A stretch of 59,228 nucleotides of DNA from Candidatus Meridianibacter frigidus (GTDB taxonomy: Bacteria > Vulcanimicrobiota > Vulcanimicrobiia > Vulcanimicrobiales > Vulcanimicrobiaceae), in the NCBI GenBank assembly GCA_003243975.1, contig QHBJ01000011.1, forward strand, positions 1-59,228. Direction: 5' to 3'. Shown here in pieces: positions 1-59,228 of this stretch. The position numbers and the translations under genes are program-made. Every line of letters starts with the position of its first letter. Positions within the stretch are counted from its first letter, which is position 1. The notes below the pieces were generated by a model that was given only the letters and a program-made list of their open reading frames with translations, ran no database searches and was not told where the DNA came from.

Positions 1-123
1 CGGCCCATACAGTGGCTTGAGCGGCAGATCGGAGATCGTGCGGTCGGTTGCACCGGAGCCCGGGCCTTTGCGCCGCCCGCTGCGCGCTGCCGGTGGTGAC
101 GGCCGTTCAGCGGTCAGGGGCAT
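1..123 (-). CDS. Possible N-terminus of a protein running off the left edge
   Basis: A minus-strand frame opens at an ATG (123-121) and stays open to the window edge, giving 41 residues. The visible part is basic and rich in Pro, Arg and Gly, and reaches LPLKPLYGP at the edge. Such a tail could be the cytoplasmic N-terminus of a polyprenyl-phosphate sugar transferase, which would suit an exopolysaccharide locus, but no diagnostic motif is visible. It would be divergent from the acylation module to the right. It may equally be a chance frame. Confidence 0.28.
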   Translation of the reverse strand, partial: MPLTAERPSPPAARSGRRKGPGSGATDRTISDLPLKPLYGP

Positions 124-274
124 AGCAAAACGCGCACCGTGTATTACTCACGGTTTCGCACTTCGACGCCGCCTGCGCATCTCCTGAAGAAAAGGATACG
201 CGAGTGCGTGGGGCCAACATAATGCTTACCGCCGGGTTGCTTTTTTATTACCACCTAATGAGGTCGACCGATCT
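124..274. other. Intergenic region left of the acylation module
   Basis: About 150 bases without a convincing gene. It contains a T-rich stretch near 239-250 and a weak AGG-type ribosome site just before the GTG at 275. It presumably carries the promoter of the rightward operon, but no well-spaced -35/-10 pair stands out. Confidence 0.3.
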
Positions 275-448
275 GTGACTGCCAAGGCGCGAGCGCTGCT
301 TATGCAGCTTGCCGAGCGCAAGACGTGGTCTTGCAGAGCGCCCGTTCATAACCCCATCGCGATGGGAGTTATCTTCTACCTGCTCATCGTCGGAATGATG
401 CTGCTTGGGTCGGCCACGCAATACCGGTTTTTCTACGGTAATTTTTAA
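275..448 (+). CDS. DltX-like single-pass membrane microprotein with C-terminal acyl-shuttle motif
   Basis: The gene encodes 57 residues from GTG 275; an in-frame ATG at 302 would give 48. A basic N-terminal segment is followed by one hydrophobic helix (about residues 28-46), and the protein ends in QYRFFYGNF. In the Dlt pathway the microprotein DltX has one helix and ends in a hexapeptide such as FIYNEF, whose Tyr carries the acyl group from the MBOAT protein to the SGNH transferase. The FFYGNF end, the size and the position just before an SGNH gene and an MBOAT gene all fit that role. The predicted acyl carrier would be Tyr54. No adenylation enzyme or carrier protein (DltA/DltC) is in the window, so the donor may not be D-alanine. 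The assignment rests on motif and context. Confidence 0.7.
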   Translation: MTAKARALLMQLAERKTWSCRAPVHNPIAMGVIFYLLIVGMMLLGSATQYRFFYGNF

Positions 449-449
449 G

Positions 450-1466
450 TTGTCTGCGTGGAAAAACTCGGCCGGCATTCCCGTAACGCTCGCTGTAACC
501 GTGATGCTCCTCGTTCTGACGGACTTGGGTTTGCATGCTTGGAACCTGCAGCCGCAACGTCTTCCCGAGCATTTCTCAAGCAGTTATCTCACTCGATATG
601 TCGATCAGTTCAAAGGCCAGGGCAATCTGCTGGTCGTTGTCGGCGACTCGGTCCTTTGGGGTTACGGTGTTCCGCCCCAGGACTCGACGGTCGCGGTGTT
701 GCGGCGCGAGTTCCCAAACCTGGCCGTTCTGAATCTCTCGTACGAAGCGGGCAGCCCCATCAACGTGGATTTCTTGCTGCGTTACTTGTTGGCACGCGGC
801 TTGCGGCCGCGAGCCGTGCTCTTCGACTTAAACCCGATCTCTTTCAATCAAACAACCAGCTCGTACGATACGCTCAATGCCGCGCTCGCCCGAGTCTGCG
901 TACCGGACCTCGTAAGCAGTTTCGACCGGGAAAGGCTCAATGCGGGCAGTTCGGCCGCCACGCGTGATGTTTCGGAGCGCACCGATCGCTTTCTCGAACA
1001 ACACTGGCTGCTCTACGGTCTCCGGGTGGACATGCACCAGGCACTCTTCGGCGACGTTGACGCATCCACCGCACTTTGGGGCCGCATCAATACTTCGCGC
1101 GCTTCGGGCGGCGCACCGGCTTACGCACAGATGTACGACTTGACCCCACTGGGACGGCAAAACGTCGCTTACGCGTATACCGAACACTCTTTTGCGATGC
1201 TGGGGGCGCAGCACATCCCGATGCTCGGCTTTCTCACGCCAACCAACCACGCACTGGTGCACACATTCGTCGACGTCCGGGCATACGACGAGAACCTTCA
1301 GCGCTTGCAGCAGTTGGGACACCGCTACGGCGTACGCATCTTAAACTTCGATCGCCTCCTGGCGCAGAAGAACTTCATCGATAACACCCATCTCACGACC
1401 GCCGGCAACCGTCGGTTGGCCAAGGCGCTCTCGCCCGCAATCGTACGGGCCCTCCATGTTTTTTAA
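450..1466 (+). CDS. Membrane-anchored SGNH hydrolase-like acyltransferase/esterase
   Basis: A protein of 338 residues from TTG 450, one base after the microprotein stop; an in-frame TTG at 405 would add 15 residues and overlap that gene. An N-terminal signal-anchor helix (about residues 9-28) precedes an extracytoplasmic SGNH-like domain. Block I reads VVVGDSVLWGYG with nucleophile Ser67, and block V reads DNTHLT with Asp311 and His314 (DxxH). In Dlt- and alginate-type systems such a protein passes the acyl group to the glycan. It overlaps the MBOAT start by 11 bases, so the two are likely co-translated. The acceptor polymer is unknown; a pure esterase cannot be excluded. Confidence 0.75.
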   Translation: MSAWKNSAGIPVTLAVTVMLLVLTDLGLHAWNLQPQRLPEHFSSSYLTRYVDQFKGQGNLLVVVGDSVLWGYGVPPQDSTVAVLRREFPNLAVLNLSYEAGSPINVDFLLRYLLARGLRPRAVLFDLNPISFNQTTSSYDTLNAALARVCVPDLVSSFDRERLNAGSSAATRDVSERTDRFLEQHWLLYGLRVDMHQALFGDVDASTALWGRINTSRASGGAPAYAQMYDLTPLGRQNVAYAYTEHSFAMLGAQHIPMLGFLTPTNHALVHTFVDVRAYDENLQRLQQLGHRYGVRILNFDRLLAQKNFIDNTHLTTAGNRRLAKALSPAIVRALHVF

Positions 1467-2667
1467 TACCTGGCAGTTTGCGATGTTTGCTCTGCTCGTG
1501 GTGGTCATCTACCGGCTGGCATCGCCGCGCTTGCGCGCTTACGTTCTCTTGCTTTCCGGGCTGATCTTTTACGCCAGCGCCGGCGTCGGGTACTTGTTAC
1601 TCATCGTCGCGGTCACACTTGCCACCTACGCGTGCGCGCGAATGCTCCAATCTGGAAAAGCCGGCATGCGCACGGGCGCCTTCGCGCTCGGTTTGCTGGT
1701 GCTGCTCGGCACGCTTTGCTACTACAAATACGCGCGCTGGATTACAAAATCGCTAGCCGCCCTCTTTCCGCACCTGCACCTCGGCGGCTTTGGGCCGCTC
1801 ATCGTCCCGCTTGCGATATCGTTTTTCACCTTTGAATTCATCCATTTTTTGAGCGACGTCCGTTCGGGCCGGATCGAAAGGTTTACGCTGAAAGAGTTCC
1901 TGACGTTCGCGTGGTTCTTCCCCACGATGGTCGCCGGCCCCATCAAGCGATACCGGCTCTTTTCGGCTCAGCTGGGCGATCTGCGCATGGCGCAAGGGCC
2001 GGACCTGCAAGCCGCGCTCTACCGCATAGCGTGCGGCTTATTCAAGAAAATCGCAATCGCCGACCCCGTGACCATTTTCGTCGATCCGCTCTTTCACCCG
2101 CAGCTGGGAATGACCGCACCGGTGTACGCCGTCGCGATGGTCGCCGCCACGGTCAAGATCTACTACGATCTTTCCGGTTACTCGGACATCGCGATCGGTT
2201 TCGCACAGCTCTTCGGCGTGCGCGTCCCCGAGAATTTCGCACGGCCGTACTGGGCCCCGAACATCGTAGAGTTCTGGCACCGCTGGCATATATCGCTAAG
2301 CTCGTGGGTTCGCGACTACGTCTTCGTTCCGCTCGCGAGAACGTGGCGCAAGGGAGCGCCGCCCTCGAGCACGCGGGGACGAAGCGTTACCGTTGTTTCG
2401 TTTATCGTCATAATGCTGATCATCGGAGTGTGGCACGGAGCCGGCTGGCATTTTGCCGCCTGGGGCTTGTGGAACGGCGTTTCGCTGGCCGCTTACTATC
2501 TGTGGCGCAACATGGTCGTCGTCCGGGTCGCGTTCCTGCGCAATGGATCGCTGGCACTCGACCTTGCCTCGATCGGGCTGACGTATGTGAGCTTTGCGTT
2601 TGGGCTCGCGCTGATCGCCGCTCCCTCCACCGCCGATGCCATGATGGTCTACCGGAGTTTTCTATGA
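1456..2667 (+). CDS. MBOAT-family membrane O-acyltransferase (DltB/AlgI-like)
   Basis: A polytopic protein of 403 residues starting at ATG 1456. It carries the family signatures: VAGPIKRYRLF, FWHRWHISLSSWVRDYVFVPL around residues 274-294, and the catalytic-histidine segment GVWHGAGWHF with His327. MBOAT proteins of this branch take an acyl group from a cytoplasmic thioester and transfer it across the membrane. AlgI-type members are usually about 470-520 residues; this one stops soon after the penultimate helices, at MMVYRSFL, so it resembles DltB in length and lacks the C-terminal extension that carries the acyl-shuttle motif in fused systems. The upstream microprotein could supply that motif. 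Its stop overlaps the next start (ATGA). Confidence 0.85.
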   Translation: MFFNTWQFAMFALLVVVIYRLASPRLRAYVLLLSGLIFYASAGVGYLLLIVAVTLATYACARMLQSGKAGMRTGAFALGLLVLLGTLCYYKYARWITKSLAALFPHLHLGGFGPLIVPLAISFFTFEFIHFLSDVRSGRIERFTLKEFLTFAWFFPTMVAGPIKRYRLFSAQLGDLRMAQGPDLQAALYRIACGLFKKIAIADPVTIFVDPLFHPQLGMTAPVYAVAMVAATVKIYYDLSGYSDIAIGFAQLFGVRVPENFARPYWAPNIVEFWHRWHISLSSWVRDYVFVPLARTWRKGAPPSSTRGRSVTVVSFIVIMLIIGVWHGAGWHFAAWGLWNGVSLAAYYLWRNMVVVRVAFLRNGSLALDLASIGLTYVSFAFGLALIAAPSTADAMMVYRSFL

Positions 2668-3152
2668 GCGGGCGCGCACTTCTGTACGTACTCTGTTTCG
2701 CGTCGGCGTTCGCGGGCATCGCATACGCGGCCGATTTGTCGTCTTTTCCGCCGCCGCGCACGATTCAAAGCCGCGACGGCGCCGGGCCCGTAATCTATTG
2801 GGACGCGACCGCCTACGTTGAACGCTTCGTTAGTCTGGGCACTCCGGCGCCCGAGGCGCTCGCGGCGCTGAAGTATGAAGCCGTGCGCCTCTTCGTTCGG
2901 CAGGCACCCGGCTTGGCGCGCAACGAGCGATACCTTCGCGTCGTTGTATCGTTCGCCAAGACCGGCGCAATCAGCAAGCGTTATCAGACCAAGACCTTCG
3001 AGGGCGTCGAGAATCTGCTAGCGGTGGAGGGAGCTTTACATCGTGGCATGCGTTTCGATAAGGGCTGGGGACCAGCGGCGCGTAGAGGCAAATTCCCCAA
3101 AGGCATCCGCGTGCGGCTCCTAAGCGAACTTCCATCCGAGCAGCAACCGTAA
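2664..3152 (+). CDS. Exported protein of unrecognised family (WDAT/AKTGAIS/TFEGVE type), copy 1
   Basis: A protein of 162 residues from ATG 2664, coupled to the MBOAT gene by an ATGA overlap. A signal peptide (about residues 1-22, ending AYA) precedes a mature domain with the segments YWDAT, FAKTGAIS and TFEGVENLL. The same segments, in the same order and spacing, occur in the exported protein at 17920-18399, so the two are paralogues. No family was recognised. Its place at the end of the acylation operon suggests a periplasmic or surface role with the modified glycan. The frame is open far upstream inside the MBOAT gene, but the signal peptide and overlap fix this start. Confidence 0.75.
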   Translation: MSGRALLYVLCFASAFAGIAYAADLSSFPPPRTIQSRDGAGPVIYWDATAYVERFVSLGTPAPEALAALKYEAVRLFVRQAPGLARNERYLRVVVSFAKTGAISKRYQTKTFEGVENLLAVEGALHRGMRFDKGWGPAARRGKFPKGIRVRLLSELPSEQQP

Positions 3153-3171
3153 CTTTAAGGAGAAAGACACC

Positions 3172-3603
3172 ATGAAACGATCCATTCCCGGCCTGTTGGC
3201 ATTCACGGCATTTCTTACCGGAGCCATCGTGAGCCCATCCTTTGCACAGCAGCAACCTGCACCGGGCGCACCGTTTGGCTTGGAGAGTTCGCCCGACCGG
3301 GCTCCAGTGCCCGACGGCTTGGGCAGCGGCATCATTCCCATCGCCTCAAAACAATTTACACCGGTGGTCAGCGCGAGCGTGCCGGGATTCCCACCCTTCT
3401 GTTATAAGCTGCCTGCCGCCGTCGATCCAACACGCGGTCCGCTTTATCTGGGCTTTTACGATCCGGCAGCCGGCAAGTGGGCTCCAGATGCGGAGGGCAT
3501 CGGCGTCGTCAAGAACGGCACCGTATGCTTCGCGGGTACGCACAATCCGGTAGTCGTGCAACCGAATGTGACCTACTACTTCGCGTTATATCAGCGCCCT
3601 TAA
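3172..3603 (+). CDS. Exported protein of unrecognised family (FCY/VCFAG type), copy 1
   Basis: A protein of 143 residues with a good ribosome site (AAGGAG) ahead of ATG 3172. A signal peptide ending near SFAQQQ is followed by a Pro-rich linker and a small domain containing FCYKL and VCFAG, then Thr/Tyr-rich strands ending YYFALYQRP. The two cysteines, one in each motif, could form a disulfide. The lipoprotein at 28225-28671 has the same motif order and a similar end, so this is a paralogue. No known function was recognised. It is probably the last gene of the operon that begins at 275; its stop overlaps the convergent methyltransferase gene by four bases. Confidence 0.75.
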   Translation: MKRSIPGLLAFTAFLTGAIVSPSFAQQQPAPGAPFGLESSPDRAPVPDGLGSGIIPIASKQFTPVVSASVPGFPPFCYKLPAAVDPTRGPLYLGFYDPAAGKWAPDAEGIGVVKNGTVCFAGTHNPVVVQPNVTYYFALYQRP

Positions 3604-4379
3604 AACGGCTTGCGCGCTTCCATCGCCAGGAAGTGTCCGTGGCGCGGATCGATGCGGCACAAAAAGCGTGAGGGCGCACCCCAAAATGGGGCGTATCCCG
3701 TGCTGCCGTAGCGCACTACTTCGAAACCGCTCTTCTGCATGACGTCGCGCAGCGCGCGATAAGCGAGCACGCAAACGTGTGCGGCCGCGCCGGTAATGCC
3801 GGCTTCGAATGCCTCGGTTAACATTTCGAACCGATCGAGCTTGACGTCGGCCATGTGCGCAAGCGGACAGCCGATGATATCGCCGTCGATCGGAGTGGAT
3901 GAAAACGGCTGCCACCCGAATGCCAACGCGGCGACATTTGCCCACCCCGAAAGATTCTCTGTTAGAACGATAGCTCGGCCCCCGGGACGCAAGATGCGGA
4001 ACATTTCGCGGGCGTAAAACATCGTGCGGTGCATGTGTTCGATGTTTTGGCTTGACATCACCACGTCACATTCGCCGTCGGCCACGGGCCAGCGCACCGA
4101 AAGGTCGGTCTTGCGCGCATCGATGCCGCGGCTCTTCGCCGCAGCGATCTCGCTTTCGACGAACTCCAAGCCGATGCATGATTTGGCTCGCGACCCCTCC
4201 CACCAGACCGTTGTTTTCTCGCCGTCGCCGCAGCCGATATCCACCAGCGTTTCCGCCGACGGCCCGTCGCGCAGAAATTGCTCGCCTGCCTTATCGCAAT
4301 CCAGAAGACCGGAGATATAGACGTTCGGTGCGACTCTTTTCACCAAGTTGGTTAGTGCGCCGAGTATTGGTACTGCCAC
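3600..4379 (-). CDS. Class I SAM-dependent methyltransferase
   Basis: A cytoplasmic protein of 259 residues from GTG 4379. Motif I is LVDIGCGDGEKT (about residues 45-56), followed by a D/E-rich strand (CIGLEFVESEI) and the SQNIEHMH segment typical of Methyltransf_11/23 proteins. ILRPGGRAIVLTEN is the strand-5 region. The substrate is not evident; a sugar or lipid-linked glycan intermediate is likely given the surrounding glycosyltransferases. The gene is convergent with 3172-3603, sharing TTAA at 3600-3603, and divergent from 4440. Confidence 0.8.
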   Translation of the reverse strand: MAVPILGALTNLVKRVAPNVYISGLLDCDKAGEQFLRDGPSAETLVDIGCGDGEKTTVWWEGSRAKSCIGLEFVESEIAAAKSRGIDARKTDLSVRWPVADGECDVVMSSQNIEHMHRTMFYAREMFRILRPGGRAIVLTENLSGWANVAALAFGWQPFSSTPIDGDIIGCPLAHMADVKLDRFEMLTEAFEAGITGAAAHVCVLAYRALRDVMQKSGFEVVRYGSTGYAPFWGAPSRFLCRIDPRHGHFLAMEARKPF

Positions 4380-4439
4380 GCGGCGTCGTTCAACGTACGC
4401 TTCGCATTTGCTTTCCGTTCAAAAGGGCTCGCGGCGAAG

Positions 4440-7400
4440 ATGCTGAAGCGCAGGAGGCGCATGGCTGACTCGACCTTCGACGTAGCGGTTCCGGCTCCGC
4501 GGGTGCGCGCGCGCGAAAGCGTGCGCGTTTTCGATCGTTATGCGGTGGCGCTGGCGCTGGTCTTGCTCGCCCTGATCGCGACGCAAGTCACCGTTTCGAA
4601 CCTTCCGCCCAATAAGATTTTCGCCGGGCACGATAGTGGATTCTATACGCTCTACCCGCAGCAGCTTATGCGCACTTCGGCGGGAACCTGGGAAGTCAAG
4701 CACGACTTCGGCTTTCCGAACTTTCAGTCCATGGTCACGCTGCCGTATGCCCTAGCGGTCAAATTCGTCAATGCTCTCCATCTGAGCAGCTCGATGGTGG
4801 GACGCACATTTTTCGAGCTGCAGCTATTGTTTTTGGAGTTCGGCTCCTTTTGGCTGGCGTGGCTAGTTCTGGAGCGGACGTTTCCGGAAGCGTCTCGCAC
4901 TGTGCGCGCTATCGGAGCGTTCGGTGCAGCATTTCTTGCCACGTTTAACATCTTCACCGCCGTCCTCATGCTCTATCCCCCGAGCAATTTTCAGGGCGCG
5001 GTCGTCCTTTGGCCGGCCATCATCGCGTTCGAGCTTTATTTTCTGTGGCACCGTGCGCGACTATCAACGGCATTGCTCTTCGGACTTGCTCTTGCAGCCG
5101 CTAGCTTCGGCAACCCCGCGCACACCATTCTTGGCTTTGCGCTCGTTGTAGCGGTTTACGTGGCAAACGCCGCGGTCACGCGCGCCTGGCGGATCAAAAT
5201 CATGATGGTCACGGCCGGCGTAACATTCTTCTGCACCGGCTATTTTTGGCTGCCAGCCTTAGCGGCACTCTTCCTCTATCACGGCGGGATCGTTGTGCCC
5301 GAAGGCGCCGATCCGCTATCGCTCATCCGGTCCCAGGAGCTGATTGCCCAGCGATCCAGCATAGCAGCTCTGCTGCGCTTCGATGGTCTATTGTGGTGGC
5401 CGCGAACGCGAAATGCAGAGCTGTATGCTTCCTTTCCAATGATCGTGGCAACATTTTTGCCACCGATGGCGGCCATCTGCGCACTGCTTTCGAAAAGGGC
5501 GCTGGCGCGCGTGGCATGGATTCTCCTCTTGGTAGGACTCGAGCTGGCGAAGGGCGTGCATCCCCCCTTCTCGCTCAATATGTACTGGCTGATGACCCAC
5601 GTTCCGCTGTTCGCGGCTTTCCGTGAAGCGTACGACAAGTTCATCGTTTGCCTGCTGATCGCTCTGCCCACCGCGTTCGCGATTGGAATTGTGTTGCTTG
5701 GCCGGCATCAACCGTGGGGCAGGATCGCTGCGGGAGGCGCGCTCGCAGCAGTCGTTTTCGCGGCGTGGCCTTTTCTGGCGGGGCGTATCGCAGAACCCTA
5801 CTTCCTAACGACCGTCCCCCCCGACTATGTCAAAGTCGACCAGATGATGGGCGGCGATCCTCAGACGCGCGCGCTTTCGCTCCCGGGCGCGCCGGGTGAG
5901 ATCAATGTGACGAGCTGGTTCAAGGGCGGCAATTTTGAGAACTTTCTCTTTCGCGCACGCATAATTAACGGTGCCATCTTCAAAGCACGCAGCATTTCTG
6001 CCGCTACGCTATACGATGACGTCAAGCTTCAGCAGGCACGCGAACTTCCCGAGCTGATTGGGATGCTCGGCCTATATGGCATCGACTACGTACTCCTGCA
6101 CAAAGACTACCTGACGAGTTACCGCATGGCATGGGACTACGAACGCTACAAGGTGCTGGGACCTCTGCTCGCACAGTCCTCGGCGCGCTTTCTTGACCGA
6201 GACGCGCGTCTGCAGAAAGTCTATGAAGGCGACAATCTCGTCCTCTATCGCGTTCGCTCGGCAGCCACCCTGGGCAACGCCTACGGCTCGTACGAAGCGG
6301 GGGTCGAAACCGGCTACCAGAACAACCTGCTCGGCGCGGCTAATTCCGGAATCACCGAAGCAGGACGCCATCCGATACTGCTTTTTACCGGAAACCAGCG
6401 GCCCGTTGCTAGCATGCAAGACGAGTACGATGACAGCGCGCTTTTCCAGCGATCCGCTTACGTCGTGCGCGCCCCACTGATCGACGAAACGCCGGCACTG
6501 TATCGCGAGCAGATGCGGTTGCCCGTGCACCAAGTGGAATCCGCATCGGCGCATTTTTCCAGCAGCGCGAAGCCAACCTACTACCTTTTTATGCAGCCGC
6601 ATGGCGATTGGCTGTCCTTGCCAGTGGCACGTAAGGAGAACATCGTTGGCTCGTTCATAGCGGGTGCGGCCGAGCGCGCCACGCCACGCGTGGTCGTTGA
6701 ATCCGACAGCGTGCCCAAAGAGGTCGTGGCAGATTTCTTTGGAGCCGACGGCATGTCGGCCTGGCGCCTACGCCCGTTTACCGATGAGCCAACGCCCGAC
6801 GACAATCTCTCCGAAGGGAGCCCGACGCATCAACCAGGCGCCTTTGTCGCGCGAGAGGTTCCATCTTCTACAGTCATCAGTCCAACTTCTATCGCATATC
6901 AGTTTCGCTTGTCGAACGACGCGCGCACGGACGAATACATTGTGGCCTATCGCGATACCCCGGAGATTCCGCTGCTCGGCGATCCCACGGTCAGCTTCGA
7001 TTACGAGCTCCCCAACAATACTATGGTCGCCGCTTGGTTACGCTTCGACCTTCGCGGCCCCGCAGGGCGGCGCGTGTATCTCGACAGGGAGCTTGACTTC
7101 AGCGGACGCCTAACGGGCTACGATTTGCGCGACGGATTGCAGGCGGCCCTCGATCACCGCTTCGACGAACTACTTGCGCTGCACCAGACCGATCCCCAAT
7201 GGATCGCCACCCAAAAGTTCTTCAACCCCGAACAAGCCGACAACTACCGTCTGACCGGCATGCGTTTGATCGTCGGAAAGCATCCGGGATCCGACCTCTC
7301 GGCGATGCCGAGAAACTTCAGCTTTACCGCACGCTCTCTGCGCGTGGCTCTGGGCACGTCTTCTCCACCGACATATCCCGTCCGCGGTTTTCACAGCACT

Positions 7401-8723
7401 TTTATGGGAGCAAAGAGTAAAAGCACAGTAGCGAACTTTGAAAGCGTCTACACAACGGTGCAAAACGGCGCGCTTCTTGCGAATGCCACGGTGAAGAATG
7501 GTCGCTTGCCGACGGATCAGACACTAGCGCACCATGTCGTAACATTCAAACTCAGAGATGGGACGACCACCGTCGTCAATGTTTTGCGGGAAACTGACGA
7601 CGCCTACATAGTCGCGGACGCCTTGCAGCGCCGCAAACTCTTCAAGAATTTGGTTGATTCGATCGTCTCCATCGCCGCAGGCGGTTCGGGACTTTACTCG
7701 ATGATGATGCCGCTTCCGCGTCTTGACATCAACAAGTTTCCTGAATTGCACGTGCGCTATCTGCAGGGCAGCCCCAACGAGCAAGTAGAGCTGCGCGTCG
7801 GATTGCAAAGTAAATTTGGTTTTATGGAAGTCCAGCCGGGCGTCGGCGCTCTGGGCGACCAACCCATTGGAATCCCCTCGGAAGCGGTCCACCAAGCCAG
7901 TCCGGTTGGTCTGGACACGTTCGTGGCGCTCGATAGCCGCATGCTTACGCCCGCCACTGACTTGGGGTGGCGCGAAGCGGTTTTTGATATGCGGGAAGTT
8001 GCACAATACCGCGCGCGGGCGCTGCAGGTCGTTCCCAAATACGTCAGACTCACTTTTCTGATTACGCCTCCCGCCGGAGATGAAACGACGACCTCATTTT
8101 CGCTCGGCTTCGGCGATGTCGCCTTTCTCGGGACGGGCGCGCTTGCGCGGCTTCGGCCGTCCGGCCAGACGCTCAAACTTGATGGACGCCCGCTGCGGCC
8201 TGTAAGCCAGCACAAAGTTGCCGGGGAACCCGACGTGATCTCCTTGGACTATGCGCCGGTCACGGTCGCTCGCGGTGCGCACCAGGTCACAAGTGCGTTC
8301 GGCGAGCCCTGGAGCGTGAGGAGCATCGCGTTAGTTCCCACCGCGGTGCGAAGCATTCCGGAGCACCCCTCCGTAAGCATCCGTCACGTAGACGATGAAC
8401 TCTTCGCGGTGCACGTTGATGGCGCGGCGCGCCCGGTGTGGCTCGCGTTCGCCGAAACGTACCACCAGGGCTGGCGCCTGATCCAAGCGGATGCGCCACG
8501 CAACCGCATCGCGTGGCTTCTCTCCTTGCGCTGGCTTGGAAAACAGGCGGGAAATCACATAGCCGGCAATGCGTACAATAACACGTGGTTTGTGGCCAAT
8601 CCCACCGCCCGCGATTTCGTTATCGATTTTGCCCCGCAGGACTTTGGCATCGCCGGGATGGCCGTGGCCATGGTGACCCTACTCGCTGCGCTGGGAACGG
8701 CGCTGGTTCTATGGCGCCGATAG
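4440..8723 (+). CDS. Very large polytopic membrane protein, GT-C-like glycosyltransferase
   Basis: A protein of 1427 residues from ATG 4440; ATG 4461 is an alternative with AGGAGG only three bases upstream. About a dozen helices occupy residues 35-440 and one more ends the protein. Between them lies a long extracytoplasmic region of beta-rich sequence. The first external loop carries FAGHDSGF (Asp65), the position where GT-C enzymes using polyprenyl-phosphate sugars hold a catalytic acid. The C-terminal part has YHQGWRL and YNNTWFV, matching the end domain of the proteins at 15617, 36658 and 39132. Membrane-bound sugar transfer is inferred from this architecture. It overlaps the next gene by 13 bases. 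Confidence 0.6.
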   Translation: MLKRRRRMADSTFDVAVPAPRVRARESVRVFDRYAVALALVLLALIATQVTVSNLPPNKIFAGHDSGFYTLYPQQLMRTSAGTWEVKHDFGFPNFQSMVTLPYALAVKFVNALHLSSSMVGRTFFELQLLFLEFGSFWLAWLVLERTFPEASRTVRAIGAFGAAFLATFNIFTAVLMLYPPSNFQGAVVLWPAIIAFELYFLWHRARLSTALLFGLALAAASFGNPAHTILGFALVVAVYVANAAVTRAWRIKIMMVTAGVTFFCTGYFWLPALAALFLYHGGIVVPEGADPLSLIRSQELIAQRSSIAALLRFDGLLWWPRTRNAELYASFPMIVATFLPPMAAICALLSKRALARVAWILLLVGLELAKGVHPPFSLNMYWLMTHVPLFAAFREAYDKFIVCLLIALPTAFAIGIVLLGRHQPWGRIAAGGALAAVVFAAWPFLAGRIAEPYFLTTVPPDYVKVDQMMGGDPQTRALSLPGAPGEINVTSWFKGGNFENFLFRARIINGAIFKARSISAATLYDDVKLQQARELPELIGMLGLYGIDYVLLHKDYLTSYRMAWDYERYKVLGPLLAQSSARFLDRDARLQKVYEGDNLVLYRVRSAATLGNAYGSYEAGVETGYQNNLLGAANSGITEAGRHPILLFTGNQRPVASMQDEYDDSALFQRSAYVVRAPLIDETPALYREQMRLPVHQVESASAHFSSSAKPTYYLFMQPHGDWLSLPVARKENIVGSFIAGAAERATPRVVVESDSVPKEVVADFFGADGMSAWRLRPFTDEPTPDDNLSEGSPTHQPGAFVAREVPSSTVISPTSIAYQFRLSNDARTDEYIVAYRDTPEIPLLGDPTVSFDYELPNNTMVAAWLRFDLRGPAGRRVYLDRELDFSGRLTGYDLRDGLQAALDHRFDELLALHQTDPQWIATQKFFNPEQADNYRLTGMRLIVGKHPGSDLSAMPRNFSFTARSLRVALGTSSPPTYPVRGFHSTFMGAKSKSTVANFESVYTTVQNGALLANATVKNGRLPTDQTLAHHVVTFKLRDGTTTVVNVLRETDDAYIVADALQRRKLFKNLVDSIVSIAAGGSGLYSMMMPLPRLDINKFPELHVRYLQGSPNEQVELRVGLQSKFGFMEVQPGVGALGDQPIGIPSEAVHQASPVGLDTFVALDSRMLTPATDLGWREAVFDMREVAQYRARALQVVPKYVRLTFLITPPAGDETTTSFSLGFGDVAFLGTGALARLRPSGQTLKLDGRPLRPVSQHKVAGEPDVISLDYAPVTVARGAHQVTSAFGEPWSVRSIALVPTAVRSIPEHPSVSIRHVDDELFAVHVDGAARPVWLAFAETYHQGWRLIQADAPRNRIAWLLSLRWLGKQAGNHIAGNAYNNTWFVANPTARDFVIDFAPQDFGIAGMAVAMVTLLAALGTALVLWRR

Positions 8724-10675
8724 CAGCGCCGGGGTTCATGCGCAGGCGCTTTTCGCTGCGTTGGCCCTGGCCGAAGCGATCCTTCTGGGTTGTGTTTTTT
8801 TCACTTCTCGGGGTGCTCTCCTCGCTCGTGCCTCAAATTGGTGGCACTCCAAAGCCGACGGCGGTGTTATCGAGTCTCTTCTTCGCCGCAGCCGGTGCTC
8901 TTGCGGTTGCGATGTGGCCAATGTTGCAAGAGCTGTTATTGTGGTTCGCTTTGGCGATTTTCGGCGCTGCGGTTCTGTTGCGTGTCATCACTTCTGATGT
9001 GGCATCGGCAATTTCCGATGGTCTCATCACATTAGCGATCGTATACGTAGCCGCATATCTTTGCGCAGCGCCAATTCTAACCGTGCCGGCCCGGCTTGAG
9101 AAGTTGCGTGGTTGGTGGCCACGCCTCGTGCTAATTCCGGTGCGGCCTTCCCACGTAGTCGCTCTGTCCTTACCGCGGGCCGCCGTCGCCGCGGCCCTAA
9201 CGATCGGTATACTTTTTGTCATTCCGCGCGGCGCTGCGCAAACGTGGTCGCTCATGGGGGTCAGCACCGGTAGCCCCGTATGGAATGCGCACGTGATCGC
9301 TTCCAATCTGAGCGTAAGTGGACGAGCCCTGCTCGACCCGCTCATCGTCTCGTCTGCCGGAAATGCGTCGCCAGTATCGATTCCGGAGTCGCCCGTTTTG
9401 AATGCGCTAAAGTTTCTTCACCCGGGCGCACTCAACGGACCCTTCGTGGTAAACCTGCTCACGCTCATCGGGCTCTTCGGGTTGCTCGTCGCGGGCACGC
9501 GGTTCGTCGACAATTTCTGCAATAATTGCTATGCATCTGCCGCATCGCTGCTGCTCTTTGCCACGCTGCCGCTCGGGTACAACCTGCGCTTTGCGGCCCC
9601 GTTGGACCTGATCGTTCCCGTCGCGTTGTGCGCGTACGTTATCTGGCAACCCCGTCAACGAGCAGTCGCGGCAGCGGTCGCGTTGCTGGCGGGTTTCACG
9701 AATGTAGCGTCCGGTTACGAGCTTGCGATCATGCTGCTCGCACTACGCATTGCGGGATACGGGCCTGGCTTATTTACGTGGCTGCTGGCGGCTTTGGGAG
9801 CGCTCGGAAGCATAATTTTCGGCGCAGCGATACAGGGAATTGCGCCAGCCGTTTCTCTTACACAAAGCTGGTGGTTTGCGGACGAACTCTCGCGCATCTT
9901 CTGGACCGAACACGTTGCCGTCGCTCCCGGCTGGGTCATTTTCGCCACGCTTCTTGGCGCTTTAGGAGTCAGGGAGATGATCGCGGAGCGCATGGTGCGA
10001 CCGTTGACCTTGGTAGGGGCCCTGGCCGGATTGGGAATTCTGTTCGCTGTTCCCACCCACTTGGGTGGGGTCCCGATCGTCTCCCCGGCTAGAATACTTC
10101 AGGTGCTGCCGCTGGGATGGCCATCGGCACGCATGCTCGAGTTAGCGCTGTTTGCCTCAACAATTCCAATCGCGTTCGGTTTTCGAACGCTTGTCGACTT
10201 CATCGCCTCCAGGAAACCTGAATTGCTTCGGATCACCCCGTGGCTCGCAGTGTTGTGGATAGCGTGGCTGATAAACCCGAAAGCCGTTTCCATCACCATT
10301 CCTATCGAACCGCCGAATACCACGATGGCCGAGTTCCCTATCGCCGAAGGTGGATCTCCCATCGGAATCGGCTATGCGGATGAATTGCTGGCGCGGGGCT
10401 TGCGAATCGTCCAGCCCCTCGTTTTTGTTGACGGCAGCCCTCTCTCCGCGGGCGACCTGGCTGGAACCGGCGCTACGGACGACAATATGCGAAAGCTCGG
10501 CGTCGGCATCGCCGTCGTGCGCAAGGACCTCTACGCTAGCCCGCGTCTGCGCACGGTTGAGCCACAAATTTACGATTCCAAAGCATTTGAAATCCCGCGG
10601 CTTGCTCGCAACACGAACTACAAATTGGCTCAGTTTGCGGGCGATGCCGACGTTTATCATTTGAACTCACGGTAG
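8711..10675 (+). CDS. Polytopic membrane protein of unknown function
   Basis: A protein of 654 residues from ATG 8711 (ATG 8738 is an alternative), overlapping the preceding giant gene and ending on the G of the next GTG. It has a basic N-terminus (MRRRFSLRWPWPKR) and roughly twelve hydrophobic segments, with a loop after residue 160 and a soluble tail of about 100 residues. The multi-pass layout and the location suggest a GT-C transferase, flippase or polymerase, but the HD motif of the neighbouring family is absent. No specific family was recognised. Confidence 0.6.
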   Translation: MAPIAAPGFMRRRFSLRWPWPKRSFWVVFFSLLGVLSSLVPQIGGTPKPTAVLSSLFFAAAGALAVAMWPMLQELLLWFALAIFGAAVLLRVITSDVASAISDGLITLAIVYVAAYLCAAPILTVPARLEKLRGWWPRLVLIPVRPSHVVALSLPRAAVAAALTIGILFVIPRGAAQTWSLMGVSTGSPVWNAHVIASNLSVSGRALLDPLIVSSAGNASPVSIPESPVLNALKFLHPGALNGPFVVNLLTLIGLFGLLVAGTRFVDNFCNNCYASAASLLLFATLPLGYNLRFAAPLDLIVPVALCAYVIWQPRQRAVAAAVALLAGFTNVASGYELAIMLLALRIAGYGPGLFTWLLAALGALGSIIFGAAIQGIAPAVSLTQSWWFADELSRIFWTEHVAVAPGWVIFATLLGALGVREMIAERMVRPLTLVGALAGLGILFAVPTHLGGVPIVSPARILQVLPLGWPSARMLELALFASTIPIAFGFRTLVDFIASRKPELLRITPWLAVLWIAWLINPKAVSITIPIEPPNTTMAEFPIAEGGSPIGIGYADELLARGLRIVQPLVFVDGSPLSAGDLAGTGATDDNMRKLGVGIAVVRKDLYASPRLRTVEPQIYDSKAFEIPRLARNTNYKLAQFAGDADVYHLNSR

Positions 10676-11631
10676 TGCTGCGCGTCGGGTTGGTCGGTTA
10701 CGGCTACTGGGGGCCGAATTATGCGCGCCTGCTGCGCGAGAGCGGCCGCGCGACGTTATCGTGGTGTTGCGATCTGTCGGAATCGGCCCGAGCTGCAGCC
10801 AAGCAGCACGATCCGGCCGTCAAAACAACTTCAAATCTGGATGAACTCTTGGAGGCCAACGACTGCGACGCCATCATCGTTGTCGTGCCGACCGTGCATC
10901 ATTATGCGGTCACCAAGCATATTATCGAAGCCGGCAAACATGTGCTGGTCGAAAAGCCCCTTACCGCGACGAGCGAAGAGGCGCGAGACCTGTTAGCCTT
11001 GCCGCACGACGATGGAACCATCCGAATGGTGGGGCATGTCTACCTTTACAACCCGGCGGTTCGGTACATTCGAGAAGCGGTAGCTAGGGGCACGCTTGGC
11101 GCGCTGCGTTACCTCGGCGCATCTCGCATCGGTTTCAGCCCCAAGCGCGACGACGTCGATGCACTGTGGGATCTCTCTCCGCACGACATCTCGATGGTTT
11201 TGCATCTGCTTGGGAAGATGCCGGCCAGCGTGTCGGCCTTCTCGCACGCATATTTGCGGCAAGACCGTGCCGACGTGGTGCTGAGCACGATGCTCTTTCC
11301 CGGCGGGCAGATTGCGGATATGCAGGCCAGTTGGGATACACCGTTCAAGCAACGGCGTTTAACCGTGGTAGGGGAAAAACAGTCGCTGATCTTCGACGAC
11401 GTGGCCGCAGAGAAACTCTCTCTGTACGAAAGCACCGCTGCCGGAGCGCCCGCGCAAACGGTGCCCATCCCGGCCGCCGAGCCGCTGGGCAGCCAGCTCG
11501 ATCACTTCCTGGATTGCATCGAGAATGGAGCGGCGCCGCTGACACCGTTTCGCGATGGCTTGGATGTCGTAACCGTGCTGGAAGCTCTTTCGCATTCCGC
11601 GGCGACGCGTTCAACCGTTACCCTGGCATAA
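10675..11631 (+). CDS. Gfo/Idh/MocA-family NAD-dependent sugar dehydrogenase
   Basis: A protein of 318 residues from GTG 10675. The Rossmann motif GLVGYGYWGPNYAR opens the protein, EKPL follows near residue 95, and DLSPHDISM holds the usual catalytic His region. The GYWGPN start is typical of the branch that oxidises C3 of UDP-N-acetyl sugars (WlbA/WbpB/GnnA type), which prepares the sugar for amination by a DegT-type aminotransferase. One such aminotransferase lies at 25839-26996. The gene abuts its neighbours on both sides in a rightward operon. The exact substrate is inferred. Confidence 0.82.
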   Translation: MLRVGLVGYGYWGPNYARLLRESGRATLSWCCDLSESARAAAKQHDPAVKTTSNLDELLEANDCDAIIVVVPTVHHYAVTKHIIEAGKHVLVEKPLTATSEEARDLLALPHDDGTIRMVGHVYLYNPAVRYIREAVARGTLGALRYLGASRIGFSPKRDDVDALWDLSPHDISMVLHLLGKMPASVSAFSHAYLRQDRADVVLSTMLFPGGQIADMQASWDTPFKQRRLTVVGEKQSLIFDDVAAEKLSLYESTAAGAPAQTVPIPAAEPLGSQLDHFLDCIENGAAPLTPFRDGLDVVTVLEALSHSAATRSTVTLA

Positions 11632-12513
11632 ATGCGCGAGTACGGCTTTGTGCGGGTTGGTTGCGACTTCTGCGGTTCGAACGAGCATCGCGTTGTCGCG
11701 CGCAAGCGCGGTGCGCTCATCACCTCCGAGTTCACTATCGTGCGGTGCGCCAAATGCGGCTTTATCTTTGTCAATCCTCGTCTGTCGGATGCCGAGATCG
11801 CCCGGCTCTACGACGACGAATACTACGCCGGCCGGGGCTTCGATCGCACGGTTGCGTACGACACCCAAGACAAGGATGAAACCAAACGCGCCGACATCGC
11901 TGCGATGCTGAGCGAAGCGGCGGGATCGCTGCGGGCAAAGCGCTGTCTGGACGTTGGATGCGGCAACGGATACCTGGTCTCCGAACTGCGCAAGCATGAA
12001 GCCGACGCATGGGGGCAAGACAGTTCGCCCTCGGCGTTGTCGATATGCCGCACCCGCAACGTTCCGGTCCTTCCGTATGATCTCTTCGATGCGCGCTTGG
12101 ATGGGGAGCGGTTTGAGATCGTCACCGCAATCGAAGTGATCGAACACGTCATCAGCCCGACGCGCTTTCTTGCCCGGTTACGCGAACTGCTCGCGCCGAA
12201 CGGCGTTCTGTTCATCGGGACCGGTAGTTGGGAACTCGTGAGCCGGCAGCCCGGCGCGCCCTACATCATGCCGGAGGGTCATATCTGCTACTTCACGCCG
12301 ACGACGCTGGCAAGATTCTTCGAAAAAGTTGGGCTTACGGTGGATTGGAAAACGCTCAACCGAACGTGGATCGGATGGCGCGTAACTCCCGGACCACCGC
12401 ATTCGCGACTACGGGCCAATGTCGTGCGAGCAATGGCCAGGGTGGCGCGCAGCACGATGCCGCGGGTGGGGCCCTTTCCGCTGGCGCGTTTATCCGGGCT
12501 GCCGCCGCAATAG
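11632..12513 (+). CDS. Zinc-ribbon SAM methyltransferase
   Basis: A protein of 293 residues whose ATG directly follows the preceding stop. The N-terminus has two CxxC pairs (CDFCGS and CAKCGF), a likely zinc ribbon found in many sugar C- and O-methyltransferases. A class I SAM fold follows with CLDVGCGNGYL near residue 105, AIEVIEHV near 167 and the Methyltransf_23 pattern. GHICYFTPTTLARFF is also typical of the family. It probably methylates a nucleotide-activated or lipid-linked sugar. Its 3' end overlaps the convergent GT2 gene by 24 bases. Confidence 0.8.
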   Translation: MREYGFVRVGCDFCGSNEHRVVARKRGALITSEFTIVRCAKCGFIFVNPRLSDAEIARLYDDEYYAGRGFDRTVAYDTQDKDETKRADIAAMLSEAAGSLRAKRCLDVGCGNGYLVSELRKHEADAWGQDSSPSALSICRTRNVPVLPYDLFDARLDGERFEIVTAIEVIEHVISPTRFLARLRELLAPNGVLFIGTGSWELVSRQPGAPYIMPEGHICYFTPTTLARFFEKVGLTVDWKTLNRTWIGWRVTPGPPHSRLRANVVRAMARVARSTMPRVGPFPLARLSGLPPQ

Positions 12514-13317
12514 GGCGGCGACCATCCCGCATGCGCCGGCGCTATACTTCAGGAGCTGCAGCCAAAGAAACGACAATCCGAGCCACGGATGGCGAACGAA
12601 CTCCCGCCAGTTTCTGAAGAACGCCGCGCGCACCGGGCTGACCTGCGCGAATCCGCGGCGGCCGTTCTTGCTCAAAAAGCGGCTGAAGGTCGTGCCGTAG
12701 TAGTAAGACTTCTTCACGAAGTCGCCGATGGACGTCGGCTCGCCCAAATGGACTTCCACCGGATCGATCACCGCGATCTTGAATCCGCGCGCCAGCAGCC
12801 GGTTATGGATGTCGTAATCTTCGCCCGCGACGAGCTCTTCGTCAAATCCACCGACGGCATCGAAGGCGGTGCGCGTAAAGAAGCGCGCCCCCACGATCAG
12901 TTGGTCGTGCTTGTACATCAAGCGCTCGAACCGGCGCACGCGGCCCAGAAAACTCACGTCGCCCGAGGATTCATTGTGCACGGAGACTGCGTCGGCACCC
13001 TTTTGGCAGGCAACGACCGCCGTTGCGATCACGTCCGGTTCCACGATGAAGTCCGCATCCACGCGATACAGATACGAACCGCCGGCGCGACGCGCACCCT
13101 CGTTGAGCTGCGCGCACCGCTCGGGGCCGCATTCGAAAACTTCGTCGGCCAGTCTTGAAGCAAGCGCCAGCGTTTCATCCGAAGATCCGTTATCGATCAC
13201 GAAGATCTCAACGTCCGGATACGTTTGCTCTCGCAAACTCTGGATACAGGCGGCCAAGTGCTCGGCACTGTTCCGGGTTGGAATTAAGACGCTGACTCGC
13301 TCCGGCAGCGCCGCCAT
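12490..13317 (-). CDS. GT2 family glycosyltransferase
   Basis: A protein of 275 residues from ATG 13317, two bases after the stop of the upstream GT9 gene. It begins with the GT-A signature VSVLIPTRNS and IDNGSSDET; YRVDADFIV is the DxD-type metal site, and GGFDEELVAGEDYD is the acceptor-side ED motif. The C-terminus has one or two hydrophobic segments (LGLSFLWLQLLKYSAGACGM), so the enzyme is probably tethered to the inner membrane. It likely extends a lipid-linked oligosaccharide. An upstream extension of the frame would overlap the GT9 gene by 80 bases and is less likely. Confidence 0.85.
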   Translation of the reverse strand: MAALPERVSVLIPTRNSAEHLAACIQSLREQTYPDVEIFVIDNGSSDETLALASRLADEVFECGPERCAQLNEGARRAGGSYLYRVDADFIVEPDVIATAVVACQKGADAVSVHNESSGDVSFLGRVRRFERLMYKHDQLIVGARFFTRTAFDAVGGFDEELVAGEDYDIHNRLLARGFKIAVIDPVEVHLGEPTSIGDFVKKSYYYGTTFSRFLSKNGRRGFAQVSPVRAAFFRNWREFVRHPWLGLSFLWLQLLKYSAGACGMVAALLRRQPG

Positions 13318-13319
13318 CC

Positions 13320-14339
13320 TCAAAACCGTCCCGCCGCGACGGGCGCTAGCATGTCCAGGGCATCCAGAACGTGGTGCACACCCAAATCTTCGCGCAAGCA
13401 CCGCACGCCGATATTGAGTTTACAGGTAAAGCGCTTGTCCCCAAAACGAAAGCACGGCGGACAGAGCGATGGATGAACGACCCGAACGTTCTGGCCCCAG
13501 GGAGCGCAGAGCTTGGGATCCGTGATGCCGAAAAGTGCAGCCACTGGAACGCGCATCGCGGCCGCCAAGTGCGCAATTCCATTGTCGGCGGCGACGACGG
13601 CGCGCATCGTAGACATATCGGAGGCCACCTTTGCCAACCGACCTTCAATCAAGGGCGCCTGCGGATCGACTGCATCTCTCACCGCGACCGTCTCCTCGCG
13701 TTCGTTCGGGCCGGTGATGAATGCGAGTTCGTGGCCTTGCGCGCGCAAAGCATTGCCAAGCTCAACGTAGCGCTGAGCGGGCCAGCGTTTGAGTTCGTTT
13801 CCTTTATAGATCATCGAACCGACGTGTAATCCGATGCGCCCTCCACGCGCATTTGAAAACCACTCCAGTGGAGCGGCGCAGGCCGGAACGACGTCGGTTT
13901 TGATGCCGATTTCGCTCAACAGCGCAATGTTGTTCAGCACGTTATGCTCTGTGCGAACCGCGATACGCCGGTTTTCCAAGAACCCGAGCGTCTTGTACAG
14001 GGGCTGGTACGCGTGCGCGATACGCTTGCGCGCACCCACTAAGGCGGAAAAAACGTGATATTCGGGGCGCACCGCCGGATATGGGAGAAACGAGATATCA
14101 AAACGCTCGCGCCGCAAAGACTGCAGCGCCTGCATCGAATGAAACGCACCGCTTTCCCAATATGGAACGTAGTGCGCGCGATCGATTTCCTGGAGAGCCT
14201 CCAGTAGCTCAAAGGAGTTGCGCTGCGTTGCGACCGCAGCAAGGTGCCAATCGGGATGCGCTTGTCGCAGGGTGCGAATCGCCGGCGTTGCCATGAGCGT
14301 GTCACCCAATCCTTGCAGACAAAGCCAAACGACCCTCAT
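13320..14339 (-). CDS. GT9 (ADP-heptose:LPS heptosyltransferase-like) glycosyltransferase
   Basis: A protein of 339 residues. The N-terminal pattern LCLQGLGDTLMATPAIRTL and the nucleotide-site segment DNGIAHLAAAMRVPVAALFG followed by DPKLCAPWG are hallmarks of GT9 heptosyltransferases. A Cys cluster near the end (LCPPCFRFGDKRFTC and GVRCL) is seen in many family members. Known members add heptose or related sugars to a lipopolysaccharide core, which supports a diderm envelope. It is the second gene of a leftward run 15606 to 12490. The sugar donor is not known. Confidence 0.85.
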   Translation of the reverse strand: MRVVWLCLQGLGDTLMATPAIRTLRQAHPDWHLAAVATQRNSFELLEALQEIDRAHYVPYWESGAFHSMQALQSLRRERFDISFLPYPAVRPEYHVFSALVGARKRIAHAYQPLYKTLGFLENRRIAVRTEHNVLNNIALLSEIGIKTDVVPACAAPLEWFSNARGGRIGLHVGSMIYKGNELKRWPAQRYVELGNALRAQGHELAFITGPNEREETVAVRDAVDPQAPLIEGRLAKVASDMSTMRAVVAADNGIAHLAAAMRVPVAALFGITDPKLCAPWGQNVRVVHPSLCPPCFRFGDKRFTCKLNIGVRCLREDLGVHHVLDALDMLAPVAAGRF

Positions 14340-14349
14340 GGTGGCCCTA

Positions 14350-15606
14350 CTACTGCGATGTCGAAAGCATCGTACTGGGGGCGGCCACTGGCCGCTCGCA
14401 GCCGGCGGCCTGCGCGATGATCGTAACGAGCTTCAGCGCGTTGGAGATACCAAAGTGGCGCAGCGCAAATGCGCGCACTTCGGGCCGAACGGCGGCCAGT
14501 TCCGCGCGCCGCCGCACGGTCTCCGCGATGGCGCGGCGAATGCCTTGGCGCGTCGGAGGATACAGCCGCGCCAAACGTGGTGCGCCGATCATCGTGCCGT
14601 CAACTCTTTCACCAGCGTAGAGGGCGTTCATGGTTTCATCCGAGGTTACCACCGGCATTCCGGACGACATCGCCTCCATAACGACCAAGCCGGGATAATC
14701 CACGTCCACGCTGCCCCAGAACTGCACGTCGCAGGCGTTATGGAGTTCGACCAAGTCATCGCGCCCGCGCGTGCCGAGCAGACGAATAGCAGGATTGTTA
14801 TCTGCGATCGAACGTACGTCCGGCTCCACGACGCCTTCCCCCGCAAAGAGAAAGAGCATCTCCGGCGTCTCCAGATCCCGCAATGCGTCGACGATACGGT
14901 CGACGTGCTTGGTCGGGCACAACCGGCCGCCAAATAAAAATGCCGTTGCGCCAGCCGGTATGTTCCACTTGGCGCGGAGTTCCTCACGGTTGGGCAGCGG
15001 GCGAAAGTACGCTTGATCGACCCAGTTCGTGACAGCGAAGCACCGGGAGGCCGGCATGCCAATGGCCGTGGCATCCGTTCCGAGCATCTTGCAGTTGCCG
15101 ATCAGCGCGTCGGCTTGGCGGTAGAATGCCGCGGCAAGCATTCGCACCGGCGCAGGCGCGCTGCGAAAGTGGTACGTGTACTGGAAGTGCATCACCAGCG
15201 GCAGATGCGTCAGCCATTTGACAGCGATCCCGGAGACACCGGCGATCGGGCCGCCGATGACGTAGATCGCGTCGTAGCGATGCGAGCGTGCGAGCCGCAG
15301 TGCGGTTCGCACGATGAAGCATGCCATGCCAACGGTTAGAACGGCGTTCGCCAGCGGGTTCTTGCCCTCGCGGAAGGTCCACAGGAGATCGTGCAGCCGC
15401 CGCGCCCGGTAGTAGTGCATGCGCACATTCGACGTATCGGCGAACGGTCGATCGGGCGGTTCCAGCGCGACGATGTCGAGCTGTAGGTTTTCCATCTGAT
15501 TCGCCAACCGCATGAATGCAGAAACAAACGTGTCGGTTCCACCGCCTTTATCGACGGGAAGCACGGCCTGCGTCAACATTTGACGCGTCAGAACAAGAAG
15601 GCGCAT
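14350..15606 (-). CDS. GT4 family glycosyltransferase
   Basis: A protein of 418 residues from ATG 15606. It has a GT-B fold: an N-terminal acceptor domain with a Gly-rich loop (VDKGGGTDTFV) and a C-terminal donor domain with FLFGGRLCPTKHVD near residue 230 and the E-x7-E-like segment PGLVVMEAMSSGMPVV near residue 320. These are the standard marks of GT4 retaining transferases using nucleotide sugars. It lies ten bases after a GT-C-like membrane gene and eleven bases before GT9, so it belongs to the same leftward operon. Confidence 0.87.
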   Translation of the reverse strand: MRLLVLTRQMLTQAVLPVDKGGGTDTFVSAFMRLANQMENLQLDIVALEPPDRPFADTSNVRMHYYRARRLHDLLWTFREGKNPLANAVLTVGMACFIVRTALRLARSHRYDAIYVIGGPIAGVSGIAVKWLTHLPLVMHFQYTYHFRSAPAPVRMLAAAFYRQADALIGNCKMLGTDATAIGMPASRCFAVTNWVDQAYFRPLPNREELRAKWNIPAGATAFLFGGRLCPTKHVDRIVDALRDLETPEMLFLFAGEGVVEPDVRSIADNNPAIRLLGTRGRDDLVELHNACDVQFWGSVDVDYPGLVVMEAMSSGMPVVTSDETMNALYAGERVDGTMIGAPRLARLYPPTRQGIRRAIAETVRRRAELAAVRPEVRAFALRHFGISNALKLVTIIAQAAGCERPVAAPSTMLSTSQ

Positions 15607-15616
15607 CGATCTTGCT

Positions 15617-17866
15617 TTAGGGTTTTTGGGCCGCCACGCCTCCTCGGGGCAGCGATGCAACAATCAATACCAGCAATGCAAGCGCTGCCAACGCGAGCAC
15701 CCCTTGCAACGGCCGCCGAGGCGTGAACTCCAGCGCGAACCGGTGGTTTCCGCGTGGCACGGTCCAGCTGTTGCTAAAGTCGTTCGCAATGCTGGAACTG
15801 GATATGCGTCCGTCCACCGTAAGATTCCAGCGCGGGTCGAATGTCGTGCGGAAGAGTAACCGCGAATCGGTCGGAGTTTCGTACTTCCCGCTGATATGAT
15901 CGGGTGCCCATTCTTCAACGCTCACCAGCCCGCGCACCGCAGAGGCGCGGTGCAATGCAATGTCGGGCCCCCGCGCCGCTCCCGCGCTTGCGACGAACAG
16001 TGCGTCTGAGCGTTCGCGCCGCAATTGTTGTTTCGGAATCCAAGAACATGGTCCGCTCGCGCTCGCGCGCTGCGCCAAGAGCCATGAATACGGCAATCGC
16101 AGCAACGAGCGTGCATCTCCGAGCACGGCGCCGTCTCCGCAGCTGCCGATCGGTGCGTACCGCCAGTAATAGGGAAACGCAGCTACCACGTCTCCGGAAA
16201 CCGGCGCATCGTGCACGAGCGATCGCGGCAACGCTACTCCAAGCGATGCTAGGTTGCCATCGCCTTGTTGAAATCCGAAAAGCCCGCAGTCACCATCTAT
16301 GGCGAACTGTCGGAAGTCCGGGCCTTGCGAGATCAGGTGCGACCTGGCGGAACTGCGCAGCGCAAGCGCCGGCATCGCACGCCCGGAAACGTGGGAAATG
16401 ACATTTGCGCGATCGACAATTTGCCGCACCCCAACGCTGCAGAGCTCCGCTTGCGCCGCCTCGGCGTTTCCTTGCATTTGATGGTACAGCGCGCTAGCAA
16501 AGAGGCCGTACGGTTCGTACTCGAAGAGCGGCTGCAGCGTTCCAAGCGGCGTAAAGGCAAGCGGATCGGCGCCACTTGTGTCTTCGTCGTGACGCGGGCC
16601 GATCGGCTGTGCCGCCGGCCACCAAACGACGCGGCCAGGACCCCTTGCCGGCGTTACAAGCTGCGTCAAGAATTGCGTGGATGCCGTTTTGACCAAGCGA
16701 GGGAAGCCCGCCCAGCCCGCCGCAAGCGTCGCGAGTAACAGGACGATCGCTCCGATGCTAACCGGACGCCACATCCGCGAGAACGCGACCCCCGCCAACA
16801 GGACGACCGCAAGGCAGTAGGGCGCGAGCGCGTCATACACTTCGCGGTACAGCGACATGTCACTAAAGCGCATGAACAGCATGCGAACCAGCGGCGCAGC
16901 CGGGCCTTTGAGACCGGTACACGCCAGCCATGAAAGCACTCCAATCAAAACGAGCGCAACGGCGACGTTTCGGCGGCGCAGCATCACGGCGCCCGCCACC
17001 GCCGCGATCGGAAGTACGAGAAGAACGTGCGCCCATAACGCCTGACTCGGGATGAGGTTCTCAGCGTAGAACGTGAAGTAGCCGCGCCCTTCGAGCGCGG
17101 CGAGCGGCCCGATACTTTGAATTTGCTCCCAGGAGAGTACGGCGCGCTGCATGGCAAGCGTCGCGCTGCCTGCGCCGGCGATGAATAAAGGTCCGGCGAA
17201 CGCCGGAAGACTAGCCACGACGATCGAGGCAGCAACGGCCGCAGCATAGCGTACCGGCACGACGGCCGCAGCGCTAAGCGCAATCAGCAAGAGTGCATCG
17301 AATCCGATGAACTGCAGTTGCACCAGCGTGAACGCGCCCGCCAGCGCGGCGCGAGCCACCCACCTCCACGGGTGTGCGAAAGTTTGAATCGAAAAGAGCG
17401 AAGCCGCGAATGCGGCAAACGCAGCGTATGCCTCAACGTAGGCGACGTGGCCTGCGACCATTTTCGTCAGCACGAGCGGTGCGGCCATATACACCGTTCC
17501 CATGGCCAGTGCGATCCATCGTGGGGTTGCGAAAAACGTGCGCAGCGCATGCGCAACCGAGAGAATGCCGACCGTCCAAGCAACAAGCAAACTCCCGATC
17601 AGAAGGCCCTTCGCAGGAACAAGCGGAGCGAGCAACCACAGCAACGCGAAATGCGGCAGCGCGGACGGAAAGATGTTCGGGCCTCCCAGCCCGTCGGAAC
17701 TCCACGAAGTCCAGGCGCGTTGCACATAGAACCGCATGCTCTGAGCATCCGGCGGCCAACTCCAATCGTGGCGATAGGCGGGCAAGCCGGGGTGCGCTAT
17801 TAGCGGAATCGCGAAGGCCAAAGCGATCGCCCCCGCTATGGCGAAGTCGCGCCTCTCTAGGGTCAT
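15617..17866 (-). CDS. GT-C-like polytopic membrane glycosyltransferase (RHDW family)
   Basis: A protein of 749 residues from ATG 17866; a GTG at 17899 would add 11 residues. After the first helix comes PAYRHDW (Asp34) in the first external loop, then LGGPNIFPSALPHF and about eleven more helices up to residue 400. An extracytoplasmic C-terminal region follows, with FDPRWNLTVDG and FSNSWTVP, and a last helix near 725-740. The layout matches the genes at 36658 and 39132. YfhO and other GT-C proteins show a similar plan with a catalytic Asp in loop 1. Transfer from a polyprenyl-phosphate sugar is inferred. It heads the leftward GT operon and is divergent from 17920. Confidence 0.65.
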   Translation of the reverse strand: MTLERRDFAIAGAIALAFAIPLIAHPGLPAYRHDWSWPPDAQSMRFYVQRAWTSWSSDGLGGPNIFPSALPHFALLWLLAPLVPAKGLLIGSLLVAWTVGILSVAHALRTFFATPRWIALAMGTVYMAAPLVLTKMVAGHVAYVEAYAAFAAFAASLFSIQTFAHPWRWVARAALAGAFTLVQLQFIGFDALLLIALSAAAVVPVRYAAAVAASIVVASLPAFAGPLFIAGAGSATLAMQRAVLSWEQIQSIGPLAALEGRGYFTFYAENLIPSQALWAHVLLVLPIAAVAGAVMLRRRNVAVALVLIGVLSWLACTGLKGPAAPLVRMLFMRFSDMSLYREVYDALAPYCLAVVLLAGVAFSRMWRPVSIGAIVLLLATLAAGWAGFPRLVKTASTQFLTQLVTPARGPGRVVWWPAAQPIGPRHDEDTSGADPLAFTPLGTLQPLFEYEPYGLFASALYHQMQGNAEAAQAELCSVGVRQIVDRANVISHVSGRAMPALALRSSARSHLISQGPDFRQFAIDGDCGLFGFQQGDGNLASLGVALPRSLVHDAPVSGDVVAAFPYYWRYAPIGSCGDGAVLGDARSLLRLPYSWLLAQRASASGPCSWIPKQQLRRERSDALFVASAGAARGPDIALHRASAVRGLVSVEEWAPDHISGKYETPTDSRLLFRTTFDPRWNLTVDGRISSSSIANDFSNSWTVPRGNHRFALEFTPRRPLQGVLALAALALLVLIVASLPRGGVAAQKP

Positions 17867-17919
17867 GCGCACCTGTTCGTGCGCGCTGCTGCCGCTCACT
17901 TTATCGAAGGAGTCTCGCT

Positions 17920-18399
17920 GTGTCTCTTCCTCGCTTTATCAAAACACTGATGATCTGCTGCTGCGTGCTTCTGCCGGTTGGCGGCGCTTTTGCTGCCGAC
18001 ATGCCCGAGGGCAGCGTTATTGTTACCAAGACGCACGGCGATGCGCTCGCGATCTGGGACGCAACACCGGTCCTCACGGGTCTGGTGAGTCGCAAAGCCG
18101 GCCACGACGACATTATGCGCGAACTTGAATCCGATGCCGCGACCATCATGGTGCAGAAGCTTCCGGTCTACAAAAAGACCGCACGCACGCTGACGCTCAT
18201 GGTTCTGTATGCGAAGACCGGCGCAATCAGCCCGACCTATAACGTCGCTACGTTCGAAGGCGTCGAAAAGCTGCTCACGCTCAGGGCATCCACGCGCACG
18301 CGCTTGGCAGGCGATCCGGCCAGAGACTTTCGTGCGGGCAAAACACCCGCGTCGGTTCAACTCCGCGTGATCGGAAAGCTGCCGCCGGAAATCCAGTAG
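17920..18399 (+). CDS. Exported protein of unrecognised family (WDAT/AKTGAIS/TFEGVE type), copy 2
   Basis: A protein of 159 residues from GTG 17920, with GAAGGAG eight bases upstream fixing the start. A signal peptide ends near GGAFAAD. The mature part carries IWDAT, YAKTGAIS and TFEGVEKLL in the same order as the protein at 2664-3152. A frame that is open upstream overlaps the divergent GT-C gene and is not used. It stands alone between a GT-C gene and two NHL-SGNH genes. The function is unknown; it is presumably periplasmic and tied to glycan export or modification. Confidence 0.75.
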   Translation: MSLPRFIKTLMICCCVLLPVGGAFAADMPEGSVIVTKTHGDALAIWDATPVLTGLVSRKAGHDDIMRELESDAATIMVQKLPVYKKTARTLTLMVLYAKTGAISPTYNVATFEGVEKLLTLRASTRTRLAGDPARDFRAGKTPASVQLRVIGKLPPEIQ

Positions 18400-18402
18400 C
18401 CG

Positions 18403-20208
18403 CTAGCGCGCAAGCCATGGGCGCCGGCGCTCAAGCGCGTCGGCGATGCCCTTCGCCACAATCGCCCGCCCAAATTCAGTGAAATGCGGGTCTTCGGTCA
18501 TGAAGAGCGGTGGGTGGTTGGGCGCGGCTTCCGCATCCATGAATGCCGGCCACAGATTCAGGATCTCGGCACCTGATTTGTTTAGCGCCGTATTCAGCAC
18601 ATCGCCCACGCGCGCGTCCGGCTCCATGGAGTTGCGTTCGAGCGCGGCCCAGGCACCCTCACCCGCAGATAGCTGGTACGGCATTGGATGGGTGACGATC
18701 AAAAGCGGAATGCGCGCCTGACGAAGCATTTGATCGATGCGCTGGATCTGCATCGAGAGTTTATCGGACCACTCCGCGGTGCGAGCCGGCAGTTCTTCTT
18801 CCGGAATGCCGAAGCTCTGGGCGACGGTAACGGAGTTAACGTCCAAGACGATCGCGTCGTACAGGTGTCCTAAACCGGTAACCGTTTGGAGGTACTGCTC
18901 CGCGGCGTCAGCCTTTGAACCTGCGGCAATCGCTGAAACATTGGGCTTGAGCCGGAGCGTCGCAAGCGAGCGCGGTGCGCGACTCGACGATAGCTGTTGC
19001 TCGATCATCGCTTCGATGGAATCATTCCACTCGGCGTTCTGCCAAATGAAGGAGTTCCCCATAAATCCAATCTGATAAGTACGCGCGCTCGCATTGAACG
19101 TTGGTAACAAACTAAGGGAGGTAATGACGATCGTGCGGCGTGCAATAGGCCCGATGCGGCGAATACGCCGGTTCCCGCTATCGGCCACGACGACCGCACC
19201 CTGTGGGTCGATGGCAATGCCGGTCGGAGCGTCAAAAAGAGAATCGGCGCTGGAGCCGTCCTTAAATCCCCCGGTGTCGCCGGATGCATCGTTCAAGGTG
19301 CGGCCGCCGATAATGCGCGGCTCGGTCAGCGCCGCGTGAAGGAATCTGACCGTATTCGTTCGGGGATCCGTATAGACGGCAGTTTGCTCGTCGAGCACCG
19401 CGACCCCAAATGTGTCACCGATCGTTCGGTAACCCTGCAGAAACCGCTGACCGTCTACACGGCGCGTCTCAGCGGACGGAAAGATGGAAAACTGGTTGGA
19501 ATTTTGCTTGATTACCATGCCGGTCGCGCTGGCGACGTAGATCTTCGGTCCTTGGGCAGATGCCGCGACCGCAACGCCGAGGGGAGCAGTCCCCATGGCG
19601 ATCGTCGAAACCGTGCCGTCGCGCGCGATCCTTCGCAGTCCGCTCTGGGGGTCGGCGACATAGAGATTCCCGTCGCGATCCAACGTTAGCCCCAGAGGCT
19701 CGGTAAAACTCGCGGACGTGCGCGCACCGTCTGCTCGGCCGATATGGTCCGGCGAGCCCGCAAAGGTCGAAACGCTTCCTCTTGGATCGATGCGGCGAAT
19801 GCAGTGGTTGTCCGCGTCGGCTACGTATACGATGCCGCTGGAATCCACGGCAACGCCGGTCGGGCGATTGAAGCGTGCAACGCTCCCAGGCCCGTCGCGG
19901 TATCCACCCGGGACCCAAAAACCGCGCGAATCCAGCGCTCCTCCGCCGGCCAACGTCGTTACGCGGCCATTTGCGCGCAGCACGCGAATGCGCTGAGCAG
20001 CCGCGTCGGCGATAAACAGATTGCCTTTGCGGTCGTACGCGATTCCCATCGGGAATAAGAAGGTGGCCCGTCGCGCCGGGCCGTCGGCGAACCCCGTCGC
20101 CCCCGAGCCCGCGATCGTCGCCACGCGTATCGGCGCGGGCGCTGCTGAACTGATTCCGTTCCAGAGGAGCAGCGTGAACGCAACGGCTGCCGCTGCCGGC
20201 ATCCTCAT
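18403..20208 (-). CDS. Exported NHL beta-propeller/SGNH-like fusion protein, paralogue A
   Basis: A protein of 601 residues from ATG 20208, which overlaps the upstream stop as TGATG; a GTG at 20223 is an alternative. A signal peptide (residues 1-23) precedes four to six NHL-type repeats (about 30-350), seen as units such as GIAYDRKGNLFIADAAAQRI, each followed by a TxAGS-type strand. The C-terminal domain is SGNH-like: FMGNSFIW with Ser386, a conserved Asn in LDVNS, HPMPYQL, and EDPHF with Asp573 and His575. Block I has GNS instead of GDS. NHL propellers bind proteins or glycans, and SGNH domains act on acyl esters. An envelope glycan acyl esterase or transferase is a reasonable guess. Last gene of the ugd operon. 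Confidence 0.8.
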   Translation of the reverse strand: MRMPAAAAVAFTLLLWNGISSAAPAPIRVATIAGSGATGFADGPARRATFLFPMGIAYDRKGNLFIADAAAQRIRVLRANGRVTTLAGGGALDSRGFWVPGGYRDGPGSVARFNRPTGVAVDSSGIVYVADADNHCIRRIDPRGSVSTFAGSPDHIGRADGARTSASFTEPLGLTLDRDGNLYVADPQSGLRRIARDGTVSTIAMGTAPLGVAVAASAQGPKIYVASATGMVIKQNSNQFSIFPSAETRRVDGQRFLQGYRTIGDTFGVAVLDEQTAVYTDPRTNTVRFLHAALTEPRIIGGRTLNDASGDTGGFKDGSSADSLFDAPTGIAIDPQGAVVVADSGNRRIRRIGPIARRTIVITSLSLLPTFNASARTYQIGFMGNSFIWQNAEWNDSIEAMIEQQLSSSRAPRSLATLRLKPNVSAIAAGSKADAAEQYLQTVTGLGHLYDAIVLDVNSVTVAQSFGIPEEELPARTAEWSDKLSMQIQRIDQMLRQARIPLLIVTHPMPYQLSAGEGAWAALERNSMEPDARVGDVLNTALNKSGAEILNLWPAFMDAEAAPNHPPLFMTEDPHFTEFGRAIVAKGIADALERRRPWLAR

Positions 20209-22004
20209 CACCTTGATTTCCACGGCCGCATCTTCAGCAACGCTTTCGCAATCTCGGCCGCGGCAACTTCACGACCATGCACGGAGAAGTGTGGATCCTC
20301 GGTTGCGTAGAGCGCACGATGCGACGGCGACGCGAGATCCGCTTGGAACGCCGGCCATAAATCGATCACAGGGACACCCGACTTGCGAATCGCGGAGCGC
20401 AGAAGGCCTTTGAACGTGAGATCGAGCGGCGCGGGTTTCGAAGTTAATTCGTACCACGCGCTCTCCTGCCAGCTGAGCTGATTCGGCAGCGGCTCGATTA
20501 CGATGGCGAGCGGCACGCCGGCCGCGGCGGCTTGCCCCTTGAGTATTCGCAAGTCTTGCGTCAATGGATCCTGCCACTTTACCGCATTGCTCGAAACATC
20601 CGCGAGCTTGATGCCGAACGATCCCGCAATGTCGATCGCATTGATGTTGAGGAGCAAAGTATTAAAGAGTCCCGTGTCCATGACGATTTTCAAGTATTGG
20701 TCCGTTGCGTCCAAACTGCCCATTCCCCAGACCGGAATAACGCGCACACTCGTGCTACTCGGGAACTCCGCATTGGAACCGATGAGGTGTTGGAGCCGCC
20801 CCTCGATGGAAGTATCCCAGTCGGTGTTGTACCAGACGAAGGAATCGCCCGCCAATGCAATCTTAAAGTCTTGCGGCGAGAATCCGCGAGCAACCCCCAA
20901 CAAGTCAACCGATAACGGTATTGCTTCGCGGCGATCCGGCGGCGTAAGCGTTCTGATTCGCCGGTTGCCGGCGTCCGCTACGACCAGCGCGCCGTCAGCT
21001 CGCATCGCAATTCCAAGCGGTCCGCTTAATCGAGCTAGCGGCCCGGTTCCATCCACATAGCCGCCCGTGTCGGCGGAGGCGTCTTCGTTGGGGGCGCCGG
21101 CCAGAATGCGCTCCTGACCATACCGCGTGTCGAGGTATCGCACCGTGTTGCTGCGCGCATCCGTGAAGACGACTGTATGGTCGTCGAGGGCCGCGACCCC
21201 GAAAGGGTGCCCCAAGGCTCGTCCACCTTGCAGAAAACGGTCGCCATCCAGGTGCGTCTCGAATGGTGAAAACCGCTCGATCTTTGCATCGGGCGTGCGC
21301 AGAATGAGCCCCTCGAATCCCGCAACGAATAGCGTCGGGCCCGCAGCGCCATCGAATACCGCGACGTTCGTCGGCTGATTCCCGACTTGAATGTAGCTGA
21401 CGACACCGGCCGGATCGACTTTGCGTACCTGCGTGAGGGGATCGGCAACGTAAAGGTTTCCAATCTTGTCGAATGCCAACCCCATCGGACGTTGAAATGT
21501 CGCCGTCTGGCGCGGGCCGTCGGCCATTCCGGCCGATGAGGGGGAGCCCGCAAAGGTCGTCACATCACCGCTTGGAGTCATGCGGCGTATGCAATGGTTG
21601 AAACTGTCGGCAATATAGAGGTCGCCATCCGGCCCGAACGCGATGCCGGCCGGGCGGTTAAATCTTGCTTGCGGGCCTGCGCCGTCGGCATAACCACCAG
21701 GGACCCAGAATCCGCTATCGACCGCGGGTCCGCCGCCCGCGACCGTGTGCACGTTGCCGTTTCTGTCCATAACGCGAACGCGCTGCGCCGCACCGTCGGC
21801 GATGTACAAGTTGCCCTCTCTGTCGAACGCCATTCCCATCGGCAGCATGAAGGTGGCGGCAAGGGCGGGGCCGTCTTCGAAGCCCGCGCGGCCCGAACCC
21901 GCAATGGTGCGCACGGTCACGGCTTGCGCATCCGCGACGGAGACCGCGGACAGAGCAGCCACCACACCGAGTGCGGCGCCAAGAAGCAGGCGTGGAAGCT
22001 TCAC
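20208..22004 (-). CDS. Exported NHL beta-propeller/SGNH-like fusion protein, paralogue B
   Basis: A protein of 598 residues from GTG 22004, placed just after the SDR stop; GTG 22013 and ATG 22037 are alternatives that overlap the SDR gene. The signal peptide ends at VADAQ. NHL-type repeats cover about residues 30-350 (for example GMAFDREGNLYIADGAAQRV). The SGNH-like part has LAGDSFVW with Ser388, Asn in LNINA, EPLPNQL, and EDPHF with Asp570 and His572. This is the only one of the five paralogues with a canonical GDS block. It overlaps paralogue A by one base, so the two are probably made together. Confidence 0.8.
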   Translation of the reverse strand: MKLPRLLLGAALGVVAALSAVSVADAQAVTVRTIAGSGRAGFEDGPALAATFMLPMGMAFDREGNLYIADGAAQRVRVMDRNGNVHTVAGGGPAVDSGFWVPGGYADGAGPQARFNRPAGIAFGPDGDLYIADSFNHCIRRMTPSGDVTTFAGSPSSAGMADGPRQTATFQRPMGLAFDKIGNLYVADPLTQVRKVDPAGVVSYIQVGNQPTNVAVFDGAAGPTLFVAGFEGLILRTPDAKIERFSPFETHLDGDRFLQGGRALGHPFGVAALDDHTVVFTDARSNTVRYLDTRYGQERILAGAPNEDASADTGGYVDGTGPLARLSGPLGIAMRADGALVVADAGNRRIRTLTPPDRREAIPLSVDLLGVARGFSPQDFKIALAGDSFVWYNTDWDTSIEGRLQHLIGSNAEFPSSTSVRVIPVWGMGSLDATDQYLKIVMDTGLFNTLLLNINAIDIAGSFGIKLADVSSNAVKWQDPLTQDLRILKGQAAAAGVPLAIVIEPLPNQLSWQESAWYELTSKPAPLDLTFKGLLRSAIRKSGVPVIDLWPAFQADLASPSHRALYATEDPHFSVHGREVAAAEIAKALLKMRPWKSR

Positions 22005-22005
22005 C

Positions 22006-22773
22006 TTATCCACCGCGGTAAAGGCCGCCGTTGACATTGATGGCCTGACCGGTGATGTACGTGCCTTCCGTGACGAGGTACCGCACGCAGCTCGCGACTT
22101 CTTGCGGCTCGCCCACGCGCCGCATCGGGATGTTCTCGACGATTTCTGCACGCACGTCGGCCGGGATCGCGTCCCACATCCCCGTTCCGATGTAGCCGGG
22201 GCAAATGGCATTCACGGTGATGCCGTAGCGTGCGACCTCGAGCGCAAGCGCCTTGGTAAACGAAACGAGTGCGCCTTTAGCGGCGGCGTAGTTGGTTTGT
22301 CCAAACGCGCCAATTTGTCCGACGATCGAGGCGATGTTGATCACGCGGCCGTAACCGCGGGGGGCCATGTTTTCGACCGCAAAGCGCGTGCAGTACATCG
22401 CGCCGTTCAAGTTTGTCTGCAGCACGTCGTTCCACTGGTCGTCGGCCATCTTACGAAACGACCGGTCGCGCGCGATGCCCGCGTTGTTAACCAGAATGTC
22501 AACACCGTGCCCGCTCTGCGAAAGCTGCGCAAAAAGGTCTTGCGCGCTGGCCATCTTCGAAACATCGCACTGGCGGCCTTCCGCGCCCCCGCCGGCAGCT
22601 TGTACTTCGTCCACAACGTCCTGCGCTTGCGCTTGGCTGGTGCGGTAGTTGACCACAACGTACGCCCCGTGCGCCGACAAGTCGCGCGCAATCGCGGCGC
22701 CGATGCCGCGCGACGCGCCGGTGATTAATGCGGTTTTCCCCTCAAGGGTGCCGTTCCGCGCTCGAACGTTCAT
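22006..22773 (-). CDS. Short-chain dehydrogenase/reductase (FabG/PhaB-like)
   Basis: A cytoplasmic protein of 255 residues. It has the NAD(P) motif TGASRGIG, the structural NNAG motif, catalytic Ser in NIASIVGQ, YAAAK with Tyr and Lys, and the C-terminal NVNGGLY. FGQTNYAAAKGA is the form seen in acetoacetyl-CoA and 3-oxoacyl-ACP reductases. In this operon it follows UDP-xylose synthase by a 4-base overlap, so it might instead reduce a keto-sugar or make a hydroxyacyl donor for glycan acylation. That is inference; sequence alone supports only the family. Confidence 0.85.
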   Translation of the reverse strand: MNVRARNGTLEGKTALITGASRGIGAAIARDLSAHGAYVVVNYRTSQAQAQDVVDEVQAAGGGAEGRQCDVSKMASAQDLFAQLSQSGHGVDILVNNAGIARDRSFRKMADDQWNDVLQTNLNGAMYCTRFAVENMAPRGYGRVINIASIVGQIGAFGQTNYAAAKGALVSFTKALALEVARYGITVNAICPGYIGTGMWDAIPADVRAEIVENIPMRRVGEPQEVASCVRYLVTEGTYITGQAINVNGGLYRGG

Positions 22774-23717
22774 GCGGCGAGGCGGAAGGATTCGACCGTC
22801 AATCGCAACCCTTCTTCAAGCGGTACCGTGGGCTCCCAACCCAACAGTGCGCGGGCCTTCGAAATGTCGGGACAGCGGCGCGTTGGATCGTCGGATGGCA
22901 TGGGCTTGCGAACGGTCTTCAGCGGCACGCCGGCCGCCGCGCTCACGGCGCGCGCAAACTCCGCGATCGAACGCTCGTCGGGATTGCCGAGGTTTACCAC
23001 CTCGCCGGTGGTCCGCGGCGACGACGCGCACGCCATGATGCCCTCGACCAAATCGCTCACGTAACAAAAGGAACGCGTTTGCGCTCCTTCGCCGTAGAGC
23101 GTCAGCGGCTCCCCTGCCAGCGCTTGCGCGATAAAATTCGGAACCACGCGTCCGTCGCTGCGCCGCATGCGGGGCCCGTACGTATTGAAGATGCGGATAA
23201 TGCGCGCATCGAGGTTCTTCTTCCGATGATACGCCATGGCCAGGGCTTCGCCAAACCGCTTTCCCTCATCGTAGCACGAGCGCACGCCCACCGGGTTCAC
23301 GTTGCCCCAGTACGATTCACGTTGCGGATGCTCGAGGGGGTCGCCGTACGTTTCGGACGTGGATGCGAATAAAAACCGGGCTCCGAACGTCACGGCCGCC
23401 TCCAGGCAAACTCGCGTTCCGATGCTGTTGACGGCAAGCGTCTCAAGCGGCAACTGCGCATAGTCCACCGGACTTGCAGGCGAGGCGCAATGCAGAATGA
23501 GTTCAGGCGCCGGCAAGCCACGAAGCTGTTCAACATCCAGCCGGGTGATGTCGCCTTCCAGAAAAGTAAAGCTGGAATTTGCAGTGGCCTGCGTAATATT
23601 ATCGCGGCTTCCCGTTACGAAGTTGTCGATCCCAACGACGCGATCACCTTGCGCTAAGTAGCGGTCTGTCAGATGGGATGCGATAAATCCCGCAGCGCCG
23701 GTAATGAGCACATTCAC
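22770..23717 (-). CDS. uxs: UDP-glucuronate decarboxylase (UDP-xylose synthase)
   Basis: A protein of 315 residues of the extended SDR family. ITGAAGFIASHL is the NAD motif. TSETYGDP and the segment ESYWGNVNPVGVRSCYDEGKR, with catalytic Tyr and Lys, are diagnostic of UDP-glucuronate decarboxylases. The enzyme converts UDP-glucuronate to UDP-xylose with NAD recycled in the active site. Its substrate is made by the UDP-glucose dehydrogenase encoded directly upstream, with a 4-base overlap. Together they point to xylose or a xylose-derived sugar in the envelope polymer. Length is normal for the family. Confidence 0.88.
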   Translation of the reverse strand: MNVLITGAAGFIASHLTDRYLAQGDRVVGIDNFVTGSRDNITQATANSSFTFLEGDITRLDVEQLRGLPAPELILHCASPASPVDYAQLPLETLAVNSIGTRVCLEAAVTFGARFLFASTSETYGDPLEHPQRESYWGNVNPVGVRSCYDEGKRFGEALAMAYHRKKNLDARIIRIFNTYGPRMRRSDGRVVPNFIAQALAGEPLTLYGEGAQTRSFCYVSDLVEGIMACASSPRTTGEVVNLGNPDERSIAEFARAVSAAAGVPLKTVRKPMPSDDPTRRCPDISKARALLGWEPTVPLEEGLRLTVESFRLAA

Positions 23718-25075
23718 AATACAGATTCCACGGGAGCGCCCGCCGTTCGGTTCTCGGCGCGACCCGGAACGGCAGACGCGCGTCCGACTCCGATGACGGT
23801 CAGCCCCGCATCGGCGGCTTCTCGCAGATCGTAGATGTTTCTAAAATCGAAGATGATGCTGCCGCGCATGCGCTCCGCAAGCAATGCAAGATCCAGCTGT
23901 TTGTATTCGTTCCACTCCGTCGCCACCACGATGGCATCGGCTCCGGTTGCGGCTTCATACGGGTCCGCTGCATAATGTAGCGACGCACCGGTTTTCGCCG
24001 TTGCGTTTTCGCGTGCGATTGGATCGTGCGCTTGCACGACTGCGCCCGCGGCACTAAGAAGTTCCGCCAGCGCGAGAGCGGGCGATTCGCGAACATCGTC
24101 GGTGTTTGGCTTGAAAGCAAGACCAAGAAAGCCGATGCGCCGGCCCGCCAGCTCTCCGGAGAAGTGGTCGGCAATCTTCCCGAATGAGTAATGCAGTTGG
24201 AAATCGTTCACTTCCAGGACGGCCGCCAGTAGACGGGGCGTAACGCCACGCGATTGCGCGATGCGATGAAGAGCGGTGACGTCCTTGGGAAAGCACGATC
24301 CGCCGAACCCCAAACCCGGCTGAAAGAAGACCGTGCCGATGCGGTGATCGCTGCCCGCTCCGCGCACGACCTCGCGTACGTCGGCTCCGACGCGCTCGCA
24401 GATCGTTGCAATCTCGTTAATGAAGGAAATTTTGGTCGCCAGAAAAGCATTGGCGGTGTACTTGATCATCTCGGCCGTGCGAACATCAGTAAGGATGACC
24501 GGCACGTCCAGCGGAGCGTAGAGGTGGCGCATCGTTTCAGCGGCCTTTTCGCTCGAGCATCCGAGCACGATCCGGTCCGGGCTCATGAAATCGGCAATTG
24601 CGGAGCCCTCGCGCACGAACTCCGGATTCGAAACAACTTCCACCGGAAAGTCCTTGGCCCGATACTCGTTAATGAGCGTGGCGACCAAGTCTCCGGTCTC
24701 AACCGGCACGGTGGACTTATTTACCACCAGTTTCGGGCCGTTGAGCTCTTTGGCAATCGTGATGGCTGCATCGCGTACGTAGCGAAGATCGGCGTGCCCG
24801 TCGTGCCCCATCGGAGTGCCTACCGCAATCACAATGATGTCCGACTCCTCGACAGCGCGGCGCGAATCGTCGGTGAAGCGCAGGCGGCCGGCTTTGGCGT
24901 TCCGAGCAATCATCTCCGCCAGCCCCGGTTCGAAAAACGGAACCTCGCCGGCGTTCAGCATGCCGATCTTCTGGCGGTCGGTGTCGTAGCAGAGAACGCG
25001 GTTGCCCAGCTCGGCAAAGCATGTACCGGTCACCAGGCCGACGTATCCAACGCCGAACATCGTTACTTTAAACAT
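23714..25075 (-). CDS. ugd: UDP-glucose 6-dehydrogenase
   Basis: A protein of 453 residues from ATG 25075, preceded by GGAG. It opens with the NAD motif VTMFGVGYVGLVTG. The catalytic-cysteine motif GFGGSCFPKD lies near residue 255, and the KYTANAFLATKISFINE helix and GLAFKPNTDDVRESPA segment are typical of the family. It oxidises UDP-glucose to UDP-glucuronate, feeding the decarboxylase that follows. It leads a leftward operon: ugd, uxs, SDR, and two NHL-SGNH genes. It is divergent from the LpxA-like gene across only 59 bases. Confidence 0.93.
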   Translation of the reverse strand: MFKVTMFGVGYVGLVTGTCFAELGNRVLCYDTDRQKIGMLNAGEVPFFEPGLAEMIARNAKAGRLRFTDDSRRAVEESDIIVIAVGTPMGHDGHADLRYVRDAAITIAKELNGPKLVVNKSTVPVETGDLVATLINEYRAKDFPVEVVSNPEFVREGSAIADFMSPDRIVLGCSSEKAAETMRHLYAPLDVPVILTDVRTAEMIKYTANAFLATKISFINEIATICERVGADVREVVRGAGSDHRIGTVFFQPGLGFGGSCFPKDVTALHRIAQSRGVTPRLLAAVLEVNDFQLHYSFGKIADHFSGELAGRRIGFLGLAFKPNTDDVRESPALALAELLSAAGAVVQAHDPIARENATAKTGASLHYAADPYEAATGADAIVVATEWNEYKQLDLALLAERMRGSIIFDFRNIYDLREAADAGLTVIGVGRASAVPGRAENRTAGAPVESVL

Positions 25076-25134
25076 TCGCAGCTCCAACTACCACGGCGGT
25101 AGCACGGCACTCCTCCAGAAAGCGGCAAAAGGAG

Positions 25135-25842
25135 ATGACACGCAACTCCATCCATCCGAGCGCGTATATCGCACCGGGAGTCATTCTCGGCGAAGGAAAC
25201 TCCGTCGGTCCTTTTACAAGCATTGAAGGCGACGTGCGCATCGGCGACGGGAACTGGATTGGTCCCAACGTCACGATCGGCACGCCCGCGCAGTACACGA
25301 CCTCAAAGTTCGAGTTCACCGGCCAAGTGGCGACGGGCATCGAGATCGGTAGTCGCTGCGTCATTCGCGAGTACTGCACGGTTCATCAACCCTCGAAGTT
25401 CAAGACCATCGTCGAAGACGATTGCTACTTTATGGCCTACTGCCACATATCGCACGATACGGTGATCCGACGCGGTGTCGCGATGGCGAATAACACGCAG
25501 ATCGGAGGATTCACTGAGATCCAGGAGTTCGCGACGATCGGGCTCTCTACCGTGATTCACCAATACAGCACCATCGGCGCCTACGTCATGGTGGGCATGG
25601 CAACCCTCATCACCAAGGACGTTCCGCCCTTCGTCAAGATCGTGGGCAGCCCGCCACGGTTCCTGGGTATCAACGAGGTTGGCCTGAAACGCAACGGGTT
25701 CTCGGCGGAATCGGTAGCGGAGATCGTGCAGGCCTACCAGGATTCGCGTTTGCCGGAAACAGTGGAGGGGGCGCGGCCGCACATCGAAGCGTTTTTGAAA
25801 AGGCGGTCGCAGACCACCCGCAAGCTCTTGATGCCGCGCTAA
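25135..25842 (+). CDS. LpxA-like left-handed beta-helix sugar acyltransferase
   Basis: A protein of 235 residues from ATG 25135; GGAG touches the start codon directly, so the ribosome site is unusually close. Hexapeptide repeats (IHPSAYIAPGVILGEG onward) fill the first 180 residues. The catalytic-His region YCHISHDTV, plus TVIHQYSTIGAYVMVG and the tail VGLKRNGFS, match LpxA (UDP-N-acetylglucosamine acyltransferase). It is slightly shorter than typical LpxA (about 260). It is isolated from lpxB/lpxD and lies beside an aminotransferase gene, so it may N-acylate a UDP-amino sugar rather than start lipid A. The two genes are convergent and share CTAA at 25839-25842. Confidence 0.8.
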   Translation: MTRNSIHPSAYIAPGVILGEGNSVGPFTSIEGDVRIGDGNWIGPNVTIGTPAQYTTSKFEFTGQVATGIEIGSRCVIREYCTVHQPSKFKTIVEDDCYFMAYCHISHDTVIRRGVAMANNTQIGGFTEIQEFATIGLSTVIHQYSTIGAYVMVGMATLITKDVPPFVKIVGSPPRFLGINEVGLKRNGFSAESVAEIVQAYQDSRLPETVEGARPHIEAFLKRRSQTTRKLLMPR

Positions 25843-26996
25843 CGCGGCGAACCGGTGCGCGCTTCGCTAAGGTGTTCCTGCAGAGCATGCACGACGCGGT
25901 CGATCTGCGCTTCGGTGATCTCCGGGAACATCGGCAGCGATAGAATCTTCTCGGCTGCTTGTTCCGTGCGCGGGTAGCTGCCGGCCGGGAGATTCAACCC
26001 CGAATATGCGGGCTGCCGGTGAATTGGGATCGGGTAATGAATGCCGGTTTGAACGCCGGCCGCTGCGAAGCGCTCGATCGCACGATCGCGCTCGGGAACC
26101 TGCACGACATACAGATGGTAGACGTGCCCCTCATCGTTACGGCGCGGCGGCGGCGTCAGACCTATGCCCTCCAGACGCGCGTCGTACATTTTCGCAGCGC
26201 TCAGGCGCTGCGAATTCCAGCGCCCCAAATGCCGTAGTTTTACGCGCAGGATCGCGGCCTGAACGGTGTCCAGACGGCAGTTGTCTCCAATGATGAGGTG
26301 CTCGTATTTCTTGCGCTGACCAAAATCGCGCAGCAGCTTCAATCGGTCGGCGATGGCGGCATCGTTGGTCACCACGATGCCCGCGTCGCCGTAGGCCCCT
26401 AGATTCTTTCCCGGATAGAGACTGAAGCAGCCAACGTCTCCGTAGCTGCCACATGGGCGGCCCCGGTAGCGCGCTCCATGCGCTTGGCTCGCATCTTCGA
26501 TCACTTTGAGATGGCGCCGGCGCGCAATCTCCAGAATGACTTGCATGTCCACCGCCTGGCCGTAGAGATGCACCGGCATCAGCGCCTTGGTTCGCGGCGT
26601 GATCGCTTCCTCGATGAGGTCAGCGTCTATGAGATAGTCGTCGCGCATGTCCACCAGCACCGGCGTCGCGCCAACTTGCGAAACGGCGAAGGCGCACGCG
26701 ATGTACGTGTTAGCTGGGATGATGACTTCGTCGCCAGCCCCAATCCCGAGGGCCTCAAGGGCAACCTTCAGCGCGGCCGTCCCGGAGTCGACCCCGACGC
26801 CATGCGAAACGCCGATAAAATCCGCGAACTCGCTCTCAAACGCCGCAACGTCGGGCCCTAGAATAAAGGCGGCCTGCTTGAAGACCGCCTCAACTGCCGG
26901 CGCGATCTCTTCGCGCAAAACGGCGTACTGAGCTCTAAGATCGACAAAGGGGACGATCTCGCGCTGCGTCCACTGCGACGGTTTAGACGAGTTCAT
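25839..26996 (-). CDS. DegT/DnrJ/EryC1 sugar aminotransferase
   Basis: A PLP enzyme of 385 residues from ATG 26996. Markers include PFVDLRAQY at the N-terminus, VDSGTAALKVALEALG, EDASQAHGARYRG, and the PLP-lysine site CFSLYPGKNLGAYGDAG near residue 190. Such enzymes aminate keto-sugar nucleotides using glutamate. The FSLYPGKNLGA form is seen in 3-keto sugar aminotransferases. It may act after the Gfo/Idh dehydrogenase at 10675, and its product could be the substrate of the adjacent LpxA-like enzyme. It overlaps the upstream GT2 gene by 14 bases. Confidence 0.87.
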   Translation of the reverse strand: MNSSKPSQWTQREIVPFVDLRAQYAVLREEIAPAVEAVFKQAAFILGPDVAAFESEFADFIGVSHGVGVDSGTAALKVALEALGIGAGDEVIIPANTYIACAFAVSQVGATPVLVDMRDDYLIDADLIEEAITPRTKALMPVHLYGQAVDMQVILEIARRRHLKVIEDASQAHGARYRGRPCGSYGDVGCFSLYPGKNLGAYGDAGIVVTNDAAIADRLKLLRDFGQRKKYEHLIIGDNCRLDTVQAAILRVKLRHLGRWNSQRLSAAKMYDARLEGIGLTPPPRRNDEGHVYHLYVVQVPERDRAIERFAAAGVQTGIHYPIPIHRQPAYSGLNLPAGSYPRTEQAAEKILSLPMFPEITEAQIDRVVHALQEHLSEARTGSPR

Positions 26997-27849
26997 GAGG
27001 CCGAAGTTCACGCACGATTTCAGCCGGTTGGGCGTGGGGGACGGGCGCTTCCGGCAGACGGTCGTAATGATGCAGAATTCGCATGCGATAGAAAATTGCC
27101 AGCGTGTCGAGCACGATGTTGCGAATGTCTCCCCAGCGCACGCGCCCGAACTTGCGCCTAAATTCCAAAGTCACCGGCGCGTCGACGATCTTATAGCCGA
27201 GCCGGTGAATGTTCGCAAGCAGTTCGATGTCAAAGGCGAAGCGCTTGACGAGAATGCGCGGCAGAACGCGACGCAGTACCTCCGCGCGAAAAACCTTCAG
27301 GCCGGTCTGCGTATCCCGCACGGGCAAACCGAAGAGCGCCCGGATCATCAGATAGTACACCGCGCTATACAAGCGCCGCTCTCGGGGGTAATTGACCTGC
27401 GAGAGAGGATGCCATTTGCTGCCGATTACCACGTCGGCCTTGGCGAGCGTCATTGTTTCAAGCAATACCGGCAGCTGTATCGGGTGCAGGTCCATGTCCG
27501 AATCCAAGAAAGCAATGTAGTCCCCGGTAGCAACCTGTGCGCCGCAAATCAGCGCATTGCCTTTGCCGTGATTCTGATCGCAGCGCAGGACGCGGACGCG
27601 CGCAGGATGCGAAACCAGCAGCTTTGCTGCCTCCAGGTACGTGTGATCGTGGCTGCCGTCATCGACGACGATGACTTCGAAATCGTACTCGGCCGATACG
27701 AGCGTATCGACGGTTTCTAGCAGATTCGAAACGATGTGTTCGGCCTCGTTGTAGGCCGGCATCACAACGCTGATCTTCAGGTTAGCCGGAGCGGCGCCCT
27801 TGCCGTTTACCGGCGCGGTAACATTCTCGGCCACAGCTTGTGCAGACAA
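26983..27849 (-). CDS. GT2 glycosyltransferase, dolichyl/polyprenyl-phosphate sugar synthase-like
   Basis: A protein of 288 residues from a probable TTG at 27849 (an internal GTG at 27834 is possible). The GT-A core starts at KISVVMPAYNEAEH, with VVVDDGSHDHT, HGKGNAL and FLDSDMDLHP as the donor and metal sites. TQTGLKVFRAEV and RFAFDIELLA are typical of DPM1/Alg5-like enzymes. These move a sugar from a nucleotide to polyprenyl phosphate, giving donors for GT-C transferases. No C-terminal helices are present. It is co-transcribed with the DegT gene. Confidence 0.83.
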   Translation of the reverse strand: MSAQAVAENVTAPVNGKGAAPANLKISVVMPAYNEAEHIVSNLLETVDTLVSAEYDFEVIVVDDGSHDHTYLEAAKLLVSHPARVRVLRCDQNHGKGNALICGAQVATGDYIAFLDSDMDLHPIQLPVLLETMTLAKADVVIGSKWHPLSQVNYPRERRLYSAVYYLMIRALFGLPVRDTQTGLKVFRAEVLRRVLPRILVKRFAFDIELLANIHRLGYKIVDAPVTLEFRRKFGRVRWGDIRNIVLDTLAIFYRMRILHHYDRLPEAPVPHAQPAEIVRELRPHELV

Positions 27850-28117
27850 TGCGGATTCAACGCTTTCTTGTTGTAACGACGTTCAAAAGTGCAGGCGGGC
27901 CCGCGCAGCGTTCTCCAGCGGGCCGCGAGCAGGCCAGAGTTACGCAACAGCCGGCTCGGACCTGCCAGAATCGATAGAGAAGCAGGCAAGCCACAAATGT
28001 CCTTGCGACGGCTGCAGTGAGCTGATAGAGTGAGTCCATCCGATACAGGCCCTCTCCGGGAGAGAATCCGGCCGCGAATCGGAGCAACGAGTCCACCGTC
28101 GCTTCCCTATACGGAGC
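27850..28117. other. Non-coding stretch between divergent genes
   Basis: About 270 bases with no gene I can support. A short minus-strand frame here (27857-28096) contains a mildly hydrophobic segment but no ribosome site and no recognisable domain. The promoter of the lipoprotein gene lies at the right end. Confidence 0.4.
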
Positions 28118-28146
28118 TTGACAGGGGACCTATCGCCTGTTATCTT
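28118..28146 (+). promoter_or_regulatory. Sigma-70-type promoter of the FCY/VCFAG lipoprotein gene
   Basis: TTGACA at 28118-28123 is a perfect -35 box. After exactly 17 bases comes TATCTT (28141-28146), a fair -10 box. Transcription would start near 28153, leaving a leader of about 70 bases before the TTG start at 28225. This is the best-looking promoter in the window. Confidence 0.65.
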
Positions 28147-28224
28147 CTCCCGGAATCTGTCGAAGGCTTTGGCCTTTGGCGGGCTTTCACTTGCCATCGT
28201 GGCTTCTTTAAAAGGAACCTTATT

Positions 28225-28671
28225 TTGAAACGTTTACTACTCGTAGCGTCTCTGTTTGCGCTGGCTGCATGCGGCGGAAACAGCATGGCCCCGTCGTCGA
28301 TTGCAACCACGCCGTCGGGTCCGTCCGTTTGGACGATCACTAAATCGAACGCGCTTCCCGCACCTCTGACGGTGAACGGTGGCAACATCGTCGTCGCAAC
28401 AGCCACGTTCCAGTATCCTCCGGACCGGTACCAGACCATCAACGGCATTCCCGCGTTCTGCTATCCCTTGAACGAGACGCAGACGGAAGCCCATGGCAAG
28501 TACTACATCAGCGAGAGCGACTCGAACAATCAGTATAATACGACGAACCTGGTCGGCGCCGGCACCATCGACGATCCGAACGATCGCGTTTGTTTCGCGG
28601 GCAGCACCACCGTGTACCACCCCCAAAATGGCAGCTACACGTTGACGCTTTACTTCGTTCCGAAGCACTAG
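28225..28671 (+). CDS. Lipoprotein of unrecognised family (FCY/VCFAG type), copy 2
   Basis: A protein of 148 residues from TTG 28225, with AAAGGAA nine bases upstream. The signal peptide ends in a lipobox (LAAC, Cys16), so the protein should be lipid-anchored. The mature part contains AFCYPL and VCFAG with one Cys each, then TLTLYFVPKH at the end. This motif order and the ending match the exported protein at 3172-3603. It is a stand-alone gene between its own promoter and a bidirectional terminator. Function unknown; the location next to NHL-SGNH genes suggests an accessory role at the cell surface. Confidence 0.8.
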   Translation: MKRLLLVASLFALAACGGNSMAPSSIATTPSGPSVWTITKSNALPAPLTVNGGNIVVATATFQYPPDRYQTINGIPAFCYPLNETQTEAHGKYYISESDSNNQYNTTNLVGAGTIDDPNDRVCFAGSTTVYHPQNGSYTLTLYFVPKH

Positions 28672-28703
28672 CTCGATCTAGGTCCCTAATCAGGGCTTGA
28701 TGT

Positions 28704-28735
28704 AAAAGGACGCGGAGAGTATCCGCGTCCTTTTT
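28704..28735. terminator. Bidirectional intrinsic terminator
   Basis: A perfect 9-bp stem (28708-28716 with 28722-28730) around a GAGTA loop is flanked by AAAA on the left and TTTTT on the right. It can stop transcription from both sides: the lipoprotein gene from the left and the NHL-SGNH gene pair from the right. Confidence 0.88.
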
Positions 28736-28748
28736 GTTCAAGAACGGT

Positions 28749-30563
28749 TTAGCGCGCGAGTTCGGCAGCAATCGCCCGCGCGACCACCGCACGGCCAAAT
28801 GCCGTAAAATGGAAGTCGTAACTTCCAAACAGCGCGGGGTGATGCGGTTGTTTGACTGCGGCCAACAGCACGGGCCACAGATCGAGAACCCGCGCTCCTG
28901 AAGCGCCGGCCGCCGTAGCGAATGCTTGCTCGATTGCCGTATTGGGAATGATGGCTCCCCCCAGCATTCCATACATAATCGATTCGTTCGGTGCAAGCTC
29001 CCACGGCAGAGGTTGCAGCACCACCAGCAGCGTGGCGCCATTCCCTCGGCAGACATCGCTTAGGGTTCGCAAGCGCTGGCCGAATCCAGGGCCCCAAACC
29101 TGCGGATCTAGAGAAAGCTGGCGCGAGTTCGCCGGTCCCAAACGTTGCACGTCCCCAAGAATGCTTGCGCTGTTGACTTGCAGCACGACAGCATCGAACC
29201 TCCGGCCACGCACGAGCGCCAGCAGATTCTCCATCGATTCGGATAACGTGGACTCTGGGAGATAAAGGGGCGTAACCTCAGGGTGGCTTCCTTTTGAATG
29301 CCCGACTGCGGCGGATGGAAGCGACGCCTCCAGTTCAGATGCGATGGAGGATGTCGAATCGGTGTCCCACCAAATCCACGAGTTTCCGATGTAACCGATC
29401 CGGTATTTGGAGCTGTCTGACTGCGTCAGGCGTTCCTCCGGAATAGTGTGCGCGGTTGGTTGTGCAAAGCCGTGCAGCATTCGAATTCGCCGCGTTCCCG
29501 CGTCGGCTACCGCCAAGTCGCCTGAGTTTGACATCGCGATACCCATTGGCGCGCCGAAGCGCGCGGCGGCTCCTGCGCCGTCTCGATTGCCGCCGCCACT
29601 GAGTCCAGCATCCTCGGTGGCCGGACCGGCCAAGATAGAGAGCGCACGCGTGTCGAGATCGAGGGTCCGTATGGAATCACCGCGCAAGTCGGTAAAGGCG
29701 ATCGTGTGGTCTCCGACGGCGGTCATACCGAACGGGTTGCCCAGTGGCCGCGCTCCCTGCGTAAGCTCGTGATACGGTGGCAGCTCGTACATCTTGAAGT
29801 CTGCGAATTGATCGATGACATCAAACTGTCCATGCCGATCGCCTTCAACGTACTTGATGCCATGCGCATCGGCGATGACGATGAGCGACGACCTTGCGTT
29901 CCGGCCGGGCAACACCACGAGATTGAAAGCCGAGAAGACAGGGAATTGCAACGTGCGCACGACTTCCGATTTGGATATGATCTCGCGGATCCCGACATCG
30001 GCGTCGGCAACATAAAGATTATCTTCAGCGTCGGTGGCAAGTCCAATGGGTCGTGAGAACCGGGCTAGCTTGCGCGGGCCGTCTCGGTATCCGGGCGCGA
30101 ACGGTGATCCGGCATACGTGCTGACCACGCCAATGGGAGAAATGGAGCGAATGCAATGATTATAGGTGTCGGCGACGTAGAGGGTGCCGTCACGTGTGAT
30201 GGCAATTCCGCTGGGGGTTGAAAATTTTGCCTGAGCGCCGGCTCCGTCTGTGTATCCGCCGTCCACCGCGAACCCGTTGCGCGCTCCCGAACCCGCAATC
30301 GTCACGACGGCGCCGAAGCGGTCAACGCGACGAACGCGTTGCGCCGCTGAGTCCACCACGTAGAGATATCCATGCGTGTCGTACGCAAGAGCCGAGGGCA
30401 TCAAATAACTCGCGGAGAGCGCCGGGCCATCGGCAAAACCGGGTGCACCAGAGCCGCTGAACGTCGAAACGATTACTCCGTCGGCAATATCCTGCGCCGC
30501 GACGGACTGCGACCAGCCGAACGCCGCACCGAAGAGAACGATAAAAAGTGTCGCGCCCTTCAA
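28749..30563 (-). CDS. Exported NHL beta-propeller/SGNH-like fusion protein, paralogue C
   Basis: A protein of 604 residues from TTG 30563, whose start overlaps the upstream stop as TTGA. A signal peptide (about 1-23) is followed by NHL-type repeats, for example ALAYDTHGYLYVVDSAAQRV and SGIAITRDGTLYVADTYNHC, up to about residue 370. The SGNH-like part has YIGNSWIWWDTD with Ser395, Asn in LQVNS, QPLPWEL, and YDFHF with Asp583 and His585. It is the last gene before the shared terminator. Its closest relative by pattern is paralogue D, immediately upstream, suggesting a tandem duplication. Confidence 0.8.
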   Translation of the reverse strand: MKGATLFIVLFGAAFGWSQSVAAQDIADGVIVSTFSGSGAPGFADGPALSASYLMPSALAYDTHGYLYVVDSAAQRVRRVDRFGAVVTIAGSGARNGFAVDGGYTDGAGAQAKFSTPSGIAITRDGTLYVADTYNHCIRSISPIGVVSTYAGSPFAPGYRDGPRKLARFSRPIGLATDAEDNLYVADADVGIREIISKSEVVRTLQFPVFSAFNLVVLPGRNARSSLIVIADAHGIKYVEGDRHGQFDVIDQFADFKMYELPPYHELTQGARPLGNPFGMTAVGDHTIAFTDLRGDSIRTLDLDTRALSILAGPATEDAGLSGGGNRDGAGAAARFGAPMGIAMSNSGDLAVADAGTRRIRMLHGFAQPTAHTIPEERLTQSDSSKYRIGYIGNSWIWWDTDSTSSIASELEASLPSAAVGHSKGSHPEVTPLYLPESTLSESMENLLALVRGRRFDAVVLQVNSASILGDVQRLGPANSRQLSLDPQVWGPGFGQRLRTLSDVCRGNGATLLVVLQPLPWELAPNESIMYGMLGGAIIPNTAIEQAFATAAGASGARVLDLWPVLLAAVKQPHHPALFGSYDFHFTAFGRAVVARAIAAELAR

Positions 30564-32416
30564 GGATTACGCAGCCATGGGGCCCAGCGCAACAGTTCGC
30601 GTGCGACCGCTTGGGCCACGGTTGCGCGGCCGTGCACTGAAAAATGCGGGTCGTACGTTCCAAAGAGCGGCTGATGTCCCGGCACGTTCATCTCCGTGCG
30701 AAAAATGCTCCACATGTCGACGAAGCGCAACCCCGACGCGCGCACAGCTTCACGCACCGGCTTCTCGATTGCGCCTTGTGGCACGAGATTGCCCTGGAGC
30801 ACCCCGTACATAACATTTTCATTGCTTGCCAGCTCCCAAGCAAATGGGTGGCTCACCACCAGACATGCAATTCTGGCCTGCAGGCAGTCGCGATGTATCC
30901 CGGCCAGCGTGTCCTTCAGAGCCGGCAACCATCGCTGCGCGTCCGCGGCCAGCTCGATGGAAGACGCCGGCCCGATATTCACGTCGCGCCGGTGCGGAAT
31001 GGCAAAGGTGTTGAGTTGCACCACGACAGCATCGATCGGGCGCACCAAAAGCAATGACCGCAAGTACTCACGTAACGCACGAATATTCGCCCCGACGAAG
31101 TACATTGGAATGACCTGCGCCTTGCGCCGCCCACGCTGAAAGAAGCGATCGGCCTCCAGCCGCGCTTGTAACTGCCCTTGAATCGAATCTTCCCAATCGG
31201 TGTCCCACCACGCGAATGAATTACCGAGGTATGCAATCGTGTACGCGCCGCGCGGCGCTGGCGGCGGAAAAAGAGCTTTGGGCGAAGGGCTGAACGGACT
31301 GCGAAACGCCCTGCGAGTAAGCACGCGAATCTGTCGGCTGCCCGCATCTGCAACGGCTAGCACACCATTCGGCCCAGCCGCCATCCCCATTGGACCGTTG
31401 AAGCGGGCCGCCGCACCCGACCCATCGCGCGTGAGGCCGTTGTTCGCCCCCTCTTCCGTCGCCTGACCGGCCAGTATCGCCAAGCGGTTTGACTTAAAAT
31501 CGAGCGCGCGAATGGTGTTGAAGCGCAGATCGCTATAGACGATTGCACCGTCCCCCGCCAATGCGAGCCCGTAGGGGTTGCCCAAGGGGCGCAACCCCTG
31601 TGTTACTTTGTGGCGCGCTGGGATCTGATATATCTTATAATTCGCGATCTGATCCAGAACGTTGAAATCTACCACGCTGGTCCCGCTCGCGATATGTATT
31701 CCCAAGACGTCTGCAATCACCATTACGTCCGAATCCGTGTCCGGTTGCCGCGCGATGAGTACGTTGAACGGCGTAAAGAGTAACATCTTGAAAGTCGTGA
31801 CCGCGCCCGTGCGCGCGTCAATCTCACGAAGCCCAACGTCCGCATCCGCTACATAGAGATTGTCTCGCGAATCGACCGCCAGCCCGAGCGGACGCGAAAA
31901 TGTGGCTGCCCGCCGCGGACCGTCGGCATTTCCAGCGCGAAGGGAGCCGGCATAGGTCGTAACCATTCCGTGGGAAATTGCTCGGATGCAATGATTGTAT
32001 GTGTCCGATACGTAGATCGTACCGGAGTGCGCGATCACGATACCGCTCGGAGCGTGGAACTTCGCGCGCAATGCAGGACCATCCGCGTATCCGCCGTCGA
32101 CCCACAACCCACTCTCACGCGTTTCGCCTGATCCGGCGACGGTTACGACGCGCGCCGTCACTCGGGCAACGCGTCGGATTCGCTGTGCTGCAGTGTCCGC
32201 CACGTAAAGGTTGCCGCTTGCGTCGTACGCCAATGCGGTCGGCATCAAGAAGCTTGCCTGCGCCGCTGGACCGTCCGCAAAGCCCGCCGCACCCGAGCCG
32301 GCAAGCGTGCCTACAACAACTCCGGACTCGACATTTTGTGACTGAACAGAAGTTGGGCTAAGGCAAGCCGCCGCAACGAAAGCAATCGAAAATGCTCCCA
32401 AAGATATTCGGTGCAT
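30560..32416 (-). CDS. Exported NHL beta-propeller/SGNH-like fusion protein, paralogue D
   Basis: A protein of 618 residues from ATG 32416 with GGA upstream; a GTG at 32428 is an alternative. The signal peptide spans about 1-26; a Cys at residue 18 lies within it. NHL-type repeats include ALAYDASGNLYVADTAAQRI and SGIVIAHSGTIYVSDTYNHC. The SGNH-like part has YLGNSFAWWDTDW with Ser400, Asn in VQLNTF, HPFAWEL, and YDPHF with Asp589 and His591. It follows a methyltransferase gene by about 60 bases on the same strand and is coupled to paralogue C by a 4-base overlap. Confidence 0.8.
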   Translation of the reverse strand: MHRISLGAFSIAFVAAACLSPTSVQSQNVESGVVVGTLAGSGAAGFADGPAAQASFLMPTALAYDASGNLYVADTAAQRIRRVARVTARVVTVAGSGETRESGLWVDGGYADGPALRAKFHAPSGIVIAHSGTIYVSDTYNHCIRAISHGMVTTYAGSLRAGNADGPRRAATFSRPLGLAVDSRDNLYVADADVGLREIDARTGAVTTFKMLLFTPFNVLIARQPDTDSDVMVIADVLGIHIASGTSVVDFNVLDQIANYKIYQIPARHKVTQGLRPLGNPYGLALAGDGAIVYSDLRFNTIRALDFKSNRLAILAGQATEEGANNGLTRDGSGAAARFNGPMGMAAGPNGVLAVADAGSRQIRVLTRRAFRSPFSPSPKALFPPPAPRGAYTIAYLGNSFAWWDTDWEDSIQGQLQARLEADRFFQRGRRKAQVIPMYFVGANIRALREYLRSLLLVRPIDAVVVQLNTFAIPHRRDVNIGPASSIELAADAQRWLPALKDTLAGIHRDCLQARIACLVVSHPFAWELASNENVMYGVLQGNLVPQGAIEKPVREAVRASGLRFVDMWSIFRTEMNVPGHQPLFGTYDPHFSVHGRATVAQAVARELLRWAPWLRNP

Positions 32417-32478
32417 AGCAGCGTCCACGGCCGGGAACTACCGGAAGGGCGTGTGCGTGCCCTGCCCATTGCGGATCA

Positions 32479-33135
32479 TCAACACGCTGGGCGAATCGCC
32501 AGAAGACTGAATGCGCGTTCGGGATGTCGCCAAACGTACGGCTCCGACAGCTTTGAAACGAGCCACCAAAATGGAACCGGCTTGCGCGCAATGCGCCCGA
32601 ACGGTCCACGCAAACCTTTGAGGCCGAGAATGCCAAAGACCGCGAAGCCCCGCGCGCGCAACTCCTCGGCGGCCCATCCGCAAAAGTGGCGCTGAAACTC
32701 GTTGCCATCTTCGGGAATTTGTTCCACGAAGCCATTGGGTGTGACCACGACGACCACTTTGCGGGCAGCGCGCACCAAGCGTTCCAGCAGCGCTGCGCTT
32801 TCGGGTTTCTCGAAGTGTTCGATGACATCCAGGCAAAGGATCGCGTCGGGGGCTATACGCGAAAAATCGAACTCACGCAGGTCTGCCAGAACGTACGATG
32901 CGTGGATTCCGCGCTGCCTCGAAAACCAAATCGATGGCTCCCACCCGTCGATTCCCATGGTGTTGCCGGAGAATTTAACGAAGCGCAGCCATGACGCTTC
33001 GCCACAGCCCGCATCGACCAACGAACTGCATCGGGCCAGAATTTTCTCGACGTAGCGCACAGCGGGGAATAGCGTCAAGTAGGTAAGAAGGTCTTGCCGG
33101 TTACGAAGGCTCTTCACTATCGAAAGAAACGACAT
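32479..33135 (-). CDS. Class I SAM-dependent methyltransferase
   Basis: A protein of 218 residues. SLVDAGCGEASWL near residue 38 is motif I, GIDGWEPSI is the acidic strand-2 end, and CLDVIEHFEKPE is the post-I region of Methyltransf_11/23 proteins. VVVVTPNGFVEQ follows. It is short and lacks extra domains; the substrate is unknown. Its ATG (33135-33133) overlaps the ATG of the divergent TylF-like gene within a single CATG, so neither gene has a separate upstream region. It probably heads an operon with NHL-SGNH paralogues D and C. Confidence 0.78.
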   Translation of the reverse strand: MSFLSIVKSLRNRQDLLTYLTLFPAVRYVEKILARCSSLVDAGCGEASWLRFVKFSGNTMGIDGWEPSIWFSRQRGIHASYVLADLREFDFSRIAPDAILCLDVIEHFEKPESAALLERLVRAARKVVVVVTPNGFVEQIPEDGNEFQRHFCGWAAEELRARGFAVFGILGLKGLRGPFGRIARKPVPFWWLVSKLSEPYVWRHPERAFSLLAIRPAC

Positions 33136-34048
33136 GCTTGCAAGTACTAGCTCCGAGCCGGAGGTTAGCGGGCCCGAAGCGCTCTACCTCGACCTGTTAA
33201 AAAAGTGTTTGACGCGGCTGCTCTTTGACCGCAGCGAGCCGGGGGAAACCAACAAGGTTCCAACTGGATTCTCCTCCGCCTCGGTGCGCAAGCGTCTGGG
33301 TCCGCTTTATATCGCTCTCGTAAGACGGGCTCCATTCAAAGCGATGCTAGGTAAGGCGCTCGACCGCATCAGGCGGACGGTGGAACGCCGTTTGCCCGTT
33401 GATTATGGCGCGCGGTACGAAGGGCGTGACTGGCCGGCCTCCGCGGAGACCATGATTGGAATGAAGCGGCTCGACAACCTGCAGTATTGCATTGGGCAGG
33501 TACTGCGCGATGGCATCAGTGGAGATCTGGTCGAAACCGGCGTGTGGCGTGGCGGAGCAACGATCTTTATGCGCGGAGTTCTTGCCGCCTACGGAATAAC
33601 GGACCGTAAGGTCTTTGTTGCGGACTCCTTTCGGGGTTTACCCCCGCCCGACGTCTCCAAGGCGCCCGCGGATAAGGGAGACATTCATTGGACTTTCGGG
33701 GACCTTGCCATCCCGCTGGAAGAAGTCAAACGGAATTTCAAGCGGTACGGGCTGCTGGACGATCAGGTGGTATTCTTGCCGGGCTGGTTTAGCGAAACGC
33801 TGCCAACGGCTCCCATCAAACAACTGGCGGTCATGCGATTGGACGGCGACATGTACGAGTCAACAATGGATGCGCTCGTAGCACTGTACGACAAGCTTTC
33901 GCCGGGCGGCTTTGCCATCATCGACGATTACGGCGCGATTCCGGCCTGCCGGACGGCAACGGAAGATTTTCGCACAGCGCGCGGCATCACCGAACCCCTG
34001 CAGCAAATTGATTGGACCGGCGTTTTTTGGCGTAAGCGGACCGCGTAG
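33134..34048 (+). CDS. TylF/MycF-family O-methyltransferase
   Basis: A protein of 304 residues. MIGMKRLDNLQYCI, GDLVETGVWRGGATIFMRG and VFVADSFRGLPPPD are the classic TylF (macrocin O-methyltransferase) signatures, and LDGDMYESTMDAL carries the metal-binding acidic residues. Known members O-methylate sugar hydroxyls with Mg2+ and SAM; homologues occur in many capsule and O-antigen loci. The N-terminus, including LYLDLLKKCLTRLLF, is also conserved, which supports the start at ATG 33134. It is followed after four bases by a GT2 gene on the same strand. Confidence 0.87.
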   Translation: MLASTSSEPEVSGPEALYLDLLKKCLTRLLFDRSEPGETNKVPTGFSSASVRKRLGPLYIALVRRAPFKAMLGKALDRIRRTVERRLPVDYGARYEGRDWPASAETMIGMKRLDNLQYCIGQVLRDGISGDLVETGVWRGGATIFMRGVLAAYGITDRKVFVADSFRGLPPPDVSKAPADKGDIHWTFGDLAIPLEEVKRNFKRYGLLDDQVVFLPGWFSETLPTAPIKQLAVMRLDGDMYESTMDALVALYDKLSPGGFAIIDDYGAIPACRTATEDFRTARGITEPLQQIDWTGVFWRKRTA

Positions 34049-34052
34049 GCCG

Positions 34053-34982
34053 ATGTCCCTCATCAGCGTCTGCATTCCGTCATTCAACCACGGACGGTTC
34101 GTTGGGCGCTCGATCGAGAGTGCATTGGCGCAAACCGAAACGGATATCGAGGTGCTGCTCATCGACGACGGTTCGACGGACGAGACTTTGGAGGTTGCAC
34201 GGCAGTACCACGATCCACGATTCCGGATAAGCATCAACCCTAGCCGTTTGGGGCTGGGAGCCAACTTCAACCGGGCCCTGGACGCTGCCCATGGGGAATA
34301 CCTGAAAATTCTGTGTGACGATGATCTTCTTTATCCAGGGGCCTTGAAGACATTGCGCGACGGACTGGAGGCCAATCCCAGCGCTTCCTTCGCCACCAGC
34401 GCGTGGCATGTTATCGACGAATCGGCAAGGGTGCTAGAAACCAAACGGCTTGTTCCGTCGACCCGGGAAACCTACCGATCCGTTTCGCTCAAGGAAGTGG
34501 CCCGCTCCTCATGGCTCTTTCGAAACGTCATTGGTGGACCCTCATCCGTTCTCTTCCGCAAGGCACTGATGCGCGAGGTACACTTTCGACCTGCTTTCAA
34601 ACAGATGCTTGATTTCGAGTGCTGGCTGCAACTGTTGCGCCGCGGCCCGCTGCTCTATTCCCCGATGGTTCTTAGCGCGTACCGCCATCACGTCGGTACA
34701 CAGAGCACTCACGCATGGGAGCAGTGCCAAGCCGCGGACGACCTCTTAGCGATTTCCATTGAGCTTGGGCGCGAGCGCAGGCAAATGGAAGGCGCTATTT
34801 CACTGAGCGACATTAAGCGTCTGCAATTCTTGTGCGTTCTCAGAGCAGCGTCGGGGACGGTGGGCAGCGCCGCACGCGGAAATCTCGTGCTCGCCCAACG
34901 GAACTGGGAGCTGTGCAAAAAGGGAACGCAGTATTTGCGCGGAGCGGACTCCCTCGAAGGAGACCGGTCTGCCTACCCGTAA
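34053..34982 (+). CDS. GT2 family glycosyltransferase
   Basis: A protein of 309 residues from ATG 34053. ISVCIPSFNHGRF and LLIDDGSTDET form the nucleotide-binding part, LCDDDLLYPG is the DxD metal site, and DFECWLQLLRRG corresponds to the catalytic-base region. The layout is that of capsule or O-antigen GT2 enzymes. It is a cytoplasmic enzyme without clear helices. It begins a run of three GT2 genes leading into two GT-C-like genes, all rightward. Confidence 0.85.
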   Translation: MSLISVCIPSFNHGRFVGRSIESALAQTETDIEVLLIDDGSTDETLEVARQYHDPRFRISINPSRLGLGANFNRALDAAHGEYLKILCDDDLLYPGALKTLRDGLEANPSASFATSAWHVIDESARVLETKRLVPSTRETYRSVSLKEVARSSWLFRNVIGGPSSVLFRKALMREVHFRPAFKQMLDFECWLQLLRRGPLLYSPMVLSAYRHHVGTQSTHAWEQCQAADDLLAISIELGRERRQMEGAISLSDIKRLQFLCVLRAASGTVGSAARGNLVLAQRNWELCKKGTQYLRGADSLEGDRSAYP

Positions 34983-34998
34983 CGCGGGACCGCTAGCG

Positions 34999-35757
34999 AT
35001 GTCATCCGCCCACACCTGCCTTGTAATCTTACCTACATATAATGAACGCAGCAACATCAGCGGGCTTATTCATGATGTGCTCCGCGCGCACCCTGGCGTT
35101 CATGTTCTCGTGGTTGATGACTCGTCGCCCGATGGCACGGCGGAGACGGTGCGCGAGATAACCGCGGTTGATGACCGCGTTGACCTGATCGTTCGCGCGG
35201 CCAAACTCGGTTTGGGCACGGCGTACTTAGCGGGTTTTCAATGGGCACGCGATCGTAACTTTCCGGCTGTCTGCACCATGGATTCCGATAACTCGCACGA
35301 CCCCCGCTTGATTTCGCAGTTCTTATCCAAACTCGATCATGCCGATTTGGTCATCGGCTCTCGCTACGTCGCCGGTGGGAAGAACAACTGCTCCCCAGCG
35401 CGTAAGATCGTGAGCAGTGTTGCCAACCGCATCGCACGCCTCAGTCTCGGCACCGCGATTCGGGACTGCACATCTGGCTACCGCGTATATTCCGCGCCAC
35501 TCATGCGCGAATTGAGCACGTGCGCCTATCGTTCGCGCGGATTCTCGATGTTGGTCGAGTTGCTCGGCGAGTCGATGCGCCGCCACGCCCGCATTATCGA
35601 GTTGCCAATCGCCTTCACCGACCGTAGCGCCGGAAGATCCAAATTGGGCTCAAGAGAAATTATCGAATCTCTACGGGTCTATGGTAAGCTCAGCTATCGG
35701 CATTTGAACGGTTCGCACGCAAGAGGCGAGGTGCCGAGCGGCACGGAGAGGCGATAG
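34999..35757 (+). CDS. Polyprenyl-phosphate mannose/glucose synthase-like GT2
   Basis: A protein of 252 residues. LVILPTYNERSNI, VVDDSSPDGTAE, KLGLGTAYLAGF and TMDSDNSHDPRLI are the motifs of DPM1-type polyprenol monophosphomannose synthases, and CTSGYRVYSAPLM and FTDRSAGRSKL complete the pattern. The length suits the single-domain soluble class. It would charge polyprenyl phosphate with a hexose at the inner membrane. The two GT-C-like genes that follow (36658, 39132) are plausible users of that lipid-linked sugar. Confidence 0.88.
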   Translation: MSSAHTCLVILPTYNERSNISGLIHDVLRAHPGVHVLVVDDSSPDGTAETVREITAVDDRVDLIVRAAKLGLGTAYLAGFQWARDRNFPAVCTMDSDNSHDPRLISQFLSKLDHADLVIGSRYVAGGKNNCSPARKIVSSVANRIARLSLGTAIRDCTSGYRVYSAPLMRELSTCAYRSRGFSMLVELLGESMRRHARIIELPIAFTDRSAGRSKLGSREIIESLRVYGKLSYRHLNGSHARGEVPSGTERR

Positions 35758-35768
35758 TTCCGCAAAGC

Positions 35769-36668
35769 GTGCCGGAACCGCACGTTGCCGTTGTCATCCT
35801 CAACTATAACGGCCTGGAAGACACGCTGGGATGCGTGCGGGCGCTGCGCTCCGGCACCTATAAAGCCTTAAGCATCATCGTTATCGATAATGCATCGAAG
35901 AATTCCGAAGGTAAGATGCTGGCAACTGAACTCTCGGACGCCCGCGTGATTGTAAACATGGAGAACAGCGGGTTCGGCGCCGGCTGCAATCAGGGCGCCG
36001 CGGTGGCCGTCGCATCCGAGGCTCGTTTCATTCTGTTCTTGAACAATGACACGATTCCCGATGCCAGTATGGTGCGCGAAATGGTCGGCGTGATGCGAAG
36101 TAACTCAAATATTGCTCTATGCGGGGCGCGGGTGTTGAATGCAAGTCCGCCGCACGCCGTGCAGTGCGTCGGATACCGATACAGCAACTGGATCGGCATA
36201 CCTCGCATCATTGGAAAAGATGCGCCCGCGGGGGCCAAGCTTGAAGTTGGCCGCCTCTCGTGGATCATGGGTTGCGCTTTAATGGTTTCGACTTCATTTT
36301 GGCGTGAATCGGGCGGCTTCGATCCCGAATTTTTCCTGTACTGGGAAGACGTGCTGCTATGCTGGCAAGCCCGGCAATCGGGGCATCTACTGAAGATAGC
36401 CGAATCGGCCGTCGTGCTGCACCGAAAGAAAGTCGGTTCCGAGTTTTCACGACGGCACATTTATCATATGTTTTACGGGCAGATGCGCTTCTCGATCAAG
36501 ACCGCGGCTTGGTACCAGTGGCCTACACTCAGCTTTGGCCTGCTAATCGTGGCCATCGGGTACGCATACTTCGCATACCGTCATCGTGGGATTAACGTAC
36601 TGCCGCTCTTGCTCACGGCCACACGCGACGCCATACGGGGGTCGCCGCAGCGTCACGTTGAGATCTAA
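35769..36668 (+). CDS. GT2 rhamnosyltransferase-like protein
   Basis: A protein of 299 residues from GTG 35769. VAVVILNYNGLEDT, ENSGFGAGCNQG and FLNNDTIPD are typical of WbbL/rhamnosyltransferase-like GT2 enzymes; SGGFDPEFFLYWEDVLLC is the conserved acceptor-site motif. One hydrophobic segment near residue 255 (LSFGLLIVAIGYAYFAY) may anchor it in the membrane. Donor identity is inferred from family habit only. Its 3' end overlaps the TTG start of the following GT-C gene by 11 bases. Confidence 0.85.
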   Translation: MPEPHVAVVILNYNGLEDTLGCVRALRSGTYKALSIIVIDNASKNSEGKMLATELSDARVIVNMENSGFGAGCNQGAAVAVASEARFILFLNNDTIPDASMVREMVGVMRSNSNIALCGARVLNASPPHAVQCVGYRYSNWIGIPRIIGKDAPAGAKLEVGRLSWIMGCALMVSTSFWRESGGFDPEFFLYWEDVLLCWQARQSGHLLKIAESAVVLHRKKVGSEFSRRHIYHMFYGQMRFSIKTAAWYQWPTLSFGLLIVAIGYAYFAYRHRGINVLPLLLTATRDAIRGSPQRHVEI

Positions 36669-39135
36669 CGCCCTCGAGCGGGGGGGTGTGATAGCAATCT
36701 GCGTTGCTTCTGCTCTCCTGGTGCTGCGGCCGCTCCTGCAACTTGCCGCGCCGCCCGCTTTTCGCCACGATTGGATTTGGCCCGTGACCTCGGCGTCGTT
36801 GCAGGATGTTGCCGCCTTCGCGCTCTCGGCGTGGGTTCCGCAGGACCTGGGCAGTCCGAATAGTTATCCAAGTTTGGCGCCGCTTTTCTTATATATCGTG
36901 CTGGCTGGAAAACTGCTGGGCGTGACGGTGGCCTTGAAGTGCTTCTTGCTCGTATGCGCGCTCGGCGCCGCCTTTGGCGCGACATATGCGGCCCGTTCCC
37001 TTTTCGGATGCCCACGAGTCATCGCGAGCGTAGCCGGCTTGGCATACGTCGCATCGCCCGGCTTCACGGATCAACTTGTTGCCGGGCACTTCGGCGATTT
37101 GGTTGCCTACGGCGCATTCCCGTGGCTGATTGTGGGACTCTGCGCGCAGGTTCGGTCGCGCGATCCGAAGTGGCTGCTGATCGGTTGTGCTGCTGCGGCG
37201 GCCTGCGCGCTCGAGGTGCAGTTTCTTGTTCTGATTCCGCTGGTGCTTCTCGTTTTCTTAGCGACAGTGCGCACCGGAGCAATGGCCAGGGGCGTGGCTT
37301 GGACCTTTGCGTTCCTGGTCCTCACAAACGCGGCGACAATTGTACAGACATTGTATTTTGGCACGGACTACGGGATTTTTTTGCGCGAGCGCGCGGTCCT
37401 GAGCTGGGTTTCCGCGCAATCATCTCCGTGGCGTGAAGCGCTCACCGGTTCCGGATATGCTTCGGGTTACGACCGCGATTTGGTTGGCGGCTTTCTGGGC
37501 GCGTACCGTCAGCTAGCGGGTACGGTCTTGGCGCTGCTCTCCTTTGCGAGCGTCATCCTATTTCGTCGAAACCCTGCGGTAGCGATCCAAGGTATATTAT
37601 ACTTTCTCGGTATCGTTATCCTCACGGGTTCCAGTGGACCGTTTGGGGGTGCACTGGCTTGGACGTACGTGCACGTGCGCTCGGCATCGCTCTTTCGCGA
37701 GCCATTTCACGCATCGCAGCTCATCGCACTACCATTTGCGCTCGGAATTGCGGGATCGCTTTCATGGATTGGCGCATTGTGGCGCAGCCCGCTACGCTTT
37801 GCCGGCGCGGTTCTTGTGGGCAGCGCCACTGCAATCTTCACGGCAGGGCCGCTCCTAGGCAATTCGGCGAAGTTTTTCTCTACGTACCCGCCGGCAGCGG
37901 GCGCATTAGCAAGTCTCACCGCGCAGATCACGAGCCGCTCGGCGGGTCGGATCGTGCTGTGGCCCGGACAGCAACCCGTTGAGGTGGCCCGCGATGTAGC
38001 GGGCGTGGATCCTCTGGCCTACTATCCAATCGGATCGAGCTGGTCGCTCTTCTCCTACGACGCGGGGGCGTTCCCGGCGCTTGCGGCTGATTTGCTTTAC
38101 CGCGGCCGCCTCGCGGATGCCCAAGCGCTGTACGCGCGTATGTCGGTTGCCGCGATGGTTCTGCGAAGCAACCTGCGTTTTGCGCTGCCGTCGATACTCT
38201 TACCGCGCGATCGGCTACAATTGAAATACGCCGCGCAGTACGTACCGAAAAGCAACTACGTTCGGCTCATTCCGAACAGCTCGGCCATCGTGCACGGCGG
38301 TGCAGGACCGACGCTCGTCGATGGTGACTACGGCCGGCTACTGGACCGCAGGTTCCGCGGGCGCACGCTCGCGTTTTTGCGGCAGAGGCCCGCATTCGTT
38401 CAGACCGGCGTGGCGTATGCGCTGGAATCCCGCCCGAATCCGGTGGACGCGGATATCGCATCACACTGCCGAGATTACTCTTTGCCGCAGCCCTCAATCA
38501 TCGATTCGAATCCAGCGAACGCATGGGTAAGCGCCTACCGCTTCGGATACGCCGACCCACAACTCGTCAAGCCGCTGGACGCCGCCATCGTTACGCAATC
38601 AAGCGCCGCACTGCGCGAGGCATCCGGCAACTTGCTGCTCACGGCGGTCGTAACCGGCAGTGGACGTGCCCCGTTCACCTGGCAGCCACACCGTCGATTA
38701 AGCATGCCGATCGGATCGGCGCGGGTGGTAGCCGCCTTTGCTTCGCCGCGCAGAGCGCGTTGCCGCACTTTGCACGGCCCAAGGAGGGCGCGGGGATTTT
38801 CAACCGTGCGTTCCTTCAATCGCCGGTCGGCCACCGACATTGCGGGCACGCTTGTCGCGCGCAACGGAGGAGCGCTGGTCTTTACGGATGCATACGACGA
38901 CGGATGGAGTCTGCGCGTCGACGGCACACCTCTGAATTCAGAACTGCATTTTCGCGCTGACGGTTTTGCGAACGGCTGGATCCTTCCCACGCTCAACGGC
39001 GCGCATGCGTTCGAACTGTTCTATGAGCCGCAGCGGCTCTTCTCGGTTCTCCTGGCAATCGAGGGACTTGCTTGGGGCGCATTGATCGTGTGGTCATTGG
39101 TTTGCTGGCAGCCCTGGAGGCGAATGGCGCGATGA
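36658..39135 (+). CDS. GT-C-like polytopic membrane glycosyltransferase (RHDW family)
   Basis: A protein of 825 residues from TTG 36658; GTG 36688 is an alternative, but the longer form aligns its LERG with LERR of the paralogue at 15617. PAFRHDW (Asp38) lies in the first external loop, followed by LGSPNSYPSLAPLF and about twelve helices to residue 410. The external C-terminal part has YDDGWSLRVDG and FANGWILP, then a last helix. Paralogous to 15617-17866 and 39132-42014. GT-C transferase function is inferred from topology and loop-1 Asp. It is coupled to the next gene by ATGA. Confidence 0.65.
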   Translation: MRSNALERGGVIAICVASALLVLRPLLQLAAPPAFRHDWIWPVTSASLQDVAAFALSAWVPQDLGSPNSYPSLAPLFLYIVLAGKLLGVTVALKCFLLVCALGAAFGATYAARSLFGCPRVIASVAGLAYVASPGFTDQLVAGHFGDLVAYGAFPWLIVGLCAQVRSRDPKWLLIGCAAAAACALEVQFLVLIPLVLLVFLATVRTGAMARGVAWTFAFLVLTNAATIVQTLYFGTDYGIFLRERAVLSWVSAQSSPWREALTGSGYASGYDRDLVGGFLGAYRQLAGTVLALLSFASVILFRRNPAVAIQGILYFLGIVILTGSSGPFGGALAWTYVHVRSASLFREPFHASQLIALPFALGIAGSLSWIGALWRSPLRFAGAVLVGSATAIFTAGPLLGNSAKFFSTYPPAAGALASLTAQITSRSAGRIVLWPGQQPVEVARDVAGVDPLAYYPIGSSWSLFSYDAGAFPALAADLLYRGRLADAQALYARMSVAAMVLRSNLRFALPSILLPRDRLQLKYAAQYVPKSNYVRLIPNSSAIVHGGAGPTLVDGDYGRLLDRRFRGRTLAFLRQRPAFVQTGVAYALESRPNPVDADIASHCRDYSLPQPSIIDSNPANAWVSAYRFGYADPQLVKPLDAAIVTQSSAALREASGNLLLTAVVTGSGRAPFTWQPHRRLSMPIGSARVVAAFASPRRARCRTLHGPRRARGFSTVRSFNRRSATDIAGTLVARNGGALVFTDAYDDGWSLRVDGTPLNSELHFRADGFANGWILPTLNGAHAFELFYEPQRLFSVLLAIEGLAWGALIVWSLVCWQPWRRMAR

Positions 39136-42014
39136 AACGGTTCCTGATTCCAGGGCTTCTCGTCGCAATCGCACTCGTCGAAATGGGGAGTTTGCTTTTC
39201 AGCGCCGCCCCCTTTGCATATCGCCACGATTGGAACATTCCACTCTTTCATAACGCCCTTATCTCGATGTGGCATGAAACCGACGCATTTACCGTGTGGA
39301 ACCGAGAACAGCTGGGATCACCGCCATTTTACCCGACCCTCGCGCCTTATCTTGCCATGATTTCCTTGTTGGCTTCCGTGCATTTGAGCGCCGGCGTCAT
39401 CGCGCGGATGATTCTGCTCGGCACATTCATGCTCGGCGGCTTTGGAATGATGACATTTCTGCGATTGGCCGGTAGCTCCAAATGGCCGAGCGTTTGCGGG
39501 GCAGCATTTTATATGCTTACACCGTTTCTTTTCAACCAAATCTGTACGGGGGTTCTTGCGGATTCGCTTTCGTACGCAATGATTCCATGGGTCGCGGCGT
39601 TTTTCGTATACGCCGCGACGGTGCCTCGAGAGGGTCCTAACTTCATTTTATTTTCGGCGGCAAGTGGCACTGCGTGTGCGATCGTGTCATTCCATCCGGT
39701 GTACCTCGCGCTGAACCTCATCGTTCTGTGCCTGCTGGCGTTTATTTACCGGGCATACCGTCAATTGGGGATTGCCGTTGCGGCCGTGTTCTTGACCGAT
39801 GCGTACATTATCTTGCCGTTGATTCCGAGTGCGGTATCGCAGACGCATGAATTCTTGCAAGCCGCTCCGTCGCGCGTCGTCTACGATCTCTCGCCATCGT
39901 TGTGGGAAACGGTACGCTTGACCGGCTTCAAGGGATACTTCGTCGAGAATCTCCTACGCGAGCGTGGAGTGACCGTCCCGTGGATCCTGGCGGGATACGT
40001 TTTGGCGGGCGTCGCCATTACGGGCCTCGTCCGCGGACGAACGCGCTTCGGGGTTACCGCGGGCGTCGCGCTTGCCGGTCTCTGGATAATCGCTGCCGGC
40101 ACCTCGGTGCTCGGTTACCCGTACTACTTTCTTGTCAGCCACGCGCCGGCCGGCGCTGCCTTTCGCGAAAGCTACCGCTTCACGGGTGTGAGCGCTTTCT
40201 TGGAAGCGGTCGGAATCGCAGCATTCTGCGCAACATTTGCCGCTGCGCAGACCTCCCGGATGCGCTACGCGATCTATGGATCGGTCGCCTTGCTTCTGTT
40301 TCTCGAGGGGCTGCCGTTTTGGGGAAATGGGTTAGCGACGCAACTGCCGGTCGTGCACCCGCCGGAGGTCGCGGAGCGCAGCTACAACGTGCTGAAAAGC
40401 GCTCCCGGTTCGAGCCGTATGCTGTATCTACCGCTGCTGCTTCCCGTTGGCGCGAAAGATCGGAATTTTTTAGGGATCGACCCCATGATCTCGTGGCCGC
40501 CGCGCGCATCGTTCGGGAACTACTTGTTATGGCCGTTTCTTAAGGCGCTGGCATCGGATCTCTATCACGGCCAGTCGGGGAATCTGCGCGCAATGTTGAG
40601 TCTGGCCAACGTTCAGTACGTGGACCGGCGTTACTGGCTCGACGAACGTTTTGCAGAAGCGACCGGTTTAAACGGCGTCGGGTTCGACGATGGAAAATTC
40701 ACCGATGCGAACGCGCTTCGCAACCTGCGGCCACTCCTGAGCACACCTGTCCTCTCATCTCCGCAAGAAAAAATCTGGGCACTTCCGCACCAGGATCAAA
40801 ATCAAACGCTTCCGACGGCGCGGTTAAATCTTGTGACCGGTTCCTTTGCACATGCCGCGCTGCTCCAATCGGATGGGATTCTGCCAGCGTACGTCGGCCA
40901 GATGGACGACCGCACCCAGCTGGAGCGCATCGTGAGGCATCATCCGGAAATCGCTCTCACCGTCGTGGATGGCAACTACTTTGACGTGCTCCGGGCGCTC
41001 ATCGAGCCGCAGTTTCTCGTGCAGCCCGGCGCTTATGCCTCCGAGGTCAACGCGAATCTGGATTGGGCCAGCTTTAACGGCAGCTGGATGTCGTGGTGGT
41101 GGTATCGGGATCGCTACGCGCAATCGCTTGAGGACGTAGCCCTGGTTGGTCCGTTAACACGAACGACGCTAACGATTCCTTACGCCCAGTTGGACTCACC
41201 AGCCGTGCACATTCTGGTCAAAGCCTTTTCGGGACCGGACAACGGGTCCATTTGGATTCGGGCCGGCACGTTTGAAACTGCCCTGAACACATATTCGCAC
41301 GTTCAAAGTAACGATGCGCTGTGGTTCGACGTGGGGATGACGCCCCGCTTTGATGAAATGTCGCTCCGAAACGTGCGCGGCGAGAACGTGGTCGCCGAGA
41401 TCGCCGTCTTGCCCGAAGCAGTTTACCAATCCGTGCGCGCGCGCGGTGCACGCCTGCTCTCGGCGGCGAGACTTCGCAACCTCATCACCACCCCCGGACG
41501 CCCCATCAGCATCGCCATATTTCATCCGGGCCGCTACGTGATTCGCCTGGCATCCATAGGCGAAGCGGCGGCGGCCTTCAAGCAGCGCGTACTACTCGAC
41601 GGAAGGTGGCAAACGATTGCGGTCGGCGTTAGGGAGCGCGGCGGACGTGTGGACATCAACCTTCGCGCTGGTTCACACACCTTCTACTTCCGGGCAGCGA
41701 ATCGAAACGTTGGCGGGTTTTGGATTGAGCCCGCATCGTTTCCGCGCTCTAGAAACATGCAAATTTCACGAGTCGTCGAGTTGAACACGCGTTTCTCTCC
41801 CGGTTGGAACGTGCCGGAGGCCTCCGAACACTTGCGCATTGCGGGTTTCGCGAACGGCTGGATCGTGGAGAAACCGGACGCATTCACCATCTCGTACCGG
41901 CCGCTCATTCTAGCTTATATCGGTCGCGCCATATCGATTTTGGTTATTCTCGGCGTACTCGCGGGCCTAATGAAAGTCGATCGTAAGTTCAAGTGGCCTC
42001 TTCGGAGTACCTAA
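39132..42014 (+). CDS. GT-C-like polytopic membrane glycosyltransferase (RHDW family)
   Basis: A protein of 960 residues from ATG 39132, overlapping the upstream stop. FAYRHDW (Asp33) follows the first helix, then LGSPPFYPTLAPYL and about eleven helices to residue 430. The extracytoplasmic region is longer than in its paralogues, with added beta-rich sequence between 450 and 900, before FSPGWNV, FANGWIV and the final helix. The tandem arrangement with 36658 suggests duplication followed by divergence. It ends the rightward operon that starts at 33134; its stop overlaps the convergent methyltransferase by four bases. Confidence 0.65.
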   Translation: MKRFLIPGLLVAIALVEMGSLLFSAAPFAYRHDWNIPLFHNALISMWHETDAFTVWNREQLGSPPFYPTLAPYLAMISLLASVHLSAGVIARMILLGTFMLGGFGMMTFLRLAGSSKWPSVCGAAFYMLTPFLFNQICTGVLADSLSYAMIPWVAAFFVYAATVPREGPNFILFSAASGTACAIVSFHPVYLALNLIVLCLLAFIYRAYRQLGIAVAAVFLTDAYIILPLIPSAVSQTHEFLQAAPSRVVYDLSPSLWETVRLTGFKGYFVENLLRERGVTVPWILAGYVLAGVAITGLVRGRTRFGVTAGVALAGLWIIAAGTSVLGYPYYFLVSHAPAGAAFRESYRFTGVSAFLEAVGIAAFCATFAAAQTSRMRYAIYGSVALLLFLEGLPFWGNGLATQLPVVHPPEVAERSYNVLKSAPGSSRMLYLPLLLPVGAKDRNFLGIDPMISWPPRASFGNYLLWPFLKALASDLYHGQSGNLRAMLSLANVQYVDRRYWLDERFAEATGLNGVGFDDGKFTDANALRNLRPLLSTPVLSSPQEKIWALPHQDQNQTLPTARLNLVTGSFAHAALLQSDGILPAYVGQMDDRTQLERIVRHHPEIALTVVDGNYFDVLRALIEPQFLVQPGAYASEVNANLDWASFNGSWMSWWWYRDRYAQSLEDVALVGPLTRTTLTIPYAQLDSPAVHILVKAFSGPDNGSIWIRAGTFETALNTYSHVQSNDALWFDVGMTPRFDEMSLRNVRGENVVAEIAVLPEAVYQSVRARGARLLSAARLRNLITTPGRPISIAIFHPGRYVIRLASIGEAAAAFKQRVLLDGRWQTIAVGVRERGGRVDINLRAGSHTFYFRAANRNVGGFWIEPASFPRSRNMQISRVVELNTRFSPGWNVPEASEHLRIAGFANGWIVEKPDAFTISYRPLILAYIGRAISILVILGVLAGLMKVDRKFKWPLRST

Positions 42015-42859
42015 AACCGCTCGAAGACGAGCAAGTCCTGCCAGGTTATTGAAGGGCCCCCGTGTTTCCAGAAGCCTGGATGCACCCCAGCTATCTTTAA
42101 GCCCGCTTTGGTGGCAAGTTCTGCGATATCAGCTATGCGATAGCCAATCATCCGCTCGGGCAGCTCCGAATACGGTGAATATGCGCTTCCGACCCTATTA
42201 TAGAAGCCGGGTCCGCGCCATGGCCTTGCGCCGTCCGGCCCACGCCTTGCTCCCCCCGTTTGGTGCGGATGGTCGATATCGACGAGAAAGAACGTCGCGA
42301 CGAATTTTCCGTCCGGCTTCAGTATGCGGGCAATTTCTTTAAAGTAATTTGCTACCGCAACATCCAGCAGATGAGTAAAAACACTCGTTGCATAGATTAG
42401 CTCGAACTCATCGGACCCGAACGGAAATGCATAGCCGCTCGCATCTATCGTGCCGCCGTCGTTATAACGCGCATTATGGATAGCTGCGTGAAAGAATTCG
42501 GCATTTCCAAATTTTCGCTGCAAGTGCTCTTTGGCCCAATCGATAAGGTCCTCGCGGACATCGAAGCCGACAAAGCGCGTCGCCATTTTCTTGTGCGCCA
42601 GGATCTCGCCGGATACGCGGCCGCACCCACACCCAATTTCCAGAATCGAAGAAGCTGCGTCTAACTCCCCAATAGTGCGCAGATGTCCAAGCCAGCGAGG
42701 ACCTTGAAGGCGGTACATCCTTCCGGTGAAGTCCAGAGGCGGCGCGCCAACCATCCTCCGGAGCGAATACGGCGGTATGTCGCGGTTTAGACATCCAACC
42801 TTCTCGATGCCATCAACCACTCGACTTCCTACCTCCACTGCGCGAATCATGAAGTTCAT
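42011..42859 (-). CDS. Class I SAM-dependent methyltransferase
   Basis: A protein of 282 residues from ATG 42859. SILEIGCGCGRVSGEI near residue 72 is motif I, FVGFDVREDLIDWAK is the strand-2 region, and YATSVFTHLLD and RILKPDGKFVATFFL are the post-I and strand-5 parts. The family is that of many unassigned glycan-locus methyltransferases. Substrate unknown. It stands between convergent GT-C and same-strand GH20 genes, about 130 bases after the latter. Confidence 0.8.
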   Translation of the reverse strand: MNFMIRAVEVGSRVVDGIEKVGCLNRDIPPYSLRRMVGAPPLDFTGRMYRLQGPRWLGHLRTIGELDAASSILEIGCGCGRVSGEILAHKKMATRFVGFDVREDLIDWAKEHLQRKFGNAEFFHAAIHNARYNDGGTIDASGYAFPFGSDEFELIYATSVFTHLLDVAVANYFKEIARILKPDGKFVATFFLVDIDHPHQTGGARRGPDGARPWRGPGFYNRVGSAYSPYSELPERMIGYRIADIAELATKAGLKIAGVHPGFWKHGGPSITWQDLLVFERF

Positions 42860-42991
42860 GGATAGCTACGTCTTACTGACTCTCACAAAGCCCGCCTCTG
42901 CCAACAACCTTGGCGGCGCCGTTATGGCGCCTCCGGACGCGGCATTAGCAGCTGGCGCCACTGGGTGGTATCGCAAACCACAAACTGTTGC

Positions 42992-45406
42992 CTACGGCCT
43001 GCAGAACACGGCTGCGACGTTTGCAGGAAGGTGGGCGCGTCGGTCATCGGCTGCAGCCGACGGTGCGCCACCGTACGTCATCCATTCGTGGACATATGTC
43101 TGGAAGCACCCTTCCATTGCCCGTATTTGTGCGCGTTCCAAATCGAGCGCATCCAACACGCTCGACGAGTGCGTTGGCAGTTCGCGATAGGAGTCCTCGA
43201 GGGCCGATATGTCTGCTTCGTGTGTTCCTAGCTCCGATAATATGTGTCCGACGCGCATTCCAACAGTGACCTGGTCGTGCGTCTTCTGTAGAATTTCATA
43301 ATCCCGCTGGATGACAAACGGAAGCTCAGCTGCTCGAAGTTTTGCCGACAGGTAACGCACCGTGACATGAACGGCCGGATCCGACGACTGCGCCATGTGG
43401 CTGTTCACGCGGTCAAATTCCGGCGTCACCTGCGCAGGATCAATTCCCCTGGCCTTTGCGATATATGGAACGCGATCGGTGAATAGGAAATCCGGCGCTG
43501 CGGCAAGCGAGTCATGTTGAACGAGCCAGGAGGCCGCGCCCTGCAGGTCGCCGCTCACGGCAGGGTCAGCGATCGTTGGAAGCGGGAACGATGATCGTGC
43601 GGGCGGGGTGTGTGGCAATAAGGCCTGGTAGCGTTCAGCAATTTGGTCGGTCGCGCTCAGCGGCCGGTTTTCGTAGCGCCACTCGGCTAAGTGCAGAGTC
43701 TCAGAGCTCCGGATGATCTCCGAACTCGGGTGCTCACCCCCCATGAGCCTGACGAGAATCGCGTAGCGGTTGGCGGCGACCTTCATCGCGTTTACCTGAT
43801 GCGCATCTCGCCGTGCGTCCAGTGCGGCGACGTCATGTCGCAGTGCAACCACCAGGGAGGCGACCTGCGCGTACCGGGTAGGAGCGAGGTGCAGTCGAGC
43901 CGACAGATACGGCACGCGCCAGTCCGCGCGCAGCAGCGTTTCGGGCGAATCGAATCGGAAAGATTGCCTGAACGTATCATCCAGCTCAGCGAGATCCTTA
44001 AAGGGTGCGCATGAGGAGGCAGCCCCAAAAGTTACAGCGGCAAATCGCGCACAAAACTCGTCAGGATTTTGATTGGCAGACTCCCATGCATGCGCGGCTC
44101 CGAAAGCCAGCGGGTACCATGTCGCCTCGTAGAGTTCGTCGCGCTCGCCGATCCAAACGGTCAGGAACATGCCCAAGGCCTTCTGCCGTTTGGCATCACG
44201 CACGAAGGCTGCGATGTTTCCCGTCGCTTTCGGAATGTCGGGAAAGAACTGCGAGAAGTTGGAAACCGAGGGCGCGACAAGCAGGTCGAACCCGGCTCGT
44301 GTGATCGGCGCAATGAAGCCATCGTATGACGGTTCCACGGCGTAATCGAAAGGCACAACGATGGTCGTGCGCGGAATATATCGCAAGATTTTCGGGTATT
44401 TCTGCACGGCGTCGCCCCAGATGAGCGGGCGAGCGCCCATGCTCTTCACCATCCGCGCGACACGGTTAATGTGGCCGCCGTAAACCGCTGCGTAGCCGCG
44501 ACTACGTACAAGAGCCCGACTTCGGCCCGTGCCCAATTCGAATGTTTCATCACCGCCGATGTGGATGTAATGAATACCTGGAACGCCCGAGAACTCGCTC
44601 GATAGGAGGTCGCGAAGAACGTCGTACGTCCGCGGGGACGCAGGGCTGATAAGCTCCGTATAGGGGTTCTCGCGTACGTCAGCATACTCGGGCGACGATA
44701 GAACCGCGCCCATGTGTGAGAATGTCTCTTGCTCCGGAACAAACGCCATGTGATAGCGTGCGGCCAGGGTCGAAAGCTGTTTCAGTTCATCCTTCGTGAT
44801 TCCATCAGCCCTCGTTTCGGTTTCATGTCCCGGGCGGATCACGACATTTTCCAGGTACGGCGAATAGCCGTTTAACTTGTAACTTGCGAGCCGGCGAATG
44901 CGCGCGGCGAAGTACTTCATGGTGGGTAGCGTGCCGCGAGATACGTCGTCCGAAACCCATCGGAAAGCGAGCGCGGGATGGTCAACGATGTGTACGCACG
45001 GAATGGCACCGGCGGGGCCTATCAATTGCGCCAAGGTGGCCAGCGCGTCCATCTCGCCCGCGCCGTCGCTTGCTTCGATTGCAACGCCGGTTCGCTTCAC
45101 ATTGAGCGTGTAATGCTCGGTCCGGCCGCCCGTTCGGCGAATGGTAACCATTGGCTTGCGGCCCGTCACGGGGGGCCGATGCCCGAACGTTCGCAACCGG
45201 TCTGCCAAGATGTCAAGGCCGCCCGGATCAACACTGGGTGGGAGCGTCAAGGCCGCGGAGCGCAGTGGAAAACGGCAGCCCAGCTCGAACGTGACAGACG
45301 CCGGCAAAGGAATGAGCGGCGGCAAGGGTTGGACCCCCTTTGGCGGACGAGCGCATGCCGAAACGAGAATGAGTAATAGCGGCCAAAGAACCCGCAAGCT
45401 TCTCAC
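42992..45406 (-). CDS. GH20 beta-N-acetylhexosaminidase-like lipoprotein
   Basis: A protein of 804 residues from GTG 45406, overlapping the upstream NHL-SGNH stop as GTGA. The lipobox LVSAC (Cys18) predicts a lipid anchor. A GH20b-type domain covers about 30-155, then the catalytic barrel: HIGGDE holds the Asp-Glu pair that binds the N-acetyl group and protonates the bond; PEQETFSHMG and LIWGDAVQKYP are other barrel strands. A C-terminal region of about 300 residues is helical and not recognised. It would release or trim terminal HexNAc from a glycan outside the cell. Coupling to an NHL-SGNH gene suggests they act on one polymer. Confidence 0.83.
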   Translation of the reverse strand: MRSLRVLWPLLLILVSACARPPKGVQPLPPLIPLPASVTFELGCRFPLRSAALTLPPSVDPGGLDILADRLRTFGHRPPVTGRKPMVTIRRTGGRTEHYTLNVKRTGVAIEASDGAGEMDALATLAQLIGPAGAIPCVHIVDHPALAFRWVSDDVSRGTLPTMKYFAARIRRLASYKLNGYSPYLENVVIRPGHETETRADGITKDELKQLSTLAARYHMAFVPEQETFSHMGAVLSSPEYADVRENPYTELISPASPRTYDVLRDLLSSEFSGVPGIHYIHIGGDETFELGTGRSRALVRSRGYAAVYGGHINRVARMVKSMGARPLIWGDAVQKYPKILRYIPRTTIVVPFDYAVEPSYDGFIAPITRAGFDLLVAPSVSNFSQFFPDIPKATGNIAAFVRDAKRQKALGMFLTVWIGERDELYEATWYPLAFGAAHAWESANQNPDEFCARFAAVTFGAASSCAPFKDLAELDDTFRQSFRFDSPETLLRADWRVPYLSARLHLAPTRYAQVASLVVALRHDVAALDARRDAHQVNAMKVAANRYAILVRLMGGEHPSSEIIRSSETLHLAEWRYENRPLSATDQIAERYQALLPHTPPARSSFPLPTIADPAVSGDLQGAASWLVQHDSLAAAPDFLFTDRVPYIAKARGIDPAQVTPEFDRVNSHMAQSSDPAVHVTVRYLSAKLRAAELPFVIQRDYEILQKTHDQVTVGMRVGHILSELGTHEADISALEDSYRELPTHSSSVLDALDLERAQIRAMEGCFQTYVHEWMTYGGAPSAAADDRRAHLPANVAAVFCRP

Positions 45407-47199
45407 GGCGTACCATGTTGAGCGAGCAACTTTGTTAGACCTCGTATGACTTCGTGCGCAACGAGGTCGCGGCCATGCTGGGTAAGATGGGCATCCACCG
45501 AGCCATAGATTGCCTTATGGCTCGGCGACCGAATGTCCGTGGTAAAAGACGGCCAAAGACTGATGTAGTCGATGCCGGAGTCGCCAAGAATCGCACGCAC
45601 AGATTGATCCCAATCAATCGGCGTCAGCGCTGCCTGCGGTACTTTGATCCATGTCGCTTCCGAAGGCCCAAGATCGAAGTGAGTGGGAACGTCAACTACG
45701 AGCAGCGGAATGCGCGCCTTCTCAAATGCTGCGCGTAAGTGCAAAAACAGGCGCGTAGCCGGTGCCGCGAACGCTCCCGGCGTATTGCCCAACGCCGAGC
45801 CAAACGTTCCAGAGTTCACCGAAAACACCACCGCGTGGTAGCAGCGCATCTCTGTGAGTAGCTCCAAGTATGACGTTACGGCATCAAGTTCCGCCGCAAA
45901 GAATTGGACCGGTGTCACGACATATCGCCGGCTTCCGGCGCCGGCATTCATCGCAGCTTCAAGTTGACCGGGAATCGATCCGGCCCAGTCGGTGTCCCAC
46001 CAGATGATCGAGTTGCCCACATACGCGATTTGAAAGCTCCGCGAATTTGGGCTGCAGTTCATATCCTGGCTAGTCGCAAGAATCGCACCCCGCAAGTCCA
46101 ACCCGCTAATCTTGCGGATACGTTTGTTGCCGCTGTCCGCAACGACGACCGCACCATGGTCGTAGAGGACGCCGAGCGGCGCATCGAAGAGCGATTGCGA
46201 AGCGCCGCCATCGGCAAAGCCGCCCGAGGACTCGGGCGCAACATCAGTCGCCTGACCACCGAGTAGCCGCGAGTACGTATAGGGCGCGGCATCATCGAGG
46301 AGCCGCACCGTGTGGGTGCGCGAATCGCTATACACGACAGCGTGTTCGTTAATGGCAGCCAGCGAGATTGGATATCCAATGGGAATATCGCCCTGCGTTC
46401 CTCGAACGGCGTCTTCGTCAGATCCCTGTGTTAGCGGAGACGATCCCGTTTGAACGACGATCGGCGCCGTGATTCGCTTCGATTTTCCATCCGGAAAATG
46501 GATGAGCAGGCCGCGCGCATCCGCCACGAAGATGGTTTTCCCGCGTTTCGATTCATAAACCGCGACGGCGAGGGGGCGTTCTGTTGCAAGCGGCACCGTC
46601 GAGACGGTACCCGCCGCATCGATTTCTCGTAGCCCGCCCTCCAAGTCCGCAATGAAGATGTTGCCTTCTCGATCGGCGGCCATGCCTATTGGATGCGAGA
46701 ACAACGCCGCAGTGCGGAGCCCGTCTTGCATGCCGGCTTTGAACGGCGTGCCGGCATACGTTGAAACCATTCCATCTGACCCGATGCGCCGAATGACCGA
46801 CGTGTAGGTGTCGGCCACAAATATTCCGCCCTTCGTCACCGCCAAACCGCTCGGCGCGTTGAACTGGGCTTGAACTGCTGGTCCATCGCGGTATCCACCC
46901 GGCACCCAGAGCCCCGAGCCAGCGACCTCGCCCGAACCGGCCAGCGTTCGCACAATGCCATCTTTGGAGATGACGCGGATGCGCTGCGCCCCGGTATCGG
47001 CTACATAGATGTTTCCGCTTTCATCCTGCGCTAAGGCGGTTGGAAACAAGAATTGTGCGCTGGCCAACGGCCCATCTTTGAATCCCGCAACACCGGAGCC
47101 AGCAAACGTCGCGACCCGCAGATTTTCCTGCGCCAGCGCACACGCCGGAATAACCGCAAATCCAGCAAGAAAGAGCAAGGAAACGGATAGGCGTTTCAT
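45403..47199 (-). CDS. Exported NHL beta-propeller/SGNH-like fusion protein, paralogue E
   Basis: A protein of 598 residues from ATG 47199. The signal peptide ends near CALAQE. NHL-type repeats include ALAQDESGNIYVADTGAQRI and SGLAVTKGGIFVADTYTSV. The SGNH-like part has YVGNSIIWWDTDW with Ser397, Asn in FSVNSG, VPTHFDL, and VDAHL with Asp569 and His571. The last block is the most diverged of the five. It is the first gene of a leftward pair with the GH20 lipoprotein and is divergent from the histidine kinase at 47360. Confidence 0.8.
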   Translation of the reverse strand: MKRLSVSLLFLAGFAVIPACALAQENLRVATFAGSGVAGFKDGPLASAQFLFPTALAQDESGNIYVADTGAQRIRVISKDGIVRTLAGSGEVAGSGLWVPGGYRDGPAVQAQFNAPSGLAVTKGGIFVADTYTSVIRRIGSDGMVSTYAGTPFKAGMQDGLRTAALFSHPIGMAADREGNIFIADLEGGLREIDAAGTVSTVPLATERPLAVAVYESKRGKTIFVADARGLLIHFPDGKSKRITAPIVVQTGSSPLTQGSDEDAVRGTQGDIPIGYPISLAAINEHAVVYSDSRTHTVRLLDDAAPYTYSRLLGGQATDVAPESSGGFADGGASQSLFDAPLGVLYDHGAVVVADSGNKRIRKISGLDLRGAILATSQDMNCSPNSRSFQIAYVGNSIIWWDTDWAGSIPGQLEAAMNAGAGSRRYVVTPVQFFAAELDAVTSYLELLTEMRCYHAVVFSVNSGTFGSALGNTPGAFAAPATRLFLHLRAAFEKARIPLLVVDVPTHFDLGPSEATWIKVPQAALTPIDWDQSVRAILGDSGIDYISLWPSFTTDIRSPSHKAIYGSVDAHLTQHGRDLVAHEVIRGLTKLLAQHGTP

Positions 47200-47359
47200 C
47201 GCTTCTTTCTACCGCTCCGATGCCGGGCACGCCTTCGAGCGACGCCCGAAACATCCATCGATCCGCTGTAGGCCCCACAAATTCCGAGATAATGCCGGCC
47301 CTGGTGATTCGCGCCCGCAGCCGCGAGGCGGTCTTTTTTTCTCCGCAGCTAAGAGAATA
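47200..47359. promoter_or_regulatory. Divergent intergenic region between NHL-SGNH and histidine kinase genes
   Basis: 160 bases separate the two divergent starts, so both promoters should be here. A T7 run lies at about 47334-47340. No perfectly spaced promoter boxes or clear operator repeats were found by eye. Confidence 0.3.
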
Positions 47360-48379
47360 GTGGTGGCCCCAGCGCTGCGCCGCCGCGCTCTGCAACTAAT
47401 TTGCTTCCTCACGTTAATCGCCGCGTGGACGCTGGATATGTTTTCGCCTCAGCTCTTTGTTGTCGCCATTCTGCTGAGCGTACCGATCGCCCTGAGCAGT
47501 TTGACCCTCAACCAGCGCTTTACGTTTCAATTGATCGTTGTGGCGCTGATTGCGAATGCCAGCGCGGGCTGGTTCAATGCCTACCAAGAACATTTCCGTT
47601 GGCAGCCCATTGCGGTCGGAGATCGCCTGCTGGCGGGCCTATCGATTTTACTCGTTGGTACGCTTACCATAAAGGCGCAGCAGGCCGCGCAACGCTCCGG
47701 CGAGTTGGCGGAGCGGCATGCTCGCTCCGAAGTCATGCGCGATCTTATCTATGCGCTCTCGCACGATCTGCGCACGCCACTGGCGGCGGCGGGCATGACC
47801 ATGCGACAAGCGCTCAACGGGTCGTACGGGCGCTTGCCACCGCAGTATCGGGATATTTTGGGGCGACAAATTGCCGCCAACGAAGAGCTGAACCGCCTGG
47901 CCGAAACGTTGCTGCTCGTGGCCAGATACGAATCCGGAGACCAGTCGGAGCGGCGCGAAACGGTCAACCTGAATAGCGTCGCACGTAGCGTCATCGAAGA
48001 GTTGCGCCCACTCTGGGAGTTCAAAGAAATCCGCGCTGCGTTCGAATCGGACCTTGAACAAATCTATATTTCTGGCGATGAAACCGAGATCAAACGGGCA
48101 ATAACCAACTTGGTTGCAAATGCGGTAGCATGGACGCCGGCAGGCGGCACAATTGTGCTACGCGTCGACCGCTCTTCAAAGAACGTTGCACTTTCCGTGG
48201 AGGACAACGGCTACGGGGTCCCGCCGGCCGCGCGCGCGAGTCTGTTCGAGCGCTTCGTCGGGCATTCGCGACAAGGCGGCGGCTCCCGAAGCGGTCTGCA
48301 GCGTGAATCGACCTTCGGAGACCGCCGTCGCAAAGAAACTCGTTGGCGTTGCGATCGACCGGGAAATGCTAACCGGTGA
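47360..48379 (+). CDS. Sensor histidine kinase with degenerate C-terminus
   Basis: A protein of 339 residues from GTG 47360 or the adjacent GTG 47363. Three or four N-terminal helices (about 10-105) form a membrane sensor without a large external domain. ALSHDLRTPL has the phospho-accepting His135; NLVANAVAWTPAGG is the N box, DNGYGVP the G1 box, and LFERF the F box. The G2 region reads GGGSRSGLQR where GxGLGL is expected, and the following sequence is Arg-rich and unlike a kinase end, so a frameshift or decay near 48290 is likely. No response regulator is nearby. Confidence 0.72.
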   Translation: MVAPALRRRALQLICFLTLIAAWTLDMFSPQLFVVAILLSVPIALSSLTLNQRFTFQLIVVALIANASAGWFNAYQEHFRWQPIAVGDRLLAGLSILLVGTLTIKAQQAAQRSGELAERHARSEVMRDLIYALSHDLRTPLAAAGMTMRQALNGSYGRLPPQYRDILGRQIAANEELNRLAETLLLVARYESGDQSERRETVNLNSVARSVIEELRPLWEFKEIRAAFESDLEQIYISGDETEIKRAITNLVANAVAWTPAGGTIVLRVDRSSKNVALSVEDNGYGVPPAARASLFERFVGHSRQGGGSRSGLQRESTFGDRRRKETRWRCDRPGNANR

Positions 48380-48468
48380 AGGCGTCGACCTGAATCAATT
48401 TGCTTTGAACGAAAGTCGTGCGTGAGCAACACGGTTCGCACAGAATATGCGCATCACCTGAGGCCTGT

Positions 48469-48900
48469 TCATTTTCGGCCGCAAAGATTCTCGCGTTCAA
48501 TGTAACCCTTGATCTGAAGTAAGAGCGCGTTCATGGTTCGGTTCGCGAACCTTTCGCCGATTACACGATCGAAGAGCTCGCCAAACCAGCACCCAGGCGG
48601 TTTATACGATCCTTCCAGTACCAGCGTCGAGCTGGCGCCGCGCGGCCGTACCGTTAAGGTGGCGCCAAAACGTGGAAATGCCCGCCAGCGTGGACGCCAC
48701 GCAAATGTAAGTCCCGCATGGCGGCGCACGAGGCGCGTCCTATCGTCAAGCAAGCTGTACCGCACTTCAACTTGTGCCGACGTAGGACGGATCGCCTGGA
48801 CTCTAAAGTCGGAGGCCTGCTCACGAAAAAATGAAGCAGCGGAGTCGAGAACATGTTCGTGCGGAGCATCGACCTCCACGGATCGCACGATCTGTGTCAT
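48469..48900 (-). CDS. SRPBCC/polyketide-cyclase-like protein
   Basis: A protein of 143 residues from ATG 48900, with AGGCGGCAAG ahead of it; a longer frame from 49017 has no better start. The opening IVRSVEVDAPHEHVLDSAASFF is typical of SRPBCC (START-like) domains: a strand, then the helix that caps a hydrophobic cavity. The end, GERFANRTMNALLLQIKGYIE, matches the long C-terminal helix. Such proteins bind small hydrophobic ligands or act as cyclases; the ligand is unknown. It stands alone, convergent with the kinase. Confidence 0.7.
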   Translation of the reverse strand: MTQIVRSVEVDAPHEHVLDSAASFFREQASDFRVQAIRPTSAQVEVRYSLLDDRTRLVRRHAGLTFAWRPRWRAFPRFGATLTVRPRGASSTLVLEGSYKPPGCWFGELFDRVIGERFANRTMNALLLQIKGYIERENLCGRK

Positions 48901-49066
48901 CTTGCCGCCTAGTGTATGTAAATTTTGTGAACGCGCGGCGAAAAACATCGGCATTGGACGGTACCAACTTCTAATCGCATTCCACGGTTCTACGCGAAAC
49001 AAGTCTGTCGTTACCATCGCCGCGCAGCCCGTATCTGCCCATCACTTTAGCCGCTGGTCGGGCCCA

Positions 49067-50740
49067 CTAGATATACGGCAAGAGGTCAAAGTATTCTTGG
49101 TCTTCGTTCACTCCGCCGTGTCCTTGACCGAGGAGTTTCTCCGATTCGACAAAGCGAATCTCACGAATCCATTTCACCATTTTGAAGCCGAGTTGATTTT
49201 CGACACGCAAGCGGAGCGGCGCGCCATGCGCGAGTGGAAGCGCGGCGTCGTTCATCTCGTAGGCGAGGAGGCACTCGGGCTTCATGACATCTTCGATCCG
49301 CTGCGTATCATAATACACGCCGCCGAACGTTCCCTCACCGTATGAAATGAATTCGACGACCCGCGCGCTCGGCCACGGCTTTACGAGCGCGATGAGACGC
49401 TGCATGGAAATGCCTCCCCACTGCGCGATCCCGCTCCATCCTTGAATGCAGTGATGCAACGATACGTGCTGATCGTGTGCCAGCGACCGAATCTCGGCGA
49501 GGCTTAAATCAATGGGGGTTCCGACGCAACCGCTCACTCGCAAGCGGTACGCGCGGAAATCGTCCGCGACGAGGCGTTTCCATTCGTCGGAAACAGGCAT
49601 CTTGCCGTTCGCCCAAAAGTATGGCGACACGTCGTCTCGCGTGTAGCGTTCCGCCGGATCAAAGCGGGCAGACGAACGCATCCAACGCTCGAGGGGAAAA
49701 ATGAGGAGCCGGTGCAAGCGCTGGATGAAGCGCGGGTATTTCCACGCCACCACGTAGGCGATGATCCAAGAAACGAACACGATAACGAGACCGGCGCAGC
49801 CGAGGATCAAGCCGAGCGAACGCGTGTCATCGGTTCCCAAGACGATGTGATTGAAATTGCGCAGCGCCCCGGTAGAAAACACGAGGCTGACGTGCACGAT
49901 GGTGAAGGCAAAATATCCGCAGAGCAGGAGAAAGTGAATTGAACGCGCGCCCTGCCGGCCGCCGAATATGCGCGGATACCATGGAAAGGCGTTATCGATT
50001 GCGGGCGACATCGCGATTCCCGTTAAGACGGAGGCTGGTGCCATGATAAAGACGACGCCGAAATACGAGAGCTGCTGCAGTGCGTTGTACGCGTAAAAGC
50101 CGTTCGGCTCGGTCGGAAAGTGCAGGGTGGCATATTGCACAAACGTTTGCCACGCGTACGGAATGATCGCCCACGATGTCGGAACCAGGCGCGGCCATTG
50201 TCCGCTGACGAAGAGCATCGCGACGTAGATGATGCCGACAAGAATAAATCCATAGTCAGTAACGAAATGCCAAGAGCGTCCCATACCGGGAGTATGCCGG
50301 TAGCCGGGCAGCGCGATGAGCGGCGAGATGTATCGCGCGTCGTCCTTTGCTGTCCACATGCGGTCCTTCGGAACGTCGATGGGCGTAAAACGCAACCAGT
50401 CCGACCCCGGCGTGCAGTTGTTGTTCCAATAGAGCCTGGGGTGGTCCATCAAAATCGATATGCCGCTGCGCATTATCAGAAAAAGGAAAAACAGATTTGC
50501 AAAGTGCGTCCAGCGGATCCATACTGGGAAGCCGCGCCCCACACCGTTCGGACCGCTCGCGGTGATGCCGGCGACCGGCGCGGAGTGACTTCCGAACAAG
50601 AATACTTGCAGCCAGGCTAACGCGATTGGCACCGCAACGAAGATCAGGATCCAAATGATGTATCGGCGCCGCAGAATGGCGACCAGGCGGCGATCCTCCG
50701 GCACGTGAACTTTTCGATGCGCTTCGTCAAAAACAAACAT
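49067..50740 (-). CDS. Cytochrome b/molybdopterin sulfite-oxidase-like fusion protein
   Basis: A protein of 557 residues. Residues 25-360 contain about six helices with His residues suited to haem b (for example WTHFANLFFLF, SIHFLLLCGYFAF and HVSLVF), as in Ni/Fe-hydrogenase or formate dehydrogenase type cytochrome b. Residues about 380-545 form an oxidoreductase molybdopterin-binding domain like MsrP/YedY: VSLHHCIQGWSGIAQWGG holds the Mo-coordinating Cys, and LRLRVENQLGFKMVKWI is the end motif. MsrP and its haem partner MsrQ are normally separate proteins. There is no signal peptide before the catalytic domain; its side of the membrane depends on helix count. Substrate unknown. Confidence 0.82.
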   Translation of the reverse strand: MFVFDEAHRKVHVPEDRRLVAILRRRYIIWILIFVAVPIALAWLQVFLFGSHSAPVAGITASGPNGVGRGFPVWIRWTHFANLFFLFLIMRSGISILMDHPRLYWNNNCTPGSDWLRFTPIDVPKDRMWTAKDDARYISPLIALPGYRHTPGMGRSWHFVTDYGFILVGIIYVAMLFVSGQWPRLVPTSWAIIPYAWQTFVQYATLHFPTEPNGFYAYNALQQLSYFGVVFIMAPASVLTGIAMSPAIDNAFPWYPRIFGGRQGARSIHFLLLCGYFAFTIVHVSLVFSTGALRNFNHIVLGTDDTRSLGLILGCAGLVIVFVSWIIAYVVAWKYPRFIQRLHRLLIFPLERWMRSSARFDPAERYTRDDVSPYFWANGKMPVSDEWKRLVADDFRAYRLRVSGCVGTPIDLSLAEIRSLAHDQHVSLHHCIQGWSGIAQWGGISMQRLIALVKPWPSARVVEFISYGEGTFGGVYYDTQRIEDVMKPECLLAYEMNDAALPLAHGAPLRLRVENQLGFKMVKWIREIRFVESEKLLGQGHGGVNEDQEYFDLLPYI

Positions 50741-50941
50741 GCGTGGTTCACTCGCCCTTCTCTCGCGCTACAAAGCCGACTCATGTCTTCTCAGCAGGCA
50801 GGTTGCATTCCGGCACGCAGGTCGTCTATTTCTGTGTCTGTTACCCGCGAAGGGTCCGCGACGAACTAAACCGAACAGGGCCGGTCCCAGAATGGAAGAA
50901 AGCGTACGTGCTTGCAACGTGCCTATGGGTATAACTTTCGC
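50741..50941. other. Divergent intergenic region
   Basis: 200 bases between divergent genes. A short plus-strand frame (50743-50934) has no ribosome site or recognisable domain. GGGTATAACT at about 50926-50935 could be a -10 box, but no -35 is properly spaced. Confidence 0.3.
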
Positions 50942-51580
50942 ATGAAGTCTGAAGAAGTCGATCTCGGAGGCACCGGGGTTCATCTGGCCGTTCCATCTGG
51001 CGCTGGGAGGCATCAGGCGATTATAGTTATTGGTGCGCCGCCCTCAGCGGCAACCCAGTTAACTCAGGTCGCAGATCAGCTTTCAAGTGTGGGCCATATC
51101 GCGCTCGCTTTCCCAATGCTCGAGGACGAGTTTGATGGAGCGGAGCTGAGGCATAAAATCGCAGCGGCGATCACGCTTCTTAACGATCGACCGGACGTGC
51201 GCCATGGAAACATCGCGCTGTGGTCGTTCGGCGCACGCTGCGGTGCGATTGCGTCAACCGTCCCGGGCGTTTCCGCTGCCATTATACTACACTTGGACGC
51301 GGACACGGGACCGACTGGCGATTGGCTGCCGGCCGCCCCGTTTGATCCGCATGACGTTCAGTGCCCGGTCTTGCTTATTTTCGCGACATCGCGTGCTGAT
51401 GCTGATGACGTCATTCAGCGGATCCGAAACAATCTCGAAAGCGCGGGTAAAGTAGTGGAAGTGGAACGCTATGATGCGCCAGCGTCGCAAGCGGACGTCA
51501 GTTTGCAGTCGTTCCCCGCTCGTGTAGTTGCCGACCGCTGGGACCACGTTCAAGCCTTTTTGAGCCGCCATCCCAGCTGA
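50942..51580 (+). CDS. Dienelactone-hydrolase-like alpha/beta hydrolase
   Basis: A protein of 212 residues from ATG 50942. The fold is alpha/beta hydrolase: AIIVIGAPPSAATQ (oxyanion region), ALAFPMLEDEFDG, the nucleophile elbow IALWSFGARCGA with Ser95 where dienelactone hydrolases have Cys, VLLIFATSRADADD near the acid, and DRWDHVQAFL with the likely catalytic His. No signal peptide. The substrate is not known. The frame extends upstream to 50912, but ATG 50942 gives the normal start. Confidence 0.72.
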   Translation: MKSEEVDLGGTGVHLAVPSGAGRHQAIIVIGAPPSAATQLTQVADQLSSVGHIALAFPMLEDEFDGAELRHKIAAAITLLNDRPDVRHGNIALWSFGARCGAIASTVPGVSAAIILHLDADTGPTGDWLPAAPFDPHDVQCPVLLIFATSRADADDVIQRIRNNLESAGKVVEVERYDAPASQADVSLQSFPARVVADRWDHVQAFLSRHPS

Positions 51581-51777
51581 ATCAGACCATTAACCTGCTG
51601 TTGCCGCCAAGCCGTGATACAACTTGATCGAGCTTGGGGACTCACCGGAGGTCCATATCGTTCTCTCAACGCGAATGTTCGAAACTCTTCTAGAACGTGG
51701 CGGACCTTCTGATGACAATCGGGCACGCGGCCAACATGCTGGGGATCGATGTGGACGTTTCAGAATAATGAGCCATC

Positions 51778-52281
51778 ATGCTTAATCTGATTTGGGCTGT
51801 AGCGTCGATTGGTACGTTCTTTGTCTTTGTCATCTCCGCAGTTGTGGCATTGGGCCAGTTTCGATCCAATAGCAGGAGCAATCAGCTCGCCGGGCTACAG
51901 GCGGTATCCGCTCATTCTACCGGTACGGATTTTCAGCGATGGTTCGCCTTCGTGTTGAAAGAGTTGCCGATCAAGATGGCCGACCCGGCTTTTCGAGACG
52001 GTCTGCGCGAAAATCCAATCGACCGCGATGCCCATCCGGAAATCCAACTGGCGGACTGGTACGAAGAGGTGGGCATTCTCGCGAAGTACGGCGTTGTTCA
52101 CGAAGCGCCGCTCATCGAATTGCTACGAGGCGGCCCGGAAACGGCATGGCGCGCCCTTGGCACCACGATAGCGCTCTACCGGGAGATCTGGGGATTCTCG
52201 TATTATCGTAATTTCGAGCGGCTTGCTGAGCGCTCGCGCGCCTTCTATAGTAAGATCGATCCTGAACGCACGGCTCGTTGA
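51778..52281 (+). CDS. Small membrane-anchored protein, DUF4760-like
   Basis: A protein of 167 residues. One N-terminal helix (about 3-27) is followed by FRSNSRSNQL and a cytoplasmic helical domain with FQRWFAFVLKELP, ADWYEEVGILAKYGVV and LREIWGFSYY-like spacing, as in DUF4760 family proteins. Family function is unknown. The 197 bases before it contain no gene; a TTCTAGAA palindrome lies near 51688. Confidence 0.62.
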   Translation: MLNLIWAVASIGTFFVFVISAVVALGQFRSNSRSNQLAGLQAVSAHSTGTDFQRWFAFVLKELPIKMADPAFRDGLRENPIDRDAHPEIQLADWYEEVGILAKYGVVHEAPLIELLRGGPETAWRALGTTIALYREIWGFSYYRNFERLAERSRAFYSKIDPERTAR

Positions 52282-52397
52282 AACGGCGCATGCCCGAAGG
52301 AAAGCCGGTAAGATTGCCGCTGAGAATAGTTAGTGAACCGCTGTGTGGCCTTCGATCGTCGCCCCGTGAACAGTAAGACGTAAACGCGAGAATTGAG

Positions 52398-52613
52398 TCA
52401 ATTCGCAAGTTTCGTTAAGGCTGAGCCCTTGTGCATTGCAATATGATCAGTCTTATCACTCTTGATTTCGTATTGCGGTTCATCCTTGGTTGCGTGTCTC
52501 GTGTAGCCTTTAAATTCGATCTCCGACGTGATGACTTTGATAATCTTGCCGGTGACGCGACCGGCTTCAGAGTTCCAACTCACGTGATCGCCAACTTTGA
52601 ATCGTCGTTTCAT
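52398..52613 (-). CDS. TUDOR-like DUF2945 (hypervirulence-associated) small protein
   Basis: A protein of 71 residues. FKVGDHVSWNSEAGRVTGKI opens a small beta-barrel; GYTRHATKDEPQYEIKSDKT and the tail HKGSALTKL are diagnostic of the DUF2945/HVA1 TUDOR family. Members are small cytoplasmic proteins, common in stress gene groups. The biochemical role is unknown. It lies alone, upstream of nothing on its strand for about 90 bases. Confidence 0.82.
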   Translation of the reverse strand: MKRRFKVGDHVSWNSEAGRVTGKIIKVITSEIEFKGYTRHATKDEPQYEIKSDKTDHIAMHKGSALTKLAN

Positions 52614-52705
52614 CTTGTGAGTCTACCCCTGAAGAATTCTCTTCCTGTTCGCGACCCGCAGACGCTCCCTTGAATAAAAACCTCGGTCTTTTTGCTGAAA
52701 ACCCA

Positions 52706-53446
52706 CTAATAACCGGTATACTCTTCCACGCGCACGTCGTCTCCCTGCACTCTAATTCCAGCGAGGACGGCCTGCAATCCTTTCACCATCGCCGGTGGAC
52801 CGGTAATGTAGAAGATCGCGTTTTTCGCGGCGTCGGAATACTTTGCCAACATCTCGGCGTTAATCATCCCAGTTTCGCCTGACCAAGGCTGTGTGGAGTT
52901 TTCAATGTCCGTCATGGTGGCGATAAGCGTGTAATTCGGGTTTGTTTTCTGCAATGTTTGTAGCTCGGCCAAGAAAGGCGCATCTTCCGGTCGGCGGTTG
53001 GAATAAAACAGCAAGATTCGATGAGGAAGCTTCAAGTGCGCGGCTTCGAAAACGATGCTCCGAAACGTTGTGACGCCGACGCCTCCGGTTAGTAATACTG
53101 CGGGACGAGAAGCGTCGTCATGCAGTGTCAATTCCCCGAACGGGCCCTCGATTTTGACTGCGGTGTCCAAGGGCATCGATTTAAGCACGCGCTTAAAGGC
53201 GGTATCCCGCATACGCGTGGTGATCATAATGGTTTCTTCGTACGGAGCGCTCGAGACGGAAAACCCCCGCTTGTTACCTTCGCTATCCGTTTCGGATGGA
53301 TTCGCGAGGGTGATGTCTACGAATTGGCCCGCCGTAAACGTCCAATCCAGCGGCTTCTCAAACTCGAAAGCCATCGTGTCCTCGGCAACCTCTCGGCGAA
53401 CTTTGAGTGATGCATTGAACGTCGGCCACTTTGGTGCAGTTTCCAC
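52706..53446 (-). CDS. FNR-type FAD/NAD(P)H oxidoreductase
   Basis: A protein of 246 residues from a probable GTG 53446 without a strong ribosome site. The FAD domain has FTAGQFVDI and RGFSVSSAP (the RxxS flavin motif). The NAD(P) domain has LLTGGVGVTTFRS, LFYSNRRPEDAPF, ITGPPAMV and the end EEYTGY. There is no iron-sulfur domain, so an external electron partner is needed. Likely an electron carrier for a redox or nitric-oxide-type response; the adjacent hemerythrin gene (42 bases upstream, same strand) may be a partner. Confidence 0.85.
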   Translation of the reverse strand: METAPKWPTFNASLKVRREVAEDTMAFEFEKPLDWTFTAGQFVDITLANPSETDSEGNKRGFSVSSAPYEETIMITTRMRDTAFKRVLKSMPLDTAVKIEGPFGELTLHDDASRPAVLLTGGVGVTTFRSIVFEAAHLKLPHRILLFYSNRRPEDAPFLAELQTLQKTNPNYTLIATMTDIENSTQPWSGETGMINAEMLAKYSDAAKNAIFYITGPPAMVKGLQAVLAGIRVQGDDVRVEEYTGY

Positions 53447-53487
53447 AAAATTTTAACTTCGGTCGGTTCTACGCCGCATCCTAGTGT

Positions 53488-53958
53488 CTAAGCTGGGCCG
53501 CCGCTCATCAACTCTTCCTTCGCGCGTGCCAACTCCACGCCGAGAGCGTCAAGTTCCGTCTCACTCATGAGGTCACGAGCTTCCCTGAACATTTCGTGCT
53601 CTTCTTCATGGACGTGGTGTTTCACAAGCTCGCCCAGCACTTGCAGTTTCGCGTTGTACGTTTCGTCAGTCGCCTCTGTGCGTTCGAGCTTTTTGAGCAT
53701 CCCCTTGACGTTGGAGTGCTCTTCGTAAGCTTCTAGCACTTCCTGTTTCGCATCGTCGTCGTTACCGATTTGCGCCTTCTTTTTCAGAGCGGGGTAAAAG
53801 ATGGTTTCCTCGATCTTAGAATGCACGGTGAGGTCGCGATCGATCTGCTCGAAAAGTTTGCGGCGCTCGACATGTGCAGATTGGCTCAAACCCTTGATGT
53901 CTTCGAGAAGCTCTCCAACTTTTTTATGGTCCGCTTTTAATAAGGTTATTGCATCCAT
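53488..53958 (-). CDS. Hemerythrin HHE domain protein
   Basis: A protein of 156 residues from ATG 53958. A four-helix hemerythrin-like fold is shown by LLKADHKKV (His10), LTVHSKIEETIFYP, EAYEEHSNVKGML and HHVHEEEHEMF, which supply the di-iron ligands. Such proteins bind oxygen, nitric oxide or iron. It precedes the FNR-type reductase on the same strand and may form an operon with it. Length is normal for a single-domain member. Confidence 0.88.
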   Translation of the reverse strand: MDAITLLKADHKKVGELLEDIKGLSQSAHVERRKLFEQIDRDLTVHSKIEETIFYPALKKKAQIGNDDDAKQEVLEAYEEHSNVKGMLKKLERTEATDETYNAKLQVLGELVKHHVHEEEHEMFREARDLMSETELDALGVELARAKEELMSGGPA

Positions 53959-54091
53959 GGGTAGATCTCTCTTTCGTGTAGCGCTGGAGCTTTACCCGCT
54001 ACCACGCACGTTGAAGCGCGTCTGGATGGACCGCAGCCATGATGGCTTTGCGAGACGGTAATACCGCCGGCAGGACACGAACCGAACAAAA

Positions 54092-54643
54092 ATGAGCCAC
54101 CTTCTGACGTTGGGACATGGGACAGCGACGGTCGTCGAGCTCGCTGCCTTGATCCGCAATGCCGGAATCGAGCTCATTGTCGACGTCCGGACAGTGCCGA
54201 AAAGCCGCCGGCACCCTCAGTTCTGGCGGGAACAAATGGAAGTCTGGGTTCCAACGCTCAGTGGTAGCGCCTACACTTGGCAACCTCGACTTGGCGGCTT
54301 TCGCAAAGCGAACCCCGCGAGCAACAACGTCGCGCTCCGCCATCCCTCGTTTCGCGCGTACGCCGACTATATGGAAACCGACGACTTTGCTTCCGCCCTC
54401 GATGGCCTCTTGGCACAGGCGGCCGAGAAGCGCGTGGCGATTCTGTGCTCCGAAACGGTGTGGTGGCGTTGTCACCGGCGCCTGATCTCCGACGCAGCCG
54501 TCTTGTTGCATAGTGTCGACGTCCAGCACCTGATGCACGATGGAAAACTCCGACCGCACCTGTCAACCGCTGGGAGCCGGATTACGGTCGATGGTAAATT
54601 GCGCTACGATGTTTTGTTCACCGAGGAAGCTTCTACCGCGTGA
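54092..54643 (+). CDS. DUF488 family protein
   Basis: A protein of 183 residues. LLTLGHGTATVVELAALIRN, IVDVRTVPKSRRHPQFW and AILCSETVWWRCHRRLI are the hallmark segments of DUF488, with conserved Cys and His residues that may bind a metal or a base. The biochemical activity is not established. It overlaps the DNA glycosylase gene by GTGA, an arrangement that fits a DNA repair or damage role. Confidence 0.85.
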   Translation: MSHLLTLGHGTATVVELAALIRNAGIELIVDVRTVPKSRRHPQFWREQMEVWVPTLSGSAYTWQPRLGGFRKANPASNNVALRHPSFRAYADYMETDDFASALDGLLAQAAEKRVAILCSETVWWRCHRRLISDAAVLLHSVDVQHLMHDGKLRPHLSTAGSRITVDGKLRYDVLFTEEASTA

Positions 54644-55524
54644 GTTTACGCACCACGATCCGGCCCGTAACCCCCTATCGGCTGGATTTAACCGTCCAAG
54701 CTCTTCGTCGGGTGATCACCAACGTCGTTGACGTCGTTACGCCCGATGGAAAATATCTGCGGGCTTTCGCGAGTGATGATGGTGTGAACATCGTCGAAGT
54801 GCGCCAGACGCAGAACGATCTGTTGGAAGTGCACATAAAGGGACGACATGCTCTGGCTCGCTTAGAAACGGTCGCGAGGATGCTTGGAACCAGCGCGGAT
54901 TTGCGCGTCTGGAACGCTCGCGTGGCGATGTCCCCCTGGCTGGCGACGCTTGCACGAGATCTCCGCGGGGTAAAGCCTCCACGCTATCCTGATTTGTGGG
55001 AAGCATCGTGCAACGCCATTGTGTTCCAGCAGCTCAGCATTGTCGCAGCATCCACGATCATGCGCCGTTTTGTAGAACGATTTTCCGATCCGATCGAACA
55101 CGATGCCGTGAGGTTGCATCCATTTCCGGCGACCGCGAAGATTCTTGGCGCCAGCGATTCGAAGCTGCACGGTGTCGGCCTGAGCCGCCAAAAAGCGACG
55201 TATCTCAAAGACGTCGCGGCGGCCGTTACTTCACGCTCGATTACCTCTACAATAATCGAATCGTTATCTACAGATGATGCCCTTCGCGAGCTGCAAAAGA
55301 TCCGCGGCATCGGCCGTTGGGCGGCCGCCAATATCTTGTTGCGCGGCTTTGGGCGTCTCGATGTTTTTCCCCCGAGTGATTCCGGCGCCGCCAAAAGCAT
55401 CAAAATCCTTTCAGGCGATCCGAAAACCAATCTTGACGAGGTACTGTGCTCGTTGGGCGACGTGAGAGGAATGTTGTACTTCCATTTCCTTCTTGGCCGA
55501 CTTCGACGCCTGGATGGCTTGTGA
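54640..55524 (+). CDS. alkA: DNA-3-methyladenine glycosylase II (AlkA-type)
   Basis: A protein of 294 residues from GTG 54640. The N-terminal beta domain of AlkA covers about 1-100. The HhH-GPD part has NAIVFQQLS, a helix-hairpin-helix LQKIRGIGRWAAANILL near residue 215-231, and FPPSDSGAA with the catalytic Asp. AlkA-type enzymes remove alkylated bases in base-excision repair. Length is close to the E. coli enzyme (282). The only unusual point is the tight link to DUF488. Confidence 0.85.
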   Translation: MSLRTTIRPVTPYRLDLTVQALRRVITNVVDVVTPDGKYLRAFASDDGVNIVEVRQTQNDLLEVHIKGRHALARLETVARMLGTSADLRVWNARVAMSPWLATLARDLRGVKPPRYPDLWEASCNAIVFQQLSIVAASTIMRRFVERFSDPIEHDAVRLHPFPATAKILGASDSKLHGVGLSRQKATYLKDVAAAVTSRSITSTIIESLSTDDALRELQKIRGIGRWAAANILLRGFGRLDVFPPSDSGAAKSIKILSGDPKTNLDEVLCSLGDVRGMLYFHFLLGRLRRLDGL

Positions 55525-55526
55525 GG

Positions 55527-55895
55527 CTAGTTGCGTTCGAGGACGGCACGATGCATGTCTTTGTCCGCGACGGAATAAAAAAAATCGCGCCGATGCATCG
55601 CCCAAGCGATGCATGATCCTGCAAAGGCGACATCGGTATCGTGCCATGAATTGCCGACCAGCGTTCCCGCGCCCAGCCCCAAGCCGCAAAGCAACCACAC
55701 GATCGCGGCGAGCAAGAATGCTTGCGACGCGGTGCGGGGTCCCGCAGCGCGGTGTAGGACATCGAGGAGATCGAGAGCATAGACGAGCGCCGCACAACCG
55801 AAGAGGATCGCGTCGGGCCAGATAAGCCAAGCGACGCCGGCGCGCGCGATCGGCAGGACGATCGGGCGACCCTTCGGCCTCGATCTGGAATGCAA
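55527..55895 (-). CDS. Small polytopic membrane protein, unknown function
   Basis: A protein of 122 residues from a probable TTG 55895. After a basic N-terminus there are about three hydrophobic segments (AGVAWLIWPDAILFGCAALV, AFLLAAIVWLLCGLGLGAG and FAGSCIAWAM), then a polar tail. No family recognised. Its start lies four bases from a strong hairpin (55900-55923), and its stop is two bases from the convergent alkA stop. The composition supports a real gene, but the start is uncertain. Confidence 0.5.
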   Translation of the reverse strand: MHSRSRPKGRPIVLPIARAGVAWLIWPDAILFGCAALVYALDLLDVLHRAAGPRTASQAFLLAAIVWLLCGLGLGAGTLVGNSWHDTDVAFAGSCIAWAMHRRDFFYSVADKDMHRAVLERN

Positions 55896-55899
55896 CGAA

Positions 55900-55923
55900 A
55901 AGGCACCTGTTAGAAGGTGCCTT
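55900..55923. promoter_or_regulatory. Perfect 9-bp hairpin before the small membrane gene
   Basis: The stem AAGGCACCT (55900-55908) pairs with AGGTGCCTT (55915-55923) around a 6-base loop. Read on the minus strand it is followed by TT and resembles a weak terminator or an attenuator ending four bases before the TTG start. Read on the plus strand it lacks a T run. Confidence 0.4.
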
Positions 55924-55993
55924 CGCGCTTCTTGGTTGAGCTAGTCCGTCGTGGCTAGTGTACCACCACCACACGTACATCAACGTATCCGCA

Positions 55994-56310
55994 ATGAGGA
56001 AACCCGTGGCAAGAAAATTAGCTCCGGTGCATCCAGGCGAGATACTCTTAGAGGATTACATGAAACCTCTGGAGCTTTCGGCGACTCGCCTCGCGCTCGG
56101 TTGCATGTGCCCCCAAACCGCATCCTCGCTATCATTAAGCAACAGCGTGCAATCACGACGGACACCGCGCTGCGGCTCGCACGCTACTTCGGAAATACGT
56201 CCGCCGGCTTTTGGCTCAACCTGCAGCTTGACGAGGTCGCGCGGAAGCCGAAACGCTTTAATTCGATGGTTTGTGACGTGAGAGGAGCCCGATCGTGGCC
56301 AGCGCGGTGA
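55994..56310 (+). pseudogene. Frameshifted higA-like antitoxin gene
   Basis: From ATG 55994 the frame gives KLAPVHPGEILLEDYMKPL and ELSATRLAL, the opening of a HigA helix-turn-helix antitoxin. After 56098 the match continues in the next frame: LHVPPNRILAIIKQ, AITTDTALRLARYFG and FWLNLQ, up to the stop at 56308-56310. A single base appears to be missing near 56099. Joined, the parts give about 105 residues, the usual HigA length. No higB toxin is found on either side. The 3' end overlaps the cydA start by 16 bases. A sequencing error would restore the gene. Confidence 0.8.
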
Positions 56311-57653
56311 CCGCGGACCGCCTTCAGTTCGCCTTCACCATCATGTTCCATTATCTGTTCCCCATCGGAACCATGGGAATGGCACCGTTCATCGCATGGT
56401 ACACGGTCAAAGCGGCTCGTACCGGAGATCGCCGGTACGATCGCGCGGCTCAGTTTTGGGCGAGGATTTTCGCGATCAATTTCGTCGTCGGCGTCGTTAC
56501 TGGTATTCCCATGGAGTTCCAATTCGGGACCAATTGGGCGACCTTTTCCGCGCGCACCGGTGCGATCGTCGGTCAACCGCTGGCGATGGAAGGGATCTAC
56601 GCGTTTTTCCTGGAGTCGATCTTTTTGGGCATATTCCTGTATGGGCGCGGCTCCGTTTCACGGCGTTTGCACGCGCTCTCAGCCGTGCTCGTCTGGCTCG
56701 GCGCTTGGGTTTCCGGCTTCTTCATCACGGCCGCGAATGCATGGATGCAACATCCCGTTGGTTACTCGCTCGGGAGCGACGGACGAGTGCGGCTGGAAAG
56801 CCTACCGGCGGTATTGTTTTCGCCCTTCTTGTGGTGGCAGTACCTGCACGTCATGACGGGCGCCGTGGTTACCGGCGGCTTCCTGGTGGCCGGAGTCGGC
56901 GCGTATTACCTCCTGGCACGCCGCCAAGAAGCGTACGGTGAAATATTCGTGCGCAGCGGGGTGCTGGTCGCTTTCGTGTTTTCGGCGATTGCGGTCTTTC
57001 CAACTGGAGATCGCAATAGCGCTGAGGTAACGCGCTACCAGCCTGCTAAGCTCGCCGCCATGGAAGGGCTGTTTAAGTCGGAGCGCGGCGCGCCGCTTGC
57101 TATCATTGGCATGCCGGACGCGAAGAACCAAAGGCTGATCGACCCAGTTTTCGTTCCCGACGTGTTGAGTTTCCTCGCGTACGGCAACGTCCACGCAAAC
57201 GTCAAGGGGCTGGCGGAGTATCCGGCCGACGCGCGGCCGCCGGTCGAGGTGACGTACTACGCGTATCACATCATGGTTGGCCTCGGGACGATTTTTCTGG
57301 GGTTGGGTGCACTCGGCACGTGGCTGTTGTTGATGAAACGGCTGGACCGGAGTCGCTGGTTGCTGTGGCCCCTGATGCTGGCCATGCCGTTTCCCTACAT
57401 CGCCAACGAAGCGGGTTGGCTCGTGACCGAAGTCGGCCGTCAGCCGTGGATCGTATACGGCATGCTTCGAACCAGCGAATCGCCCTCGCCGACCGTGGCG
57501 GCAGGTGAAACGATCTTCACGACCATCGGCTTCGTCGGCATGTACTTCTTGCTCGGGCTCCTCTTCATGCTGCTCGTACTGCGCGAGATCAGCACCGGTC
57601 CGGACGGCGAATCGCACCACGCTCGTGCGGTTACGGGCGCGGCGCCGGGATGA
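56295..57653 (+). CDS. cydA: Cytochrome bd ubiquinol oxidase subunit I (cyanide-insensitive type)
   Basis: A protein of 452 residues from GTG 56295 with AGAGGAG upstream. RLQFAFTIMFHYLFPIG has haem-ligand His19; PLAMEGIYAFFLES carries the conserved Glu residues of the proton path, and NEAGWLVTEVGRQPWIVYG is the GRQPW signature. About nine helices. The Q loop is short, which is the CioA class. With subunit II it oxidises quinol and reduces oxygen to water without pumping protons. It overlaps cydB by four bases. Confidence 0.93.
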   Translation: MASAVTADRLQFAFTIMFHYLFPIGTMGMAPFIAWYTVKAARTGDRRYDRAAQFWARIFAINFVVGVVTGIPMEFQFGTNWATFSARTGAIVGQPLAMEGIYAFFLESIFLGIFLYGRGSVSRRLHALSAVLVWLGAWVSGFFITAANAWMQHPVGYSLGSDGRVRLESLPAVLFSPFLWWQYLHVMTGAVVTGGFLVAGVGAYYLLARRQEAYGEIFVRSGVLVAFVFSAIAVFPTGDRNSAEVTRYQPAKLAAMEGLFKSERGAPLAIIGMPDAKNQRLIDPVFVPDVLSFLAYGNVHANVKGLAEYPADARPPVEVTYYAYHIMVGLGTIFLGLGALGTWLLLMKRLDRSRWLLWPLMLAMPFPYIANEAGWLVTEVGRQPWIVYGMLRTSESPSPTVAAGETIFTTIGFVGMYFLLGLLFMLLVLREISTGPDGESHHARAVTGAAPG

Positions 57654-58633
57654 TCGCGCTCGCCTTCGTCCTTCTCGCGCTTATGCTGAGCGTCTATGTG
57701 CTCTTGGACGGCTACGATCTGGGCCTGGGCGCAATCCATCTCTTCGTTGCCCGCAACGACTCAGAACGCGCCGCGACGACGGCGAGCATTGGTCCGTTCT
57801 GGAATGGCAACGAAGTGTGGCTGATCGCGGCCGGCGGTACTCTCTTCGCGCTCTTTCCGCAAGTCTACGCGTCGGCTTTCAGCGGCTTCTACCTGCCGTT
57901 CATGATCGTGCTTTGGCTGCTCATGTTCCGTGGCATTGCGCTCGAACTGCGCGGCCACTTTCCAAGCGATCTGTGGCGCGGCTTCTTCGACGTGACCTTT
58001 GCGGCCGCGAGCGCGCTGCTGATCCTGTTGCTCGGCATTGCTCTTGGGAACGTCCTGCGCGGCGTCCCGCTCGACGCTGCGCACTACTTCGCCGGCACCT
58101 TCGGCTTTTTGCTGAACCCGTATGCCCTGAGCGTTGGTGTTCTCGCGGTGCTCGCGCTTTCGCAACATGGTGCCGCATGGGTTGCGACCCGCGTCGACGG
58201 TCTGCCGGCCGACCGTTCGCTGGCAGCGCTGCGCGTACTGTCGCCGCTCGTTCTGGGGGTCGCGAGCGTGCTCACCTTCGCGACCTTCCGCGTACACTCG
58301 CCGCTACCGAGTTTCCGCGCGATGCCATTGATCGCGCTCGCTCCGATCGCGTCGACCGCGGGCCTCATCGGCGTCTTCTTCTTTCGCGTCACCGGCTCAC
58401 CACGACGCCTCTTCGACGCATCGACGCTGTTCTTGGCCGGAATGCTAGCCTCAGCGGCGGTGACGCTATATCCGTATCTATTGCCGGGCTATCCGTCGGC
58501 GGAAAGCGGCTTGACGGCGTACAGCAACCCACCGTCGCCCACTGCCCTCGGCACAACGTTGACGGTCGTGATCGTGGGCCTCGTTGTCGTTGCCGGATAC
58601 CGAGCCTTCGTCGTCAAGCGATTGTCGCGTTAG
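57650..58633 (+). CDS. cydB: Cytochrome bd ubiquinol oxidase subunit II
   Basis: A protein of 327 residues from ATG 57650. VLLDGYDLGLGAIH and GPFWNGNEVWLIAAGGTLFALFP are the family signatures, with about eight helices. The protein stabilises subunit I and is part of the quinol oxidase complex in the inner membrane. Length is at the short end of normal (327 against about 335-380). No cydX-type small gene or cydCD transporter genes follow in the window. Confidence 0.92.
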   Translation: MIALAFVLLALMLSVYVLLDGYDLGLGAIHLFVARNDSERAATTASIGPFWNGNEVWLIAAGGTLFALFPQVYASAFSGFYLPFMIVLWLLMFRGIALELRGHFPSDLWRGFFDVTFAAASALLILLLGIALGNVLRGVPLDAAHYFAGTFGFLLNPYALSVGVLAVLALSQHGAAWVATRVDGLPADRSLAALRVLSPLVLGVASVLTFATFRVHSPLPSFRAMPLIALAPIASTAGLIGVFFFRVTGSPRRLFDASTLFLAGMLASAAVTLYPYLLPGYPSAESGLTAYSNPPSPTALGTTLTVVIVGLVVVAGYRAFVVKRLSR

Positions 58634-58870
58634 GTCCACCCGGCCCAACATTGAAGGGCGTCCGCATCCTCGGATTGGAACTTTCCGGGCGCCTTAAACG
58701 TCGCCGGATCTCGCTTGCGGTGGCCCTCAAGCAAATCTTCAACCAAATCCGCCGGACTGTTTGCAAGTGAACCATTGGGCCGGACGTGAGAGTGCCACGC
58801 GACACGCAAAAAGTCGTACGCGGAACGTTCTAATGCAAGATGGATACAAGCTAGTCTTTGACGCGAAGCC
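58634..58870. other. Intergenic stretch right of cydB
   Basis: About 240 bases. Frames here are short, without ribosome sites or recognisable domains. It ends where the left arm of an inverted repeat begins. Confidence 0.4.
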
Positions 58871-58890
58871 GCCCGGTAGTGGTCTCTTTT
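58871..58890. repeat. Left arm of a 20-bp inverted repeat
   Basis: GCCCGGTAGTGGTCTCTTTT is the reverse complement of 59198-59217 with one mismatch (19 of 20). The two arms enclose a 50-residue gene. The TAGTGGTC(C/T)CTTTT core resembles terminal sequences of IS21-like elements, but no transposase lies in the window. Confidence 0.6.
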
Positions 58891-58909
58891 CAGCCCCGGT
58901 CAGCCCAGG

Positions 58910-59062
58910 TCAGCACCGACCCCGGTTTAGCGCGCTGCCGAGGGCTGCGCCAAGGGCGACCCCAATGGCTATGCCGATAGCGATATTGTGCATAGCGGCC
59001 CCGGCGCCAGCGCCGATAGCAATGCCGAGGCCAATATAGTTGCTAGTCCGGAAGCGGTTCAT
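58910..59062 (-). CDS. Glycine-zipper small membrane protein
   Basis: A protein of 50 residues from ATG 59062, with GGAGAA about 13 bases upstream. After RFRTSNYIG the chain is a run of GxxxG and GAxxG type repeats (GIAIGAGAGAA, GIAIGVALGAALG) and ends in NRGRC. Small Gly-zipper proteins of this form are widespread and insert in membranes; their role is unknown. It lies inside the inverted repeat. The opposite-strand frame over the same bases is Pro/Ala rich and is taken as a shadow. Confidence 0.6.
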   Translation of the reverse strand: MNRFRTSNYIGLGIAIGAGAGAAMHNIAIGIAIGVALGAALGSALNRGRC

Positions 59063-59197
59063 GACAGCGCGAGGTTCTCCTTAGGCCGCTAGGCCGCCTC
59101 GCATGAGGTCCGGCAGGTTCGCCAGGTCGTAAAGCGTCAAATGCGATCCGTCAGCCCCGCCTTAATTGCCGGCGCCGTCTTGATTGTCAAATGCTTC

Positions 59198-59217
59198 AAA
59201 AGGGACCACTACCGGGC
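59198..59217. repeat. Right arm of the 20-bp inverted repeat
   Basis: Pairs with 58871-58890 (19 of 20). It is preceded by TTGATTGTCAAATGCTTC and followed by a GC-rich run to the window edge. It may be the end of a mobile element that continues beyond the window or a relic of one. Confidence 0.6.
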
Positions 59218-59228
59218 CGCCCGGGGGC

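Follow-up and report, generated by a model that had tools for sequence, protein, structure and literature searches.

Several acyl transfer systems that pair an MBOAT protein with an SGNH protein have been described, and they differ in where the acyl shuttle is encoded. In the Dlt system of Bacillota (DltX-DltB-DltD with DltA and DltC), a short DltB-like MBOAT of ~400 aa and an SGNH partner are found together with a separate single-helix microprotein that has a C-terminal FxYxxF motif. This microprotein, DltX, has been described as the separate carrier of the Dlt pathway (PMC12148441). The PatA/PatB, AlgI/AlgJ and WssH/WssI systems also consist of an MBOAT and an SGNH protein with an FxYxxF motif, have no carrier-protein genes and presumably use an acyl-CoA donor, but in PatA/PatB-type pairs the motif is part of the MBOAT itself, carried on additional C-terminal helices. 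PatA uses acetyl-CoA to acetylate the tyrosine of the hexapeptide at its own C-terminus, and an acetylated FIYANF peptide acts as the donor for PatB (PMC12148441). A 2025 paper stated that MBOAT/SGNH pathways other than Dlt have no DltX-like microprotein (PMC12148441), and a small number of Gram-negative plant pathogens have been reported to carry Dlt genes (PMC5541007). We found no description of a detached shuttle in non-Dlt MBOAT/SGNH pathways in the open-access literature.

The window analyzed here is a whole contig (G000:C24, 59,228 nucleotides) of a 1.95-Mb genome that is 96% complete; MAGs of Eremiobacterota/Vulcanimicrobiota are its closest named relatives. At its left edge, four genes are encoded on the plus strand in the order X-SGNH-MBOAT-E, with neighbors that overlap or are at most two bases apart (Table 1), which bears out the tight cluster of a microprotein (X), an SGNH protein and a short MBOAT that had been proposed in an earlier note made from the sequence. 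The locus resembles the Dlt system in its separate microprotein, short MBOAT and SGNH partner but differs from it in the gene order, the likely diderm host and the lack of DltA and DltC; moreover, X has no match to the DltX model (DUF3687), the MBOAT falls under the TIGR04091 cut-off and the SGNH protein matches DUF1574. Unlike the PatA/PatB-type pairs, the locus encodes the motif on a separate gene, as the earlier note had claimed in setting it apart from the fused Gram-negative systems, and the extra helices are absent; the MBOAT has no motif of its own. We consider it highly probable, by analogy with the described systems, that these genes encode an acyl relay across the membrane whose shuttle is detached, in which an acyl group would pass from the MBOAT to Tyr54 of X, to Ser67 of the SGNH protein and on to an envelope polysaccharide.

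Table 1. Coordinates of the X-SGNH-MBOAT-E genes and of related features in the window.
Feature	Position	Strand	Evidence
X, 57-aa single-helix microprotein, FFYGNF end	275-448	+	family alignment, pN/pS
SGNH protein, N-terminal membrane anchor	450-1466	+	DUF1574 E 9.5e-9, weak GDSL matches, catalytic residues
Short MBOAT acyltransferase, 403 aa	1456-2667	+	PF03062 E 1.4e-21, structure model
E, small secreted protein	2664-3152	+	homologues beside X loci
1427-aa protein, apparently membrane-embedded	4440-8723	+	
Second E copy	17950-18399	+	
NHL-SGNH protein	18403-20223	-	
NHL-SGNH protein	20208-22211	-	
NHL-SGNH protein	28749-30563	-	
NHL-SGNH protein	30560-32428	-	
NHL-SGNH protein	45403-47199	-	

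X has the architecture of DltX, with one hydrophobic helix in 57 aa and a C-terminal FxYxxF motif. Its stop codon is located at 446-448 and the Tyr54 codon at 434-436; the GTG start at 275 is uncertain, the reading frame being open from 188. A profile search of 117 genomes, which represent one class of Eremiobacterota/Vulcanimicrobiota, identified 14 intact copies of X in 11 genomes, and the family was confined to this class in a survey of 149 genomes of the phylum. The genomes sampled are mostly MAGs. In the family alignment, none of the 14 intact copies departs from Gly31, Phe52, Tyr54 or Phe57; most copies end in FIYTDF, and the FFYGNF ending of the window was also found in genomes G106 and G114. 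The pN/pS of the family is 0.31-0.55 at high synonymous divergence, and the codons of the motif change synonymously while the residues stay the same. On this conservation and these pN/pS values, the possibility that X is a chance open reading frame was rejected. When seven X proteins were compared with Pfam and NCBIfam up to an E-value of 10, no family and no DltX-type match was found, and PDB sequence searches with X, the SGNH protein and E returned nothing useful. One variant of X (L118, 247-423) ends in FYYGPQF, with one residue more between the tyrosine and the last phenylalanine than in FxYxxF. Additionally, one decayed locus was found in genome G016, where X has no stop codon and the SGNH gene is broken; no MBOAT was found there.

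The MBOAT of the window ends one residue past the PF03062 profile, without a C-terminal motif, so the usual C-terminal extension is missing as the earlier note had stated. Gene E overlaps the MBOAT stop codon through an ATGA sequence, which leaves no room for such an extension. The predicted structure (mean pLDDT 91.9) matches the DltB structures 8jem and 6bug over its whole length with TM-scores of 0.74-0.77, and the model and DltB stop at the same place. Among 80 loci taken from genome contigs, almost every complete MBOAT extends beyond the profile by roughly 72-125 residues and ends in FxYxxF, whereas the short ones end at most 19 residues past the profile and have no motif. The short type is represented by 16 MBOATs in the 117 genomes of the class, all scoring above 480 bits, compared with ~340 bits or less for SGNH-MBOAT fusions of ~880 aa and ~135 bits for AlgI-like MBOATs; the MBOATs surveyed were selected by similarity only. 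A frameshifted or truncated MBOAT was rejected as an explanation in view of the 16 short ones. None of the orthologues proved to be full length or to have its own motif.

The short MBOATs and X occur together. X was found upstream of the short MBOAT in all 14 loci for which the upstream DNA was assembled, the remaining two of the 16 being cut by contig ends, and an SGNH gene lies between them in 12 of the 14. A second full X-SGNH-MBOAT copy is located in the window's own genome on contig 21 (the window is contig 24). The distribution is complementary, as complete long MBOATs have their own FxYxxF and short MBOATs have X. The earlier note had read the locus as a split acyl relay, and the gene evidence supports this reading, since X, including its C-terminal residues, is conserved beside this type of MBOAT and the trio recurs in relatives. 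It could be argued that X or the short MBOAT is an artefact of gene calling or assembly, because X is close to the contig edge and its start codon is uncertain. Recurrence in 11 genomes, the two copies on different contigs of one genome, purifying selection and the overlap of the next gene with the MBOAT stop make this reading scarcely credible, and it is already refuted by the relatives.

It was also determined whether X corresponds to a particular part of the long MBOATs. When the X profile was compared with 41 sliding windows of long MBOATs, the C-terminal window gave the best score (37.1), while windows without the C-terminal helix scored 15.6 or less; with the motif cut from both sides the C-terminal window was still first (18.6 vs 12.1 or less). 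Because the match is specific to the C-terminal window, X is regarded as the counterpart of the last helix of the long MBOATs, and the profiles suggest that X is a last helix that became detached or that long MBOATs captured such a helix. In the MBOAT tree none of the split-type MBOATs falls within the large clade of own-motif MBOATs (SH-aLRT 99), and the SGNH-MBOAT fusions form a separate clade. A single clade of all split MBOATs was not rejected, with p-AU values of 0.45 without DltB and 0.24 with DltB, which is on a long branch and whose placement is unsure. The tree includes only one DltB, a PDB entry, because six further genomes searched for DltB references gave none above the cut-off.

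One alternative is that X plays a structural or assembly role in the MBOAT-SGNH complex, and that its motif binds the acyl group without carrying it. The conserved glycine and the helix may serve packing, and the acyl chemistry of X is itself proposed by analogy. In that case the short MBOAT would lack a shuttle tyrosine altogether, whereas every complete long MBOAT examined has one, and the invariant residues of X include the Phe-x-Tyr and the final Phe of the known motif; we therefore regard a purely structural X as quite unlikely. A second alternative is a diverged Dlt D-alanylation system with DltA and DltC encoded elsewhere in the genome, given that DltB is the closest structural match of the MBOAT and DltX is the only stand-alone shuttle that has been published. 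DltA (TIGR01734) did not score above the cut-off in any of 13 genomes, including the 11 that carry X, while two control genomes passed. The window's genome encodes one PP-binding domain, in a 90-aa ACP-like frame on contig 35, and no DltC candidate was found beyond this expected single ACP. X has no Pfam or NCBIfam match, and with the DltB model TIGR04091 (cut-off 375) the MBOAT reaches 185.5 bits, much like ordinary own-motif MBOATs of Lachnospiraceae. With no DltA above the cut-off and a single carrier-protein domain, the locus is not regarded as a Dlt system, in agreement with the earlier note, which had reported neither dltA nor dltC. A Dlt system was rejected on DltA, DltC and the family scores of X and the MBOAT, and the diverged form is very improbable.

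In the preferred acyl relay, His327 of the MBOAT would accept an acyl group from a donor in the cytoplasm, which is most likely acetyl-CoA, and the group would be esterified to Tyr54 within the C-terminal FFYGNF of X, whose helix may dock in the position taken by the last helix of long MBOATs. On the periplasmic side, acyl-Tyr54 would acylate Ser67 of the SGNH protein, which would pass the group to the envelope polysaccharide made by the surrounding locus. That the group is acetyl is a guess made because carrier genes are absent. The observations are the gene content, the conservation, the lack of DltA and of any DltC candidate, the short MBOAT and the profile equivalence of the X helix; that the proteins form a complex, which acyl group moves, which way it moves and onto which polymer are our inferences. 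The most likely start codon of the SGNH gene is TTG 450, with which the numbering of Ser67 in the earlier note is correct; that of Tyr54 and His327 is likewise correct. Ser67, Asp311 and His314 are invariant in six aligned SGNH proteins, and Asp311 and His314 complete the catalytic triad with Ser67. His327 is invariant in 62 aligned MBOATs, so that the tyrosine of X, the histidine of the MBOAT and the Ser-Asp-His of the SGNH protein are all invariant in the alignments. Against the relay stand both X-MBOAT pairs of genome G033, which have no adjoining SGNH gene (one pair is at a contig edge), and the one X ending in FYYGPQF.

Single-chain SGNH-MBOAT fusions of ~880 aa with a FIYFKF-type end are common in the same class of Eremiobacterota (for example L021 3747-6395 and L090-L096). 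They contain the same three parts in one chain and link the three parts of the relay. In a model of one such SGNH-MBOAT-motif fusion the MBOAT part is good, and the SGNH part and the C-terminal helices have low confidence (pLDDT at the end 57-76).

Separate shuttle microproteins were also found in Verrucomicrobiota and Melainabacteria (L030, L013, L214, L215 and L217). L013 (Melainabacteria) and L030 (Opitutaceae) were the exceptions to the own-motif rule in the first set of loci; their short MBOATs are accompanied by a separate microprotein ending in FIYANF or FIYVAF. Searches of those phyla added G160, G272, G332 and a second copy in G060, the latter without an MBOAT frame in the 9 kb read. 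As in the window, the MBOAT is short and the shuttle is separate, but the microprotein of this second set lies after the MBOAT or SGNH gene and its helix has no recognizable relation to that of X. One X-like protein, in G311 (L178/L213), ends in FIHVAF, where His replaces the shuttle Tyr. This locus may be decayed, because no MBOAT frame was found beside it in the 9 kb read. The second set is undescribed in the literature searched; along with gene E and the second copy in the window's genome, it goes beyond the earlier note. Judging from gene content, at least two groups of diderms have detached shuttles without DltA or DltC, and the X-SGNH-MBOAT loci contradict the statement that non-Dlt pathways lack a microprotein (PMC12148441). 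A carrier of this kind also exists as a separate gene in diderms that do not have the D-alanine machinery, so its detached design is more widespread than the literature indicates. A detached shuttle is separable from a carrier-protein donor, and the evolution and exchangeability of shuttles become testable. Since the genes for detached shuttles are unannotated by Pfam and NCBIfam, more such systems have probably been overlooked.

The window holds glycosyltransferases, sugar epimerases and dehydrogenases, as expected for the polysaccharide locus named in the earlier note, and in G106 many of these glycan genes recur next to that genome's copy of the system; on these two grounds a polysaccharide target is proposed. 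The host is likely a diderm, as had been suggested; Omp85 was found, though the Pfam model for LptD found nothing. E homologues are located directly downstream of the MBOAT in nine of the 14 X loci and nearby in two more, and E has no Pfam family. The second E copy of the window lies beside two of five paralogous genes whose secreted products combine an NHL beta-propeller with an SGNH-like domain at the C-terminus (G[DN]S ... DxH[FL]). No literature naming both the NHL repeat and SGNH was found. Homologues of these NHL-SGNH proteins adjoin X-SGNH-MBOAT operons in L112, L113, L136, L138, L139, L141 and L142. As X is not tethered to the MBOAT, a single charged copy might serve several extracytoplasmic SGNH acceptors, including the NHL-SGNH proteins, and X would then be a general envelope acyl carrier with E as a hub accessory; we consider this speculative and rather unlikely. 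The 1427-aa protein of the window has no match in Pfam, and a homologue is encoded beside the glycan genes of G106.
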